A stretch of 60,550 bases of DNA, from positions 1-60,550 of the forward strand of contig JAQBNL010000083.1 in the NCBI GenBank assembly GCA_028288585.1, read 5' to 3'. Origin of the DNA: Chitinophagaceae bacterium (GTDB lineage Bacteria > Bacteroidota > Bacteroidia > Chitinophagales > Chitinophagaceae). The notes under the pieces were generated by a model. The model was not told where the DNA came from and ran no database searches. It was given only the letters and a program-made list of their open reading frames with translations. The position numbers were made by a program, and so were the translations under genes. This document shows, in pieces, positions 1-60,550 of this stretch (within the stretch, counting starts at the first letter, position 1; each line of letters starts with the position of its first letter).

Positions 1-941
1 AGAGTGAGCTTCTTGTCACGACCCAAAAGTGAAAAGTCTAAAAGCGCATGAACAAGTATACTCATTCTTTTTGCGGCTTTGTTTACAGAACGGATATAAT
101 TGCATGCATCCTTATCGAGTTGCTCCGAATAATCCTCTTCGAACACCTGCATATAATTAGTGATCGTACGAAGAGGTTCCTGGAGATCGTGATACGCAAT
201 GTATGTAAGTTGCTCAAGTTCTTTGTTGGCAATGGTCAATTCTGTCGTCCGTTTTTCCTTTTCCTCGTTTTGAATGACAAGTTCTTTATTTGCGACGATT
301 AGCTCTGCCGCCCGCTTTTCCTTTTCTTCATTCTGAAAAGCAAGTTCTTTATTTGCAATAAACAACTCTGCCGCCCTCTTTTCTTTCTCTTCATTTTGAA
401 AGACAAGTTCTTTGTTTGCAATGATCAATTCCTCTGCTCTTTTTTCTTTTTCATTGTTTTGAAAAGCAAGCTCCTTGTTGGCAATAACCAGTTCAGACGC
501 ACGTTTTTCTTTCTCTTCATTTTGAAAGACAAGTTCTTTGTTGGCAATGATTAATTCCTCTGCTCTTTTTTCTTTTTCCTTGTTTTGAAAGGCAAGCTCT
601 TTGTTAGCAGTAACCAGCTCTGCCGCACGTTTTTCTTTCTCTTCATTTTGATAGGCAAGTTCCTTGTTGGCAATAATCAACTCTGCCGCACGTTTTTCTT
701 TCTCTTCATTTTGATAGACAAGTTCTTTGTTGGCAATAATGAGCTCTGCAGCACGTTTTTCCTTTTCATTGTTTTGAAAGACAAGTTCTTTGTTGGCAAT
801 GATCAATTCTGCTGCACGTTTTTCTTTCTCTTCGCTTTGAAAAACAAGTTCTTTGTTGGCAATGATCAATTCTGATGCACGTTTTTCTTTCTCTTCATTT
901 TGAAAAACAAGTTCTTTGATATTATGGTGGTCATTCTCCAT
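1..941 (-). CDS. Sensor histidine kinase, N-terminal part (3' end outside window)
   Basis: The frame is open from the ATG at 941 down to base 1, so the gene is cut by the left edge. After a short head (MENDHHNI) come eleven 21-residue repeats with consensus KELVFQNEEKEKRAAELIIAN. They lead straight into a HisKA dimerisation helix with the H-box AYHDLQEPLR, and then a second helix ending LLDFSLLGRD. No signal peptide, membrane segment, PAS or GAF domain precedes the repeats, so the protein appears cytosolic and the only input module visible is the coiled coil itself. The ATPase domain must lie beyond the window. Kinases of this H-box type (HDLQEPLR) are common in Bacteroidota. Any partner regulator is not visible. 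The kinase assignment is firm; the signal is unknown. Confidence 0.88.
   Translation of the reverse strand, partial: MENDHHNIKELVFQNEEKEKRASELIIANKELVFQSEEKEKRAAELIIANKELVFQNNEKEKRAAELIIANKELVYQNEEKEKRAAELIIANKELAYQNEEKEKRAAELVTANKELAFQNKEKEKRAEELIIANKELVFQNEEKEKRASELVIANKELAFQNNEKEKRAEELIIANKELVFQNEEKEKRAAELFIANKELAFQNEEKEKRAAELIVANKELVIQNEEKEKRTTELTIANKELEQLTYIAYHDLQEPLRTITNYMQVFEEDYSEQLDKDACNYIRSVNKAAKRMSILVHALLDFSLLGRDKKLT
225..917 (-). repeat. Eleven tandem 63-bp coding repeats (21-aa coiled coil)
   Basis: Eleven in-frame copies of a 63-bp unit encode KELVFQNEEKEKRAAELIIAN with small changes, such as VFQ/AFQ/AYQ, NEE/NNE/NKE and RAAE/RASE/RAEE. Twenty-one residues are exactly three heptads, so any copy number keeps the coiled-coil register. 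The copies differ at synonymous sites, so the array is not a very recent expansion, but it could still change length by slippage or recombination. Confidence 0.95.
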
Positions 942-1528
942 TTGTATCTTTTATTTTTGAATTGATTTTTAATCTTTCATTGTCACGGAACTATTCTTAG
1001 ACTATAAGTTGTAATAATATTTTTTAAAACAGTTGTTAACAGCGTGCGGATTATCAATAATATTTCCAGCAGATGGAAGAGGTTATTTATTTGATATGAC
1101 TAATGGTATTTTATTTTCAAGATGGTTAGCATAAACTTGCTATACGATTGCTTAAAGTTACACGATAAAGAGTATAACGCAGCTTTATTTTTTTACATTG
1201 GAATTAAGAAGAACTTTGTAGGATGCATACTACAGCCGTTCTTTCAGGAAGTCTACAATCATTAATTAAACGTCTATGTTCTTACATTTTACAAAATAAA
1301 ATTTTATACCATACACTTTTATAACCTCTTCGAATTAAAACATTTTAAAAATGTATGTATGTTAATTATTCTATATCCCAAACAAAAAAATTGTTCATTA
1401 TGTAAAAAATAATGAACAAAAATTACTCATTCATATTCCAGGTACGATCTTTTAAATTGAATTATTTTCTTTTCATTGTTATAGCTATCTAATAAAATCT
1501 TTGTTTTCGCGTTAAGTTTAAAATCTTA
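942..1528. other. 587-bp AT-rich intergenic region between divergent genes
   Basis: This stretch separates the minus-strand kinase from the plus-strand YaiO-like gene and must hold both promoters. I see no convincing ORF, RNA gene or clear TAnnTTTG element. The only obvious structure is the inverted repeat at 1391-1419. Confidence 0.6.
1391..1419. repeat. Perfect 11-bp inverted repeat with 7-nt spacer
   Basis: The arms TTGTTCATTAT and ATAATGAACAA flank GTAAAAA. The repeat sits between two divergently transcribed genes, so it does not close either transcript. It could be an operator for a dimeric regulator or a leftover structure. Function unknown. Confidence 0.6.
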
Positions 1529-2344
1529 ATGCTAACCATTTTTAAAATATCCAGATTCTTTTTTTATATCCTGATCATTACCTGTTTTTTTCTTACAGCA
1601 ACAGCACAGGATTCGCTGGTACTATCGCCTGCACAAAAAATAACCAATACAATAGGTATTAAATATGATATTATCGCTTTTGATAAAGGTGGAAATAAAC
1701 CCTGGCATCTTTTAAGTTTTGAATATACAAGACTAATTAAAAAGCTTCCATTAATTGCGAGGTTAAATTATGCGAACAGGTTTGGTAAGTCGGGATTGCA
1801 ATTGGAAGCAGAAGCCTATCCTGCCATTTCAAAAAAAATATATGCTTATGTAAACGCAGGGTATTCAAAAGACAGTTTACTTTTTCCAAAGTACAGGGCT
1901 GGCTTTTCGTTATATGTTTCTTTACCAGTCGGGTTTGAAGCTGAGGGCGGGTTTAGATTATTATATTTTAACTCCCCAACATGGATATATACAGCTGCAA
2001 TAGGAAAGTATTACAAAAACTACTGGTTTAATTTCAGCACTTTTTTAACACCTGATAACAACAACATTTTACAATCTTATTTTTTTAAAACAAGATATTA
2101 TTTAAATGATAAGGATTTTATTATGCTCACTTTAGGCACGGGAATCTCACCCGACGACAGGAATAATAATATCCAGATCAAAACAAATAAATTGAGTTCC
2201 AAACAGGCAGAACTAAGCTTTAGGAATACAATTAAAAAAGTAAACGTGATACTCATTAATGCAGGCTGGATGAGCCAGGAATACCAGGTTAAAAAATATA
2301 CCAGCCAATATACTATCGGCATTGGCTTTCAACGGATTTTATAA
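1529..2344 (+). CDS. YaiO-family outer-membrane beta-barrel protein
   Basis: The 271-residue protein begins with a clear signal peptide (hydrophobic stretch ending TATAQ, about residues 1-26). The rest is made of alternating aromatic-rich strands typical of an outer-membrane barrel, and the chain closes with the strand YTIGIGFQRIL. The spacing of features (LSFEYTR, RLNYANRFGKSGLQLEAEAYP, YAYVNAGYS, FEAEGGFRLLYF) resembles the YaiO outer-membrane family. In Bacteroidota this family is often beside membrane glycosyltransferases. It comes 158 bp before the hybrid kinase and heads the gene run that ends with the GT2 enzyme. It is therefore a plausible outer-membrane exit pore or anchor for that polysaccharide; this role is inferred from context. 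The family call rests on remembered sequence features, not a search. Confidence 0.72.
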   Translation: MLTIFKISRFFFYILIITCFFLTATAQDSLVLSPAQKITNTIGIKYDIIAFDKGGNKPWHLLSFEYTRLIKKLPLIARLNYANRFGKSGLQLEAEAYPAISKKIYAYVNAGYSKDSLLFPKYRAGFSLYVSLPVGFEAEGGFRLLYFNSPTWIYTAAIGKYYKNYWFNFSTFLTPDNNNILQSYFFKTRYYLNDKDFIMLTLGTGISPDDRNNNIQIKTNKLSSKQAELSFRNTIKKVNVILINAGWMSQEYQVKKYTSQYTIGIGFQRIL

Positions 2345-2502
2345 AGCTGCGTACTATAGAAAAATTACTACACCTAATTCGTTTATTAGCCATCCAATAT
2401 ATAAACAGTTTTAGAGTTATAGAGTAAGTCACATCTATAAATCACTCTCAGAAGTTCACCTTATCCAGTTTAGTATGAAAAAGTTTGTTAATCCACTATA
2501 TA

Positions 2503-5500
2503 ATGCAGGGTAATTTTATTGATGCCCGAAAACTTTCATCTCTATTAAAAAAAATTGTGATCTTAATACCATGCACGGTATTAATTGGCTGGCAGTTTAA
2601 TATTGATGTATTAAAAAGTATTTTGCACCAGTTTGTAGTAATGAGCCCCACTACTGCAGTATTATTTATTATCTGTGGTATTTCCTTACATCTCATCCGG
2701 GAAGAGAATTCAGACAAAACAATAAAAGCCGGTAAATACATTGGCTTATTAATAGCCTTTATTGCTGCCATAAGGATACTGGGCTTTTATGAAAATTTAG
2801 ATATCGGTATTGACCAGTTATTATTTAGTAATAAATTAAACGGTAAGAGGATAGCACTAAATACAGCAGTAAATTTTGTATTGATCGGTTTTAGTTTATT
2901 CTTTATAGATACCAGGAAAAAAACTATCTTTTTCCCATCGCAATTGATAGCTTTTCTCGCCCTCATAAGCAGTTTACTTGCAATCATCGAACATCTGTAC
3001 GTTGCAACATCTTCAGGTCATCTTTTTGCTTATATATCAATGCCAATGCATACAGCAATTACATTTATTGTTGTAACAATGTCTATTCTCTTATCGCGTT
3101 ACCGCTATGGTTTTGTAGCCGTTATAATGCATAAAAATATAGGTGGGGTTATCGTACGTAAGTTACTTCCTGTTACTATTGCGGTTCCAATAACGGTAAG
3201 CTTATTAAGTGTTGAAGGTTATAAATTAAAATTATACAGCGCAGAATTTGGCGCTTCCTTAGAAGTAATTTTTATCATTTCTATTTTTTCCGTGATACTG
3301 TGGTGGAATGCAAGATCCTTAAACAAAAGCCATGATGGCCGAAAAAAAGCGGAACTGAAGTTAATTAAGGCTACTGATGAACTTGCTGCTAATGAAATAA
3401 AATACAGGAACCTGATTGAAAATGCCGGGGTCGTGATGTTTACCGCTTCTATGGAGGGAATTATAACTTTTGCAACCAGCAAAAGCTTCCAGTTAACAGG
3501 TTATAATACCTGGGAACTTAAAGGGAAACGATTTGCAGACCTTTACAGTGAAGATTGCCAGGAAATGATTATAGAAAAATATAAGACACAAGTAAAAGAT
3601 CGTATCGGAGAAACCAATTTAGAATTTTGCATCAATACAAAAAATGGTGATATAAAATGGGTGGAACAATCAGCTATATTAATAACAGAAGATAACCTGC
3701 CTGTTGGATTTCAATGCGTAATAAAAGATATTACCGAAAGAAAAAAAATGGAATCTGTTGTAAAGAAATACGAGATAGAGTTAGTTCAAAACCAGGAACG
3801 CTTACAATCCATTCTTGATAATGCTACTTCATTAATTTATATAAAAGACCTTGATGGCAAATATCTTCTGGCGAATAAACAATTTAAAAAAACGCTGAAT
3901 GTAAGCTATGATGAAGTTATTGGGAAAACAGATTTTGATTTTGGAGATCATAAGCAGGCACAGCGTTATAAAGAAACTGATGAGGAGGTTATAAGAACAT
4001 GCAAACCTGTGGAGCTTGAGGAAACTATAGAAATGCCTGACGGGCCGCATAATATTCTTATTATAAAATTCCCTTTGATAGATGTACAAAATAAAATATA
4101 CGGGATAAGCGGCATTGCTACAGATATAACGGAAAGGGTAAGATACCAGGAACAGCTTATTGAGGCAAAAAAAATTGCGGAAGATGCAAAAAGGCTGGAG
4201 GAACAATTTCTTGCCAATATGAGCCATGAGATAAGAACTCCTATGAATGGCATACAGGGTATGACGGATCTGTTATTAGAAACTAAATTGAACGATGAGC
4301 AAAAAGATTTTGCTACAACTATAAAACGTTCTTCAGATAATTTATTGGTGATCATTAATGATATTCTGGATTTTTCTAAAATACAGGCAGGCAAATTAAT
4401 CCTCGAGAAAATTGATTTTAACCTTACTGAAGTACTGGAAAATGTTAAAGCCCTTTTTAAGTATCGCATACAGGAAAAGGGGCTAAGCTTACGCCTTACT
4501 GTAAACGAAGATGTTCCCCGCAAGTTAAACGGCGATCCCCACAGGCTTAACCAGGTGCTGATAAACTTAATAGGTAATGCAATAAAATTTACACAGAGCG
4601 GTAGTATTAATATCAGCATTTCAGTACAGGAGAAAACTGCTGAAGAAATAGTTTTAAGTTTTACAATAGCAGATACAGGCATCGGAATTGCCCCTGATAT
4701 GATCAATGACATATTTGAAAGCTTTACCCAGGCAAGCACTGATACCACCCGAAATTTTGGCGGAACCGGCCTGGGGCTGACGATTACAAAGCAATTGCTG
4801 GAAATGCAGAATGGAAATATTTCAGTTGAAAGTAAAATTAATATCGGTACAACCTTCCAATTTTCTATCCCCTATAATTATAGTAAAACCAATAATCCCT
4901 TACTTTTTACCGGGAAAGATGTAAAGAATTACCGTTCACTTTTTACCGGCAAAAAATTTCTTGTTGCAGAAGATAATGAAGTAAATCAAAAAGTGATAAG
5001 GCAGGTATTGCAAAAAGCAGGAGGAACAGTTGACATTGCAAATAATGGGTTAGAAGCGATTTCACTTCTTAAAAAAAATAAAGATTATAACCTGGTAATT
5101 ATGGATCTGCAAATGCCGGAAATGGACGGCTATGCAGCAACAAAGTATATAAGAAATGTAATGAACATTTCCATTCCCATTGTAGCCATGACAGCCTCTG
5201 TATTAAAAGATGAAAAATCAAAATGCATCGAGATGGGAATGAATGATTACCTCTCAAAGCCATTTGATTTTTCTTTTATATACCAGCGTATAAGCTTGTT
5301 GCTGGATAATACACCTGTAATTAATTATGAGCCTGTTATTGAAAAACCAAACAATAATTTATTTGATCTAAGCCTGCTGGAAGAAATGGACGACAATGAA
5401 TACGTGTCAGAGATACTTACTATGTTTTTGAACAACACGCCAAACGAGTTGAATGAGTTGCAGAACACATGTACTTACAACCAGTTTGATGCTGCTTATA

Positions 5501-5712
5501 AAATGGCGCATAAATTAAAAAGCAGTGCAGGTCTTTTAAAAGCCACTATTCTTTTAGATGTTTTAATAAAAATAGAAGAGACTGCAAAAGCTGAAAAACA
5601 GGAAGACCTTGTAAAGCTGGCCGAAAAAGCAATTAAAGAATATAAAAAAATAGAACCCCAATTACAGAAGCATTTAAAAAATATCCGGGCAGCATTAAGT
5701 ACCGCTGTATAA
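2503..5712 (+). CDS. Hybrid sensor histidine kinase with two PAS domains, receiver and HPt
   Basis: Start chosen at the ATG at 2503; an upstream in-frame TTG at 2485 would add six residues. Residues about 15-265 hold seven or eight hydrophobic helices. Two PAS domains follow (about 300-420 and 433-550; the first ends in a PAC-like DITERKK, the second in DITERVR). Next are HisKA with His575 in MSHEIRTPMNG, and HATPase with NLIGNAIKF (about 689), ADTGIGI (about 724) and GGTGLGL (about 753). A receiver has phospho-acceptor Asp868 in MDLQMPEMDG and Lys919. An HPt domain follows with His1003 in AHKLKSSAG. All phosphorelay residues are present. The C-terminal HPt can pass phosphate to a separate receiver, and one is encoded 17 bp downstream. 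Signal unknown; the multi-helix N-terminus suggests a membrane-derived cue. Confidence 0.93.
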   Translation: MQGNFIDARKLSSLLKKIVILIPCTVLIGWQFNIDVLKSILHQFVVMSPTTAVLFIICGISLHLIREENSDKTIKAGKYIGLLIAFIAAIRILGFYENLDIGIDQLLFSNKLNGKRIALNTAVNFVLIGFSLFFIDTRKKTIFFPSQLIAFLALISSLLAIIEHLYVATSSGHLFAYISMPMHTAITFIVVTMSILLSRYRYGFVAVIMHKNIGGVIVRKLLPVTIAVPITVSLLSVEGYKLKLYSAEFGASLEVIFIISIFSVILWWNARSLNKSHDGRKKAELKLIKATDELAANEIKYRNLIENAGVVMFTASMEGIITFATSKSFQLTGYNTWELKGKRFADLYSEDCQEMIIEKYKTQVKDRIGETNLEFCINTKNGDIKWVEQSAILITEDNLPVGFQCVIKDITERKKMESVVKKYEIELVQNQERLQSILDNATSLIYIKDLDGKYLLANKQFKKTLNVSYDEVIGKTDFDFGDHKQAQRYKETDEEVIRTCKPVELEETIEMPDGPHNILIIKFPLIDVQNKIYGISGIATDITERVRYQEQLIEAKKIAEDAKRLEEQFLANMSHEIRTPMNGIQGMTDLLLETKLNDEQKDFATTIKRSSDNLLVIINDILDFSKIQAGKLILEKIDFNLTEVLENVKALFKYRIQEKGLSLRLTVNEDVPRKLNGDPHRLNQVLINLIGNAIKFTQSGSINISISVQEKTAEEIVLSFTIADTGIGIAPDMINDIFESFTQASTDTTRNFGGTGLGLTITKQLLEMQNGNISVESKINIGTTFQFSIPYNYSKTNNPLLFTGKDVKNYRSLFTGKKFLVAEDNEVNQKVIRQVLQKAGGTVDIANNGLEAISLLKKNKDYNLVIMDLQMPEMDGYAATKYIRNVMNISIPIVAMTASVLKDEKSKCIEMGMNDYLSKPFDFSFIYQRISLLLDNTPVINYEPVIEKPNNNLFDLSLLEEMDDNEYVSEILTMFLNNTPNELNELQNTCTYNQFDAAYKMAHKLKSSAGLLKATILLDVLIKIEETAKAEKQEDLVKLAEKAIKEYKKIEPQLQKHLKNIRAALSTAV

Positions 5713-5729
5713 AAATTAAATTAAACACC

Positions 5730-6101
5730 ATGACAATACTTGTAGCAGAAGATGATATGATAATGCTAAAAACCATTGAGCTTCGGTTAAAAAAAGATGG
5801 CCATACCGTTATACTATCACATGATGGCAGAGAAGCGATGAAGGAACTTGAAACATCATCGCCTGACCTGATAATCACCGATATCATGATGCCTTTTTCA
5901 TCAGGACTTGAAATTATAGGCGCAGTAAAAAAAAGAGCAGGCAAAAAAATTCCGGTTATCGTTCTCTCAGCAATGGGGCAGGAAAACGTTGTGCTGGAAG
6001 CCTTTCAATTAGGCGCTGACGATTATATCACCAAACCTTTTAGCCCAAATGAATTATCTATGAGAGTGAAAAGATATATTCCCTTTGTAGCTGAAGTTTA
6101 A
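5730..6101 (+). CDS. Stand-alone response-regulator receiver
   Basis: The 123 residues form a single receiver domain: acidic pair EDD at 7-9, phospho-acceptor Asp51 in IITDIMMP, Ser/Thr switch region VLSAMG, and Lys102 in ITKPFSPNE. There is no DNA-binding or enzymatic output domain, so the protein must act by binding a partner. It lies 17 bp after the hybrid kinase and 24 bp before the HEAT-repeat gene. The natural reading is that the kinase HPt phosphorylates it, and that it then acts on the HEAT protein or the glycosyltransferase. That target is inferred, not shown. No truncation is evident; the stop is followed directly by the next gene of the run. Confidence 0.9.
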   Translation: MTILVAEDDMIMLKTIELRLKKDGHTVILSHDGREAMKELETSSPDLIITDIMMPFSSGLEIIGAVKKRAGKKIPVIVLSAMGQENVVLEAFQLGADDYITKPFSPNELSMRVKRYIPFVAEV

Positions 6102-6125
6102 TAAATATCCTAACTCGAGTAATAT

Positions 6126-7220
6126 ATGCAGGGTTTACTGTTTGCCTTTTTTTTAAGGATAGATTCTCACCGGCTTATGAGTATGATCTATCTATGTCTC
6201 ATCCTCCTGGTATTGTTATCTATTTCTATTGTATGCTTTACTATGTATAAAAAAAGAATTGAATCCAATAAAAAATTATGGCAGCAAAGTATAGCGCAGA
6301 TCATCGGCCAGGCAATATTTTTTACAGATGAAGAAGATGATGGTGTAAATATTACGTATAAGATCGAGATGCTGCTACAAAGATCAGGATTCAGGAATTA
6401 TGTAATTAATGAATTGATAGAAGCTAAAAAAAATCTTTCAGGCTTATCAACTTTAAATCTTAAAAAGCTGTATGAGATATTAGAGCTGGATAAAGACTCC
6501 TGTAAAAAACTAAATAGCATTAAGTGGCATATAAAAGCTAAAGGCATACAGGAACTGGCAATAATGGAACAGGTAAAGCATGTGAAAAAAATATTCAAAC
6601 TTACCAATAACCCTAATGAGCTGGTGCGTAACGAGGCACAATGCGCCCTGGTAAGCTTTTATGGATTTTCAGGATTACGCTTTCTTAATGTTATTATGTA
6701 TCCCATCAGCCAATGGCAACAAATACAATTGCTAAACAAACTGAATGATGTAATACCGAACAATTTTGATGCTGTTAAAAAATGGCTGCAGTCTGCCAAT
6801 GAATCTGTAATAATATTTGCTTTAAAGCTGGCTTCATTTTATAATTGTAATGATGTTTATAATGAGGTTATTAATTGTTTACAAAACCCTTGTCTCCGGG
6901 TAAAATTAAACGTACTCCAGTATCTTAAAAAAATGCCGCAGGAAGATACTGCTGACCAGCTCATCGGTAATTATTCTTTTGAAAATAAAAGATACAAGCT
7001 GGCAATTATCGATACGTTAAAAGAAATAGGAAGCGAAAAGCAAATATCTTTTTTATTAAAGCAGTTGCATCATAAAGATGATGACATAAAAGCAGCGGCG
7101 GCAAAATGTTTATCACACCTTCATCCATCAGGTACAGCATTTTTACAAACGCATCTTTTTGCAGATGAGGATCCCTGGAAAGCAATTTTTCTTCAAATTA
7201 AGAACGAACGTGCAGCATGA
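6126..7220 (+). CDS. Membrane-anchored HEAT-repeat protein
   Basis: The 364-residue protein has one N-terminal membrane helix (about residues 18-40, MIYLCLILLVLLSISIVCF) followed by a basic stop-transfer KKR and a long helical region. From about residue 150 onward there are repeated paired helices of HEAT type (for example ELVRNEAQCALVSFYG, ESVIIFALKLASFY, RLAIIDTLKEIG-like segments, DDDIKAAAAKCLSHLHP). The soluble part should be cytosolic. HEAT arrays are protein-binding scaffolds. Its stop overlaps the glycosyltransferase start by 4 bp (ATGA), so the two are probably translationally coupled and act together. A second ATG at 6177 would still keep the membrane helix, so the exact start is uncertain. 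No enzymatic motif is visible. Confidence 0.8.
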   Translation: MQGLLFAFFLRIDSHRLMSMIYLCLILLVLLSISIVCFTMYKKRIESNKKLWQQSIAQIIGQAIFFTDEEDDGVNITYKIEMLLQRSGFRNYVINELIEAKKNLSGLSTLNLKKLYEILELDKDSCKKLNSIKWHIKAKGIQELAIMEQVKHVKKIFKLTNNPNELVRNEAQCALVSFYGFSGLRFLNVIMYPISQWQQIQLLNKLNDVIPNNFDAVKKWLQSANESVIIFALKLASFYNCNDVYNEVINCLQNPCLRVKLNVLQYLKKMPQEDTADQLIGNYSFENKRYKLAIIDTLKEIGSEKQISFLLKQLHHKDDDIKAAAAKCLSHLHPSGTAFLQTHLFADEDPWKAIFLQIKNERAA

Positions 7221-8632
7221 CGTGGCAAAAATTCATATTCGATTTCTTTGCGTATGGCATACTCTTTTATTCATTGCTTTTATTACTGTTTTATCTTTTT
7301 ATCGCCATTTATTCTATTGGTGAAATAAGGAAATACCTGCGCAGGAACAGCTTTACCGATTTCAGGGTGCTTGCAGCATCTGACCAGCTTCCGGGCATAA
7401 GTGTATTAGCCCCCGCATATAATGAAGCGGCTAATATTATTGAGAATGTAAGATCAATGTTATCCATTCATTATAACGCACTCGAATTGATAATAATTAA
7501 TGACGGCAGTAAAGATGACTCACTGCAAAAATTAATTACAGCTTATGATCTTTATAAAACCAATGTTTTTATAAATGAACAGATAGCAACAAAAAAAGTA
7601 AGAGGCGTTTACAAGAGTAATAATTCAGTTTTTCATAAACTGATAGTTGTTGATAAAGAAAATGGGGGAAAGGCAGATGCGTTAAATGTGGGAGTTAACA
7701 TAGCACGACACGGCTACATCATTTGTGTTGATGTGGATTGTATACTGGAACAGGATGCATTGCTTAAAATGATAAAGCCATTTTTAGAAGAAACCAAAGT
7801 AAGGGTTATTGCATCCGGGGGGGTTATACGAATTGCCAATGATTGCAAAATAGAAAATGGCAGGTTGATAAAAATAAATTTGCCAAAAAAGTTTATACCC
7901 AGAGTGCAGACCATTGAATATATCCGTGCATTTTTATTGGGACGTATGGCATGGAGCAGGTTGAATGGTTTATTGCTTATCTCCGGTGCGTTCGGCGCTT
8001 TTGATAAAGATATAGTAATAAAATGCGGCGGTTATAATACTAAAACAGTTGGTGAGGATATGGAACTGATAGTGAGGATGCGGTGCTATATGGAAGAAAA
8101 TAAATTGCCTTATAAAGTAACTTTTATTCCTGACCCCTTATGCTGGACAGAAGCGCCGGCTAATTATAAAATACTGGGAATACAAAGGAACCGGTGGACA
8201 AGAGGTACAATGGAAACATTACGAATGCATAAAAAATTGTTTTTTAATCCCCGGTATGGAGTGCTGGGAATGATAAGTTATCCCTATTGGTTCTTTTTTG
8301 AATTTCTTGCGCCTGTTATTGAATTCATCGGCATATCATGCTTTTTAATTTTTGCATTTTTAGGATTAGTACAATGGGCTTCATTTTTTACTTTACTTGG
8401 ATGCATACTTTCCTTTGGATTTTTGTATTCAGTTTTTGCAATACTGATGGAGGTGCTAACTTATAATCAATATAAAGATCAAAAAGATATTTTTAAATTG
8501 ATACTAACAGCTTTGCTCGAGCCTTTTGCTTTTCATCCCTTTATAGTTTGGGCTGCCATAAAAGGCAATATTGATTATATAAGAAAGAAAAACAAGTGGG
8601 GAGAGATGACCCGCCAGGGTTTGGGAACATAG
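7217..8632 (+). CDS. Processive family-2 glycosyltransferase (membrane polysaccharide synthase)
   Basis: This 471-residue enzyme has one N-terminal membrane helix, a GT-A catalytic domain and three or four C-terminal membrane helices. Visible catalytic features are the nucleotide-sugar site ending NDGSKDD, the D172-V-D174 metal motif, the G279-E280-D281 acceptor/catalytic-base motif and the QxxRW motif (Q323-R-N-R-W327). QxxRW marks processive synthases such as those making cellulose, poly-N-acetylglucosamine or hyaluronan. The sugar and linkage cannot be read from this. It is the last gene of the YaiO/kinase/receiver/HEAT run and overlaps the HEAT gene by 4 bp. A strong terminator follows at 8659-8690. 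The protein is complete and shows no disrupted motif. Confidence 0.92.
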   Translation: MTWQKFIFDFFAYGILFYSLLLLLFYLFIAIYSIGEIRKYLRRNSFTDFRVLAASDQLPGISVLAPAYNEAANIIENVRSMLSIHYNALELIIINDGSKDDSLQKLITAYDLYKTNVFINEQIATKKVRGVYKSNNSVFHKLIVVDKENGGKADALNVGVNIARHGYIICVDVDCILEQDALLKMIKPFLEETKVRVIASGGVIRIANDCKIENGRLIKINLPKKFIPRVQTIEYIRAFLLGRMAWSRLNGLLLISGAFGAFDKDIVIKCGGYNTKTVGEDMELIVRMRCYMEENKLPYKVTFIPDPLCWTEAPANYKILGIQRNRWTRGTMETLRMHKKLFFNPRYGVLGMISYPYWFFFEFLAPVIEFIGISCFLIFAFLGLVQWASFFTLLGCILSFGFLYSVFAILMEVLTYNQYKDQKDIFKLILTALLEPFAFHPFIVWAAIKGNIDYIRKKNKWGEMTRQGLGT

Positions 8633-8658
8633 TAAAAATTCATTCATTACCCGACAAT

Positions 8659-8690
8659 AAAAAAGTCCCGGAAAAAATCGGGACTTTTTT
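8659..8690. terminator. Bidirectional intrinsic terminator
   Basis: A 12-bp perfect stem (AAAAAAGTCCCG paired with CGGGACTTTTTT) surrounds an 8-nt loop. The A/T-rich ends give a U-tract on both strands. It therefore closes the GT2 transcript from the left and the tRNA transcript from the right; it begins 2 bp past the tRNA discriminator base. Confidence 0.92.
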
Positions 8691-8691
8691 G

Positions 8692-8763
<72 letters not shown>

Positions 8764-8867
8764 ATGTGGATGCAAATTTACGCCGTTATAGCGTTGCTGC
8801 CAAATTATATACTTAATTAGTTCCCAAGTTTTTTGTTATATGCCTCCATTCAGCATTCAAAAAATCA

Positions 8868-9599
8868 TTAGTCTCTCCTGCTAATACTTCCCCCGCTTGA
8901 TTTTGATTTAGTAACTGCAGGATTTCCTTTATAATTGATATCGCTTCCGCTGGTAGCATTTGCATTTAATTCTTTATTTACCGTAATGGTAATGTCGCTG
9001 CCTGAACTGCATTTTGCAGTACATACTTCAGCCACCAGATCGTAACCATTAAAATCACTGCCTGAACTGGCTTCAATAGTAACGGTATTTGCTTTACCCC
9101 CAATTTTTATATCTGAACCGCTGCTCTGATCAACGGTTAATTCATTTACATCCACATTACCTTTAAAATCTGAGCCGCTTGATATTTTCATTGTCAATGA
9201 ATTCCCTTTTATGGTACCATCAACCAATACATCACACCCGGCTGATGCCGTTAGCATATCCAGATTTTTATAAGAAACGTAAGCTCTTAAGTTTCTTTTA
9301 TTGGTAAACACTATCTGGTTACTCATGTCCCTGTCATACCATATTTTCAGAACCCCGTTCTCCACTTCGGTTTTTATCCTGTCCCTGAACTTTATTTCTG
9401 AAGCACTTACTGCCGCGGCTTCATCACCATAACTTAAATAAAGATCAATACCATCCGAAACCTTTATAGCATGAAAACCTTTTACACTTCTTGGCTCTGC
9501 ATTTTTATCATTGATGACCGTTTTATCCTGCCCAAATAAAGAAACGGAATATACGATCAACATCCCGATAGCTACCGGGAGGAAAAATATTTTTTTCAT
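8868..9599 (-). CDS. Secreted DUF2807 (GIN domain) protein
   Basis: The 243-residue protein starts with a signal peptide (MKKIFFLPVAIGMLIVYSVSLFGQ). The body matches the head-GIN/DUF2807 family of Bacteroidota: an opening VKGFHAIKVSDGIDLYLSYGD, then regular strands forming a repetitive beta-solenoid-like sheet. A striking internal feature is the five-fold recurrence of (S/T)SGSD at roughly 20-residue steps in the C-terminal half. No catalytic residue is known for this family and its role is unresolved; it is thought to be periplasmic or cell-surface. It stands alone, divergent from the TPP-riboswitch unit. Confidence 0.85.
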   Translation of the reverse strand: MKKIFFLPVAIGMLIVYSVSLFGQDKTVINDKNAEPRSVKGFHAIKVSDGIDLYLSYGDEAAAVSASEIKFRDRIKTEVENGVLKIWYDRDMSNQIVFTNKRNLRAYVSYKNLDMLTASAGCDVLVDGTIKGNSLTMKISSGSDFKGNVDVNELTVDQSSGSDIKIGGKANTVTIEASSGSDFNGYDLVAEVCTAKCSSGSDITITVNKELNANATSGSDINYKGNPAVTKSKSSGGSISRRD

Positions 9600-9665
9600 A
9601 AATAGTTTTTTTCCTGTTACGGTTGTGATGAGAAAAAGTTACATAAAAAGAAAAGATTTTTATAA

Positions 9666-9673
9666 TATCTTTG
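9666..9673 (+). promoter_or_regulatory. Bacteroidota -7 promoter element (TATCTTTG)
   Basis: This is a perfect TAnnTTTG match, placed about 25-30 bp before the riboswitch aptamer, as expected for its transcription start. No clear -33 TTTG was found, so the call rests on the -7 box and position. Confidence 0.55.
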
Positions 9674-9698
9674 TGCCGCTTCAAACAATAGAAGCAAA

Positions 9699-9787
9699 GT
9701 TCCCGGGGTGCTTTTCCGAAAATTCGGAATTGCTGAGAAATACCCGCTGAACCTGATCAGGATAATACCTGCGAAGGGAGGATGCAC
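9699..9787 (+). promoter_or_regulatory. TPP riboswitch (THI element)
   Basis: The conserved aptamer cores are all present in order: GGGGTGC at the 5' side, GCTGAGA followed by AATACCC, then GAACCTGATCAGGATAATACC and TGCGAAGGGA, closing with GATGCAC. A small variable hairpin (TTCCGAAAATTCGGAA) sits in the P3a-type position. It lies in the 5' leader of the TonB-dependent receptor that starts 64 bp later. Thiamin pyrophosphate should switch that gene off. Confidence 0.95.
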
Positions 9788-9850
9788 TTTTTTATTTACT
9801 TCTCCCCTTTCATTGTATTTCCTGGTTTATAACTGATAAACTTATAAACA

Positions 9851-12001
9851 ATGAAAAAAATTATTACGCTATTTGTTTTAACCGCAATTTCTTTCGCAGC
9901 ATTTTCCCAAAATAAAAAAACCGATACGCTTCTTTTACAGCCAATTGAAATAAAAGCTGTGAGAGCTGGTGACAAGGCGCCATTCACAAAAACCAATCTT
10001 ACAAAAAAAGATATAGAGAAAGTGAACCTTGGCCAGGATCTGCCATTTATTTTAAACCAGGTACCGTCAGTAGTCATAAATTCTGATGCAGGCAATGGCG
10101 TGGGTTATACAGGAATAAGAATAAGAGGTACCGATGCAACCAGGATAAATATGACCCTTAATGGAATTCCTTACAATGATGCAGAGAGCCAGGGCATTTA
10201 TTTTGTTGATCTGCCTGATATAGTATCTTCTGTCAACAGCATACAGGTGCAACGGGGTGTTGGCACATCATCTAATGGCGCAGGTGCTTTTGGTGCAACA
10301 TTAAATTTATCAACTAATGAAATTAATGATTCAATGTATGAAGAGGTAAATAATACTTACGGTTCGTTTAATACATGGAAGCATACAATTAAATTCGGCT
10401 CTGGGTTGCTGGGGAAACATTTTACCATTGACGGCAGAGGATCATTAATAAACAGCGACGGATATGTTGACAGGGCATCAACTAACTTAAAATCTTTTTA
10501 TGTAAGCACAGCATATGTTTCTTCTAAAAATTCACTGCGCCTGAATATTTTTTCAGGTAAAGAAAAAACATACCAGTCGTGGTATGGAATTTCATCAGCC
10601 GATCTTTATACAAACAGAACTTATAATGCTGCAGGAACTGAAAAGACAGGCGAGCCTTACAATAATCAAACAGATAATTATTGGCAAACGCATTACCAGC
10701 TTTTTTATAATCATAAAATAAATTCTCACTGGGCTTTTAATACAGCAGTATTCTTAACAAGAGGATACGGTTATTATGAAGAGTACAAAGCAGCACAAAA
10801 TTTTGTTGACTATGGTTTACCAAATTATATTAACGGGACTACTACAGTTACACAAACAGATCTTGTGAGGCAGCTTTGGCTGGATAATTATTTTTACGGA
10901 ACTATTTTTTCTATTCAACAACAAAGCGCTAAATCACAGTTTACACTGGGCGGCGGATGGAACAAATATGATGGCAAACATTATGGTATTGTAACATGGA
11001 CACAGGTTGCTTTGGTAAAAGGTGATCACTATTATGATCTTACTGCAAATAAACAGGACTTTAATATTTATGGCAAACTGCAACAGCAGGTAAGCCGGTA
11101 TTGGCAAGGCTTTGCAGATATACAGGCAAGAGCCATAAAATATAATATTAATGGCTTTAAGGATAATCCTCAATTAATAATTAATAAGAATTATTTATTC
11201 ATTAATCCAAAACTTGGAATCACCTATAGCAAGAATAATTACCAGGCATACCTCTCTTATTCTATGGCCGGAAAAGAACCTAACCGTGATGATTTTGAAG
11301 CAAAAATTAATCAACTCCCTAAAGCAGAAATTTTACATGATATAGAATTAGGTGCTGAGAAAAAAACCTTGAATTATTCATACGGTGTAACTGCCTATTA
11401 CATGTACTATCACAATCAATTGGTATTAACAGGGAAAATTAATGATGTTGGTGCATACACAAGAACAAATACTCCTTCCAGTTACCGTGTGGGAGTTGAG
11501 CTGCAGGGAAAGGCCGGCATATTATCATGGCTAAATGCTTCTGCCAATATTGCCTTCAGTAAAAATAAAATTAAAAGCTTTACAGAATATGTAGATGATT
11601 ATGATAATGGCGGACAAAAAACTTTTCAATATCACAACACAGATATTTCATTTTCTCCAAACATAATTGCAGGAGCTGCAATAAATTTTATTCCTTTTCA
11701 AAAAGGTGAGATAAGTTTATTATCAAAATATGTTGGCAAACAGTTTTTGGATAATACCTCTAAGGCGTCAAGAAGCTTAAATTCTTTTTATACCCAGGAT
11801 GCAAGAATCAGTTACACGCTGAATAATAAAATACCCAGGGAAATAAATTTAACCTTCCAGGTAAATAATATTTTTAATAAGAAGTATGAGCCAAATGGTT
11901 ATACGTTCAGTTATTTCTATTCAGGAAATTTTACAACGGAGAATTACTATTTTCCAATGGCGGGCACCAATTTTATGGTAGCAATAAATGTGAAATTGTA
12001 G
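9851..12001 (+). CDS. TonB-dependent outer-membrane receptor, probably for thiamin or a precursor
   Basis: The 716-residue protein has a signal peptide (ending SFAAFSQ, about residue 20), a plug domain (about 45-165, with PSVVINSDAGNGVGYTGIRIRG and INSIQVQRGVGT-like segments) and a 22-strand-type barrel. It ends in the expected aromatic-rich last strands (YYFPMAGTNFMVAINVKL). Unlike SusC proteins it has no carboxypeptidase-like N-terminal extension. The TPP riboswitch directly upstream links its expression to thiamin status. TonB receptors behind THI elements are known in Bacteroidota as predicted thiamin uptake proteins (Omr1 type). No inner-membrane thiamin transporter (PnuT) or thiamin kinase follows; the next gene is convergent. 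Transport of thiamin is inferred from regulation. Confidence 0.9.
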   Translation: MKKIITLFVLTAISFAAFSQNKKTDTLLLQPIEIKAVRAGDKAPFTKTNLTKKDIEKVNLGQDLPFILNQVPSVVINSDAGNGVGYTGIRIRGTDATRINMTLNGIPYNDAESQGIYFVDLPDIVSSVNSIQVQRGVGTSSNGAGAFGATLNLSTNEINDSMYEEVNNTYGSFNTWKHTIKFGSGLLGKHFTIDGRGSLINSDGYVDRASTNLKSFYVSTAYVSSKNSLRLNIFSGKEKTYQSWYGISSADLYTNRTYNAAGTEKTGEPYNNQTDNYWQTHYQLFYNHKINSHWAFNTAVFLTRGYGYYEEYKAAQNFVDYGLPNYINGTTTVTQTDLVRQLWLDNYFYGTIFSIQQQSAKSQFTLGGGWNKYDGKHYGIVTWTQVALVKGDHYYDLTANKQDFNIYGKLQQQVSRYWQGFADIQARAIKYNINGFKDNPQLIINKNYLFINPKLGITYSKNNYQAYLSYSMAGKEPNRDDFEAKINQLPKAEILHDIELGAEKKTLNYSYGVTAYYMYYHNQLVLTGKINDVGAYTRTNTPSSYRVGVELQGKAGILSWLNASANIAFSKNKIKSFTEYVDDYDNGGQKTFQYHNTDISFSPNIIAGAAINFIPFQKGEISLLSKYVGKQFLDNTSKASRSLNSFYTQDARISYTLNNKIPREINLTFQVNNIFNKKYEPNGYTFSYFYSGNFTTENYYFPMAGTNFMVAINVKL

Positions 12002-12047
12002 TTGCGAGAGATTAAAAGTGAGGCGTGAGAAAATAATTTCACGTTTG

Positions 12048-12356
12048 TTATTGTTTAAATTTCTCCTGCCACGCCAACATACCGCCTGCAAGATTTTTAG
12101 TATTGGTAAACCCAAGCTGGTCTAATACTGCAGCGCTTATGCCGCTGCGGTTACCACTTCTGCAATAAAAAATAACTTCTTCATTTTTAAGATCTTCTAT
12201 TTCTTCTATCTGCATGCTCTGGATCTTACCTATTGGCACTAACCTGCCCCCGATATTGAACTCTGCATTTTCATGCGGTTCCCTAACATCTACCAGGTTG
12301 AGTTTTTCTCCTGCATCTAATCTTTGTTTAACTTCTTCAGGTGTAATATTTGTCAT
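12048..12356 (-). CDS. Single-domain rhodanese-like protein
   Basis: The 102-residue protein is one rhodanese domain with the active-site loop C65-R-S-G-N-R and conserved VDVREPHE near residue 22. The catalytic cysteine is present, so persulfide chemistry is possible. It has no signal peptide and should be cytosolic. Its start overlaps the PASTA gene stop by 4 bp, so it is the last gene of the ddl-PASTA-rhodanese unit. Nothing in the sequence ties it to cell-wall work. The family is broad (sulfur relay, cyanide detoxification, regulatory), so the precise function is open. Confidence 0.9.
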   Translation of the reverse strand: MTNITPEEVKQRLDAGEKLNLVDVREPHENAEFNIGGRLVPIGKIQSMQIEEIEDLKNEEVIFYCRSGNRSGISAAVLDQLGFTNTKNLAGGMLAWQEKFKQ

Positions 12357-13180
12357 TGGAGTAAATCTTTTTGGTCTTTATTTTTTAGGCTGTCTACGTT
12401 AAGCGGGATGGGTGAAAGCCAAATATCCATGGTTTGGCCGGGACGAATATAAAGAGGCGTTTTATCAATATCAAATCTTTCAGGATTTTGTTTATATACA
12501 TAAGCAGCAGCAGTATCTTTTACAGTAGTCATCGCTATTATGGAAGCAAGTGTAATACCTTTTGTTTCAAGTAAAACTTTTGCTTCTGCAAAAGTTAATC
12601 CTACAAGTTCGGGAACCGGCATTTGCTGTACCTCTAATCCGCCGCCAATTATTAAAGTTATACGGGCTCCCCATGGCACTTTTGTGCCTGCTGTAACTCT
12701 TGAGCCATTGTATTGCTGCTCCAGCACTGAGCCTTTCATAAAATCGGGCCGGTAAATAGTATCTCCTAAACGAAGATGATTTCTGCGAAGCAGGTCGTAA
12801 GCAAACCGCAAACTTAAACCTTCAAGTTTTGGTACATTTATATCCGGGGGTGAAGCCCTGTTTATAGTTAAAAACACGGTACGGTTTACCTTTACTGTTG
12901 CATCAGGTTCTGGCAACTGCTTTATTACTGTATACCGGGGGATGCTGTCAAAATATACCGAGTCCTGTATCACTACATCAAATCCCTGGGACTCTAATAT
13001 CTTTATTGCGTTGTCAACATTTTGTCCTTTAACTTCCGGCACCTTTAAATATGCGCCATGATTGGTAAACCAGCTTAAAGATTGCAGGAACAAAAAACCT
13101 ATTAAAAATACTAACGCCAAAGCTGCTAATAAGTTTACCCAGAAAGGTTGTTTGGTAAGATATGTGAAGAGTTTTTTCAT
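12353..13180 (-). CDS. Membrane-anchored PASTA-domain protein
   Basis: The 275-residue protein has a short cytosolic head, one membrane helix (about 13-34) and three PASTA domains (about 44-109, 113-183 and 188-262), each opening with a VPxLxG-type motif (VPEVKGQ, VPKLEGL, VPELVGL). PASTA domains bind uncrosslinked peptidoglycan or beta-lactam-like ligands in kinases and penicillin-binding proteins. Here no kinase or transpeptidase domain is attached. It follows ddl by 39 bp and precedes the rhodanese gene, so a role in peptidoglycan sensing or assembly at the outer face of the inner membrane is plausible. The start is the ATG at 13180, which gives a normal positive-inside head. Confidence 0.88.
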   Translation of the reverse strand: MKKLFTYLTKQPFWVNLLAALALVFLIGFLFLQSLSWFTNHGAYLKVPEVKGQNVDNAIKILESQGFDVVIQDSVYFDSIPRYTVIKQLPEPDATVKVNRTVFLTINRASPPDINVPKLEGLSLRFAYDLLRRNHLRLGDTIYRPDFMKGSVLEQQYNGSRVTAGTKVPWGARITLIIGGGLEVQQMPVPELVGLTFAEAKVLLETKGITLASIIAMTTVKDTAAAYVYKQNPERFDIDKTPLYIRPGQTMDIWLSPIPLNVDSLKNKDQKDLLQ

Positions 13181-13219
13181 TACTGTTATAAGAGATGGAA
13201 TAAAGATGCAATTTAATTA

Positions 13220-14206
13220 TCAATTATGTAAACACTCTTCAATTAATGCGGTATAAAAATCCTGTAAGCTCCAGCCCATGGCATTTACTTGCTGCGGAAC
13301 AATGCTGGCCTCGCTTTGCCCGGGCACCGTATTTATTTCAAGCATATATGGTTTGCCTTCTTTTTCATTATAAATAAAATCAATTCTTACAATTCCCCTG
13401 CAATTAAATACCCTGTATATTTTTACCGCCGCTTCCCGTATTTGCCCGGCAATAGATTCATCAATTTTTGCAGGTGTAATTTCTTCGCTGGCGCCAAGGT
13501 ATTTGGCTTCATAATCAAAAAAATCTTTCTTAGAGATTATCTCTGTTATCGGCAATGCAATTATTTCTCCCTTTGATTTAAATACGCCAATAGTTAGTTC
13601 TCTGCCACTAATAAATTCCTCCACCAGTACCTGGTCATCTTCCTTAAAAGCTTTTTCTATTGCTTTACCTAATTCTTCCGAAGGAGAATTTACTTTGCTC
13701 ATACCAATGCTGGAGCCTCCATTATTTGGTTTTATAAAAACCGGGAACCGAAGGTTTTTTACTGATTCATCAGGACTGGTAAAACTATTTTTAAAAAGAA
13801 GAACTGAACGTGAAACACTAATGCCGCTGAATGCAGCAACTGCCACTGTAAAGCTTTTATTAAATGTAAGCGCCGATGTTGCCGCATCGCATGAAGTATA
13901 AGGTATGCGAAGTGTATCAAAATAGCCCTGCAGTTTTCCATCTTCGCCCGGTGTACCATGGATACCAATTAATACGGCATCAAAAATAATTTTCTCTTCA
14001 TCAATAGTTATTGAAAAATCATTTTTGTCTACTTCTCTCTTTTCTCCTGAAGATAATTCGTAGAACCATCCATCAACGGTGATATCTATCTTATACAGGC
14101 TCCATCTTTCTTTATCAATATTTTTTTCAATAGTGATAGCTGATTTATAAGATATTTCGGCTTCGCCGGAAAAACCACCTGTGACAAATGCAATGTTTTG
14201 TTTCAT
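13220..14206 (-). CDS. ddl: D-alanine--D-alanine ligase
   Basis: The 328-residue ATP-grasp enzyme joins two D-alanines with ATP in the cytoplasm for peptidoglycan precursors. Visible motifs are the N-terminal GGFSGEAEISYKSA, the central GIHGTPGEDGKLQGY substrate loop, KPNNGGSSIGMSK, the EEFISGRELTIGV segment and the C-terminal metal-binding RIDFIY...LEINTVPGQ. Length is normal for the family. It is the first gene of a minus-strand unit with the PASTA and rhodanese genes. The omega-loop substrate-specificity residue is not analysed here; D-Ala-D-Ala is assumed from the normal family context with no resistance genes nearby. Confidence 0.95.
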   Translation of the reverse strand: MKQNIAFVTGGFSGEAEISYKSAITIEKNIDKERWSLYKIDITVDGWFYELSSGEKREVDKNDFSITIDEEKIIFDAVLIGIHGTPGEDGKLQGYFDTLRIPYTSCDAATSALTFNKSFTVAVAAFSGISVSRSVLLFKNSFTSPDESVKNLRFPVFIKPNNGGSSIGMSKVNSPSEELGKAIEKAFKEDDQVLVEEFISGRELTIGVFKSKGEIIALPITEIISKKDFFDYEAKYLGASEEITPAKIDESIAGQIREAAVKIYRVFNCRGIVRIDFIYNEKEGKPYMLEINTVPGQSEASIVPQQVNAMGWSLQDFYTALIEECLHN

Positions 14207-14275
14207 TTATTTGTTATTTGATAAGCCATTAGTCATTTTAATAATTTATATCTCTTCTTCACTATTGACCATGAC

Positions 14276-14758
14276 CTATTGACTTAAAGAGTCTTTTGCA
14301 TTTCTAATTCCTTCATTACCCGTATCTAAAAGAAATTTCCATTTACCATCCTTTTGCTTTTTCCAGATACTTACATACGTTCCCTGCAAGGTTGTATCCT
14401 GCAATTCTAAATTATAAATTCCATAAGAATATCCTAAATCTCCTGATGCAGCCACATGTGCTGAAGAAGGCACCCATGTTAATGTATAAGTTGAATCATC
14501 CTGTTCAGTCAAATATTCTATTGCATTGGCGCCAATAATTGGCGGATGGTTTGGGCGAAGTAAAACTCCATCATCATCCATGTATTCAATAAAAGCTTTT
14601 TTCATTCCCTGCGTGCTACTTGCCTTGGAAAATTCTTTATCCGTTTTAATTATCTCATTTCTCCACGCAGCTTCTTTATTTATTTGCATTGTTGGGCAAC
14701 CGGCCAGGCTCCATGTTACAAGAAGAAGAATTAATGACCTACAGAATATTTTTATCAT
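14276..14758 (-). CDS. NTF2-like (DUF4440/SnoaL-type) lipoprotein
   Basis: The 160-residue protein has a lipoprotein signal with LAGC (Cys21). The mature part resembles the cone-shaped NTF2-like fold seen in DUF4440 proteins: a first helix (ETDKEFSKASSTQGMKKAFIEY-like), the DDGVLLRPNHPPIIGANAI segment, and closing strands GTYVSIWKKQKDGKWKFLLDTGN. This WKKQxDGKWKxxxDxG ending is typical of the family. Members include small ketosteroid-isomerase-like proteins with many roles, most unknown. It is a single-gene unit between ddl and the ferredoxin gene, which is closed by its own terminator upstream. Confidence 0.82.
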   Translation of the reverse strand: MIKIFCRSLILLLVTWSLAGCPTMQINKEAAWRNEIIKTDKEFSKASSTQGMKKAFIEYMDDDGVLLRPNHPPIIGANAIEYLTEQDDSTYTLTWVPSSAHVAASGDLGYSYGIYNLELQDTTLQGTYVSIWKKQKDGKWKFLLDTGNEGIRNAKDSLSQ

Positions 14759-14768
14759 ATACCTATTT

Positions 14769-14801
14769 TAAAAAAGGCGAAAGTATCAAGATACTCTCGC
14801 C
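14769..14801 (-). terminator. Intrinsic terminator of the ferredoxin gene
   Basis: Read on the minus strand, GGCGAGAGTATC and GATACTTTCGCC form a 12-bp stem (one G-U pair) with a two-base turn, followed by six T residues. A second GC-rich UUCG-type hairpin (14832-14845) lies between it and the ferredoxin stop. Confidence 0.85.
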
Positions 14802-14851
14802 ATGTAGCAGGAAATATCACCTGCCTGTAATAGGCCCGAAGGCCTTTATAA

Positions 14852-15199
14852 TTATATATGAAGCTTTTCTTTTTTAGCTAACAATTCTTCTACCGTTTCT
14901 CTATACATTTCATCGGGCACGCAACAATCAACCGGGCAAACGGCTGCACATTGCGGCTCCTCATGAAAGCCCTGGCACTCTGTACATTTATTAGGAACAA
15001 TATAATATGTGTCATTTTCCACCGGCGGGTTGCGCTGTTCAGCATCCAGCAGGGTTCCATCCATTAATGTTACCATTCCCTTCACTGTAGTACCATCAGC
15101 AAAAGCCCACTCTACTCCTCCTTCGTAAATTGCATTGTTAGGACATTCGGGTTCACAAGCACCGCAGTTTATACATTCATCTGTTATTTTAATAGCCAT
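14852..15199 (-). CDS. Two-cluster 4Fe-4S ferredoxin
   Basis: The 115-residue protein carries two cysteine groups: C9-x2-C12-x2-C15-x3-C19-P, and C72-x2-C75-x8-C84-x3-C88-P followed by C92-C93. This is the pattern of an 8Fe-8S ferredoxin with an enlarged insert between the clusters (residues about 25-70). It should be a soluble low-potential electron carrier. It is transcribed divergently from the acyl-CoA reductase gene (89 bp between start codons); this pairing recurs in Bacteroidota. Whether the two proteins work together is not established by sequence. A clean intrinsic terminator follows. Confidence 0.94.
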
Positions 15200-15288
15200 A
15201 TTTTCCTTTTTAAGCGTAAACGAAGCTGCGAATTATTTACGAAATTTGCACTCTTTTCTTTACAAATATAAAAAGATATTTATTGCAA

Positions 15289-16281
15289 ATGAATTTAGCT
15301 GAAAGAATTGATCTGATGGCCGTGCTGGGGAAATATTTACAATCTAACGGTGAAGATTGGCAGATAGCAAAACAAAAAGCTTTTGAAAAGAATGGATGGT
15401 TTACGCCGGAATTTATAGACCATTCTCTAAAAAATATTGTGACTGAATTTTTGCAAAAAGATAAGCTTGAAAACTGGGCTAAGTCATATTATTTAGATGA
15501 TAACATTAACCCAAAAAATGTTGGAATTGTAATGGCAGGTAATATCCCGCTTGTGGGGTTTCATGATTTTTTATCGGTGTTTATTTCGGGGCATAAACAA
15601 ACAATAAAATTATCATCAAAAGATAATGTATTGCTTAAGCACATTACTGATAAGCTTTTTGAATGGCAGCCCTCATTGCATAATTTTATAGTATTTGCTG
15701 ACATGTTGAAGGGCTGTGATGCCTATATAGCTACAGGCAGTAATAATACAGCCCGTTATTTTGATTATTATTTTGGGAAGTATCCAAATATTATACGCCG
15801 TAACCGCACCTCCATTGCTATTATTAAAGGAAATGAAACTGCAAACGACCTCGAGTTGCTGGCTGATGATGTGCATTTATATTTTGGGTTAGGATGCAGG
15901 AATGTTACCAAAATTTATGTGCCGGAGGGATATGATTTTGTGCCTTTGCTGAATGCCTTTAAAAAGTACGCTTACTTTTCTGACCATACCAAGTACCGCA
16001 ATAATTATGATTATAACCTTGCCCTGCTGATAATGAATAATGTTTACTATATGACTAATGAAAGCGTTTTACTGGTTGAAAATGAACAACTTTTTTCACC
16101 AATAAGCCAATTAAATTATAGTTTTTATACTGGTATAAGCGAGGTAAAACAAAAGCTTGAAACCGATGAGAGTGTTCAATGTATGGTGGGAGATAATATT
16201 GCCTTTGGCGAAGCTCAGCAACCATCTTTATCCAGTTATGCTGATGGAATTGATACAATGCAATTTTTACTTTCATTATAA
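15289..16281 (+). CDS. LuxC-like acyl-CoA reductase
   Basis: The ATG at 15289 is preferred over an in-frame TTG six bases upstream, giving 330 residues. The sequence matches the LuxC/acyl-CoA reductase family: VGIVMAGNIPLVGFHDFLSV for nucleotide binding near residue 80, RRNRTSIAII, and the segment containing the expected active-site cysteine, YFGLGCRNVTKIYVP. The enzyme would reduce a fatty acyl-CoA or acyl thioester to the aldehyde with NADPH. It has no signal peptide. No luciferase or other lux gene is present, so luminescence is not implied. It is divergent from the ferredoxin gene. Physiological substrate unknown. Confidence 0.85.
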   Translation: MNLAERIDLMAVLGKYLQSNGEDWQIAKQKAFEKNGWFTPEFIDHSLKNIVTEFLQKDKLENWAKSYYLDDNINPKNVGIVMAGNIPLVGFHDFLSVFISGHKQTIKLSSKDNVLLKHITDKLFEWQPSLHNFIVFADMLKGCDAYIATGSNNTARYFDYYFGKYPNIIRRNRTSIAIIKGNETANDLELLADDVHLYFGLGCRNVTKIYVPEGYDFVPLLNAFKKYAYFSDHTKYRNNYDYNLALLIMNNVYYMTNESVLLVENEQLFSPISQLNYSFYTGISEVKQKLETDESVQCMVGDNIAFGEAQQPSLSSYADGIDTMQFLLSL

Positions 16282-16504
16282 CCTGACAAAATATTTTGCA
16301 CCGCCGGTTTTGTCATTTTTTTTTGTCAAAATTTCCTGGTTAATTTTACAGAATCAAATATCTACGAAGTGCCTCCTAATTTAATGTTAAAGGTAATGGG
16401 CGGTTGGGCTTTACTTAAAACACTTCGTTTATTTGTAATTGCATAGGCATGTGATTTGATGATTCTTTACAAACAAAACTTTTTACATTTAAAATTTTAT
16501 ATAG

Positions 16505-18034
16505 ATGAAACCTAAACACATTTTGTCAACTATTATTATCAGCGCTCTTACTACTCTTGGTGTTATTTTTGGCTACAGCAAAATTCATGAAAGCAATAAT
16601 CCTAATTTTCAATCCGCCTTTAATGTTCCTGCCAATTATAAATATGCAGGTTTGTTTAACCAGGATGGATCGCCGGGTGCCGGGCCTGCTGATTTTACGC
16701 AGGCAGCTGCCGCAGCGGTTCCTACGGTAGTGCACATCACTACGATGACAAATCCAAGGCAGGTAAACAATAATTTACCCAACAAAAAAAATCCTTTTAC
16801 TGATATGTTCGGGGATGATCTCTTAGATCAGCTTTTTGGAAATGGTAACCGTCAATCTATGCCGCAAAAAGCATCAGGTTCCGGCGTTATAATAAGTGAG
16901 GATGGTTACATTGTCACCAACAATCATGTGGTAGCCGGTGCAGATGAAGTAACCGTTACCTTAAGCAATAAAAAAAGTTATATCGCTAAAGTTATCGGCG
17001 CAGATCCTTCCTACGACCTGGCAGTTGTAAAAATAAATACCAGCAATTTACCTTTTATGCTTTATGGCAATTCTGACGAGACAAAGGTTGGGCAATGGAT
17101 ATTAGCAATCGGTTATCCGCTTACTTTAGAAACTACAGTTACAGCCGGCATAATAAGTGCGAAGGGAAGAACTTTAGGATTGAACAGGGACAAAATGGGA
17201 AATGCAGGCGTAGAATCTTTTATCCAGACAGATGCTGCCGTAAACATGGGTAATAGTGGCGGCGCATTAATTAATACCAACGGACAATTGATCGGTATTA
17301 ATTCAGCCATCGCATCTCCAACAGGAGTGTATGCAGGATATTCTTATGCAATACCTGTAAATATTGTAAGAAAGGTTATAAATGATCTTATTAAATATGG
17401 CAGCGTACAAAGAGGATTTTTAGGTGCCCAATACATAGATGCAACCGGGCGAACTGACGAAGAAAAGAAACAATTAAAACTTCCTGCCACTGCAGACGGT
17501 ATTTTTATAACTAATCTTTCTTCCAATGGAGCTGCAAAAGCTGCCGGTATAAAGGAAGGAGATATTATAAGAAAGATAAATGATGTGAATATATTTAGCG
17601 GATCGGATATGCAGGAACAACTCAGCAACTATAAACCAGGGGATAAAGTAAATGTTACCTATGAAAGAAATGGGGTTTTAAATACGGTTGCTGTTTCCTT
17701 AAAAAACAGTTCAGGTAATTTTGATATTGTAAAAGCTGAAACAATGCTTGATAGATTAGGTGCCGACCTTGTGACTTTAGATGGACGGCAGGCAAAGAAT
17801 TATGGAATAGCAGGCGGTGTGATAGTAAAAAAAATAAACAATGGAGGTGTTATTGATGATCAAACAAGGATGAGGGATGGATTTATAATTACCAAGGCTA
17901 ATGGTAAAGCAGTAAAATCTGTTGATGAATTAAGATCAGTGATCGGTACTTCTAAAGATGTAAAAATTGAAGGTGTATACCCGGGATACGAGGAAACATT
18001 CGAGTATCCATTGGATTTAGGTGATAACAAATAA
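16505..18034 (+). CDS. HtrA/DegP-type periplasmic serine protease
   Basis: The 509-residue protein has an N-terminal hydrophobic signal or anchor (about 8-24) and a trypsin-like domain with catalytic His141 (TNNHVV), Asp171 (YDLAVV) and Ser251 (GNSGGALI). Two PDZ domains follow (about 300-395 and 410-500). The first contains the carboxylate loop FLGAQY. This is the classical layout of DegP/DegQ quality-control proteases acting in the periplasm on misfolded envelope proteins. All three catalytic residues are intact. It is monocistronic and followed by a terminator at 18057. Stress regulation is likely from family knowledge, but no specific operator is visible. Confidence 0.95.
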   Translation: MKPKHILSTIIISALTTLGVIFGYSKIHESNNPNFQSAFNVPANYKYAGLFNQDGSPGAGPADFTQAAAAAVPTVVHITTMTNPRQVNNNLPNKKNPFTDMFGDDLLDQLFGNGNRQSMPQKASGSGVIISEDGYIVTNNHVVAGADEVTVTLSNKKSYIAKVIGADPSYDLAVVKINTSNLPFMLYGNSDETKVGQWILAIGYPLTLETTVTAGIISAKGRTLGLNRDKMGNAGVESFIQTDAAVNMGNSGGALINTNGQLIGINSAIASPTGVYAGYSYAIPVNIVRKVINDLIKYGSVQRGFLGAQYIDATGRTDEEKKQLKLPATADGIFITNLSSNGAAKAAGIKEGDIIRKINDVNIFSGSDMQEQLSNYKPGDKVNVTYERNGVLNTVAVSLKNSSGNFDIVKAETMLDRLGADLVTLDGRQAKNYGIAGGVIVKKINNGGVIDDQTRMRDGFIITKANGKAVKSVDELRSVIGTSKDVKIEGVYPGYEETFEYPLDLGDNK

Positions 18035-18056
18035 GCTGAAAATTATTCATAAGATG

Positions 18057-18087
18057 AAGCTCTCTTTTTAGAGGGCTTTTTCTTTTT
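18057..18087 (+). terminator. Intrinsic terminator after the HtrA gene
   Basis: AAGCTCTC pairs with GAGGGCTT (one G-U pair) around a TTTTTA loop, followed by a T-rich tract. The hairpin overlaps the last codon of the convergent amylase-family gene. Confidence 0.78.
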
Positions 18088-19357
18088 CATATACCAGGTA
18101 ATTCCATGGTTGTAATTCGATATGTTGTTTTTCAGAAAGATCAATTACATCCTTATCAAAAACATTTTTAAACCTTCCATTTATGATATCATTTAATATT
18201 TGGAAAGAAATATTTTCTGCAGATAAATTTAAAATAACCAAAACCTCATCAGCATCATTCTTTCTAACAAAAGCAAAAATTTTATCATCATTATTTGTTT
18301 CAACTTTATAGGTAACAACATTGCTGTCAGCAGCACGTAATGCAGTATTTGTTTTTCGCAGGTGTAATAAAGTTTTATAGAAATCATGCAGCTCACATGG
18401 CTGCTTCCACTCTATCACGTCTTTATCAAAAAAAAGTAATCTCTTGTTGTTGGGCAACTCCTGCCCGCTGTAGATCATAGGAATACCATTCCATGTACAA
18501 CTGAATACAGCAAATGCTTTGGCGGCTTCACCATACTTTTCATATTCGGTCCCATTCCAGCTATTCTCATCATGATTGCTTGTGAAATAAGTACGAAATG
18601 CATCTTTAGGAAATAAATGATCATATTGATTTAAAACCTGAAATAAATTTTTAAGATCAACCTTCCCTTTACAAAATTCTTCTGTGGCATGCATCCATTT
18701 CCATGTGTAGGTAGCATCAAATACCTCATGATAATTCACTTCTTCACATTCAGCCAGCCAAAAAAGATTCATCTTATACTTTTCTAATACTGCTCTTGCT
18801 TTTTCCCAAAATTCCAGGGGTACCAAGTGTGCCATATCACATCTAAATCCATCTATGTTACATGTGGTTATCCAGAATTTCATAGCTTCAATCATGGCAG
18901 CCTGCATGTGCTGATTATCAAAATTTAATTTGCTCACATCTTCCCATCCATTGGGATGAATAATTTGATTTGATTCATCATAGCAAAAAAAATCAGGGTG
19001 CTCTTCTATCCAGACATTATCATTGCCTGTATGATTAGCCACCCAGTCAATAATTATTTTAAAGTTTAGTGTATGCGCAACTTTTACCAGGTCAATAAAA
19101 TCCTGTAACGAACCAAATTCAGGATTAACCGCAGTGTAATCCTGAACAGCATAATAACTCCCTGAATTTCCCTTCCTTCCTTTAGCACTGATAGGAGTGA
19201 CCGGCATAAACCACAGCACTTCCACCCCCATATCACTAAGTCTTGGCAAATGTTCTTTAAAGGAATTGAATGTTCCTTCATAGGTATACTGCCTCACATT
19301 TACCTCATAAATATTAGTATCGTAACTCCATAAAGGATGATCAAATCCCATGTTCAA
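18068..19357 (-). CDS. GH13 alpha-amylase-family enzyme, cytoplasmic
   Basis: The 429-residue protein is a GH13 barrel with all catalytic residues: nucleophile Asp174 (DGFRCDMA), acid/base Glu203 (WLAECEE) and transition-state stabiliser Asp263 (TSNHDENSW). The first conserved region is DWVANHTG. A short C-terminal beta domain follows. There is no signal peptide, so it should act on intracellular alpha-glucans, malto-oligosaccharides or a glucosyl transfer substrate rather than extracellular starch. Subfamily cannot be assigned by eye. It stands alone between htrA (convergent) and ispH (divergent). The first two codons offer two ATGs (MNM), so the start is uncertain by two residues. Confidence 0.9.
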   Translation of the reverse strand: MNMGFDHPLWSYDTNIYEVNVRQYTYEGTFNSFKEHLPRLSDMGVEVLWFMPVTPISAKGRKGNSGSYYAVQDYTAVNPEFGSLQDFIDLVKVAHTLNFKIIIDWVANHTGNDNVWIEEHPDFFCYDESNQIIHPNGWEDVSKLNFDNQHMQAAMIEAMKFWITTCNIDGFRCDMAHLVPLEFWEKARAVLEKYKMNLFWLAECEEVNYHEVFDATYTWKWMHATEEFCKGKVDLKNLFQVLNQYDHLFPKDAFRTYFTSNHDENSWNGTEYEKYGEAAKAFAVFSCTWNGIPMIYSGQELPNNKRLLFFDKDVIEWKQPCELHDFYKTLLHLRKTNTALRAADSNVVTYKVETNNDDKIFAFVRKNDADEVLVILNLSAENISFQILNDIINGRFKNVFDKDVIDLSEKQHIELQPWNYLVYEKEKAL

Positions 19358-19410
19358 AATTTTAAGTTTCTATTTGTCCAATTCACAATTGACCATTGGC
19401 GATTCAACAT

Positions 19411-19418
19411 TAACTTTG
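19411..19418 (+). promoter_or_regulatory. Promoter -7 element for ispH (TAACTTTG)
   Basis: A perfect TAnnTTTG box has a TTG 19 bp upstream (19389-19391) as a -33 candidate. The box ends 10 bp before the start codon, so the mRNA leader should be only a few bases long. Confidence 0.55.
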
Positions 19419-19428
19419 CACAATATAA

Positions 19429-20655
19429 ATGAAGCAGTTTAATGTTCCCATAACTTACAGAAGCCGTTTAATTTCTGCCATTAAAAATAAACGCAAGGCG
19501 CAGGATAAATTAAAAAAAGATTTCACACCAACTTTTTTAGATTTTGGAGTTCTGCATATATATCTTGCCCGGCACTTTGGTTTTTGCTATGGCGTTGAGA
19601 ATGCTATAGAAATATCTTTCAGAACCGTTGAAGAAAATCCCGGCAAAAGAATCTTCCTCTTAAGTGAAATGATACATAATCCATTGGTAAACGACGATCT
19701 TAAAAAAAGAGGCGTAAAATTTTTAATGGATACTTATGGCAATATGCTTACTGATTTTGATACCCTTACTTCGGATGATATTGTAATTATACCTGCATTT
19801 GGAACTACACTCAACATTGAAAAAAAATTAAAAGATATCGGGATAAAAATAGAAAAATATAATACTACCTGTCCCTTTGTTGAAAAAGTATGGAACCGTG
19901 CAGAAGCAATTGCTGAAAAAAAATATACTATTATCATTCATGGCAAACCAAAGCATGAGGAAACGAGGGCAACATTCAGTCACAGCGCTTCCAACGCACC
20001 CACGGTAATTGTAAATGATATGAATGAAACAGTTGAGCTGGCAAAATATATTACAGGAGAAAAGCCGTTAGCTGTTTTTTATGAAGAATTTAAAGGCAAA
20101 TATTCAGAAGGATTTAATGCTGAAAAAGATCTGCAGCGGATAGGGGTTGTAAACCAAACAACCATGCTGGCAAGCGATACACAGGCAATTGCAGATCTTT
20201 TAAGAAAAACTATAATGGCAAAATATCATCTTACAGAAGAAAATATTGAAGAGCGATTTGCTGATACAAGGGATACATTATGTTATGCAACGTATGAAAA
20301 TCAAAGTGCGGTTTATGGCCTTCTAAAAACCGAAGCAGATCTGGCGATTGTTGTTGGCGGCTACAATAGCTCCAATACATCGCACCTTGTGGAACTTTGT
20401 GAAGAAAAATTACCCACTTATTTTATTGATTCATCAGAAAAAATAGTATCCCCGGAGAAAATATTGCATTACGACTTCCATAATAAAGCAAAAAAAGAAA
20501 CCAATAATTTTTTGCCAAAAAAAGATCCCGTAAAAATTCTTATCACCAGCGGAGCAAGCTGCCCCGATGCCCTGGTTGAGGATGTAATAGTTAAACTTCT
20601 TTCGTACTTCCCGGTAAATAAAAATGCCGAAGAAATGATTACACAATTTGCATAA
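19429..20655 (+). CDS. ispH: 4-hydroxy-3-methylbut-2-enyl diphosphate reductase (long form)
   Basis: The 408-residue protein catalyses the last step of the MEP isoprenoid pathway, reducing HMBPP to IPP and DMAPP with a 4Fe-4S cluster. The three cluster cysteines are visible: Cys53 in HFGFCYGVENAI, Cys148 in NTTCPFV and Cys285 in DTLCYATYENQ. Substrate residues include HGKPKHEET and GGYNSSNTSHL. The length, with extra N-terminal and internal sequence, matches the long IspH type found in cyanobacteria, plants and Bacteroidota rather than the about 315-residue enterobacterial type. It is a single gene with its own promoter; the adjacent terminator serves the opposite strand. Confidence 0.95.
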   Translation: MKQFNVPITYRSRLISAIKNKRKAQDKLKKDFTPTFLDFGVLHIYLARHFGFCYGVENAIEISFRTVEENPGKRIFLLSEMIHNPLVNDDLKKRGVKFLMDTYGNMLTDFDTLTSDDIVIIPAFGTTLNIEKKLKDIGIKIEKYNTTCPFVEKVWNRAEAIAEKKYTIIIHGKPKHEETRATFSHSASNAPTVIVNDMNETVELAKYITGEKPLAVFYEEFKGKYSEGFNAEKDLQRIGVVNQTTMLASDTQAIADLLRKTIMAKYHLTEENIEERFADTRDTLCYATYENQSAVYGLLKTEADLAIVVGGYNSSNTSHLVELCEEKLPTYFIDSSEKIVSPEKILHYDFHNKAKKETNNFLPKKDPVKILITSGASCPDALVEDVIVKLLSYFPVNKNAEEMITQFA

Positions 20656-20682
20656 AAAAGCCTCCCGGTTTCCCGGAAGGCC
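20656..20682 (-). terminator. Intrinsic terminator of the T9SS-protein unit
   Basis: On the minus strand GCCTTCCGG, a GAAA loop, then CCGGGAGGC (one U-G pair) is followed by six T residues. It abuts the ispH stop codon. Confidence 0.82.
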
Positions 20683-20708
20683 TCTGTAGATTCATGTGCA
20701 ACTATCTT

Positions 20709-21797
20709 TTATTTTTTCAGTTTATATCTGAATGTTGAATATGCTGTTTTTACTTCAACATTGTATATGCCAGGTGCCAGGCCGGATAGATTATCAAGCC
20801 ATACATTATTAACACCTTTTTGTATTGAAGTATTCTGCACTTTTAATACCCTGCCTAAATTATCGCTCAGCTGAATGCGAACATTATCAGTTCTATCACT
20901 TGAAATATCAATTTTTAATTGATTTACAAAAGGATTAGGATATACTGCGTTAATGTTTACTCCTTTAATAGTAAAGCTTATTGCAACAATTTTACTATAG
21001 CTGAAATTACCATTGATGTCAACTTGTTTTAGGCGGTAATAATTTACTCCATTTACAGGGCTGTTATGAATAAGAACATAATCACGCTGTGTTGTACTTG
21101 CGCCTGCTGCTTTTACAGTACCAATTAAATTCCATTGGTTACTATTCTCACTAAATTCTACATCAAAATACTTACTGTCCTGTTCTGAGGAGGTCTGCCA
21201 GTTCAATTGAACTTTGTTCACCTCTTTTACCCCATTGAAAGATAAAAGGCGTATTGGTGTAACACCCGCAGAAGTTGTATAAGTTGCAATTACAGCTGAA
21301 TTATTACCAGCTGCTCCAGTAGGAGCATTTCCCGGATCAGTAAATTGACCTGCAACTCTAACATCTGTTTCAGCCCGTGTAGCTTCGAAAGTAATTGGCA
21401 CGTTTGTAAAAGTGATTTTGTATTTAGCAGCAGGAGGAGTTTCATTCATCGTAACAGCTTTAGTAGTGCCTGTCCATGTGTATACAAGGCCTACACCTGT
21501 ACCGCCATTATTAGTTTTTACCCAATTAAATAAAGCAGCACCTGTGCCTGTAGGAGCAGATGGTGGATTTAATTTGGTAAAGCTGAATGTTATTGTAGCA
21601 TAATTATTACTTAACGGGTCGCTGCTAAAAGTAAATGAGGATTGAGCAACATAAAAATCAAATGTAACTGTTTCAGTACCTCCCGGGAATGGAGCGGGAT
21701 CTGGTGCCATAACGGGATTATTCAAAACAAAATCCTGGGCTAACAGGGAACCTTGCAGAATAACCGTAATTAATATTAAACTTAGAATTTTTTTCAT
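20709..21797 (-). CDS. Secreted protein with type IX secretion C-terminal sorting domain
   Basis: The 362-residue protein has a signal peptide (MKKILSLILITVILQGSLLAQ), an N-terminal beta-rich domain of unknown family (about 22-175), a fibronectin-III-like region with the usual VNKVQLNWQTSSEQDSKYFDVE opening, and a C-terminal sorting domain from about residue 283. That domain opens VYPNPFVNQL and ends GIYNVEVKTAYSTFRYKLKK-like, the type A T9SS signal. It should be exported across the outer membrane and anchored or released. It is the second gene of a unit with the 452-residue secreted protein (37-bp gap). The N-terminal domain gives no catalytic clue; adhesion is possible but unproven. Confidence 0.87.
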   Translation of the reverse strand: MKKILSLILITVILQGSLLAQDFVLNNPVMAPDPAPFPGGTETVTFDFYVAQSSFTFSSDPLSNNYATITFSFTKLNPPSAPTGTGAALFNWVKTNNGGTGVGLVYTWTGTTKAVTMNETPPAAKYKITFTNVPITFEATRAETDVRVAGQFTDPGNAPTGAAGNNSAVIATYTTSAGVTPIRLLSFNGVKEVNKVQLNWQTSSEQDSKYFDVEFSENSNQWNLIGTVKAAGASTTQRDYVLIHNSPVNGVNYYRLKQVDINGNFSYSKIVAISFTIKGVNINAVYPNPFVNQLKIDISSDRTDNVRIQLSDNLGRVLKVQNTSIQKGVNNVWLDNLSGLAPGIYNVEVKTAYSTFRYKLKK

Positions 21798-21834
21798 CGT
21801 TATTGTTTTAATGTCAGTTAATGGGGGTTAGGGG

Positions 21835-23193
21835 TTAAAATGAAAATGTTAGTATTGTAAAATTGGAATTGTTGGTAAAATTTGTTTCTCCGCCACTGCC
21901 ATTCTTTAGAAAAACATTTATAGGAGTTGAACCCTTTGTCTGTCCCGGGCTTACAGTTACTGAGAATGTTACCCTGCGAAGAGAGTTCATAAATACAGCA
22001 TTGGTAGTGATAACATAAAAATCTGGATTGCTGGTAGCGTCTATCGAGAACTGGCTATTCTGAATTGGCTGCCCTGCAGCATTGGTTGTTTGGGCGCTAT
22101 TAAAACTAAAATTGCTGAACATAGTTTGCTTATCAACATATAAAGTAATTAATGAACCATTAGTGGGTGCATTATTTATCTCATTAACCTGCACAGTTAT
22201 TTCCATAGTGCTTGTTCCTATAATGTTATTTGGGTTAAGGTTAATACGTGGAGTAAGATCAGGTACTGCAGCACAGGCTGTAGTAGTAAGCTGAATTACC
22301 TGTGTTGTGTTATCAGAAAGAATTATCTGTGCCCAAAGATTATAACCAAGATATGCATCAGGAATAGTTCTGGTAAATGTCAAAGTTTGATTCTTACCAA
22401 CAGAGATACCACCATTATCTATCTGGGTGTCTGTGTTAGGGTCAAATATGCCATTATTTACACTAACTCCATTATCAGCATAAACAAAATAACTTCCTGA
22501 AATTGCATTGTTGGTATTATTATCAATATTTAGAGTATAACTTTTTGTTCCGCAATTTGCACTTCCGCTTATGTCCAGGGTTCTTGCCGGGGTAGCACCT
22601 ATAAGTGAGCAGTGAATATGTGAGTTTGTAGAATTTGCCTGTGTGGACCATACAATTCCACTTATGTTTGAACTTGTACAACCGCCATTTACTGTATTAG
22701 CCAACAAAACTTTGGTTACTGTATACCTATAAAAAGCCTTGGGTCCACTTCCGCTAACAGGTGTTGATGATGTGGTAACTGTAAGTCCTTTTTTTACAGT
22801 AACAGTTGCATCAGGGCGATAGTTTAATGAACTGAATACAGGATGATTATAATCATTATTATCAATTGCAATGGTAGCCAGCGCCGGATGTGAATTTGTA
22901 CTTCCATCTATATCTGCCTTAAGTGGACCGGCACCTTTTTGCCAGCGGGAAGTATTAACAAGGGAATAGTTTGCATCATTCCATAAGTGAATATAAATAT
23001 ACTTATTACCATTATTACGGTCCATATCAAAACTAAAATCAGCATAACATTTGCCATCTGTGCCCGTATAAACATTAAGTTGAAGATTAGTGAGACTACA
23101 AGGCTGTGCTGCAGCTTTATTTACAAACAGGCCGGTTATAAGTAATAATGCGAGTAAACCTTTTTTCATAACATTCATTTTAAAATTTTTCAT
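21835..23193 (-). CDS. Large secreted protein of unknown function
   Basis: I do not recognise a family. The 452-residue protein has a signal peptide; the third ATG (at 23169, MKKGLLALLLITGLF) is the more typical start of it. The mature chain is Asn-, Thr- and Ser-rich and beta-rich. It contains several cysteines spaced as if in disulfides (PCSLTN, GKCYAD, GGCTSSN, HIHCSL, ANCGTK, TTACAA). A segment near the C-terminal third (VPDLTPRINLNPNNIIGTSTMEITV-like) resembles CARDB/Ig-type domains. No type IX sorting domain is visible at its end, unlike its downstream partner. The two probably form one operon and may act together at the surface. Confidence 0.7.
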   Translation of the reverse strand: MKNFKMNVMKKGLLALLLITGLFVNKAAAQPCSLTNLQLNVYTGTDGKCYADFSFDMDRNNGNKYIYIHLWNDANYSLVNTSRWQKGAGPLKADIDGSTNSHPALATIAIDNNDYNHPVFSSLNYRPDATVTVKKGLTVTTSSTPVSGSGPKAFYRYTVTKVLLANTVNGGCTSSNISGIVWSTQANSTNSHIHCSLIGATPARTLDISGSANCGTKSYTLNIDNNTNNAISGSYFVYADNGVSVNNGIFDPNTDTQIDNGGISVGKNQTLTFTRTIPDAYLGYNLWAQIILSDNTTQVIQLTTTACAAVPDLTPRINLNPNNIIGTSTMEITVQVNEINNAPTNGSLITLYVDKQTMFSNFSFNSAQTTNAAGQPIQNSQFSIDATSNPDFYVITTNAVFMNSLRRVTFSVTVSPGQTKGSTPINVFLKNGSGGETNFTNNSNFTILTFSF

Positions 23194-23557
23194 TTTTATA
23201 AATTAAGAGGGTTAAATACAAAGCTTAACCATAGAATGGACTGGGGATATTCGGGAGGATATCGGATAAAATCTTTTCTACACGTTCGTGCAGAATCTCT
23301 TAATTATTGGGGGTTGCTATTTCTCGCAGGATTGGAAATTTCAGGAAAAGCTCCTGAAAGGATTCAAAATTTTTGACATTTAAGGCAATAAATGTACCAC
23401 AAGTTTAACACTTTATTAAATACAATCCATATTTATAAATAACTTTTTAATAGATGACTTTTTAACTGCCAGGAAAAGTTTGTATTATTGATTATAAAGA
23501 AAAAAAATTTTACACATTTAATCCCACGTGCCATCTTCTTTGTAGAATTAAAATTTA
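23194..23557. other. 364-bp intergenic region upstream of the secreted-protein unit
   Basis: It separates cmk from the secreted-protein operon on the same strand, so it must hold the operon promoter. I see no ORF and no perfect TAnnTTTG on the minus strand. One compact hairpin lies at 23339-23359 (TTTCAGGA / TCCTGAAA) and a small one at 23281-23290. Confidence 0.5.
23339..23359. repeat. 8-bp perfect hairpin in leader region
   Basis: TTTCAGGA and TCCTGAAA flank AAAGC. There is no T-tract on the minus strand, so it is not an obvious terminator for cmk. Function unknown. Confidence 0.45.
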
Positions 23558-24247
23558 TCAGGCGGGAATATTTTCTACAATCTTTTTCTTTGCGAGCAGC
23601 AAAGCAAAATCCAGTTGTTCTTTCTCAGTAAGATTAGTATTATCCAGTTCAATGGCATCTTCAGCTTTTCGAAGCGGGCTAATTTCCCTGTGGGAATCAA
23701 TATAATCACGCATTTCCAGGTTGGTCTTTATTTCCTCGATGGTAATATTCGGATTTTTCTCAAATAATTCTTTAAACCTTCTTTCTACTCTTACTCTTTC
23801 ATCTGCTACCATAAATATTTTCACCTCAGCTTTTGGAAAAACAGTAGTGCCTATATCCCTGCCATCCATAACGATCCCTTTTCTCTCTCCCAGCTTTTGT
23901 TGCTGGGCTACTGCAAATGTTCTTACTTCTTTTATAGCGGCAACATCACTAACTTTTTCTGCAATAACAAGGTCACGGATAACATACTCTACATTCTCTT
24001 CATTTAAATAAATCTCTGACTGTAGTGTATTCTCATTAAAATTAAATTCTATGGTTATATCTTTTAATGCCTGCTTTACTTCTTTAACGTCTGTCCAGTC
24101 AATATGGTTCCTTAAAAAATATAAAGTGATGGCACGATACATGGCGCCGCTATCGATATATACATAGCCCAGTTTTTTTGCCAGCGCTTTCGCAAGTGTG
24201 CTTTTACCGCATGCACTCCATCCATCTATTGTGATAATAATTGCCAT
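23558..24247 (-). CDS. cmk: (d)CMP kinase
   Basis: The 229-residue enzyme phosphorylates CMP and dCMP with ATP in the cytoplasm. It opens with the P-loop GWSACGKST (residues 8-16) and the nucleotide-binding YIDSGAMYRAITL. It also has the DGRDIGTTVFP motif and the LID-type RRFKEL and RDYIDSHREISPL segments, which are diagnostic of bacterial CMP kinases. Length is normal. It is transcribed on its own after the clpC terminator. Confidence 0.95.
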   Translation of the reverse strand: MAIIITIDGWSACGKSTLAKALAKKLGYVYIDSGAMYRAITLYFLRNHIDWTDVKEVKQALKDITIEFNFNENTLQSEIYLNEENVEYVIRDLVIAEKVSDVAAIKEVRTFAVAQQQKLGERKGIVMDGRDIGTTVFPKAEVKIFMVADERVRVERRFKELFEKNPNITIEEIKTNLEMRDYIDSHREISPLRKAEDAIELDNTNLTEKEQLDFALLLAKKKIVENIPA

Positions 24248-24295
24248 TACCGCAAAAATGGTTTAAAAATTAAGAAGAACAAAAAAAATCAAAAG

Positions 24296-24330
24296 AATAA
24301 AAAATGCCATTCCTTACGTGGATGGCATTT
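24296..24330 (-). terminator. Intrinsic terminator of clpC
   Basis: On the minus strand AAATGCCAT pairs with ATGGCATTT around an 11-nt loop, with the stem running into a T-tract (TTTTTTATTC). It lies 19 bp past the clpC stop. Confidence 0.8.
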
Positions 24331-24348
24331 AAACAATGAATTATTTTT

Positions 24349-26892
24349 TTAGGCCTTGGTTGGTTCTTCTTCTTTTTTAACCCCGCCTTTAATTTCAAAT
24401 TTTATTTTAGAATTTTCTTTATCCAGATCTGCAATTAATATATCTCCTGTTTTAATGTGCATATTCAATATTTCTTCTGCCAAAGGATCTTCAAGATATT
24501 TCTGAATTGCCCTGTGCAGCGGTCTTGCGCCAAACTGTGAATCGTATCCTTTTTCTGAAATGAATTTTTTGGCTTCTTCTGTTAACTCTAATGTAAGTCC
24601 CAGGTTTGTCAGGCGCTTTGTTACAGCCTTCATTAAGATATCGATGATAGAGAAAATATTATCTTCTGTTAAATGATTAAATATTACAACATCATCTATC
24701 CTGTTCAAAAACTCAGGACTAAAAGTTCTCTTCAAAGATTTTTCAATTACAGCTTTATTATTTTCATCCGCATTTTGTATACGGGTTGCAGTCTGGAAAC
24801 CAACTCCTTCGCCAAAATCTTTTAATTGCCTTGCACCGATGTTGGAAGTCATAATGATCATTGTATTCTTGAAATCAATTTTCCTTCCTAATCCATCCGT
24901 CAATATTCCATCATCCAAAACCTGCAGTAAAATATTATAAATATCGGGATGCGCTTTTTCAATTTCATCTAACAGGATAACAGAATATGGTTTACGTCTT
25001 ACCTTCTCTGTAAGTTGCCCACCTTCTTCGTATCCAACATAGCCCGGAGGTGCACCAATTAAACGGCTCACAGTAAATTTTTCCATGTACTCACTCATGT
25101 CAATGCGTATCAAAGCATCATCACTGTCGAACATATATCTTGCCAAAGCTCTTGCCAATTCTGTTTTACCAACACCTGTTGGCCCAAGGAAAATAAATGT
25201 ACCTATCGGCTTTTTAGGATCCTTCAACCCTACCCTGTTACGCTGAATAGCTTTTACTACTTTTTGTATCGCTTCATCCTGGCCTACTACAGCGCCAGTG
25301 AGATCTAAAGCCATTCTTCTTAACTTATCTGTCTCTGCCTGCACCATACGCTTAACAGGAATTCCTGTCATCATACTAACCACTTCAGCAATGGCTTCCT
25401 CATCTATTGGGAAACGTTTAGTCTTACTTTCTTCTTCCCAATCTGCTTTTGCTTTTTCCAGTTCTTCCTGCAATCTTTTTTCAGTATCACGCAAAGAAGC
25501 AGCTTCTTCAAAACGCTGGCTTTTTACCACTTTATTTTTCTCAAGCTTTATATCTTCTATCTTTTTTTCAAGTTCTAAAACATCTTCAGGAACGTTGATG
25601 TTTTTTAAATGAACTCTTGCACCCACTTCATCCAACACATCAATTGCTTTATCAGGCAATAACCTGTCGGTCATATACCTGTCGCTTAATTTTACGCATG
25701 CATCAATTGCTTCGTCAGAATAAGTTACGTTATGATAATCCTCGTATTTGCTTTTGATATTTGTAAGTATCTGTATAGTTTCTTCAACACTTGGCTGCTC
25801 AACCATTACTTTTTGAAAACGACGATCGAGTGCACCATCTTTTTCAATATACATCCTGTACTCATCTAACGTAGAAGCGCCAATGCATTGCAGCTCACCT
25901 CTTGCCAAAGCAGGTTTAAAAATGTTGGAAGCATCCAGAGAACCACTGGCGCCGCCGGCACCAACAATAGTATGTATCTCATCAATAAATAAAATAACAT
26001 CACGGTTTTTTTCAAGCTCATTCATGATGGCTTTCATTCTTTCCTCAAACTGGCCGCGGTATTTTGTACCTGCAACAAGAGCAGCAAGATCAAGCGATAC
26101 AACTCTTTTATCAAACAATACCCTGCTTACTTTTCTTTGAATTATTCTTAATGCCAAACCTTCCACTATCGCGGTTTTTCCAACGCCGGGCTCACCAATT
26201 AAAATTGGGTTGTTCTTTTTACGGCGACTTAGTATCTGTGAAACTCTTTCAATTTCTGTATCACGGCCAATGATTGGATCCAAAGAATTCATCTCTGCCA
26301 AACGTGTAATGTCTCTGCCAAAATTATCAAGAACGGGTGTCTTTGATTTTGGTGCAGCAGCGGACCCCTTGGTAGAACGCTGTTGTTGTGAATACGATTT
26401 TTTCTCTTCATCAAATTCTTCAGGATCATCATCCTGGAACTCGGCTTTAGGATCTGTTTTTACATATCCTAATTCATTTTTAAACATATCATAATCCACA
26501 TCAAACTGATTTAAAATTTGTGTTGCAATATTTTCTTTGTTCTTAAGAATTGAAAGCATGAGATGTTCACTCTCTACCAGCGGGCTTTTATTAGCTTTAG
26601 CCTCCAGTACTGTAATTCTTATCACCTTTTCGGCCTGCTTGGTAAGCGGTAATGAATTTATATTTGCTATATTCTTTCCCGTTTTATCCTTAACTGCCAG
26701 TTCAATTTCTTTTCGTAATTCATACAGATCAACATTGAGGGATTTCAATATTTTGATGGCTGTATTTTCTCCATCACGAATTAAACCTAAAACCAAATGT
26801 TCTGTACCAATAAAGTCATTGCCTAATCTTAGGGCTTCTTCCCTGCTGTATGATATGATCTCTTTAACCTGGGCTGAAAAATTATTATCCAT
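24349..26892 (-). CDS. clpC: AAA+ Clp protease ATPase ClpC
   Basis: The 847-residue unfoldase has two Clp-N repeats (about 1-145), a charged linker and a first AAA+ domain (Walker A GEPGVGKT 233-240, Walker [11 protein letters not shown] about 299-308). A UVR-type coiled middle region (about 447-482) and a second AAA+ domain (Walker A GPTGVGKT 570-577) follow. The UVR motif and short middle domain mark ClpC rather than ClpB or ClpA. ClpC feeds substrates to the ClpP peptidase; clpP is not in this window. The promoter should lie in the 207-bp gap to the divergent STAS gene. Confidence 0.95.
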
Positions 26893-27034
26893 TTTTTATA
26901 TTTATTTAGCTATAACAATAATAACGATTAAAACTCATTAAAGGTTCTTAAAAACAATCCACAGAGTGTTGAAAACCACCTAATAAAAGGTTAAAACTAA
27001 AGAAGCTTTTTGGTTCTAAGATTTCAAAAGATGA

Positions 27035-27042
27035 TACATTTG
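27035..27042 (+). promoter_or_regulatory. Promoter -7 element (TACATTTG) of the STAS/rnz unit
   Basis: A perfect TAnnTTTG box has TTTG at 27009-27012 as a -33 candidate, 22 bp upstream. It lies 58 bp before the STAS gene start. Confidence 0.55.
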
Positions 27043-27099
27043 TCAACCCTAATATCAAAGAATATCTTTTATCCTGCATCATTTAAAGAACTGTAACGT

Positions 27100-27468
27100 A
27101 TGAAAGTCAAAATTGATACCAAAGAGAAATTTCACGTTATTACACCGGAAGAGCCTGTTCTTTCTGCTAATATGACAGAAGAGTTGAACAAAATGTTGCT
27201 TTCATACCTGGATTCAGAAATCAAAAATATAGTTTTGAAATTAAGAGAGGTAAAGGAAATGGATAAACGGATAGCCACAACAATTTTTGAACTTCAGCAA
27301 ACATTTAATGATAAGAATGCCTCTTTTGTAATTTGTGAAATACAGAAACCTATTGAGGAAATTTTTGACCAACTTGAATTGCTGGATGTATTAAATTTTA
27401 CTCCTACTGAAAGTGAGGCATGGGATATTGTGCAGATGGAAGAGATAGAGAGGGAGTTTCTTGATTAA
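27100..27468 (+). CDS. STAS-domain-like protein
   Basis: The 122-residue protein fits an anti-sigma-factor-antagonist (STAS) fold: strand-helix alternation with KIDTKEKFHVITPEE, the conserved KNIVLKLREVKEMDKRIATTI region, and NASFVICEIQ. In the classical SpoIIAA motif (D-S-S-G) a serine is phosphorylated; here the matching position reads EMDKRIA, so the usual phospho-serine is absent. It probably works by protein binding. It lies upstream of the RNase Z gene, and this STAS-rnz order is common in Chitinophagaceae. Here a four-helix-bundle gene sits between the two. Confidence 0.75.
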   Translation: MKVKIDTKEKFHVITPEEPVLSANMTEELNKMLLSYLDSEIKNIVLKLREVKEMDKRIATTIFELQQTFNDKNASFVICEIQKPIEEIFDQLELLDVLNFTPTESEAWDIVQMEEIEREFLD

Positions 27469-27500
27469 TGTACGATTTACGATGTAAGATGTACGATGTT
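27468..27500 (+). repeat. Left inverted repeat flanking the four-helix-bundle gene
   Basis: It is made of ATGTACGAT, TTACGAT, GTAAGAT and GTACGATGTT units. It pairs with the reverse complement of 27874-27906. Confidence 0.8.
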
Positions 27501-27523
27501 TTAAAACTTAATAATTTTTAGTG

Positions 27524-27871
27524 ATGGAAACAAATGAAATAATAAAGCGGACAAAGCAATTTGCTATTGATTGTGGGCACCTTATTTTATCATTACCTCC
27601 TAATGTTATAAATCATGCATATAGTGCTCAACTTATAAAATCGAGCAGTTCAGTTGGCGCTAATTACAGGGCTACCAGAAGGGCTAAATCCAAAGCAGAT
27701 TTTATCAATAAATTTAAAATAGTAGAAGAAGAAACCGATGAATCTCTATTCTTCTTAGAATTAATTGTTGAATTCAATAAAGATCAAAGAAATAAAATTG
27801 CCCTTCTGTATAAAGAAGGAGAAGAAATATTGAAAATAATCGTTGCCTCTTTAAAAACATTAAGAAAGTAA
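27524..27871 (+). CDS. Four-helix-bundle protein (23S rRNA intervening-sequence family)
   Basis: The ATG at 27524 follows an in-frame GTG; it gives 115 residues. The sequence fits the four-helix-bundle family once named for ORFs in 23S rRNA intervening sequences. It has an opening of RTKQFAIDCGHLILSLP type, the hallmark SAQLIKSSSSVGANYRATRRAKSKADF-like stretch, and a C-terminal helix IVEEETDESLFFLELI. The fold is related to the accessory protein of diversity-generating retroelements (Avd), which binds nucleic acid; the function of stand-alone members is unknown. There is no rRNA and no reverse transcriptase near. It is flanked by inverted repeats. Confidence 0.88.
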   Translation: METNEIIKRTKQFAIDCGHLILSLPPNVINHAYSAQLIKSSSSVGANYRATRRAKSKADFINKFKIVEEETDESLFFLELIVEFNKDQRNKIALLYKEGEEILKIIVASLKTLRK

Positions 27872-27873
27872 CG

Positions 27874-27906
27874 AACATCGTACATCAAACATCTGACATC
27901 GTACAT
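27874..27906 (-). repeat. Right inverted repeat flanking the four-helix-bundle gene
   Basis: Its reverse complement matches 27468-27500 at about 28 of 33 positions. It ends 8 bp before the rnz start codon. Confidence 0.8.
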
Positions 27907-27914
27907 CTAAACAT

Positions 27915-28817
27915 ATGTTAGCCGTAACCATTTTAGGAAACAATTCTGCGATACCTGCTTTTAACCGGCATCCAACTGCACAGGTTGTGCAAACTGCTGA
28001 ACAAAGTTTTTTAATTGATTGTGGCGAAGGTACTCAAATGCAGATGAACCAGTATAAGATACGCAGCAGTAAGATCGATCACATTTTCATTTCGCATCTT
28101 CATGGCGACCATTATTTTGGTTTAATAGGATTGCTCACAAGTATGGGTTTACTCAGCAGAAAGCATGAATTGCATTTATACGCACCGGAAGTATTAAAAA
28201 CAATTATCGATCTGCAATTGCAGGTTGCCAACGCTCATTTGCCATACGAACTCCATTTTCATCCACTTAAAAATGAAGGGATAATATTAAATGATAAAAA
28301 AATTATTGTAGAATGTTTTAAAGTAAAACACAGAATTGAATGCTGGGGGTTTTTATTTAAAGAAAAAAAATACCTGAGAAAAATAGAAATTGAAGAAGTA
28401 AAAAAACATGATATTCCAACAGCATTTTTCGAACGCCTGCACATGGGAGAAGATTTTGTTTCAGAAAATAATACTGTTGTAAAAAATGAATTACTCACCT
28501 CTGCGGTAGCGCCTCCAAAAACGTATGCTTATTGTGCTGATACTATTTATGATGAAGAATTAATTGAGAAAATAAAAAATGTTGACCTCCTCTATCATGA
28601 GGCAACTTACCTGCATGCCTTACAACAAAAAGCTACAACCCGTTTTCATTCAACAACATTAGAAGCGGCAACCATTGCAAAAAAAGCAGGTGTAAAAAAA
28701 TTATTGCTGGGGCATTTTTCCTCTATGTATGAATCGCTGGATGATTTTAAAACAGAAGCCTGTTCAGTGTTTGAAAATACAGAACTGGCAATTGAAGGTT
28801 GCTCCTACATGATATAA
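27915..28817 (+). CDS. rnz: Ribonuclease Z
   Basis: The 300-residue metallo-beta-lactamase-fold enzyme cleaves tRNA precursors at the 3' end. The zinc motif H61-L-H63-G-D65-H66 is intact. Other family marks are the N-terminal LGNNSAIPAFNRHPTAQVV with DCGEGTQ, the AYCADTIYDEELIEKI segment and the late LLGHFSSMYE. Since the initiator tRNA in this window does not encode CCA, a tRNA 3' endonuclease is needed. It would be the last gene of the STAS unit; the inserted four-helix-bundle gene reads in the same direction and ends 43 bp upstream. Confidence 0.94.
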   Translation: MLAVTILGNNSAIPAFNRHPTAQVVQTAEQSFLIDCGEGTQMQMNQYKIRSSKIDHIFISHLHGDHYFGLIGLLTSMGLLSRKHELHLYAPEVLKTIIDLQLQVANAHLPYELHFHPLKNEGIILNDKKIIVECFKVKHRIECWGFLFKEKKYLRKIEIEEVKKHDIPTAFFERLHMGEDFVSENNTVVKNELLTSAVAPPKTYAYCADTIYDEELIEKIKNVDLLYHEATYLHALQQKATTRFHSTTLEAATIAKKAGVKKLLLGHFSSMYESLDDFKTEACSVFENTELAIEGCSYMI

Positions 28818-28848
28818 TTTCCCGGGGCCGGTTAACTCATCGCTCACA

Positions 28849-28856
28849 TACTTTTG
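28849..28856 (+). promoter_or_regulatory. Promoter -7 element (TACTTTTG) of the GH123-like gene
   Basis: This perfect TAnnTTTG box ends 21 bp before the ATG at 28878. The -33 element is weak. Confidence 0.45.
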
Positions 28857-28877
28857 CCTACATTTGAAATTAAAAAT

Positions 28878-30692
28878 ATGAAACAGGCGGCCTTATTAAT
28901 ATTCACCTGCAATATTTTTTCCATCTCTTTATTTGGACAGCCTTATAAAGGCCAGCTTGAGTTTGCAAAGGTCCCGGTACCTAGTCCCCATTATCAACAG
29001 GAATATACATTTGACACTACATTAAATTTGGCTGCATGGCTGGTACAAAAAAAGGGATTGCATGTTTCATTCGCCTCCACAGACGAATCATATTTCAGAA
29101 GTGAAGTGCCGGGGCTTGAAAAAGAATCATTATCATTTGAAGGTGTTGCCTGGAAAGGCGAACGCTTAAATACTGAGATACTTGTATGGTCACCGGATAC
29201 AATTAACCAGGTACGTTTTACTTTAAGTGATCTAAAAAATGAAAAAGGAAAAGTGTTAAGCAAAGGCAATATGCAGCTTAACATGGTTAGATATGTTGTT
29301 GGCAATTATCCTTATGGTGCAAAAGATGTAACATGCGGTGCAAGCCCATATCCAAATCTTTATTTAATGCCCGACAGGTTTGAAACATTTGACAGGTTTG
29401 ATGTGCCTGGAAAAACAGTCAGGCCGGTTTGGCTTTCCATGGATATTCCTGCCGGAACAGAAGCAGGAACTTACTCAGGAACTATTATAGTAAACTCTGA
29501 AAATTATTCCGCAACACTGAATGTAAAAGTGCATGTTCAAAACCAGGTATTGCCTAAACCCCACGACTGGAAACACAGGCTTGACCTTTGGCAAAATCCA
29601 TGGGTGGTTGCATGGAAAAATAATGTAAAGCCATGGGGAGAAGAACATAAACTATTATTGAAAAAACATTTGAAGTTATATGCCGATGCAGGCGGAACAT
29701 ACATTACTACCTATGCAGTGCATTCGCCATGGGCAGATAATTCTTACATGATAGAAGGAGGAATGATCGACTGGATAAAACGTAAAAACGGTTCATGGAA
29801 ATTTGACTATAAGATTTTTGATGAATATGTGCAGCTGGCCATGAGCGTAGGTATCGACAGGGCTATAACACTCTACACGCCTGTGCCATGGGGATTCAGG
29901 TTCAGGGTAATGGATGAACAAACAGGCAATTATGCTTATGAATCATGGGCACCACATTCAATACAATTTAAAGATGCATGGAACGCTTTTCTTACTGATC
30001 TGAAAAAGCATCTTGAACAAAAAGGCTGGTTTGATAAAACTTACCTGGGCATAAATGAAAATGCTATGGACGAAACATTGGCTGCCATTAAAGTGATAAA
30101 AGATCATTCAAAAAAATGGAAGATAACTTATGCAGGCGACTGGCATAAGGAACTGGATACATTACTGGATGATTATTGTTTTCTCATTGGCAAAGAATCA
30201 GATGTTGATGTTGTGAAACAACGAAGAGCGAGAAGACAAACCACCACTTATTATAATTGTTGCAATCCTCCTGTACCAAATAATTTTATTTTCTCTCCTC
30301 CAATAGAAGGCAGGTGGCTCGGGTGGTATACCGCAGCTCATAAATATGATGGTTATTTACGATGGGCTTATGATGCATGGCCAGCAGACCCTGTGAGAGA
30401 TGCAAGACACGAACTTTGGCCAGCCGGTGATTGTTATCTTGTTTACCCCGGTGGCACCAGCTGTGTTCGTTTTGAAAAAATAAGAGAGGGAATTGTTGAC
30501 TATGAAAAAATAAGAATAATAAGAAAAAAGGCTTCAAAGTCTACGGATAAAAGCGTAAAGTATTTAATACAGCAATTAGATATGCATTTAGAAACATTAC
30601 TTTCAGAAAAAGATTTTGATGCTAAAAAAATTACGGTGGATGTAATGAAGGGCAGGAAAATTATAGAACAATTAAGTGAGAAACTTAAGTAA
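28878..30692 (+). CDS. GH123-like (DUF4091) secreted glycosidase
   Basis: The ATG at 28878 gives a good signal peptide (MKQAALLIFTCNIFSISLFGQ) and 604 residues; an upstream in-frame TTG is less likely. An N-terminal beta-sandwich (to about 215) precedes a barrel matching the DUF4091/GH123 catalytic domain, with LWQNPW near the start and ARHELWPAGDCYLVYPGG near the end. GH123 enzymes are beta-N-acetylgalactosaminidases using an Asp-Glu pair with substrate-assisted catalysis. A candidate pair is Asp398-Glu399 in NENAMDET. Opposite and convergent is an amino-sugar kinase/deaminase operon, which fits release of an N-acetylhexosamine. The substrate is inferred. Confidence 0.8.
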   Translation: MKQAALLIFTCNIFSISLFGQPYKGQLEFAKVPVPSPHYQQEYTFDTTLNLAAWLVQKKGLHVSFASTDESYFRSEVPGLEKESLSFEGVAWKGERLNTEILVWSPDTINQVRFTLSDLKNEKGKVLSKGNMQLNMVRYVVGNYPYGAKDVTCGASPYPNLYLMPDRFETFDRFDVPGKTVRPVWLSMDIPAGTEAGTYSGTIIVNSENYSATLNVKVHVQNQVLPKPHDWKHRLDLWQNPWVVAWKNNVKPWGEEHKLLLKKHLKLYADAGGTYITTYAVHSPWADNSYMIEGGMIDWIKRKNGSWKFDYKIFDEYVQLAMSVGIDRAITLYTPVPWGFRFRVMDEQTGNYAYESWAPHSIQFKDAWNAFLTDLKKHLEQKGWFDKTYLGINENAMDETLAAIKVIKDHSKKWKITYAGDWHKELDTLLDDYCFLIGKESDVDVVKQRRARRQTTTYYNCCNPPVPNNFIFSPPIEGRWLGWYTAAHKYDGYLRWAYDAWPADPVRDARHELWPAGDCYLVYPGGTSCVRFEKIREGIVDYEKIRIIRKKASKSTDKSVKYLIQQLDMHLETLLSEKDFDAKKITVDVMKGRKIIEQLSEKLK

Positions 30693-30746
30693 TAGAAAAT
30701 ACCATGAGAAATAAGCTTTCATTTCTATTTATTGCATCGCAGGCTA

Positions 30747-31817
30747 TTACCTGATTTTTTCATTCACCATTTTACTCAAAATATTTTCTTTATCCAATAC
30801 TCTTTGCAATAAAGTAATTTGGTTATTTGACCTTACATAATTTTGCTTTTCATAAACAGCACCATAATATTTATCCTTATTAAGATAGTCTGTAAGAAAC
30901 CGAATTGCCTGCATATAGATCATAAATTTTCCTGCATATACAAAATGTTTTAACTCTGTCTCACTTAATTCAGATGACATTTCCTGTAAATAACCTTCAA
31001 TAATAGCCTGGAAGAAATCTTCTCTTATCTCTATTTTGTCAAGATCTTTTTCTTCTTCATTTACGGGTGATAAATAAGTTCTCATCATGTCTCCCACATC
31101 ACTTATAAAGTAACCTGGCATCACTGTATCAAGATCTATTACACAAAGTCCATTTCTCTCTTCATCAAATAATACATTGCTGATCTTTGTATCATGATGG
31201 GTTACACGTAATTTAAAATTTTCATCCATTTGTATGTTCTGAAACTTTCTTATTATATCAGTATGATCACGAATGAATTGAATAGCATTCACAGATTCTT
31301 TTATCCGGTTAGGATTACCCTGCTTACAGGCATCTTTAAATTGCCGGGCCCGTAGCATCAAATTATGAAAATCAGGTATGGTAGCTTTTAAGGAATCTGC
31401 AGGAAATCCTGTCAGCATTTTAGTAAACAATCCAAACTGCCTTGCTGCTTCAAAAGCCTGCTGTGGCGTATCTGCCACATCAACAGTGTGTGAATTTTTT
31501 ATAAAAGAGAAAAGACGAAAGTATCCTTCAGGATGATGGATCATTTCTTCCCCGGTTTTTGTTTTAACAGGTGCTGTAAATAAATAACCAGGCTGATTTT
31601 TTTTTAGATATTCAGCAATGAGATGAATATTATGTTCAATATCCAGCGGGCTCTTAAAAACATTGTCATTTATTCTTTGCAGAATATAATGGGTATCTCC
31701 GTCAGAAACTTTCCATGTATTGTTTATTAAACCATTTCCATAAGGCTTAATTATAATCCGGGGATCTGCAATGTCATAACCCAACAAAATTTTTTTTATT
31801 GTATCCGGAGAAACCAT
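30747..31817 (-). CDS. Aminoglycoside-phosphotransferase-fold sugar kinase (NahK-like)
   Basis: The 356-residue protein has the APH kinase fold: a nucleotide-side YGNGLINNTWKV and YILQRIN, the catalytic-loop VTHHDTKISNVLFDE and the metal-binding CVIDLDTVMPG. The HxDTKxxNVLFD and IDLDTVMPG pair is very like N-acetylhexosamine 1-kinases (NahK), which phosphorylate GlcNAc or GalNAc at C1. It is the last of three minus-strand genes, after a ROK kinase and a GlcN6P deaminase-like gene, so an amino-sugar substrate is likely. Related phosphotransferases have other substrates, so the specificity is not settled. It has no signal peptide and acts in the cytoplasm. Confidence 0.82.
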   Translation of the reverse strand: MVSPDTIKKILLGYDIADPRIIIKPYGNGLINNTWKVSDGDTHYILQRINDNVFKSPLDIEHNIHLIAEYLKKNQPGYLFTAPVKTKTGEEMIHHPEGYFRLFSFIKNSHTVDVADTPQQAFEAARQFGLFTKMLTGFPADSLKATIPDFHNLMLRARQFKDACKQGNPNRIKESVNAIQFIRDHTDIIRKFQNIQMDENFKLRVTHHDTKISNVLFDEERNGLCVIDLDTVMPGYFISDVGDMMRTYLSPVNEEEKDLDKIEIREDFFQAIIEGYLQEMSSELSETELKHFVYAGKFMIYMQAIRFLTDYLNKDKYYGAVYEKQNYVRSNNQITLLQRVLDKENILSKMVNEKIR

Positions 31818-31859
31818 ACACTAATTGTAAAATGCCACGTAAATTTTGTTCACAGTAAT

Positions 31860-32717
31860 TTATATTGACATCGCATTATTATAATATAGAGCGGCGGCAC
31901 CAAGTATACCGCTGTTTTCCAATTCTGAAATTTCAATTTGTAAATTATCTGCCACCTTTTTGTATGGAAAGGTTTTAATACGTTGCCACATAGTTTTATT
32001 AAAATATTTCCACGCATGCCTCACAGAACCACCCAGGATAATTATTTCAGGGTCATAAGCGCCCATAATCAATTTTATTGCATTGCCAAGATGAGCGCCC
32101 ATTTCTTCATACATTTTTATAGCGGCAGCATCTCCTTTTTTTGCATTTGCAAAAACAGTTTCGCCGTCAATTCCATATACATTTTTAAAAAATTGCCCGC
32201 TGGCATAATACTCACAATATTTATCAAGATAATCTGCTATTCCAAACTCGCCGGCACCGCAATTTTTCCCGGAGTATAATTTTTTATTAAGAACAATTCC
32301 TGATCCCAGCCCTGTTCCAATAGTAAGCCCGATCATAGATTGATAATCTTTACCTTTTCCAAAATAATATTCACCCAGCGCAAAACAGTTTGCATCATTA
32401 TTAATAAGAACAGGAACTTTATAACGCTCTTCCATCCGTTGCTGTAAAGGCACTGACTTCCATGAAGGAATGTTTATCAGGTCAAATACAATTCCTTCAT
32501 CTGCATCTACCAGGCCCGGAACGCCGATGCCAATTGCTTTTATTGAAGTGGTAATTAATTTATCTGCCAGGGTAAACAGGTCTTCCAAAACTTCTTCAAC
32601 AGAACCTTTGGAGGTTATCTTTTGAGACAGGAGAGATGATAATTTATTGTTGCTTACCAGGCCGGCACGAACACTGGTGCCGCCCATATCAATTCCTATA
32701 ACAGTTTCATTGTCCAT
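31860..32717 (-). CDS. ROK-family sugar kinase
   Basis: The 285-residue protein opens with the ROK phosphate motif VIGIDMGGTSVRAGLV and has LIGIGVPGLVD-like, NDANCFALGEYYFGKG and GLTIGTGLGSGIVLN segments, so the ATP- and sugar-binding sites are present. The usual ROK zinc motif (CxCGxxGCxE) is missing: the matching place reads GIADYLDKYCEYYAS, with one cysteine. It lacks a helix-turn-helix, so it is a kinase and not a NagC-type repressor. With its neighbours it probably phosphorylates GlcNAc, glucosamine or a related hexose. It is the middle gene of the operon, 21 bp after the deaminase-like gene. Confidence 0.85.
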   Translation of the reverse strand: MDNETVIGIDMGGTSVRAGLVSNNKLSSLLSQKITSKGSVEEVLEDLFTLADKLITTSIKAIGIGVPGLVDADEGIVFDLINIPSWKSVPLQQRMEERYKVPVLINNDANCFALGEYYFGKGKDYQSMIGLTIGTGLGSGIVLNKKLYSGKNCGAGEFGIADYLDKYCEYYASGQFFKNVYGIDGETVFANAKKGDAAAIKMYEEMGAHLGNAIKLIMGAYDPEIIILGGSVRHAWKYFNKTMWQRIKTFPYKKVADNLQIEISELENSGILGAAALYYNNAMSI

Positions 32718-32738
32718 ACCCTTTTATTAACATTGAAG

Positions 32739-33479
32739 TTAATATTTTGTTGCACCATTTATCAATTGTGCAGCTTCGGCATCAAGATAAATTTTAAATG
32801 AAGGGTGCCGGCGCAATAAAGTTGCTGGCAATTGTTCAGAAATTTCTTCATTAATTAATCTTCTCACTATTTCTGCTTTGTGTGCGCCATTCACCACCAG
32901 GATAATGTGGCGGGCTTCCATAAGCGTGGCTAATCCTAATGTAATTCCCTGTGAAATTTGTTTCGCCTCTTTAAAATATTTTTGCCCCGCCTGCTGTGTT
33001 ACAGGATCAATGGCAGCAACATGAGAACGCAATGCAGGTGAAGTGCCCGGCTCATTCATTGCCACATGGCCATTTGTTCCAAGCCCAACAATAGCTACAT
33101 GAATACCTCCATGTTCGGCAATAAATTTTTCAGTTTTTATACATTCCAATTCCAGGTTTTTTGCTCTTCCATCAAAAAAGCAAATCCTTTCTTTCTTTAT
33201 CTGCAAAGGATTAAACAATTGATTATCCAGGTGAAACCTGCAACTCCCCTCATCGCTGCCATTCATCCCTGCCCATTCATCCAGGCCAACAAAATACCAG
33301 TCTGAAGTATCCAGCTGGTTTTTATTGAATTTATCAACAAACGCTTTGTATAAACCTGCAGGGCTATCGCCGGATGCAGGGCATAGCAGGGGACTTTTAA
33401 TGTAGTGCATTAATTGTATCACAGCATCCGCGGATTGTTTGGATACGGCTTGATATGTGTCGCCAATAAAAATTTCCAT
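32739..33479 (-). CDS. Glucosamine-6-phosphate deaminase-like protein
   Basis: The 246-residue protein belongs to the NagB/6-phosphogluconolactonase-like fold. NagB-type marks are the phosphate loop ASGDSPAGLYKAF, WYFVGLDEWAGM with catalytic Asp/Glu, and GLGTNGHVAMNEPG, which corresponds to the GxGxDGHIAFNEP motif of NagB. The change of Asp-Gly-His to Asn-Gly-His in that motif is also seen in divergent members such as galactosamine-6-phosphate isomerases. It would convert an amino-sugar 6-phosphate to a keto-sugar phosphate plus ammonia. It is the first gene of the three-gene amino-sugar operon, divergent from the GMC gene. No deacetylase (NagA) lies nearby. Confidence 0.82.
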   Translation of the reverse strand: MEIFIGDTYQAVSKQSADAVIQLMHYIKSPLLCPASGDSPAGLYKAFVDKFNKNQLDTSDWYFVGLDEWAGMNGSDEGSCRFHLDNQLFNPLQIKKERICFFDGRAKNLELECIKTEKFIAEHGGIHVAIVGLGTNGHVAMNEPGTSPALRSHVAAIDPVTQQAGQKYFKEAKQISQGITLGLATLMEARHIILVVNGAHKAEIVRRLINEEISEQLPATLLRRHPSFKIYLDAEAAQLINGATKY

Positions 33480-33671
33480 TACCTGTTTTGAATTATTTGA
33501 AATAATTGTCTTGCGCCATCTTGGTAGTTAAAACGAAGGTCACCAGCTTTTGTCACTTTTGAAATTTATTTTTAAAGCATTCCTTAATTTAGATTGCTGC
33601 CATTATTGCACTACCATGTAAAAGTTTTAATTTTAAAATCAATATACTGTAATTCTAACTTTTTGATTGCT

Positions 33672-35405
33672 ATGCCGGGAGATTCTTTGAGTGCAAATAT
33701 CCTTCTTAAAGGAGTAAAAGAAAATACATTTGATGCTATTGTGATCGGCTCTGGTATTAGTGGCGGATGGGCAGTTAAAGAACTTTGTGATCATGGTATA
33801 AAAACTTTGTTACTGGAAAGAGGAAGAAATGTAGAGCATAACAAAGATTATCCAACAGCAACAAAAAAACCCTGGGAGTTCAAGCACCGCGGACAAATGA
33901 CAAAAGAATTTCTGCAGGAGAATCCTTTAATAAGTAAGGCGGCTGGATTTGCAGAAGACACAGCGCATTTTTTTATAAAAGATAAAGACCATCCATATAT
34001 ACAGGAAAAGCCTTTCGACTGGATACGTGGTTATCAGGTTGGCGGCAAGTCATTAACATGGGGACGTGCCTGCCAGCGATGGAGCAAATATGAATTTACT
34101 GCACCGGCACGCTATGGATATGGAATTGAGTGGCCTGTAACCTATGATGAAATGGCGCCATGGTATTCGCATGTGGAAACATTTATCGGCGTTTGCGGAA
34201 CACGTGATGGAATAGATGCAATGCCTGATGGAGAGTTTCTTCCTCCTTTCGATTTCAACTGTGCAGAGGCTCATATCCAGCAATCAATAAGCGCTAATTA
34301 TAAAGACAGGCATTTGGTTCATGCACGATGGGCACAATTAACCGCACCAAAAGAAATTCATTTTCAACAGGGAAGAGCTAAATGCCAGGCACGGAATCTT
34401 TGTATGCGTGGCTGCCCGTTCGGAGGATATTTCAGTTCTGTTTCTTCTACTATACCCTGGGCAAAAAATACAGGTAACCTTACAGTTCGTCCATTCTCTG
34501 TTGTGCATTCAATAATATATGATGAGCAAAAACAAAAAGCTGTTGGCGTAAGAGTGATTGATACTAACACTAAACAGTCAACTGATTATTTTGCAAAAAT
34601 TATTTTCGTTAATGCGGCTGCCTTAAACAGTAATCTCATTTTACTTAATTCAACTTCCAATCGTTTTCCAAATGGGCTGGGAAATGATAATGGCTTACTG
34701 GGAAAATACGTTGCTCATCATAATTACAGGGCATCTGTAGGAGGACAGATAGATGGAATGGAAGACAAATATTTCTATGGAAAAAATCCTACTGAGCCTA
34801 TATTAGCTAACTACCGGAATTTATACAAACAGGACACAGACTATATCGGGGGGTTCACCACTTTTATGGGTGCTTACCGCGGAGGTATCAATGAAGATTC
34901 ATTGCCGGAAGCGATAGGCGGTGATTACAAAGATGCTTCGGCAGAACCTGGGGGCTGGGGTACCTATATGTATATGCAGGGAGAAACAATTCCTAAAGAA
35001 ACAAATCATGTAAGGTTAAGCAAAGATCAAAAAGATCAATGGGGCATCCCCCTGTTAATAACATCCGTTGGTTATGATGACAATAGTGAAAAAATGATAA
35101 AGGATTTTTTAACACAGAGTGCCGAGATGCTGGATAAGGCGGGAGTAAAAAATATCCAGCAACACGACAACCACCAGGCACCCGGGCTTGATATTCATGA
35201 AATGGGCGGATGCCGGATGGGTAAGGACCCAAAGACATCTTTATTAAATAGTCATAACCAAATGCACCATTGCAAAAATGTATTTGTAACCGATGGCGCC
35301 TGCATGACCAGCACAGGCAATCAAAGTCCTTCTATTCTTTATATGGCATTAACTGCACGGGCTGCTAATTATGCTGTTGATGAAATGAAAAAGGGAAATT
35401 TGTAA
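33672..35405 (+). CDS. GMC-family FAD dehydrogenase with predicted Fe-S cluster
   Basis: The ATG at 33672 places the FAD motif near the N-terminus as usual (577 residues). It has the Rossmann FAD site AIVIGSGISGGWAVKEL, the GYQVGGKSLTWGRACQRWS flavin loop and the C-terminal HEMGGCRMGKDP...VTDGACMTSTGNQSPSILYMAL with the catalytic His region. Cysteines C238-x5-C244-x3-C248 (CQARNLCMRGC) match the 3Fe-4S ligand spacing known from bacterial FAD glucose dehydrogenases. This points to a dehydrogenase passing electrons to a cytochrome, not an oxidase. No signal peptide is seen. The usual small hitch-hiker subunit (gluconate 2-dehydrogenase subunit 3 family) is not beside it. It heads the glycan operon and may oxidise glycosides at C3. 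Confidence 0.87.
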   Translation: MPGDSLSANILLKGVKENTFDAIVIGSGISGGWAVKELCDHGIKTLLLERGRNVEHNKDYPTATKKPWEFKHRGQMTKEFLQENPLISKAAGFAEDTAHFFIKDKDHPYIQEKPFDWIRGYQVGGKSLTWGRACQRWSKYEFTAPARYGYGIEWPVTYDEMAPWYSHVETFIGVCGTRDGIDAMPDGEFLPPFDFNCAEAHIQQSISANYKDRHLVHARWAQLTAPKEIHFQQGRAKCQARNLCMRGCPFGGYFSSVSSTIPWAKNTGNLTVRPFSVVHSIIYDEQKQKAVGVRVIDTNTKQSTDYFAKIIFVNAAALNSNLILLNSTSNRFPNGLGNDNGLLGKYVAHHNYRASVGGQIDGMEDKYFYGKNPTEPILANYRNLYKQDTDYIGGFTTFMGAYRGGINEDSLPEAIGGDYKDASAEPGGWGTYMYMQGETIPKETNHVRLSKDQKDQWGIPLLITSVGYDDNSEKMIKDFLTQSAEMLDKAGVKNIQQHDNHQAPGLDIHEMGGCRMGKDPKTSLLNSHNQMHHCKNVFVTDGACMTSTGNQSPSILYMALTARAANYAVDEMKKGNL

Positions 35406-35422
35406 AAAGCATATTGTATTCA

Positions 35423-36166
35423 ATGGAAAAAATAAATACACTTTCAATATCTGTGCTCATGGCAATATTTATTTTATCAGCATGCAATTCTTCTGATAAA
35501 AAAACAACGGGTACAGATAATACAAAAGAAAAAAATAATGGATGGGAATTATTATTTGATGGCACAACAACAACCGGATGGCATACTTATGGAAAAGACA
35601 GTATAGGGAAAGCGTGGAAGGCAGAAGATAGTACACTGCATTTAGATGCATCAAAAGAAGGCTGGCAGACAAAAGATGGCGGAGATATTGTTACCGACAA
35701 TGAATATGAAAACTTTGACCTGAAGCTGGAATGGAAAATTTCAGAAGGAGAAAATAGCGGCATTATGTTTTATGTACATGAAGACACTTCGAAATATAAA
35801 TATGCATGGGAAAGTGGCCCTGAAATCCAGGTATGTGATAATGAAAAAAACGAAGATGGAAAAATAGATAAAGCAAGAGCCGGAGACCTGTACGATCTTG
35901 TCGCTTCATCATCTCAACAATTTGTAAAACCGGCAGGGCAATGGAACCAGGTAGAAATAATAGCTGATAAAGGAAAACTAAATCTTTACATGAATAGTCA
36001 GCATGTTTTATCCACAACATTATGGGATGACACATGGAAAAAATTAATTGCCGCTACAAAGTTTAAAACCATGCCCGGCTTTGGAACTTTTAAAAAAGGA
36101 AAAATTGCTTTGCAGGATCATGGCGCTGATGTTTGGTTCAGAAATATAAAAATTAAAAAGCTTTAA
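35423..36166 (+). CDS. DUF1080 (3-keto-disaccharide hydrolase-type) lipoprotein
   Basis: The ATG at 35423 gives a lipoprotein signal with LSAC (Cys21) and 247 residues. The mature chain is one concanavalin-like DUF1080 domain: GWELLFDGTTTTGWHTYG at the start, then DIVTDNEYENFDLKLEWKIS, NSGIMFYVHED, and a closing GKIALQDHGADVWFRNIKIK. This domain is common in Bacteroidota and Planctomycetota, and some members cleave 3-keto-glycosides made by GMC or Gfo/Idh oxidoreductases. It is encoded 17 bp after the GMC dehydrogenase and 6 bp before GH3, so it is part of one operon. The cleaving role here is an inference from family and context. Confidence 0.88.
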   Translation: MEKINTLSISVLMAIFILSACNSSDKKTTGTDNTKEKNNGWELLFDGTTTTGWHTYGKDSIGKAWKAEDSTLHLDASKEGWQTKDGGDIVTDNEYENFDLKLEWKISEGENSGIMFYVHEDTSKYKYAWESGPEIQVCDNEKNEDGKIDKARAGDLYDLVASSSQQFVKPAGQWNQVEIIADKGKLNLYMNSQHVLSTTLWDDTWKKLIAATKFKTMPGFGTFKKGKIALQDHGADVWFRNIKIKKL

Positions 36167-36172
36167 TCTCTT

Positions 36173-38416
36173 ATGTACAGACTTACATTTTTATTCCGTT
36201 CGTGTTTTTTATTTTTTGCAACATTGCAAACTGTTGCAGGTTTTTCGCAAAAGAAAACCATTGATCAAAAAATTGATTCCGTTTTAAAACTGATGACACT
36301 TGATGAAAAAGTCGGGCAGATGAACCAGTACTCAGGGCCATGGGCACATACCGGGCCCATAACTGAGCAGGGAGATTTTTTACAACAGGTAAAAGGAGGC
36401 AAACTGGGTTCTTTATTAAATATAAATGGCGTGCAGCATACAAGGGAACTTCAGCAAATTGCCATGCAATCAAGGTTAAAAATTCCATTGCTGTTCGGGC
36501 AGGATGTTATTCATGGATACAGAACTACATTTCCTATTCCATTGGCAGAAGCGGCCAGCTGGGATTTACAGGCAATAGAATTATCTGCAAGAATTGCTGC
36601 AACAGAAGCAGCAGCTTCGGGTATTCACTGGACGTTTGCGCCCATGGTTGACATTGCCCGTGATCCACGCTGGGGAAGAGTAATGGAAGGTGCCGGCGAA
36701 GACACATACCTCGGGTCGCAAATCGCAGGAGCAAGAGTGAGAGGCTTCCAGGGAAAGGGGTTGGGTAATATTGATGCAGTAATGGCATGTGCCAAACATT
36801 TTGCTGCATACGGCGCAGCCATCGGCGGCAGAGATTATAATTCAGTTGATATGAGTGAGCGAACACTCTGGGAATTTTATTTACCTCCTTTTAAAGCAGC
36901 GGCAGATGCAGGCGCTGCAACTTTTATGAACAGCTTTAATGATCTTAATGGTATACCGGCTACGGCTAACAGTTACCTGCAAAAAGATATTTTAAAAGGC
37001 AAATGGAAGTTCAAAGGTTTTATTGTCAGCGACTGGGGATCGGTGGGAGAAATGGTTAAGCATGGTTATGTAAAAAATAATTATGAAGCAGCACTGGCAG
37101 CGGTTTTAGCAGGTAATGATATGGATATGGAAAGCCGTGCTTACAGGAACCATTTGGCACAACTGGTAAAAGAAAATAAAGTTCCTGTAGCAGTAGTTAA
37201 TGAGGCCGTAAAAAGAATTCTAAAGAAAAAATTTGAATTGGGATTATTTGACGACCCGTATAAATTCAGTAATGCGCAAAGAGAACAGCAGGAATTAAAT
37301 AATCCTGAGCATAAAAAAATTGCAAGAGATATATCCAAAAAAAGCATTGTATTGTTAAAGAATGAAAATAATCTTCTGCCCTTATCAAAAAATATTAAAA
37401 CAATTGCGGTTATTGGTCCATTGGCAAAATCAAAAATGGAAATGCTTGGCTTCTGGTCAACAGGATGGCCGGACAGTAATTATATAGTTTCTCAATATGA
37501 GGGATTACAAAACAAACTGGGTACAGGCGCCAAATTATTATATGCCCGCGGATGTGGAATTGAAGATTCCTCACGTAACGGGTTTGATGAAGCCATTGCA
37601 ATAGCACAACAGGCAGATGTTGTTATTATAAGCGTTGGTGAAAAAAGAGATATGAGCGGAGAAGCTAAAAGCCGCTCCAATATTCATTTGCCGGGCGTGC
37701 AGGAAGAATTAATTAAAGCAATTTACAGCACTGGCAAACCGGTTGTTGTTTTAATAAGTGCAGGGCGGCCGCTCATTTTTAACTGGACGGCAGACCATGT
37801 TCAGTCTATACTATATACATGGTGGCTGGGTGATGAAGCCGGTAATGCAATTGCCGATGTGTTGTTTGGAGATTATAATCCTTCGGGTAAATTACCTATG
37901 ACATTTCCTTTAACGGAAGGGCAACTTCCTATTTATTATAACCATTTTAATACGGGCCGCCCTGCTGAAAATGACAGGGACCGCTTTTACCGCTCTGCCT
38001 ATATTGATCTTTCTATTCACCCAAAATTTCCTTTTGGTTATGGTCTTAGTTATACAAATTTCAAATACGATAATTTAAAATTAAGTTCCGCAACAATTAA
38101 AGATGGCAAAACTATTGATGTATCATTTACATTAACCAACACAGGCAAATACAGCGGCGAAGAAGTAGTACAATTATACCTGAGAGATGAAGTGGCTTCC
38201 GTGGTTCGGCCTGTAAAAGAATTAAAAGATTTTAGAAAAGTTTTCTTACAGCCGGGCGAAAGCAAACAGGTTACGTTTATAATTAACAAAGAAAAACTTT
38301 CATTCTATAATCAAAAGTTGCAATGGATAACAGAGCCTGGCAAATTTGATCTTATGATTGGAAGTTCTTCTGATGATATAAGATTAAAGCAAAGTTTTGA
38401 ATTGAATGGGAATTAA
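36173..38416 (+). CDS. GH3 beta-glucosidase (BglX-like)
   Basis: The 747-residue exported enzyme has a signal peptide (ending TVAGFSQ), the GH3 barrel, the alpha/beta sandwich and a C-terminal fibronectin-like domain (about 640-745, VVQLYLRDEVASVVRPVKELKDF). The nucleophile is Asp287 in FIVSDWGSV. Substrate-loop marks are FAPMVDIARDPRWGR and KHFAAYG. It should release glucose from the non-reducing end of beta-glucans or oligosaccharides in the periplasm. Together with GH16, two GH30 and three GH144-like enzymes in the region, a beta-glucan-derived oligosaccharide is the likely substrate; linkage (1,2, 1,3 or 1,6) is not readable. It lies 6 bp after the DUF1080 gene. Confidence 0.94.
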   Translation: MYRLTFLFRSCFLFFATLQTVAGFSQKKTIDQKIDSVLKLMTLDEKVGQMNQYSGPWAHTGPITEQGDFLQQVKGGKLGSLLNINGVQHTRELQQIAMQSRLKIPLLFGQDVIHGYRTTFPIPLAEAASWDLQAIELSARIAATEAAASGIHWTFAPMVDIARDPRWGRVMEGAGEDTYLGSQIAGARVRGFQGKGLGNIDAVMACAKHFAAYGAAIGGRDYNSVDMSERTLWEFYLPPFKAAADAGAATFMNSFNDLNGIPATANSYLQKDILKGKWKFKGFIVSDWGSVGEMVKHGYVKNNYEAALAAVLAGNDMDMESRAYRNHLAQLVKENKVPVAVVNEAVKRILKKKFELGLFDDPYKFSNAQREQQELNNPEHKKIARDISKKSIVLLKNENNLLPLSKNIKTIAVIGPLAKSKMEMLGFWSTGWPDSNYIVSQYEGLQNKLGTGAKLLYARGCGIEDSSRNGFDEAIAIAQQADVVIISVGEKRDMSGEAKSRSNIHLPGVQEELIKAIYSTGKPVVVLISAGRPLIFNWTADHVQSILYTWWLGDEAGNAIADVLFGDYNPSGKLPMTFPLTEGQLPIYYNHFNTGRPAENDRDRFYRSAYIDLSIHPKFPFGYGLSYTNFKYDNLKLSSATIKDGKTIDVSFTLTNTGKYSGEEVVQLYLRDEVASVVRPVKELKDFRKVFLQPGESKQVTFIINKEKLSFYNQKLQWITEPGKFDLMIGSSSDDIRLKQSFELNGN

Positions 38417-38509
38417 ACCAATAAATATTTTTCCGACAGATTTTTTAACTAATTCCCACAGAAAAGAATACTCGCATTACAATTACCTTTACCATTATTT
38501 ATTAATAGT

Positions 38510-39967
38510 ATGATACATAAAAAATTTACAGTTATTGCCTCTGTATACTGCATGATCGCATTATCATTTTGCTGTTCCAAACATACATCCAATACAGGAG
38601 GCGGAACAACTCCCCCACCACCAACACCACCAGTAGTACTTACCAATGATGTTGATTTTTGGCTAACCTACCAATCCTCATTATTACAAAAGCAAACAGC
38701 AATACTTTCTTTTGGCACAGAAACCAATACATACTCTTTTATTGATGTAGATACTACACAATTACTTCAAACCGTTGATGGGTTTGGTTATACGCTTACA
38801 GGCGGCAGCGCTTATGTTATCAACAAATTAAGCTCGGTTAATAAAGCAAACTTATTGCAGGAATTATTTGGCAGCGGTAGTAACTCAATTGGCATTAGTT
38901 ATTTGCGCATTAGTATTGGCGCATCAGATCTAAATGCTACTGTTTTCAGTTATGATGATATGCCGGCGGGGCAAACAGATATTAATCTTGCCAATTTTAG
39001 TCTTAATCCTGACAAAACAGATGTTATTCCTTTACTAAAAGAAATTTTAGCAATCAATCCTTCCATTAAGATATTAGCCTGTCCGTGGTCTCCCCCGGTA
39101 TGGATGAAAGATAATGGAAGCTCAATTGGAGGAAGCTTGCAAACGCAATATTATAATGTATATGCGCAATACTTTGTAAAGTACATTCAGCAGATGAAGG
39201 CCGAAGGAATTACGATTGATGCAATCACACCTCAAAATGAACCGCTTCATCCCGGCAATAATCCCAGCCTGCTTATGACTGCTTTGCAACAGGCAGACTT
39301 TATTAAGAATAGTCTTGGCCCTGCTTTCCAGGCTACCGGTATAGCTACAAAAATTATTGCATACGATCATAATTGCGATCGTCCTGATTATCCACTTACT
39401 GTTTTAGCCGATCCGGCTGCAAGACAGTTTGTAAATGGGTCCGCATTTCATTTGTATGCAGGAGATATCAGCGCTCTTACACAGGTTCATAATGCCTTTC
39501 CTGATAAGCATGTATATTTTACAGAACAATACACCGCATCCAACGGTGACTTTGCCGGTGATCTTAAATGGCATTTAAAAAACGTTGTCATTGGTTCTAT
39601 GCGTAACTGGAGCCGCAATGCATTGGAATGGAATTTAGCAAACGATGAATCTTTTAATCCTCACACACCTGGTGGATGCAATACCTGTAAAGGAGCTTTA
39701 ACTATAACCAGCACAGGAGCAGTTATCCGTAATGTGGCTTATTATATTATTGCACATGCATCCAAATTTGTTCCGGCCGGTTCTGTTCGCATACAAAGTA
39801 ATATAACAGGTAGCCTGCAGAATGTAGCTTTTAAAACGCCTGCCGGAAAAAAAGTATTGATCGTAGAAAATGATGGAACCACATCAGCTTTTTTTAATAT
39901 CAGGTTTAATAATAAATGGGTAAGCACAGTATTGGATGGCGGGGCAGTTGGCACTTATGTGTGGTAA
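38510..39967 (+). CDS. GH30 family lipoprotein glycosidase
   Basis: The 485-residue protein has a lipoprotein signal (SFCC, Cys21 or 22) and a Gly/Pro-rich tether (GGGTTPPPPTPPVVL) before the catalytic domain. GH30 features are QTVDGFGYTLTGGSAYVI, ILACPWSPPVWMKDNG, the acid/base Glu244 in TPQNEPL and the nucleophile Glu339 in YFTEQYT, with a closing beta-domain. GH30 enzymes of this type act on beta-1,6- or other beta-glucans, or on glucosylceramide. The tether suggests surface display. It is the fourth gene of the GMC-DUF1080-GH3 run and is followed by GH16 and a second GH30. Confidence 0.9.
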   Translation: MIHKKFTVIASVYCMIALSFCCSKHTSNTGGGTTPPPPTPPVVLTNDVDFWLTYQSSLLQKQTAILSFGTETNTYSFIDVDTTQLLQTVDGFGYTLTGGSAYVINKLSSVNKANLLQELFGSGSNSIGISYLRISIGASDLNATVFSYDDMPAGQTDINLANFSLNPDKTDVIPLLKEILAINPSIKILACPWSPPVWMKDNGSSIGGSLQTQYYNVYAQYFVKYIQQMKAEGITIDAITPQNEPLHPGNNPSLLMTALQQADFIKNSLGPAFQATGIATKIIAYDHNCDRPDYPLTVLADPAARQFVNGSAFHLYAGDISALTQVHNAFPDKHVYFTEQYTASNGDFAGDLKWHLKNVVIGSMRNWSRNALEWNLANDESFNPHTPGGCNTCKGALTITSTGAVIRNVAYYIIAHASKFVPAGSVRIQSNITGSLQNVAFKTPAGKKVLIVENDGTTSAFFNIRFNNKWVSTVLDGGAVGTYVW

Positions 39968-39989
39968 AGAATTGAATCAAATAAATTTT

Positions 39990-40805
39990 ATGAATAGAAT
40001 AATACAGGTAGCAATAATAATGTTGCTACCTGTATTTGTTTTATCTCAAAACAAAAAAACAGCAAAACTAAAACAAAGAAGCTTTTCTTCTGTTCCTTAT
40101 TGGCGGGAAGAATTTAATTATAATGGATTACCCGATACAACTAAGTGGAGTTATGAAACCGGTCGTTCTGCAAATAATGAGATCGAATATTATACAAATG
40201 CAAAAAATGCAATGGTAAGAAACGGGGTTTTAGTAATAGCCGCAAAAAAAGAAAAGATAGATGGAATGGACTACTCATCGGCAAGGATGGTAACAAATGG
40301 CAAGGCAGATTTTTTGTATGGACGTTTTGAAATAAGAGCTAAACTCCCTACGGGCAGGGGCTTGTGGCCTGCTATATGGATGATGCCTGTAAAAGAAAAT
40401 TATGGAGGATGGCCTGCATCAGGTGAGATAGATATTATGGAGCAGGTTGGCTATGCACCTGATACGGTTCATATAAGTACTCACACCCATGAACAGAACT
40501 GGATGAAAAATAATGGAGTTACTTCAGTAGCTTTTGTAAAAACAGCAACGGCTGCATTTCACATTTACCGGATCGATTGGACACCTGGAGGGATAGAAGG
40601 TTTTATTGATGGCAAAAAAATTTTTCAGCATCTTAACAATACTAAAGGCCATGGCTACTGGCCCTTTGATAAACCATTTTTTTTAATATTAAATATTGCT
40701 GTTGGTGGCGACTGGGGTGGAAAGTATGGAGTGGATGATACTATTTTTCCTAAGCAAATGGAAGTGGATTATATTCGTGTTTATAAAATGAAAGATAAAA
40801 AATGA
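39990..40805 (+). CDS. GH16 beta-glucanase
   Basis: Using the ATG at 39990 (an upstream in-frame TTG/ATG would overlap the GH30 gene) gives a 271-residue secreted enzyme with signal MNRIIQVAIIMLLPVFVLSQ. The active-site motif of the laminarinase/lichenase type is complete: Glu146-I-D148-I-M-Glu151 in GEIDIMEQVG. The chain also shows WREEFNYNGLPDTTKWSYETG at the front and FFLILNIAVGGDWGGKYG at the end. It should cut beta-1,3- or mixed-linked glucans internally. Its end overlaps the second GH30 start by 4 bp. A perfect 14-bp hairpin lies inside its signal-peptide codons. Confidence 0.92.
   Translation: MNRIIQVAIIMLLPVFVLSQNKKTAKLKQRSFSSVPYWREEFNYNGLPDTTKWSYETGRSANNEIEYYTNAKNAMVRNGVLVIAAKKEKIDGMDYSSARMVTNGKADFLYGRFEIRAKLPTGRGLWPAIWMMPVKENYGGWPASGEIDIMEQVGYAPDTVHISTHTHEQNWMKNNGVTSVAFVKTATAAFHIYRIDWTPGGIEGFIDGKKIFQHLNNTKGHGYWPFDKPFFLILNIAVGGDWGGKYGVDDTIFPKQMEVDYIRVYKMKDKK
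40001..40036 (+). repeat. Perfect 14-bp inverted repeat inside the GH16 signal-peptide codons
   Basis: AATACAGGTAGCAA and TTGCTACCTGTATT flank an 8-nt loop, starting 11 nt after the first base of the start codon. In mRNA this is a strong hairpin just past the initiation site, followed by a T-rich stretch. It could tune translation or end some transcripts from the upstream genes. Confidence 0.75.
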
Positions 40806-42232
40806 AAGATTATATGAAAACTATTTTAACAGCCGCTATCATTTTGCTATTATCAAATGGTGTGCAGTCACAGAAAAAAATTATTGTTTATACAACTGCA
40901 GAAAATACAAACTATCGTTTAACATCAACAGATACTTTGCAGTTCACTTATATGGGCCAGCCAAAAGAAACCCAGCCCTGTGTATTTATTGACCCTACAA
41001 AAACATTTCAAACATTTATAGGCATTGGCGGGGCATTAACTGATGCATCAGCAGAAACTTTTGCCATGTTGCCTAAAGAAAAACAAAAAGAAATATTACA
41101 GGCATACTATGATCCAAAAAAAGGAATTGGTTATACACTGGCAAGAACCAATATACACAGCTGCGATTTTTCCAGCGGTAGCTATACTTATGTTGCGGAT
41201 GGCGATAAAGAATTAAAAACTTTTAGTGTTGCCCACGATGAGCAATATCGTATTCCTTTTATTAAGCAGGCTATTGCCGCCGCTGGCGGAAAGTTAACTT
41301 TATTTATAAGCCCATGGAGCCCGCCGGCATGGATGAAAGATAATAATGATATGCTGCATGGAGGAAAACTAAAACCCGAATTTTACCAGTCATGGGCAAA
41401 TTATTATGTAAAGTTTATCAGGGCTTATGCAAAGGAAGGGATCCCGGTATGGGGGCTTACCATCCAAAATGAACCCATGGCTACCCAAAAATGGGAATCG
41501 TGTGTTTTTACTGCAGAAGAAGAAAGAGATTTTCTGAAAAAATATTTAGGGCCAACCTTAAATAAAGAAGGATTAAGTGATAAAAAAATAATTGCATGGG
41601 ATCATAACCGCGACCTGGCATACCAACGGGCATCAACAATATTCAGTGACCCTGAAGCCGCCAAATATGCATGGGGGTTAGGCTTTCACTGGTATGAAGA
41701 TTGGAGCGGAGGCGACCAGGTATATGACAATATAAAAAGAGTACAGGAAAGTTTCCCTGCAAAAAATATTTTATTTACTGAAGGCTGTAATGGCCCATTC
41801 AACATGAAACAGATAAATGACTGGAATTGGGGAGAACGCTATGGCCGCTCCATGATTAATGATTTTAATAACGGCACCGTTGGATGGACAGACTGGAATG
41901 TATTGCTAGATGAAATTGGCGGTCCTAATCATGTACAAAATTATTGCTTCGCACCAATTCATGCAGATACCAAAACAGGCAAGGTATATTATATGAATGC
42001 ATATTATTACATTGGTCATTTCTCAAAATTTATCAGGCCCGGTGCAAAAAGAATTGTAAGCTCCTCCAGCAGAAGCCCTTTGCTAAGTACAGCTTTTAAA
42101 AATAAAGATGGAAGTATTGTAGTGGTAATAATGAATCAGGGTAATAAAAATCTTCCCTATTTTTTATGGAATAATGGCAAAGCTGCGCAGGTAACAAGTT
42201 TGGCTCATTCTATAGCTACTTTGGTGTTATAA
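40802..42232 (+). CDS. GH30 beta-glycosidase (second copy)
   Basis: The 476-residue enzyme starts at an ATG overlapping the GH16 stop (ATGA), with a signal peptide ending NGVQSQ; a second ATG at 40814 is also possible. GH30 marks are QTFIGIGGALTDASAETF, LFISPWSPPAWMKDN, acid/base Glu224 in IQNEPMA and nucleophile Glu327 in LFTEGCNG. It is closer to the glucosylceramidase/endo-beta-1,6-glucanase branch than the first GH30 and is not a recent duplicate. It has no lipobox, so it is probably periplasmic. It is the last gene before a very strong terminator. Confidence 0.92.
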   Translation: MKDYMKTILTAAIILLLSNGVQSQKKIIVYTTAENTNYRLTSTDTLQFTYMGQPKETQPCVFIDPTKTFQTFIGIGGALTDASAETFAMLPKEKQKEILQAYYDPKKGIGYTLARTNIHSCDFSSGSYTYVADGDKELKTFSVAHDEQYRIPFIKQAIAAAGGKLTLFISPWSPPAWMKDNNDMLHGGKLKPEFYQSWANYYVKFIRAYAKEGIPVWGLTIQNEPMATQKWESCVFTAEEERDFLKKYLGPTLNKEGLSDKKIIAWDHNRDLAYQRASTIFSDPEAAKYAWGLGFHWYEDWSGGDQVYDNIKRVQESFPAKNILFTEGCNGPFNMKQINDWNWGERYGRSMINDFNNGTVGWTDWNVLLDEIGGPNHVQNYCFAPIHADTKTGKVYYMNAYYYIGHFSKFIRPGAKRIVSSSSRSPLLSTAFKNKDGSIVVVIMNQGNKNLPYFLWNNGKAAQVTSLAHSIATLVL

Positions 42233-42250
42233 ATTTTTAGAAGTTTACAA

Positions 42251-42293
42251 AAAAAAATAAAGTATCCGGGTTGCCGGATACTTTATTTTTTTT
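42251..42293 (+). terminator. Very strong intrinsic terminator ending the GMC-to-GH30 operon
   Basis: A 19-bp perfect stem (AAAAAAATAAAGTATCCGG against its complement) has a 4-nt loop and the arm itself ends in a T-run. It cuts the hydrolase operon from the SusC/SusD unit, which must have its own promoter. Confidence 0.93.
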
Positions 42294-42376
42294 ATGCACA
42301 TACCTTTTTAAAAAAAATTTACTTTTCATGCATCTTTTTCGTAACGTTGTGTGTCCATAAAAAGATAACTACAGCC

Positions 42377-42479
42377 GATTGCTATAATTATTAAGGATTG
42401 CTATATTAGGGATTGCTACAATTTACATGTTTTTTTTATTGAGAATATTAACGCTTAAATCTATTGAGTATGATTGCTA
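42377..42479 (+). promoter_or_regulatory. Four GATTGCTA direct repeats in the SusC leader
   Basis: GATTGCTA occurs at 42377, 42396, 42411 and 42472 (the last overlaps the SusC start codon). The first three are spaced 19 and 15 bp. Spacing is not regular, so this may be a regulator-binding cluster or chance in AT-rich DNA. Confidence 0.35.
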
Positions 42480-45400
42480 TTTTAACAACTCTCAAAACAA
42501 AACGATTTTTTTTCTTACCGCTATTAATGTTTTCTTTAGCTTTTTTCTTTACCACATCCTTTCAGGCATATGGTCAGGGAAATGTAGTTAGCGGTAGAGT
42601 TACATCTGCTACCGGCGACCCTTTGCCAGGTGTATCAGTTCTTATAAAGGGTACCAAAAGGGGGACCTCCACTGACAACAATGGAAATTTTTCTTTAACC
42701 GGCGTAAATTCTAACGCAACGCTTGTTCTAAGTTCATCAGGCTATGACAGGCAGGAAGTAGCTCTTAATGGCAGAAATAATGTAGAAATAAATTTAGCAA
42801 CTGCCAGTACCCAACTAGAGCAGGTTGTAGTTATTGGTTATGGTACCGCCAACAAAAGAGACTTAACCGGGTCTATTGTAAAAATAAGTGGCAAAGAAGT
42901 ATCTGATAAACCTAATACTAACCCCATCTCTTCATTGCAGGGCAAAGTTCCCGGGTTATCTGTTGTAAATAATGGTGTGCCGGGCCAGGCACCGGACATT
43001 CGTATTCGTGGTACAGTTAGTATTGGTTCTACTCACCCGCTGTATGTAGTTAATGGTATTTTTAATGACAATATTGATTTTTTGAATCCCAATGATATTG
43101 AATCTATCGAAATCTTAAAAGACCCATCTTCCTTAGCCATTTTTGGAGTTAAAGGTGCTTCAGGTGTAATAGCTATTACTACCAAGCAGGCAAAAGCGGG
43201 TCAGCTTGTTGTAAATTTTAATACTTCATTCGGTTCAAAAAAATTAGTTGATAAAATTCAATTAGCAAGCGGGGCCGAATTCAGATCGATTTTAGCACAG
43301 GAAGCTCAAAATGGATTAAATGACCCCGACCCAAGTATAGGACAAAAAAATACTGATTTCCTTAAAAACGAATTACCTAAATGGACTGGAAATACAGATT
43401 GGGTTGATGCACTAACCCGTACTGCCAATTTTAATGCAACCAATATTAGTGTTGCCAGTGCTACTGAGAATAATAAATTTTACCTCAGTGCCGGATATAC
43501 TGGAGATGAAGGAATTGTAAAACATGTTAAATACGAGCGTATAAATTTTAATATAAATGAAGAAATAAAGGTAAGTAAGAAGATGAGGTTTGGGTTTAAC
43601 CTTGTTGCATCCAGGGAAAATTTACCTTATGAAAGTGATCAGTTAGATAATGCAAGGAGGGCACTTCCAATAATTAATTCTGACACTAAATCAATTTTTG
43701 CCAAAAACCCTTATGGGAATGATTCAACAAACTATAATATTTATGAAGGTGTTCCCGTAATTCAAAATACAGAACATAATCCTTTAATGGTGATAGAAAA
43801 TGAATGGGATAAATTAAAAGACATTAAATGGCGCTTCGTACCCAGCCTTTATGGAGAATATAATATAACCAGGGATTTAAGCTTTAAGGCAAGTGTATAC
43901 GCTGATATTTCTAACGAAGATAAAAGAAGATACACCCCTCTTTATTATTCTTATAATCCGTCAGCTAGTGGTAGCAACCAAGTTTCTCTTTATAATAAAA
44001 CAACTTCTTTTGTGCAGGATGGCTATAATACCAGGTCATTCCAGGGAGATTATATTTTTAATTATAAGAAGAATATTGGAGACCATTCATTTAATGCAAC
44101 TGCTGGTTTTACTCATTATTATTTCGGATTTTTTCAAACTACCGCTAAAACGCTGCAACAGTCTGGGGATATTCCAATTCCAAACAACGAGAGGCTTTGG
44201 TACATAAGTTCCGGCTTTGGCAATCCATCAAGCCCAACCTCAGCACAACATGAATATGCTACTGTATCGGGCTTAGTAAGAGTTCTTTATAATTATAAAT
44301 CTAAATATTTCCTGAATGGCTCGTTTAGGAGAGATGGTGCCAGCGGAATTAATAGTGTATACAGCAAAAAGTTTCAAAATTTTTGGGCAATTGGTGCTGC
44401 ATGGGAACTAACCAAAGAAATTTTTCTGGAAAACCAAAAGCTATTCGACTTTTTAAAATTAAAAGGTTCAATAGGGTTGTTAGGAAATTTCAATACATTA
44501 GGAAATGATTATCCTGCCTATCCTGGCCTGGGCTACTCCAATGCACAGTTTGGAGGAAACACTGTAACGGTTGCCAATCCAAACTATTTGGTAGATCCAA
44601 ATCTTAGATGGGAGCAGGTAAGCGGTAAAGAGATTGGAGTAGAATTTGGTGCTTTTGGAAACAGGTTGCATGGAGATATTAATTATTATAATAAAAGAAC
44701 CAAAAATTTATTAGCCTTCTTAAAGCCTTCCGGAGTATCGCCAACCCTAACTAATTCAGGAGAAATCTCTAATAAAGGATTTGAATTTTCTGCAAGCTGG
44801 AATCAAAGCTTTAGTAAGAATTTATCATTAACTGTTTCAGGCAATTTAACCACGTATAAAAATAAAGTAATATCATTAACTTATCCTACAAATCTTGACC
44901 CTCAAATTCCTAATCAAGCTAAAGAGGGATATCCTATTGGCTCCTTTTTTGGATATGTAGTAGAGGGATTATATCAAAGCTACAATGACATTCTAAAATC
45001 ACCTGTTTATAAAGGTACCGGAACATCTCCTTCTCCCGGAGATTTTAAGTATAAGGATTTAAATGGTGATGGCTTCGTAGATGATAAAGATCAAACTATG
45101 ATAGGCAATCCAACTCCTGACTTTTCTTATGGTGCTAGTCTTATTCTTCATTACATGGGTTTTGATTTAGGAGTAGACGTTGGTGGTGTTTATGGAAACG
45201 AGATTTACAGATATTGGGGTACTTCAGAACAAAAAAATTCTGTCTATAATTATCCGGCGTATTATACACAGGGATGGAATGGAGCTGGCACTTCTAATTG
45301 GGTACCTATAGTAGATGCTCAGCATACTGTTAACCGTGTACCTTCAACTTATGCTATAGAGGATGGAAGCTATTTCCGTATTAGAAATCTTCAGTTAGGC

Positions 45401-45607
45401 TATAATATTAACTCATCAGTATTGTCAAAAGCACATATAAAAAACTTTAAAGTTTTTGTAAATGTTCAAAATTTAAAAACATGGAAGAATAATATTGGTT
45501 ACTCACCCGAATATGGAGGCGATGCTTATTCATTTGGAATAGACAGGGGTAATGCATATGGCGCTTTGCCACGTGTATTTACGGGTGGTATTAATGTTAC
45601 TTTTTAA
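42470..45607 (+). CDS. susC: SusC/RagA-family TonB-dependent outer-membrane receptor
   Basis: The ATG at 42470 gives 1045 residues (an upstream TTG adds two). Signal peptide (ending SFQAYGQ), a carboxypeptidase-D-like domain (NVVSGRVTSATGDPLPGVSVLIKG, about 35-115), the plug (about 120-240, with LTGSIVKISGKEV and ILKDPSSLAIFGVKGASGVI) and a large barrel follow. The last strand is VFTGGINVTF. It forms the importer for oligosaccharides with the SusD lipoprotein 19 bp downstream. No TonB-sensor signalling extension (STN) or anti-sigma pair is visible. The substrate is probably a beta-glucan oligosaccharide, judged from the flanking enzymes. Confidence 0.95.
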   Translation: MIAILTTLKTKRFFFLPLLMFSLAFFFTTSFQAYGQGNVVSGRVTSATGDPLPGVSVLIKGTKRGTSTDNNGNFSLTGVNSNATLVLSSSGYDRQEVALNGRNNVEINLATASTQLEQVVVIGYGTANKRDLTGSIVKISGKEVSDKPNTNPISSLQGKVPGLSVVNNGVPGQAPDIRIRGTVSIGSTHPLYVVNGIFNDNIDFLNPNDIESIEILKDPSSLAIFGVKGASGVIAITTKQAKAGQLVVNFNTSFGSKKLVDKIQLASGAEFRSILAQEAQNGLNDPDPSIGQKNTDFLKNELPKWTGNTDWVDALTRTANFNATNISVASATENNKFYLSAGYTGDEGIVKHVKYERINFNINEEIKVSKKMRFGFNLVASRENLPYESDQLDNARRALPIINSDTKSIFAKNPYGNDSTNYNIYEGVPVIQNTEHNPLMVIENEWDKLKDIKWRFVPSLYGEYNITRDLSFKASVYADISNEDKRRYTPLYYSYNPSASGSNQVSLYNKTTSFVQDGYNTRSFQGDYIFNYKKNIGDHSFNATAGFTHYYFGFFQTTAKTLQQSGDIPIPNNERLWYISSGFGNPSSPTSAQHEYATVSGLVRVLYNYKSKYFLNGSFRRDGASGINSVYSKKFQNFWAIGAAWELTKEIFLENQKLFDFLKLKGSIGLLGNFNTLGNDYPAYPGLGYSNAQFGGNTVTVANPNYLVDPNLRWEQVSGKEIGVEFGAFGNRLHGDINYYNKRTKNLLAFLKPSGVSPTLTNSGEISNKGFEFSASWNQSFSKNLSLTVSGNLTTYKNKVISLTYPTNLDPQIPNQAKEGYPIGSFFGYVVEGLYQSYNDILKSPVYKGTGTSPSPGDFKYKDLNGDGFVDDKDQTMIGNPTPDFSYGASLILHYMGFDLGVDVGGVYGNEIYRYWGTSEQKNSVYNYPAYYTQGWNGAGTSNWVPIVDAQHTVNRVPSTYAIEDGSYFRIRNLQLGYNINSSVLSKAHIKNFKVFVNVQNLKTWKNNIGYSPEYGGDAYSFGIDRGNAYGALPRVFTGGINVTF

Positions 45608-45625
45608 TTTTAAAATTATATAAAA

Positions 45626-47140
45626 ATGACTAAAATAAAAAAGGTTGTATTTGGATTAGCTATGCTAATGTCAATATGCATACTAAATTTTGGCTGCAAA
45701 AAATTTTTAGACAGGAAGCCATTAACCTCAACTTTAGATGACTTAAACCAGGGTGGCCTTGAAACCCAGGCACTGGGCTTATACGGCTCTATCAGAAATT
45801 CAGCATCTGACCCCTATATAGGAGATGGATTTCAAAGTATTCCATGGCTTGGAATGAATGGCTTTAGATCGGATGACCAGGAAATTGTGTCGGATCCCGG
45901 TGCAGCAGGCTGGCATTCTACATACGATTTATTTCAGTATGCCAAAGATGATTGGGGTAGCCAGCAGGTTTGGGATAAACATTATCTTTTAATTGGACAA
46001 TGCAATACAATATTACAAACTGCAGACTCACTAAAATTGGCCGACCCAGGATCGCAGATTAATATTGCTGAAGCAAAATTTTTCAGGGCTTTATCTTATT
46101 GGGATCTGGTAAGAGATTACGGGCAAATACCAAAAATTGATTTCAGGATATATAAAGCAACTGATGCTAATATCGCTAAATCGCCGGAAACAGATATTTT
46201 TGCTTTGATTGATGGCGATTTAACTTTTGCTGCAGCTACTTTGCCTCCTACATGGCCTACGAAATTCAATGGCAGGTTAACATCTGGCGCTGCAAAAACT
46301 TTACTTGCTAAATCAAAACTATGGAATAAGCAATGGGCAGCTGCATTGGCATTATGTAAAGAAGTAATTAATTCAGGTATATATGATTTATTTACACCTT
46401 ATGCCTTACTTTGGAAACCTGAAAATAAGCTAAATAAGGAATCCATTTTTGAAATACAGGCATCTGAAAAACCAGGTGATGGTGGTTTGTATTGGAGTTG
46501 GTTTGGAACAGCTCAGGGTGTAAGAGGAGCAGATGCCGATGGATGGAATTTAGGCTGGGGCTGGAATACACCTACGCAAAAGTTAGTTGATGCCTATGAG
46601 CCTGGTGACCCAAGAAAGCCGGCTACTATACTATTTTCTGGTCAGTCTGATGATCCTGCAAATGGAGGTTATGGCCGTACTTTACCCCCGTATACCAATG
46701 CAATATATTGGAACAAAAAAACCTATGTTAGCGTAGCACAGCAGCAGGCTGCAGGAGAGCCTAATGGCGCATCTTTTGTAGATTGTATCCTGCTGCGTTA
46801 TGCCGACGTTTTATTAATGGCTGCAGAGGCCGCCAATGAAACTGGTGATGGCACAACTGCAGCTGCAATGCTGGAAAAAGTAAGAGCAAGGGCAAGGGGC
46901 AACAGCAATGTATTACCTCCTGTTGCATACGTAAATCAGGCTCAAATGCGTGATGCTATTAAAAAAGAAAGAAGGGTTGAATTTGGAATGGAATTCGAAA
47001 GATTTTTTGATTTAGTACGCTGGGGCGATGCCACCAGTGTTCTTAGCGGACTAGGCTATCAAAATAAAAATCGTTATTACCCATTACCAACTGCTGCCAT
47101 TGCAGCCAATCCTAAATTAGTTCAAAACCCAGATTATTAA
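45626..47140 (+). CDS. susD: SusD/RagB-family glycan-binding lipoprotein
   Basis: The 504-residue lipoprotein (Cys24 after NFG, then KKFLDRKPLTST, the usual SusD opening) has the TPR-like helical core and the C-terminal LLMAAEAANETGDG...IKKERRVEFGMEFERFFDLVRWGDA motif typical of SusD proteins. It acts as the lid of the SusC transporter on the cell surface and binds the oligosaccharide. It follows SusC by 19 bp and is followed by a LamG lipoprotein. No sign of truncation. Confidence 0.95.
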   Translation: MTKIKKVVFGLAMLMSICILNFGCKKFLDRKPLTSTLDDLNQGGLETQALGLYGSIRNSASDPYIGDGFQSIPWLGMNGFRSDDQEIVSDPGAAGWHSTYDLFQYAKDDWGSQQVWDKHYLLIGQCNTILQTADSLKLADPGSQINIAEAKFFRALSYWDLVRDYGQIPKIDFRIYKATDANIAKSPETDIFALIDGDLTFAAATLPPTWPTKFNGRLTSGAAKTLLAKSKLWNKQWAAALALCKEVINSGIYDLFTPYALLWKPENKLNKESIFEIQASEKPGDGGLYWSWFGTAQGVRGADADGWNLGWGWNTPTQKLVDAYEPGDPRKPATILFSGQSDDPANGGYGRTLPPYTNAIYWNKKTYVSVAQQQAAGEPNGASFVDCILLRYADVLLMAAEAANETGDGTTAAAMLEKVRARARGNSNVLPPVAYVNQAQMRDAIKKERRVEFGMEFERFFDLVRWGDATSVLSGLGYQNKNRYYPLPTAAIAANPKLVQNPDY

Positions 47141-47194
47141 TGGTGATAAAAAAGCAAGTCATTAAATTATATTATCCACTCAAAAATTTTAGTA

Positions 47195-48034
47195 ATGAAA
47201 TTATTTAATAATCTATCAAAATATATCAGCTTAGGATTACTCTTTATGTTGGTTTTTGTTAGTTGTCAAAAAATGCATAGACCTGCCTTGGGAGATTACC
47301 CTAAGGATGCTAACCCGCCAGGCGGTCCATTAAAATTTTACGTGGCATTTGATGGTACCACTTCCAATCCTTTAATGAATGCAGTAGACAGCGTTAGAGC
47401 AAAATTTCCCAGTTCTAATCCACTTGCTTCCATTGATGGAGTTCGCGGAAAAGGATTTCAGGGCGCAGACGATAAAGTTATACTGTATTCATCGGCGAAT
47501 GATTTCGCAGCTTCAACCAGTTTCAGTATTTCATTCTGGATGAAAAATACAGCCCAGGCCGGCCGCACTGAATTTTTGTTTTCATTAGTAGATGAAACGT
47601 ATGGCTGGAGTAATAGCGCTGCTTTTGTACTGGTTGAAAACCAAACGGCAACAAATACTACCATGAAGTTTGGATTGATGGACCAATGGCTTGAAGGTAC
47701 ATTTAATAAACCTCTTTTTGACGGAAGCTGGCACCACATGGTGTATGTATATGATGAAACAACTTCCAAGATGACATATTATTTTGATGGTGCCGTTGTT
47801 ACAGGGATGACCACAACACAAACGAATGTTACAAATGGAGGTAGCCCAAGAGGCAAGATAGATTTTACAAAAGCCAGCAGTTTGATTTTAGCAGGCTGGA
47901 ATAAACATGGGAATGCTAAAGGCCCTACTGACGATTGGATAAAAACATATAAAGGGGCTATGGATCAATTCAGGTTGTATGGAAAGGCATTAACTGCCTC
48001 CGAAGTACAGGCGTTGTATAATAGCAAATTGTAA
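47195..48034 (+). CDS. LamG-domain surface lipoprotein
   Basis: The 279-residue protein has a lipobox VSC (Cys24) and one concanavalin/LamG-type jelly roll with FSISFWMKN near the middle, SWHHMVYVYDETTSKMTYYFDG and a closing GAMDQFRLYGKALTASEVQALY. It sits third in the SusC-SusD unit, where a surface glycan-binding protein (SusE/SusF position) is usually encoded. It has no catalytic motif. It probably binds the same polysaccharide. A terminator follows 24 bp past the stop. Confidence 0.88.
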   Translation: MKLFNNLSKYISLGLLFMLVFVSCQKMHRPALGDYPKDANPPGGPLKFYVAFDGTTSNPLMNAVDSVRAKFPSSNPLASIDGVRGKGFQGADDKVILYSSANDFAASTSFSISFWMKNTAQAGRTEFLFSLVDETYGWSNSAAFVLVENQTATNTTMKFGLMDQWLEGTFNKPLFDGSWHHMVYVYDETTSKMTYYFDGAVVTGMTTTQTNVTNGGSPRGKIDFTKASSLILAGWNKHGNAKGPTDDWIKTYKGAMDQFRLYGKALTASEVQALYNSKL

Positions 48035-48058
48035 GAATTAATTACTTTTTAAATAAAT

Positions 48059-48088
48059 AAAAGGGCTGACAAATTGTTCAGCCCTTTT
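48059..48088 (+). terminator. Intrinsic terminator of the SusC-SusD-LamG unit
   Basis: AAAAGGGCTGA pairs with TCAGCCCTTTT around an 8-nt loop; T-rich end. A strong 11-bp stem. Confidence 0.9.
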
Positions 48089-48139
48089 AAATTCTCCTTA
48101 AAAATTTTAATTATGTTTTAGCTTTTTCACTGGTTTATT

Positions 48140-49399
48140 ATGAGAATTATTAAAAAAATCAGGCCCTCTACAATAATTATTATCCTTATTGCTTCATGCA
48201 TTTTTTTATTAACAAGATGCATAGGAGATTCCGGGAACTCAGAAGAAAAAGCAACTGCCAGGGATGAATTTAAAAAATATACCGGGTCAAAGGTTTGTGC
48301 AAGTTGTCATAAAGATATTTATGATAAACATATCCTTACTGAACATTACCTCACATTAGCGCCACCCACCGAAAAAAACATCTTAGGAAGTTTTGAAAAA
48401 GGCAAGAATGTATTTGCCTTTGATGATGTTACTAATATTACCATGGAGAAAAGAGATAGCGGCTTTTTCCAGGTAGAATATAATAATGGGAATGAAATAA
48501 GAAAAGGCAGGTTTGATATGGTAGTTGGTTCAGGCAGAAAAGGGCAGAGTTATTTAACCTGGGTAAACAACCGGCTTGTACAACTACCGATAACCTATTT
48601 TTCCCCGGCAGCTCAATGGAGCAATAGCCCGGGATACCCTCCCAATAAAATTGTTTTTAACAGGCCCATTACATCAAGGTGTTTAGAATGCCATAGCACC
48701 TATTTTGAAAAGATATCTGACCCTGCAATTGAACTTGAACAATTCGATCATCATAAAATAATATATGCCGTGGATTGTGAAAAATGTCACGGCCCTGGCG
48801 CTATGCATGTTGATTTTCAATCTAAAAACCCAGGCATAAAAGAAGCAAAATTTATTGTTAACCCACGCAAACTTACCAGAGAACAGGTTTTGGATTTATG
48901 TACTTTATGCCATGGCGGTGGCCAGTTGGCAAAAATAAAACCATCATTCCAGTTCCATGCGGGAGATTCACTTTCCAAATATTTTATACGAAATAAGGCT
49001 GCGCTTAATGCTTCCAATATAGATGTTCACGGAAATCAAATGGGACTATTGTCGTTGAGTAAATGTTTTATCATGAGTAATATGACGTGTATCAACTGTC
49101 ATAATACACATCAAAATGAAAATGGAAAGGTTGCCTTATTTTCTCAACGCTGCATGACCTGCCATACTGAAGGACATGTAAAATTATGTAAGATGACTGC
49201 CGAGATAGGCCCTGCAATAACCCAAAATTGTATTGATTGCCATATGCCAAAACAACCATCTCATGCTGTATCAGTTTTTTTACAGGGATCACCTGCACCC
49301 ACACCTGCTTTGATGCGCACACATTTTATAAAAATTTATCCTGAGGAAACAAAAAAAGTTTTAGCTTATCTTAAAGGCCCAATCAAGAAAAAATTATAA
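48140..49399 (+). CDS. Seven-heme c-type cytochrome, membrane- or lipid-anchored
   Basis: The 419-residue protein has a hydrophobic N-terminus (about 10-26) with possible lipobox IASC, so it is exported and anchored. Seven CxxCH heme sites are visible, starting at Cys53, 181, 213, 254, 317, 338 and 364. The spacing resembles the cytochrome c554/multiheme group found next to CRTAC1-like proteins in Bacteroidota and Acidobacteriota. It should transfer electrons in the periplasm or at the surface. Its stop is followed immediately (0 bp) by the FG-GAP/ASPIC gene. Electron donor and acceptor are unknown; the GMC dehydrogenase 12 kb upstream is a candidate donor only by inference. Confidence 0.92.
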   Translation: MRIIKKIRPSTIIIILIASCIFLLTRCIGDSGNSEEKATARDEFKKYTGSKVCASCHKDIYDKHILTEHYLTLAPPTEKNILGSFEKGKNVFAFDDVTNITMEKRDSGFFQVEYNNGNEIRKGRFDMVVGSGRKGQSYLTWVNNRLVQLPITYFSPAAQWSNSPGYPPNKIVFNRPITSRCLECHSTYFEKISDPAIELEQFDHHKIIYAVDCEKCHGPGAMHVDFQSKNPGIKEAKFIVNPRKLTREQVLDLCTLCHGGGQLAKIKPSFQFHAGDSLSKYFIRNKAALNASNIDVHGNQMGLLSLSKCFIMSNMTCINCHNTHQNENGKVALFSQRCMTCHTEGHVKLCKMTAEIGPAITQNCIDCHMPKQPSHAVSVFLQGSPAPTPALMRTHFIKIYPEETKKVLAYLKGPIKKKL

Positions 49400-52300
49400 A
49401 TGAATAAATTAAAAATTAATACCCTCTTACTATCCATATCTGCATTGATTTTTATATCCTGTAACAGGCCGGATAAATTGTTTACTTCTTTATCCTCTTC
49501 TGAAACAAATATTACATTTACCAATAAGCCAATAGAGAAAAATTTATTCAGCATACTGTATTATTTATATTATTATAATGGCGGAGGTGTAGCAACGGGA
49601 GATATCAATAACGATGGGTTACCAGATATTTATTTCACTGCTAATAGTAAAGGGAATAATAAACTGTATTTAAACAAAGGCAATTTTAAATTTGAAGATA
49701 TAACGGATAAAGCCGGCGTGGGAGGTGTTTCGGATTGGTGTACAGGAGCTACCATTGCAGATATAAATGGAGATGGATTTTTAGATATTTATGTTTCTAC
49801 TGTAAGTAACAGGTATGGGTTAACTGGCCACAATGAATTATACATTAATAATGGTAACGGAACCTTTACAGAAAAATCTGCTCAATATGGATTGAACACG
49901 TCCTGCTTTACCACGCAAGCCGCTTTTTTCGACTTTGATCATGATGGCGACCTGGATTGTTATATCCTGAATCAATCTCACCAGGCACATGCTAATGTTA
50001 TTGATACCAGTAACAGGCGTAAATATGATTCTCTTTCAGGAGACAGGTTATACCGCAATGATATTAGCACCACGGGGAAATTTACCGATGTATCTGCTAC
50101 TGCAGGTATTTATCAAAGTAAACTTGGTTATGGATTGGGCATTGCAGTTGCTGATATAAATAATGATGGATGGGATGATATATATATTGGTAACGATTTT
50201 CATGAAAACGATTACTACTATATAAACAATGGCAATGGCACGTTTACAGAAAGTGGCGCCAAACATTTTAATCATTACAGCAGGTTTAGTATGGGAAATG
50301 ATGTTGCGGATTATAATAATGACGGGCAACTGGATGTAATTACAGTTGATATGTTGCCGCCTGATGAAAGAAATTTAAAAACATACGGCAGCGATGAAAA
50401 CGCGGATATTTATAAAGTAAAATTAGAAATGCAGGGTTATCAAAACCAATATTCAAAAAATTGTTTGCAACGTAATAACGGTAATGGCAGCAGCTTTAGC
50501 GAAACAAGTTTAATAAGCGAGGTAGCGGCCACAGACTGGAGCTGGTGCCCTTTATTTGCAGATTTTGATAATGATGGCAATAAAGATTTATTCATTTCAA
50601 GTGGCATAGTAAAGCGGCCTGTAGACCTTGATTATGTCAGGTTTGTTTCATCCCTAAAAGGAAAAGGAATGGATAGAACTGATAAGTATGATAATATCGC
50701 GATAGAGGCTATGCCCGAAGGCAGTTCCCACCCTTTTTTATTTAAAGGAGATGGGAATCTTTCCTTTAAAGATATGAGTATTGAATGGGGCACAGGCAAA
50801 ATGAAAGGCTTTTATAATGGAGCTGCGTATGCTGATTTAGACAATGATGGAAATCTTGACCTGGTAATAAATTGCCTGAATGCACCTGCAGTAATTTTAA
50901 AAAATAATTCACCAAAGAAAAATTATATCTCTATCTCTTTCAGGGATGATAGTTTAAATACGTTTGGTATAGGTGCCAAAGCATATCTATTTTCAAAAGG
51001 AAAAATGCAATACCAGCAATTAATGGCTACCCGGGGTTTTGAATCTTCTTCGGATCTGCGTTTGCATTTTGGATTAGATTCTATAAATACCATAGATAGC
51101 TTATTAATTATTTGGCCTAATCAAAAATTCCAGGTAATAAAAAGTGTTACTGCTAATAAACAATTAACGGTATACCAAAAAAATGCTGCAGGTATCTTTA
51201 GTTATAGTTCACTGGTTAAACCTTCACCTGTATTGTTTACAAATATCAGCCACGATATAAATGTAAACTGGAAACATAAAGAGAATGATTTTTTCGATTA
51301 CAATGTGCAGTATTTAATTCCTCATGCAGAGTCAACCCGCGGTCCAAAAATTACAGTAGCAGATGTGAACAAAGACGGCCTGGATGATTTCTATGTCTGC
51401 GGTGCATCGGGGCAGCAGGGAGCATTAATGATGCAAACCAAAGATGGGAAATTTATAACCACTGTACTTAATATAAAACACTGGATAAATATTACAGAAG
51501 AAGTGGATGCTTTATTTTTTGATGCTAACAACGATACCTATCCTGATTTATATGTGGTAAGTGGTGGAAATATATATGAAGATGGAAATCCTTGCCTCTC
51601 CGACCATCTGTACCTTAATGATGGCAAAGGAAATTTCTTTGAATCAGGAAGTGCCTTCCCCCAGTTACTTAAAAATAAATCCTGCGTAAGTGCTGCGGAT
51701 ATTGATAATGACGGGGACATTGATTTGTTTGTGGGCGGCCTCGCAGATGCTAAGCAATATGGAATACCACAGCCCTCCTATTTATTGTTAAACGATGGAA
51801 AGGGAAATTTTACACATCCCGATGCATCAGTGATAAAGCTGGATAATTTGGGAATAGTTACCAGTTCTTCTTTTGCCGATATTAATAAAGATGGCTGGCA
51901 GGATTTAATTGTAACCGGGGAATGGATGCCGGTAAAAATATTTATTAATAACAAAGGAAAATATACTGAAACTGATATTCCGCATTCAACCGGTCTTTGG
52001 CAAACTATATATTCTACTGATGTTAATGGTGATGGCTTTATTGATTTTCTGGCAGGTAACTGGGGACAGAATTGTAAATTGGTTGCAGGCAAAACCGGGC
52101 CTGTAAAGCTTTACATAAAAGATTTTGATAACAATGGTTCTATTGAACAGATAATGTGCTATACCCTCAATGGTGAAGAATATACATTTCTTGCAAAAGA
52201 TGAGTTGGAAAGAGCATTACCTGTATTAAAAAAAGCTTATCTGAAATACGATGAAGTGGCAGGCAAAACAGTACAATATATGTTTTACGATTTGTTTAAA

Positions 52301-52675
52301 GACTATAAAGAACTGCAGGCAGAAACCCTCAGCTCATCCTGTTTTATTAATGACGGCAAAGGAAATTTTACAAGAAGAGATTTACCACAGGAATTGCAAT
52401 TGGCCCCGCTATTTGCATTTCAACGGTTAGGAAATACAAATTCATTTTTTGCCGGGGGAAATTTCTTTGGTGTAATTCCTTATGAAGGACGGTATGATGC
52501 TTCGTCATTATTATATTTTAATACAGATAATAAGGGTACTGTTAATCAAACAAAAATTTTGGATATAAAAGGAGAAGTAAGAGATCTTAAATGGTTGCAT
52601 ACTGGTAAGTATGGAGATATTTTAGTGGGTGCAAAAAATAATGACAGTCTGGTTTTTTATGGATTGAAAAAATAA
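49400..52675 (+). CDS. Giant FG-GAP/VCBS repeat lipoprotein with ASPIC/UnbV domain
   Basis: The 1091-residue lipoprotein (SC21) contains at least 13 calcium-loop motifs of type D-x-[DN]-x-D-G (for example DINNDGLPD, DFDHDGDLD, DLDNDGNLD, DIDNDGDID, DVNGDGFID). They lie in two blocks (about 60-470 and 640-910). Between them is an ASPIC/UnbV domain (about 500-600, with GIGAKAYLFSKGKM and SSDLRLHFGLDSI). This is the CRTAC1-like layout: beta-propeller blades that bind calcium and may bind glycan or protein. It is coupled to the multiheme cytochrome with no intergenic base. No catalytic motif is visible. Confidence 0.92.
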   Translation: MNKLKINTLLLSISALIFISCNRPDKLFTSLSSSETNITFTNKPIEKNLFSILYYLYYYNGGGVATGDINNDGLPDIYFTANSKGNNKLYLNKGNFKFEDITDKAGVGGVSDWCTGATIADINGDGFLDIYVSTVSNRYGLTGHNELYINNGNGTFTEKSAQYGLNTSCFTTQAAFFDFDHDGDLDCYILNQSHQAHANVIDTSNRRKYDSLSGDRLYRNDISTTGKFTDVSATAGIYQSKLGYGLGIAVADINNDGWDDIYIGNDFHENDYYYINNGNGTFTESGAKHFNHYSRFSMGNDVADYNNDGQLDVITVDMLPPDERNLKTYGSDENADIYKVKLEMQGYQNQYSKNCLQRNNGNGSSFSETSLISEVAATDWSWCPLFADFDNDGNKDLFISSGIVKRPVDLDYVRFVSSLKGKGMDRTDKYDNIAIEAMPEGSSHPFLFKGDGNLSFKDMSIEWGTGKMKGFYNGAAYADLDNDGNLDLVINCLNAPAVILKNNSPKKNYISISFRDDSLNTFGIGAKAYLFSKGKMQYQQLMATRGFESSSDLRLHFGLDSINTIDSLLIIWPNQKFQVIKSVTANKQLTVYQKNAAGIFSYSSLVKPSPVLFTNISHDINVNWKHKENDFFDYNVQYLIPHAESTRGPKITVADVNKDGLDDFYVCGASGQQGALMMQTKDGKFITTVLNIKHWINITEEVDALFFDANNDTYPDLYVVSGGNIYEDGNPCLSDHLYLNDGKGNFFESGSAFPQLLKNKSCVSAADIDNDGDIDLFVGGLADAKQYGIPQPSYLLLNDGKGNFTHPDASVIKLDNLGIVTSSSFADINKDGWQDLIVTGEWMPVKIFINNKGKYTETDIPHSTGLWQTIYSTDVNGDGFIDFLAGNWGQNCKLVAGKTGPVKLYIKDFDNNGSIEQIMCYTLNGEEYTFLAKDELERALPVLKKAYLKYDEVAGKTVQYMFYDLFKDYKELQAETLSSSCFINDGKGNFTRRDLPQELQLAPLFAFQRLGNTNSFFAGGNFFGVIPYEGRYDASSLLYFNTDNKGTVNQTKILDIKGEVRDLKWLHTGKYGDILVGAKNNDSLVFYGLKK

Positions 52676-52683
52676 ATTGTTTA

Positions 52684-54363
52684 ATGACGACTAGATATTT
52701 TTATTTGGCGTGTTTGATTTTATTGTTACACAGTTGTAGTAAAAACAGCGGTAGCACACCAACTCCTCCACCTGCACCACCTCCTGCCCCATCAGCACTT
52801 ACATTTACAACCGTTAGTGTTAATGGCGTTTCTACAGGTTTTACTTATTATGGAATTAATACAACGCCTGTTATAAAATTTACATTTTCCGCCCCTGTAA
52901 ACCGTTCTACTGTCGCTACTTCATTTATTTTAAAAAATAGTAGCGGCGCAACGGTTGCATATAATGTCTCTTACGAAAACAGCGATAACACTGTAGTTAT
53001 ACAACCTTCTTCACCGCTTGGTTATCTTTCGAAATATTCTTTATCTGTAACAACGGATATTAAATCTGCGGCAGGAGGTTCTTTCCTGACTCCTCTTAAT
53101 GTAGATCTTCTTACAGCTATTGATCCTGCTGATAAATTTCCTTTGTTATCAGATAATGCATTGCTCGATCTTGTACAACAACAAACATTTAAATATTTCT
53201 GGGATTTTGGACATCCTGTAAGTGGTTTGGCAAGAGAAAGAAATACTTCTGGTGAAACTGTTACCAGTGGCGGATCAGGATTTGGCATCATGGCTATTGT
53301 TACAGGCATCAGCAGGAATTTTATTACAAGAGCGCAGGGGCTTGCACGGATGCAAATGATTGTGAATTTTTTAAAAAATACTGCTCAAAAATTTCATGGC
53401 GCATTTCCGCATTGGCTTAATGGAACCACCGGTGTTGTTATTCCTTTTAGCACAAAAGATAATGGAGCCGATTTGGTAGAAACATCTTATTTAATGCAAG
53501 GGCTTTTAACAGCAAGGCAATTTTTTAATGGGGCAGATGCCACTGAAACAACTTTACGAACTGATATAAATATATTATGGGATGGAGTTGAGTGGAGCTG
53601 GTTCCGGCAAAACAATCAAAATGTTTTGTATTGGCATTGGAGTCCAAATTATAATTGGGATATGAATTTCCAGATCCGTGGATGGAATGAGGCTTTAATT
53701 ACTTATGTATTGGCTACGTCTTCTCTAACTTCTGCCATCCCAAAAATAGTTTATGATAATGGCTGGGCACAAAATGGTGCAATGAAAAACAATAAATCAT
53801 TTTATGGTTATCAATTGCCTTTAGGCCCTGATTATGGCGGCCCTCTTTTCTTTGCGCATTATTCTTTCCTAGGAATAAATCCTGTAGGATTAAGTGATGC
53901 ATATGCCAGTTATCAGTCACAAACAATCAACCATACCAAGATCAATTACGAATATTGCAAAGCCAATCCGAAAGCTTATTATGGCTACAGTGCAGACTGC
54001 TGGGGGCTTACAGCCAGTGATATTCAAAACGGGTATACAGCAAGTTCGCCAACCAATGATGTTGGTGTAATAGCGCCAACTGCCGCTCTCTCCTCTTTTC
54101 CTTATTCACCAGCAGAATCTATGCAGGCATTAAAATTTTTCTATTACAAGCTTGGCGATAAACTCTGGGGACAATATGGATTTAAAGATGCATTCAGTTT
54201 GCAGAATGTATGGTTTGCAGATTCCTATCTTGCTATTGACCAGGGACCAATAATTATTATGATAGAAAATTACAGAACAGGTTTGTTGTGGAATTTATTT
54301 ACAAGTTGTCCGGAAGTAAAAACAGGTATGCGTAATCTGGGATTTACTGCACCATATTTATAA
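52684..54363 (+). CDS. GH144-like/glucoamylase-family lipoprotein with Ig-like domain (copy 1)
   Basis: The 559-residue lipoprotein (HSC18) has a Pro-rich tether (TPTPPPAPPPAP), an N-terminal Ig-like domain of Big_5 type (about 38-150) and an (alpha/alpha)6 catalytic domain of the glucoamylase family (PF10091 type). Landmarks are LLDLVQQQTFKYFWDF, DLVETSYLMQGLL, LYWHWSPNYNWDMNF and AIDQGPIIIMIENYRTGLLWNLF. The best-studied relatives are endo-beta-1,2-glucanases (GH144), including one from Chitinophaga. It is the first of three tandem paralogs and the only one with the Ig domain. Linkage specificity is inferred. Confidence 0.87.
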   Translation: MTTRYFYLACLILLLHSCSKNSGSTPTPPPAPPPAPSALTFTTVSVNGVSTGFTYYGINTTPVIKFTFSAPVNRSTVATSFILKNSSGATVAYNVSYENSDNTVVIQPSSPLGYLSKYSLSVTTDIKSAAGGSFLTPLNVDLLTAIDPADKFPLLSDNALLDLVQQQTFKYFWDFGHPVSGLARERNTSGETVTSGGSGFGIMAIVTGISRNFITRAQGLARMQMIVNFLKNTAQKFHGAFPHWLNGTTGVVIPFSTKDNGADLVETSYLMQGLLTARQFFNGADATETTLRTDINILWDGVEWSWFRQNNQNVLYWHWSPNYNWDMNFQIRGWNEALITYVLATSSLTSAIPKIVYDNGWAQNGAMKNNKSFYGYQLPLGPDYGGPLFFAHYSFLGINPVGLSDAYASYQSQTINHTKINYEYCKANPKAYYGYSADCWGLTASDIQNGYTASSPTNDVGVIAPTAALSSFPYSPAESMQALKFFYYKLGDKLWGQYGFKDAFSLQNVWFADSYLAIDQGPIIIMIENYRTGLLWNLFTSCPEVKTGMRNLGFTAPYL

Positions 54364-54368
54364 TTATT

Positions 54369-55730
54369 ATGTCTACAAAAAATCAACTTCTTCTTTTTAT
54401 AATTTTTTTGTTTGCAATTGCAGCATGCAGTAACAATAAACATATTGTAAAAAATAAAGTTCAGTTCTCAAAACAGGATGAAGAATTATATACGCTGGTG
54501 CAAAAGCAAACATTTCAATACTTCTGGGAAGGTGCTGAACCAAATAGTGGTATGGCCAGAGAACGTTTTCATGAAGATGGTATTTATCCTGACAATGATA
54601 AGAATGTAGTTACAACCGGTGGCAGCGGCTTTGGTGTAATGGCAATACTTGCGGGCATTAACCAAAATTTTATTACAAGGGATGAGGGAAGAAAAAGATT
54701 TGAAAAAATTGTAAGCTTCCTTGAAAAAGCTGATCGCTTTCATGGCGCATGGTCTCACTGGATATATGGTGAAACAGGAAAAGTAAAACCATTTGGCCGG
54801 AAAGATAATGGCGGTGATCTTGTGGAAACTTCTTTTATGCTGCAGGGATTACTTTGTGTACGACAATATTTTCAAAGTGGAAATGAAGAAGAAAAAAATC
54901 TTGCACAAAGAATTGATAAGCTTTGGAGAGAAGTAGAGTTTGATTGGTACCGCAATGGCAAAAATGTTTTGTACTGGCACTGGAGTCCCACATACAATTG
55001 GGAAATGAATTTTGCTGTTACAGGCTATAACGAATGTTTGATAATGTATATCCTCGCCGCATCTTCTCCCACTCATTCTATCCCTGCAGAAGTGTATCAT
55101 GAAGGCTGGGCAAAAAATGGTGAGATAAAAGCCTCTACAATAAAGTATGGGCATACATTACATTTATCTCATAATGGAGCGCAGGAATACGGTGGCCCTC
55201 TTTTCTGGACACATTATTCTTATCTTGGGTTAGATCCGCAGGGATTAAAAGATGAGTATGCAGATTACTGGGAAGAAAATAAAAACCAGGCTTTGATAAA
55301 TCACGACTGGTGTGTTGATGATCCAAAAAAATTTAAAGGGTATGGGAATGATAGCTGGGGGCTTACTGCCAGCTATTCAGTAAAAGGTTATGCAGCGCAT
55401 TCTCCGGGAGATAAAAATGATCTTGGAGTAATTTCACCAACGGCTGCACTTTCATCCATGCCTTATACACCTGAATATTCAATGCAGGCAATGCGACATT
55501 GGTATAATGAAATGAAAGATAAATTGTGGGGCACATATGGTTTTTATGATGCATTTAGTGAGACTGATAATTGGTACCCCAAAAAGTATCTTGCAATTGA
55601 CCAGGGACCTATTGTTGTAATGATGGAAAATTATCGCAGCGGTTTGTTGTGGAAATTATTTATGAGTTGTCCTGAAATAAAAAATGGGTTAAAAAAGCTG
55701 GGCTTTCAAAGTCCATGGATAAAAAATTAA
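54369..55730 (+). CDS. GH144-like/glucoamylase-family lipoprotein (copy 2)
   Basis: The 453-residue lipoprotein (AAC20) is nearly all catalytic domain, with no Ig domain or proline tether. It carries the same landmarks as its neighbours: LYTLVQKQTFQYFWEGAEP, GGDLVETSFMLQGLL, LYWHWSPTYNWEMNF and AIDQGPIVVMMENYRSGLLWKLF. It starts 5 bp after copy 1, so the copies are co-transcribed. A beta-1,2-glucanase or related glucan hydrolase role is inferred. Differences from copy 1 are spread over the whole length, so this is an old duplication and the copies probably differ in specificity. Confidence 0.87.
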   Translation: MSTKNQLLLFIIFLFAIAACSNNKHIVKNKVQFSKQDEELYTLVQKQTFQYFWEGAEPNSGMARERFHEDGIYPDNDKNVVTTGGSGFGVMAILAGINQNFITRDEGRKRFEKIVSFLEKADRFHGAWSHWIYGETGKVKPFGRKDNGGDLVETSFMLQGLLCVRQYFQSGNEEEKNLAQRIDKLWREVEFDWYRNGKNVLYWHWSPTYNWEMNFAVTGYNECLIMYILAASSPTHSIPAEVYHEGWAKNGEIKASTIKYGHTLHLSHNGAQEYGGPLFWTHYSYLGLDPQGLKDEYADYWEENKNQALINHDWCVDDPKKFKGYGNDSWGLTASYSVKGYAAHSPGDKNDLGVISPTAALSSMPYTPEYSMQAMRHWYNEMKDKLWGTYGFYDAFSETDNWYPKKYLAIDQGPIVVMMENYRSGLLWKLFMSCPEIKNGLKKLGFQSPWIKN

Positions 55731-55744
55731 TCTCAACGTTGATT

Positions 55745-57175
55745 ATGTTTCGCAAAATTATTTTTACCACGGTTGCTATCTCAGCAAGCTCTTTATTGTT
55801 GGCACAAAAAAAATTAAAGCAATCGACTCATACTTATCCTGATTCTATCCCGGTAGTTGGTATTATTAAAGATCTCTCAGACTCAGCGTTGCTCGATGTT
55901 ATACAACGACAAACTTTTCGTTTTTTCTGGCATGGCGCACATCCTGTAAGCGGGCTTGCTTTGGAACGTAGCAATACTGTGTTGGCAGAACATTACTGGG
56001 ATTATATTAATGAAGCATGGGATGAACCCAACTTCAGCAAAACGCCTTTCGGCCCTGATGCAGGTGCCATTGGTGGTACAGGCTTTGGTATCATGAGTAC
56101 CATTGTTGCAGTAAACAGGGGATGGATAGGACGTGATACAGCTATTGGACGGTTAATAAAAATTGCAGATTTTTTAATTAATGCAGATTGCTATCATGGC
56201 ATCTACCCACATTTCATGAATGGAAGAACAGGTAAAACAATTAAATTCGACAGGCTTGATGATGGTGCAGACATCGTAGAAACATCTTATCTCTTAATGG
56301 GGTTTCTGTGTGCACGAGAATATTTTAATGGAAATACTCCAAAAGAAGTTTACTTACGCAAACGCATTAACCAGATGTGGGGCGCTGCCAACTGGAACTG
56401 GCATACGAATAATCAAAATAAATTGTTCTGGCACTGGAGCCCTAACAATGGCTTTGATATGAATTTCCCTGTATGGGGTTATAATGAATGTCTGATCACT
56501 TATATCATGTCAGCATCTTCTCCCAACCATAGCATTGCTAAAAGTGTTTATGATGGTACATGGGCAGGAAGCGCCGGGTTTAAAAATGGCAGGGAATATT
56601 ATGGATATAAATTGCCTTTGGGAAATTATGATAAGGATAAAGGCGGTCCTTTATTTTTTGAACAATATACTTTCCAGGGTATTGATCCCCGGGGATTGAA
56701 AGACTCATTGGGTAATGATTATTTTATGCAGGGAAAAAATCATACACTTATCAACAGGGCTTATTGTATAGAGAATCCAAATAAGTTTAAAGGTTACAGT
56801 TCAACATGCTGGGGACTAACAGCCGGAGATAGTTACAAAGGTTATGTGGCGCACAGTCCTGAGAATGATCGTGGTGTTATACAACCCACAGCAGCCATAT
56901 CTTCTATGCCTTACACACCGAAGGAAAGTATGGAAGCATTGCGTTATTTCTATTATACCCTGGGCGATAAAATATGGAGCAAATATGGTTTTGTAGATGG
57001 CTTCAGTATTCATCATAACTGGTATGCAAAAAGCCATTTGGCAATTGACCAGGGACCGATTGTGGTGATGATAGAAAATTACCGCACCGGCTTATTATGG
57101 AATTTATTTATGAAGATACCGGACATACAGAATGGATTAAAGAAATTAGGCTTTAGTAGTCCCAGAATTAAATGA
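55745..57175 (+). CDS. GH144-like/glucoamylase-family periplasmic enzyme (copy 3)
   Basis: The ATG at 55745 gives a clean signal peptide (MFRKIIFTTVAISASSLLLAQ) and 476 residues; the earlier ATG at 55715 would overlap copy 2 by 16 bp. The landmarks recur: LLDVIQRQTFRFFWHGAHP, DGADIVETSYLLMGFL, LFWHWSPNNGFDMNF and AIDQGPIVVMIENYRTGLLWNLF. It has an insertion near residue 85 (AEHYWDYINEAWDEPNF) absent from copies 1 and 2. It lacks a lipobox, so unlike those copies it is probably soluble in the periplasm. This suggests surface (1, 2) and periplasmic (3) steps on one glucan. Confidence 0.87.
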   Translation: MFRKIIFTTVAISASSLLLAQKKLKQSTHTYPDSIPVVGIIKDLSDSALLDVIQRQTFRFFWHGAHPVSGLALERSNTVLAEHYWDYINEAWDEPNFSKTPFGPDAGAIGGTGFGIMSTIVAVNRGWIGRDTAIGRLIKIADFLINADCYHGIYPHFMNGRTGKTIKFDRLDDGADIVETSYLLMGFLCAREYFNGNTPKEVYLRKRINQMWGAANWNWHTNNQNKLFWHWSPNNGFDMNFPVWGYNECLITYIMSASSPNHSIAKSVYDGTWAGSAGFKNGREYYGYKLPLGNYDKDKGGPLFFEQYTFQGIDPRGLKDSLGNDYFMQGKNHTLINRAYCIENPNKFKGYSSTCWGLTAGDSYKGYVAHSPENDRGVIQPTAAISSMPYTPKESMEALRYFYYTLGDKIWSKYGFVDGFSIHHNWYAKSHLAIDQGPIVVMIENYRTGLLWNLFMKIPDIQNGLKKLGFSSPRIK

Positions 57176-57184
57176 TTTATTAAA

Positions 57185-58402
57185 ATGACTTTTGCAAAAA
57201 CAACTTTGCGGCGTTGGAAGTATTTAGAAAACCTGGTTTTTATCTTCGTTTTTGGTTATATATTTTATTATTTGATCACGGGGTTTTCTCAATATTCCTG
57301 GGCAACTTTTTCAGGTAAGGGTTTTATTTATGACTTCACTAATCCTATACATACAAAAGAATTTTATAAATGTTTTCTATCTGTCATCGGCTTACTTACT
57401 TCTTTTTATTATCTATGGGAAATAGGCAAACTTTTTATAGAGGTATTGAAAAAAGAAAAGAATATTAAATGGAGTCGTACCAGGCTGTTCAATGTATTCA
57501 AAGAGGTGCGTCACAGATACCAACCCACTTTCCTTTCAAGTTATTTTGGAGAACTTCTTACAAAATTAATTGTGCTTGATGTCTTCTGGATATTGCTGCC
57601 TTACTTTCAAAAAATTTCATTATTCACAATTAATTTTGAATGGTATAGCTGGATCTATGCCTATTTGATATGGGAGCTTTCCATGTGGACATGGCATTAC
57701 GGCGCTCATAAGATCCGGCTTTTCTGGTGCCTGCATTCGCCACATCATGCTCCGGAAGAACTCAATATGACCGTGGCCTGGGTGCATTTTTTTGCAGAAG
57801 GATATTACTCGGCTGCTGTACAATTAGTGATCTTAATGTTCCTCGGAGTTCAGCCGGCAATGCTCCTTGTTATCATGTCTATTGAAACAATGTGGGGAAC
57901 ATTTATTCATGCAGGTGAAAGATCTTTTAAAGATGGCCGCTTTGGAATTATGCAAAAAATTTTGATCACACCTTCTCATCATCGTGTACATCATGCCAAA
58001 AATCCATTGTACATGGATAGAAATTTTTGTTCTTTTCTTCCATTTTGGGATTGGTTATTTGGTACCCTTCAACCACAGAAAAAAGAAATAAAAATAGAAT
58101 ATGGTATTACCCGTAAAATGGATGTTACCAATTTTGTGGATTTTTATTTCGGGGAATGTTTTCTGCTGTATAAAGATGTAAGAAATGCTAAAGGGTTAAA
58201 AAATAAAATTTTATTTATGGTAAAGCCCCCGGGCTGGAGTCCCGAAAGTGTTGAGCATACGGCCGCAACGGTAAGAGCCAATTTTATAAAAGAAAATCCG
58301 GAGTTAGGATATACAAGTAAGGATTTCCTTCTAAATAAAATACGAAAGCGTAGAATAGTATCGGTGGAAGACCATATGATTGAAAATGTAAAGACAGTAT
58401 GA
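57185..58402 (+). CDS. Fatty acid hydroxylase/sterol desaturase-family membrane protein
   Basis: The 405-residue protein has several membrane helices and the histidine clusters of the di-iron hydroxylase family: HYGAHK, HSPHHAPEE, HAGERSF and HHRVHHAKN. All the expected histidines are present, so it should be an active membrane oxygenase acting on a lipid alkyl chain or sterol-like substrate. It follows the third GH144-like gene by 9 bp. There is no known reason for such an enzyme in a glycan locus; it may modify a surface lipid. The substrate is unknown. Confidence 0.88.
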   Translation: MTFAKTTLRRWKYLENLVFIFVFGYIFYYLITGFSQYSWATFSGKGFIYDFTNPIHTKEFYKCFLSVIGLLTSFYYLWEIGKLFIEVLKKEKNIKWSRTRLFNVFKEVRHRYQPTFLSSYFGELLTKLIVLDVFWILLPYFQKISLFTINFEWYSWIYAYLIWELSMWTWHYGAHKIRLFWCLHSPHHAPEELNMTVAWVHFFAEGYYSAAVQLVILMFLGVQPAMLLVIMSIETMWGTFIHAGERSFKDGRFGIMQKILITPSHHRVHHAKNPLYMDRNFCSFLPFWDWLFGTLQPQKKEIKIEYGITRKMDVTNFVDFYFGECFLLYKDVRNAKGLKNKILFMVKPPGWSPESVEHTAATVRANFIKENPELGYTSKDFLLNKIRKRRIVSVEDHMIENVKTV

Positions 58403-58467
58403 AGTGTATAAGCTTAACAGCCTAAAGAGTTTGCATGAATTAAATAATAAATAGTAAATCAATAGTT

Positions 58468-59637
58468 ATGAGCAACTCAATATCACGACAAAAATTTTTG
58501 CAGCAAACAGCTATGGCCGGTGCTGCAGTATTGCTTTCTTCACTTGAGAGTTTTGCATTAACTAAAGCAGATAAAAAATTAAAGGTGGCAGTTATTGGCT
58601 GCGGAAGTGTAAGCAACCGTTACCTGCCACAACTGCAATCATCAAAACTGATAGAAGTAGTAAGCCTTTGTGATATCAAATATGACAGGGCTTTGGCGCA
58701 AAACAAACAGTACAATGTAAATGCAAAAACATATCCTAACATTCATGCAATGTTACAAGGTGTTCCATTCGATATGATGGTCACGCTGACAGATATGCAG
58801 GTACATGGCGAGTTAAATAAAATAGCATTGCTGGCAGGCAAACATGTATGGAGTGAAAAACCGATGGCTAATACTTATGCTGAAGGAAAGGCTTTGCTGG
58901 ATTTAGCTAAGAGTAAAAAGCTGAGATTATGGGGAGCGCCGGCAGTGGTTAATAGCCCGCAGTTTGCCTTCATGAGTAAAGCGATCCAGGAAGGAAAGCT
59001 CGGCCGTGTTGCAAGTGCCCATGGACAGTATGGACATACAGGACCAACATGGTCTGCTTTTTTTTATGAAAAAGGTGGAGGCAGTATGCCGGACCTTGGT
59101 GTATATAATATGGCTACGCTAACGGGTTTGCTTGGCCCTGCAAGATCAGTAATGGCTATGCTGAGTATTGTAAAACCCGAACGTACTGTTGATGATAAAG
59201 GAAAAATAAAAGTGGAAGCCGAAGACAATGCACATATTTTATTGGAGCATGATAAAAATATCATCAGCCATGTAATGTGTGGCTTTAATTTTTTTGATAC
59301 GCATGGGCATGAAGCAGGCGCCCAAACCTTGCATTCTATCCAGGTTTTTGGAGATGCAGGAAACATGCGGTTGATCGGCTATGATTGGGAAACCAATGGA
59401 GTAGTACTCGATACAGCAGAGACCCAACCACCAAAATTAATGAGCACCGACAAAGGCGGTTATGAATGGCAGGAAGGCGCAAGGGTTACAGGCGAAAGTA
59501 TTGTAAAGGGCATTGAGCCAAGGATTAATGTAGAGCATGCCTTGCATGTGCTGGAAATAATGGAAGCTGCAAGAAGATCATCAGCAACAGGTATGAAAGT
59601 GAAATTAAAAAGTAAATTTCCCTGGCCCATGGTCTGA
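58468..59637 (+). CDS. Gfo/Idh/MocA-family oxidoreductase with N-terminal export-like sequence
   Basis: The 389-residue protein has an N-terminal SRQKFLQQTAMAGAAVLLSS stretch that resembles a twin-arginine signal but with only one arginine. A Rossmann fold follows with GCGSVSNRYLP (about 44-54) and the EKPMA motif of the family near residue 131. These enzymes oxidise or reduce sugars with NAD(P), and exported members in Bacteroidota often keep a tightly bound cofactor. Together with the GMC dehydrogenase and DUF1080 protein it could handle 3-keto sugars; this is inferred. It precedes the PhyH-family gene by 61 bp. Confidence 0.88.
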   Translation: MSNSISRQKFLQQTAMAGAAVLLSSLESFALTKADKKLKVAVIGCGSVSNRYLPQLQSSKLIEVVSLCDIKYDRALAQNKQYNVNAKTYPNIHAMLQGVPFDMMVTLTDMQVHGELNKIALLAGKHVWSEKPMANTYAEGKALLDLAKSKKLRLWGAPAVVNSPQFAFMSKAIQEGKLGRVASAHGQYGHTGPTWSAFFYEKGGGSMPDLGVYNMATLTGLLGPARSVMAMLSIVKPERTVDDKGKIKVEAEDNAHILLEHDKNIISHVMCGFNFFDTHGHEAGAQTLHSIQVFGDAGNMRLIGYDWETNGVVLDTAETQPPKLMSTDKGGYEWQEGARVTGESIVKGIEPRINVEHALHVLEIMEAARRSSATGMKVKLKSKFPWPMV

Positions 59638-59653
59638 CCGTCCCGGTCTGACC
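59631..59653. repeat. Two GGTCTGACC palindromes across the Gfo/Idh stop codon
   Basis: GGTCTGACC occurs at 59631-59639 (containing the TGA stop) and 59645-59653. Each is a GGTC-T-GACC palindrome and they are separated by GTCCC. A possible short intergenic repeat remnant; no function is apparent. Confidence 0.5.
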
Positions 59654-59698
59654 ATATAGCATTTCCACAAGGGATCAGTTTATAAAAATTAAATAATC

Positions 59699-60526
59699 AT
59701 GACAAACTTTAAATTAACTCCGCAACAGATCAGCGACTATCATCGTGATGGTTATCTTATTGTAAAAAAATTTCTATCAGATGAAGAAGCAAATAAGCTA
59801 TATACAATTGCTATTGAAGATGACACAATGAAAAAACATGCTTTTGATCTGAATGACCAGGCAGGAAAAAAAACAAAACTTTCTCTATGGTATACACCCG
59901 GAAATGATACCTACGGCCTGCTCACAAAAAGTAAAAGAATGGTTGAATCCGCAGATCAGTTAATGGATGGAGATGCATCGGTTTGCCATTTTCACAGTAA
60001 GCTGATGCAGAAAGAACCAAAAGTTGGTGGCGCATGGGAGTGGCACCAGGATTATGGCTACTGGTATAAGAATGAATTTTTATTTCCCGAACAAATGCTC
60101 TCGATAATGATCGCCATTACCGAAGCGAATAAAGAAAATGGATGCATGCAGGTAATAAAAGGTTCGCACAAGATGGGAAGGATAGAACATGGATTCGCCG
60201 GTGAGCAGGTTGGCGCATCGCAACATTATGTTGACCTGGCATTAAAAACTATGGAGCTGGTATACGTAGAATTGCAACCCGGCGATGCACTATTTTTTCA
60301 TAGCAACACTTTGCACCGATCAGCAGCTAATCTCTCCAATAACTCCAGGTGGTCATTGATCTCTGTATATAACAGGAGTTCTAATATTCCATACAATGAG
60401 CCATCAGGCAGCAGTACTGTTCCACTGGAAACAGTGCCTGACGAAGCTATGCTTGAATGGCAGGGAGATGGATTGGGAGATGAATCCAATTTTTTAGTAA
60501 AAGAAAAAGACCAGGCATTAAAGTAA
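59699..60526 (+). CDS. Phytanoyl-CoA dioxygenase (PhyH) family protein
   Basis: The 275-residue protein is an Fe(II)/2-oxoglutarate-dependent oxygenase of the PhyH family. The metal-binding residues are visible: His and Asp in WEWHQDYGYW, and the second His in SNTLHRSAAN. The Arg that binds 2-oxoglutarate is in NNSRWSL. It opens with the usual FKLTPQQISDYHRDGYLIVKKFL. Bacterial members hydroxylate diverse small substrates, including sugar- or lipid-derived ones. Here it follows a Gfo/Idh/MocA gene, a pairing often seen in Bacteroidota sugar loci. Substrate unknown. The gene ends 24 bp before the window edge. Confidence 0.9.
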   Translation: MTNFKLTPQQISDYHRDGYLIVKKFLSDEEANKLYTIAIEDDTMKKHAFDLNDQAGKKTKLSLWYTPGNDTYGLLTKSKRMVESADQLMDGDASVCHFHSKLMQKEPKVGGAWEWHQDYGYWYKNEFLFPEQMLSIMIAITEANKENGCMQVIKGSHKMGRIEHGFAGEQVGASQHYVDLALKTMELVYVELQPGDALFFHSNTLHRSAANLSNNSRWSLISVYNRSSNIPYNEPSGSSTVPLETVPDEAMLEWQGDGLGDESNFLVKEKDQALK

Positions 60527-60550
60527 AATGAAATTTTTAAGATCACAACC

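Follow-up and report, generated by a model that had tools for sequence, protein, structure and literature searches.

A GMC dehydrogenase and a DUF1080 lipoprotein as a possible oxidative 3-keto-glycoside module in a beta-glucan locus of a Chitinophagaceae bacterium

A beta-glucan utilisation locus of a Chitinophagaceae bacterium contains a gene for a GMC oxidoreductase that is directly followed by a gene for a DUF1080 lipoprotein. Both deduced proteins belong to enzyme types that operate in the known 3-keto-glycoside pathway, and the comparative sequence data support placing both of them there. We give roughly equal chances of being right or wrong to the reading that this module is a rearranged and stripped-down part of the bacterial 3-keto-glycoside pathway that has been recruited into a locus for beta-glucan utilisation. 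The sequences directly show which genes are present, which cofactor and key residues they encode, that neighbourhoods are conserved and that the genes co-occur at genome level, whereas all chemistry, the substrate and the location of the enzymes are deduced from them. The window, i.e. the whole stretch of DNA that was analysed (60,550 nucleotides), is an entire contig (C56) of an assembly of 3.30 Mb in 98 contigs with a completeness of 98.64%.

Genetic organisation of the locus

The genes considered here are located at 28854-60526 of the window and were assigned as follows.

28854-30692, plus strand: GH123 protein (domain search)
31860-32717, minus strand: ROK sugar kinase (domain search)
32739-33479, minus strand: NagB-like protein, divergent from the GMC gene (domain search)
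33672-35405, plus strand: GMC oxidoreductase, LacA/GlycDH-like (Pfam domains, FAD and Fe-S motifs, homologue alignment)
35423-36166, plus strand: DUF1080 (PF06439, 3-keto-disaccharide hydrolase) lipoprotein (Pfam, solved relatives)
36173-38416, plus strand: GH3 beta-glucosidase, BglX-like (832.9 bits against an NCBIfam cut-off of 666)
38510-39967, plus strand: GH30, first copy (domain search)
39936-40805, plus strand: GH16 (domain search; true start probably 39993, by eye)
40802-42232, plus strand: GH30, second copy (domain search)
42464-45607, plus strand: SusC (domain search)
45626-47140, plus strand: SusD (domain search)
47195-48034, plus strand: Laminin_G_3 (concanavalin-like) protein (domain search)
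48140-49399, plus strand: c-type cytochrome with seven CxxCH motifs (domain search, motif count)
49400-52675, plus strand: FG-GAP/UnbV_ASPIC protein (domain search)
52684-54363, 54369-55730 and 55715-57175, plus strand: three PF10091 proteins (domain search)
58468-59637, plus strand: Gfo/Idh/MocA oxidoreductase (domain search, PDB relatives DgpA1 and DgpA)

Genes for a fatty acid hydroxylase and a PhyH protein are also located in the plus-strand stretch 33672-60526, and the genes for an APH-family protein, the ROK kinase and the NagB-like protein constitute a minus-strand set (30747-33479). The SusC-SusD pair together with the glycoside hydrolases marks a polysaccharide utilisation locus, in which the Laminin_G_3 protein is a possible surface glycan-binding protein. 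The three PF10091 proteins are presumably GH144 endo-beta-1,2-glucanases.

An earlier note on this DNA had described a DUF1080 lipoprotein gene followed by GH3, GH30, GH16 and GH30 genes in one tight operon headed by the GMC gene. The domain calls confirmed this gene order, but the tight arrangement holds for GMC-DUF1080-GH3 only, since the gaps within these three genes comprise fewer than 20 bases (8 or 17 between GMC and DUF1080, 6 between DUF1080 and GH3) compared with 93 bases between GH3 and GH30; a further 231 bases separate GH30 from SusC. The Gfo/Idh gene, placed by the same note in this locus, does belong to it, but lies outside the tight run, at a distance of 22.3 kb from the DUF1080 gene, with a hairpin resembling a terminator (48058-48089; consensus match only) in between. 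A promoter scan yielded fewer sites than were found in shuffled sequences (42 versus a mean of 51.1) and was disregarded.

Conservation of the GMC and DUF1080 proteins

The open reading frame of the GMC gene extends from 33594 (TTG) to 35405; its relatives align from the methionine at 33672, and the ATG at this position is the probable start. The deduced protein contains the Pfam domains GMC_oxred_N (2.6e-10) and GMC_oxred_C (3.9e-18), the FAD motif GSGISGG at residue 26 and the Fe-S motif C238-x5-C244-x3-C248 (DNA 34383-34415), features that characterise dehydrogenases of the LacABC/GlycDH kind. The previously reported C-x5-C-x3-C motif was thereby verified, and its three cysteines are kept in all 154 aligned homologues. 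His509 is present in the window protein, and the His of the IHEMGG motif is kept in 153 of the 154 homologues, the remaining one being gapped at this position. The nearest solved relatives are a glucose dehydrogenase and the large subunit of fructose dehydrogenase, which shares the cysteine spacing in the aligned sequence. Inspection by eye revealed no signal peptide on the GMC protein, and a second close paralogue was not found in the genome. The usual small subunit (PF13618) is probably the Tat carrier of such a dehydrogenase. Since the window protein retains 133 of the 134 columns conserved in 70 homologues encoded next to a PF13618 gene, there is no hint of an altered partner surface. Non-synonymous differences of the GMC gene amounted to 0.089; because synonymous sites are saturated, purifying selection can be claimed only in general terms.

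The DUF1080 gene extends from 35414 (TTG) or 35423 (ATG) to 36166. Its product matches the PF06439 profile '3keto-disac_hyd' at full length (E 4.3e-46, positions 1-187 of 187) and shows a lipobox-like LSAC sequence with Cys21, as judged by eye. Solved relatives include 8rr2, titled 3-keto-disaccharide hydrolase domain-containing protein. His233 of the QDHG motif, to which a catalytic role may be attributed, is kept in the window protein and in 46 of 51 relatives, and the entry 9fbe, with Asn at the position of the 8rr2 His, presumably represents an active-site mutant. Glu134 is kept as well. Residue 143 (codon at 35849) is an Asn, whereas 40 of the 51 relatives carry a His there; the assumption that this residue renders the protein dead is weakened by the four relatives that share the Asn. 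Of 64 conserved columns, 7 differ in the window protein from the consensus of the family, which places it at rank 43 of 52 (median 3) and speaks against the pathway reading.

Changes found only in the window were compared with those found only in Flavisolibacter ginsengisoli, and the counts span the whole branch, so that a recent loss would escape them. They amounted to 28 versus 29, 29 versus 25, 22 versus 24 and 19 versus 35 for GMC with four outgroups, to 48 versus 56 and 53 versus 70 for GH3, and to 15 versus 19, 24 versus 14 and 18 versus 18 for DUF1080 with three outgroups. The window branch is not faster for GMC or GH3, and a consistent speed-up is not apparent for DUF1080. The outgroup yielding 24 versus 14 changes in DUF1080 runs against a reading without decay.

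Decay of the module is not favoured in view of the balanced rates of GMC and GH3, the inconsistent counts of DUF1080 and the retained GMC columns, and these sequence comparisons gave no clear sign of decay for GMC and DUF1080. The same data bear on the alternative that the DUF1080 protein simply degrades glucan or binds glycans, the GMC protein being the remnant of a lost pathway. A DUF1080 endo-xanthanase/lichenase is cited in the available text of PMC9007349, and both the deviations from the consensus and the failure to find the remainder of the pathway in the window genome are in line with this explanation. On the other hand, the GMC protein is intact, shares 86% identity with its F. ginsengisoli counterpart and shows little non-synonymous change and no change in rate; the DUF1080 protein has kept the QDHG His and Glu134, and within the family its type follows the distribution of GMC and PF13618. 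We consider this alternative very unlikely.

Gene neighbourhoods, co-occurrence and missing partners

The GMC genes of relatives were analysed in 154 distinct contexts picked for likeness to the query, 92 of which cover 5 kb on both sides. Neighbouring genes were recognised only when similar to window proteins. Where open reading frames overlap, the filter retains the longer one, so that genes may be dropped from records rich in GC. Probably for this reason, L194 and L196 are not represented in the comparison of DUF1080 relatives described above, although the L194 protein matches PF06439 at 3e-44.

A conserved order of GMC, DUF1080 and GH3, suggested by the earlier note as a check, was detected in one other genus: F. 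ginsengisoli encodes GMC (86% identity), DUF1080 (66%) and GH3 (76%) proteins in the same order as the window, with a NagB-like, a ROK and a Gfo/Idh gene opposite. In the tree, the window clusters with F. ginsengisoli and L052 (support 0.97). Such close spacing of GMC and DUF1080 is rare, the DUF1080 gene being located within 20 bp of GMC in 2 of the 154 contexts and within 1 kb in five, and GH3 within 1.2 kb in five, one of them a distant GH3. The GMC-GH3 pairing occurs in L057 and L066, and the order GH123-GMC-GH3 in G035. In a genome of the same genus (G045), the GMC and GH3 genes adjoin GH30, GH144, ASPIC, SusD and ROK/NagB-like genes, whereas the DUF1080 gene is located elsewhere in the genome. 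Lacibacter cauensis contains a single run of SusC, SusD, LamG, ASPIC, two GH30, two GH144, Gfo/Idh (83%), DoxX and GMC (67%) genes. In both genomes the GMC gene is part of a GH30/GH144 locus equivalent to that of the window, and in three further contexts (L088, L092 and L132) it is near a relative of the window GH144, the Gfo/Idh gene or both.

The contexts differ according to the proximity of a PF13618 gene. Among those with 5 kb on both sides, a NagB-like gene is located within 7 kb of GMC in 9 of the 39 contexts without PF13618 in range and in none of the 53 with it (10 of 84 versus 0 of 70 when all contexts are counted). The respective values for GH3 are 14 of 39 versus 2 of 53 (17 of 84 versus 2 of 70), whereas ROK (7 of 39 versus 3 of 53) and DUF1080 (3 of 39 versus 9 of 53) gave no clear contrast. 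From the distribution of NagB-like and GH3 genes, some GMC proteins might form a group with a different role, which is treated here only as a lead, since five checkable genomes contain PF13618 elsewhere. Accordingly, the GMC protein might belong to a cytosolic subtype that is independent of PF13618 and acts in sugar-phosphate metabolism with the NagB-like, ROK, APH and GH123 proteins, its site before DUF1080 being partly a matter of co-regulation. The NagB-like contrast is consistent with this explanation, as are the lack of a PF13618 match in the window genome and a Haliscomenobacter plasmid encoding SDR, SIS, phosphatase, Gfo/Idh and GMC proteins with no small subunit listed within 6 kb (the gene table is incomplete). 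However, five of the nine other NagB-linked contexts are included in the family search (G104, G049, G045, G112 and G034), and all five genomes carry PF13618 elsewhere, so that the small subunit could act in trans; moreover, the contexts are related by descent, and the window GMC protein retains nearly all columns of its PF13618-adjacent homologues. A cytosolic role of this kind appears unlikely.

At the level of the family, 195 Chitinophagaceae genomes were searched for GMC (E<=1e-20), PF13618 (E<=0.001) and the DUF1080 type (E<=1e-30), which were detected in 136, 135 and 132 genomes, respectively. GMC and PF13618 occur together in 134 genomes; GMC without PF13618 was found in the window genome and in G043, and PF13618 without GMC in G169 alone, with a weak match. 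All 132 genomes with DUF1080 carry GMC and 130 of them also PF13618, while four GMC genomes are devoid of DUF1080. The Fisher P values of about 5e-46 and 1e-45 for these co-occurrences are uncorrected for kinship and thus too small, because the genomes are related. In 67 of the 99 genomes in which both genes are listed, DUF1080 is located within 20 kb of the PF13618 gene, compared with roughly 2% expected. Since the GMC-DUF1080 adjacency recurs in F. ginsengisoli and both genes co-occur family-wide, an adjacency by chance is unlikely.

The 3-keto clusters of the family contain GMC, PF13618, two types of PF01261 barrels and Gfo/Idh genes. By contrast, the window assembly gave no match to PF13618 even at E<=10, so that neither the usual small subunit with a twin-arginine N-terminus nor a divergent form of it was found, although the genus carries PF13618 in 16 of 20 genomes and in 10 of the 11 good ones. 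As TatC is present, the idea that PF13618 was lost along with Tat export was rejected. None of the four PF01261 barrels of the window genome resembles the barrels of the family clusters (best E 0.013); both cluster types match PF01261, and the search was therefore able to see them. A close match to the Gfo/Idh protein of the family clusters was likewise not found in the genome (best 26% identity). The window Gfo/Idh protein itself has DgpA1 and DgpA as closest PDB relatives and an N-terminus that, by eye, resembles a signal sequence. It misses the cut-offs of the curated 3-dehydrogenase models by a wide margin (52.7 versus 750 bits for BT_2158_fam and 38.9 versus 650 for BT_2159_fam). The seven-haem cytochrome is a candidate electron acceptor, and no link between it and GMC was found in the locus. 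With the small subunit, the TIM barrels and the usual Gfo/Idh missing, the export of GMC, its electron outlet and the hydration and reduction of the product are unaccounted for in the assembly.

These genes could also be present in the organism and absent from the assembly, in which case the window would represent a normal 3-keto locus. The fragmentation of the assembly into 98 contigs argues for this explanation, as does the sole other family genome with GMC and without PF13618 (G043), which is 83% complete and comprises about 650 contigs. Nevertheless, those genomes of the genus that carry PF13618 have between one and six copies of a match, and close GMC paralogues, both TIM-barrel types and the Gfo/Idh gene are missing as well, which requires either one real loss or several gaps. 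An assembly gap is an improbable cause.

Relation to known systems and proposed route

LacA and the glycoside 3-dehydrogenase of Agrobacterium (GlycDH) are GMC proteins. The BT2156-2159 type 3-keto route of Bacteroides consists of DUF1080 and Gfo/Idh enzymes, with the dehydrogenase belonging to the Gfo/Idh family; the window differs in that its dehydrogenase is a GMC protein and its Gfo/Idh protein misses the NCBIfam cut-offs. According to the available text of PMC9007349, Price and colleagues tied LacABC and DUF1080 to lactose use in Caulobacter, and a Pedobacter dehydrogenase matters for lactose, whereas none of the ten DUF1080 genes of Pedobacter gave a lactose phenotype, which counts against the proposed role of DUF1080. 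The window module resembles LacABC of Caulobacter and others in the presence of a dehydrogenase with a DUF1080 partner nearby, an arrangement also known from Bacteroidota (PMC9007349), but is located in a beta-glucan locus with SusCD, GH3, GH16, GH30 and GH144 genes and in an assembly without PF13618. The Agrobacterium operon GlycDH-AtOGE-AtHYD-Gfo performs oxidation, elimination, hydration and reduction, as described in the accessible part of PMC10628242; it shares with the window a glycoside 3-dehydrogenase as entry enzyme and a Gfo oxidoreductase in the scheme, but cleavage is accomplished there by a different eliminase, AtOGE, whereas the window contains DUF1080 and the genome no matching TIM barrels. 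On the Xanthomonas sacchari plasmid (L194), genes for a TIM barrel, GMC, PF13618, DUF1080, cytochrome c, isomerase and Gfo/Idh proteins are grouped. As in the window, GMC precedes a PF06439 protein in one gene run with a Gfo/Idh gene near; unlike in the window, PF13618 lies between GMC and DUF1080, a TIM barrel, isomerases and a cytochrome c are present, and no glucan hydrolases are listed in this stretch. In a literature search that covered few subscription journals, PMC9007349 and PMC10628242 came nearest to a GMC protein located in a glucan locus. Since the small subunit was not found, we classify the module as a variant of the known pathway and do not assign it to the LacABC complex.

The recruitment of an oxidative arm into a hydrolytic glucan locus is plausible from the gene content. 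Their families suggest that the GH16, GH30 and GH144 enzymes degrade the glucan to pieces, which would then be taken up through SusCD. The FAD- and Fe-S-containing GMC protein may then oxidise C3 of the terminal glucose on short beta-glucosides, and the periplasmic DUF1080 lipoprotein may cleave the resulting 3-keto glycoside, while direct hydrolysis of the same sugars would fall to GH3. The probably exported Gfo/Idh protein, encoded 22 kb off, may interconvert 3-keto and 3-hydroxy sugars. The earlier note had linked the module to 3-keto-glycosides and proposed that the same glucan could be degraded both by hydrolysis and by an oxidise-cleave-reduce route. The link is upheld for GMC and DUF1080, but not by the scores of the window Gfo/Idh protein; similarly, the placing of both proteins and the context of a glucan locus agree with the proposed route, whereas a working route is weakened because PF13618, the TIM barrels and the usual Gfo/Idh are missing in the genome. 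A more specific proposal is that a LacA-type GMC protein free of PF13618, belonging to a subtype linked to NagB-like, ROK and GH3 proteins, has been wired with DUF1080 into the beta-glucan locus, so that hydrolysis and C3 oxidation act on the same fragments with a new electron outlet; we regard this as quite unlikely.

A genome that encodes GMC and DUF1080 proteins, and in which no small subunit was found, provides a natural test of whether the subunit is needed. If the module works, Bacteroidota of this kind could use two chemistries, encoded in a single locus, to degrade beta-glucans; such loci would then have to be read differently, and the widespread 3-keto pathway would be tied to a polysaccharide.

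Side features of the glucan locus and its genome

At positions 48140-52675 of the window, the glucan locus contains a gene for an FG-GAP/UnbV_ASPIC protein that adjoins a seven-haem cytochrome gene. The two genes are again adjacent in the same-genus genome G045, but with the cytochrome gene on the other strand, and Lacibacter retains the ASPIC protein at the equivalent place without the cytochrome there. An inverted repeat of 16 pairs followed by T-rich sequence (40001-40036) is located within the signal-peptide codons of the GH16 gene, just 3' of its probable start, and represents a possible attenuator hairpin. The sole further DUF1080 gene found in the window's genome (contig C48, 20045-21400) encodes a protein of 451 residues that combines two DUF1080 domains.

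GMC gene arrangements at other loci

In each of eight family loci (L061-L065 and L068-L070), between three and seven GMC paralogues lie in a row, accompanied by a single PF13618 small-subunit gene. GMC matches within open frames of 1190-1316 residues (G113:C1:1790328, G184:C15:90075 and G081:C121:4328) are possible fusions. At locus L036, the PF13618 gene adjoins a gene (100-840) for a twin-arginine protein of 246 residues, which matched no family in the Pfam search and has relatives in several GMC clusters. Among the listed GMC neighbours at L092:3121-9992 and L193:677-6005, which include Gfo/Idh, SDR, ROK, SIS, MetE-like, NagB-like, metallo-hydrolase and DoxX genes, no small-subunit gene is present; both groups appear to represent an unnamed sugar-phosphate cluster.

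Possible amino-sugar genes beside GMC

In the window, GH123, APH-family, ROK and NagB-like genes (28854-33479) adjoin the GMC gene. Since this set is partly found again beside GMC in several genera, its recurrence suggests an amino-sugar side branch.
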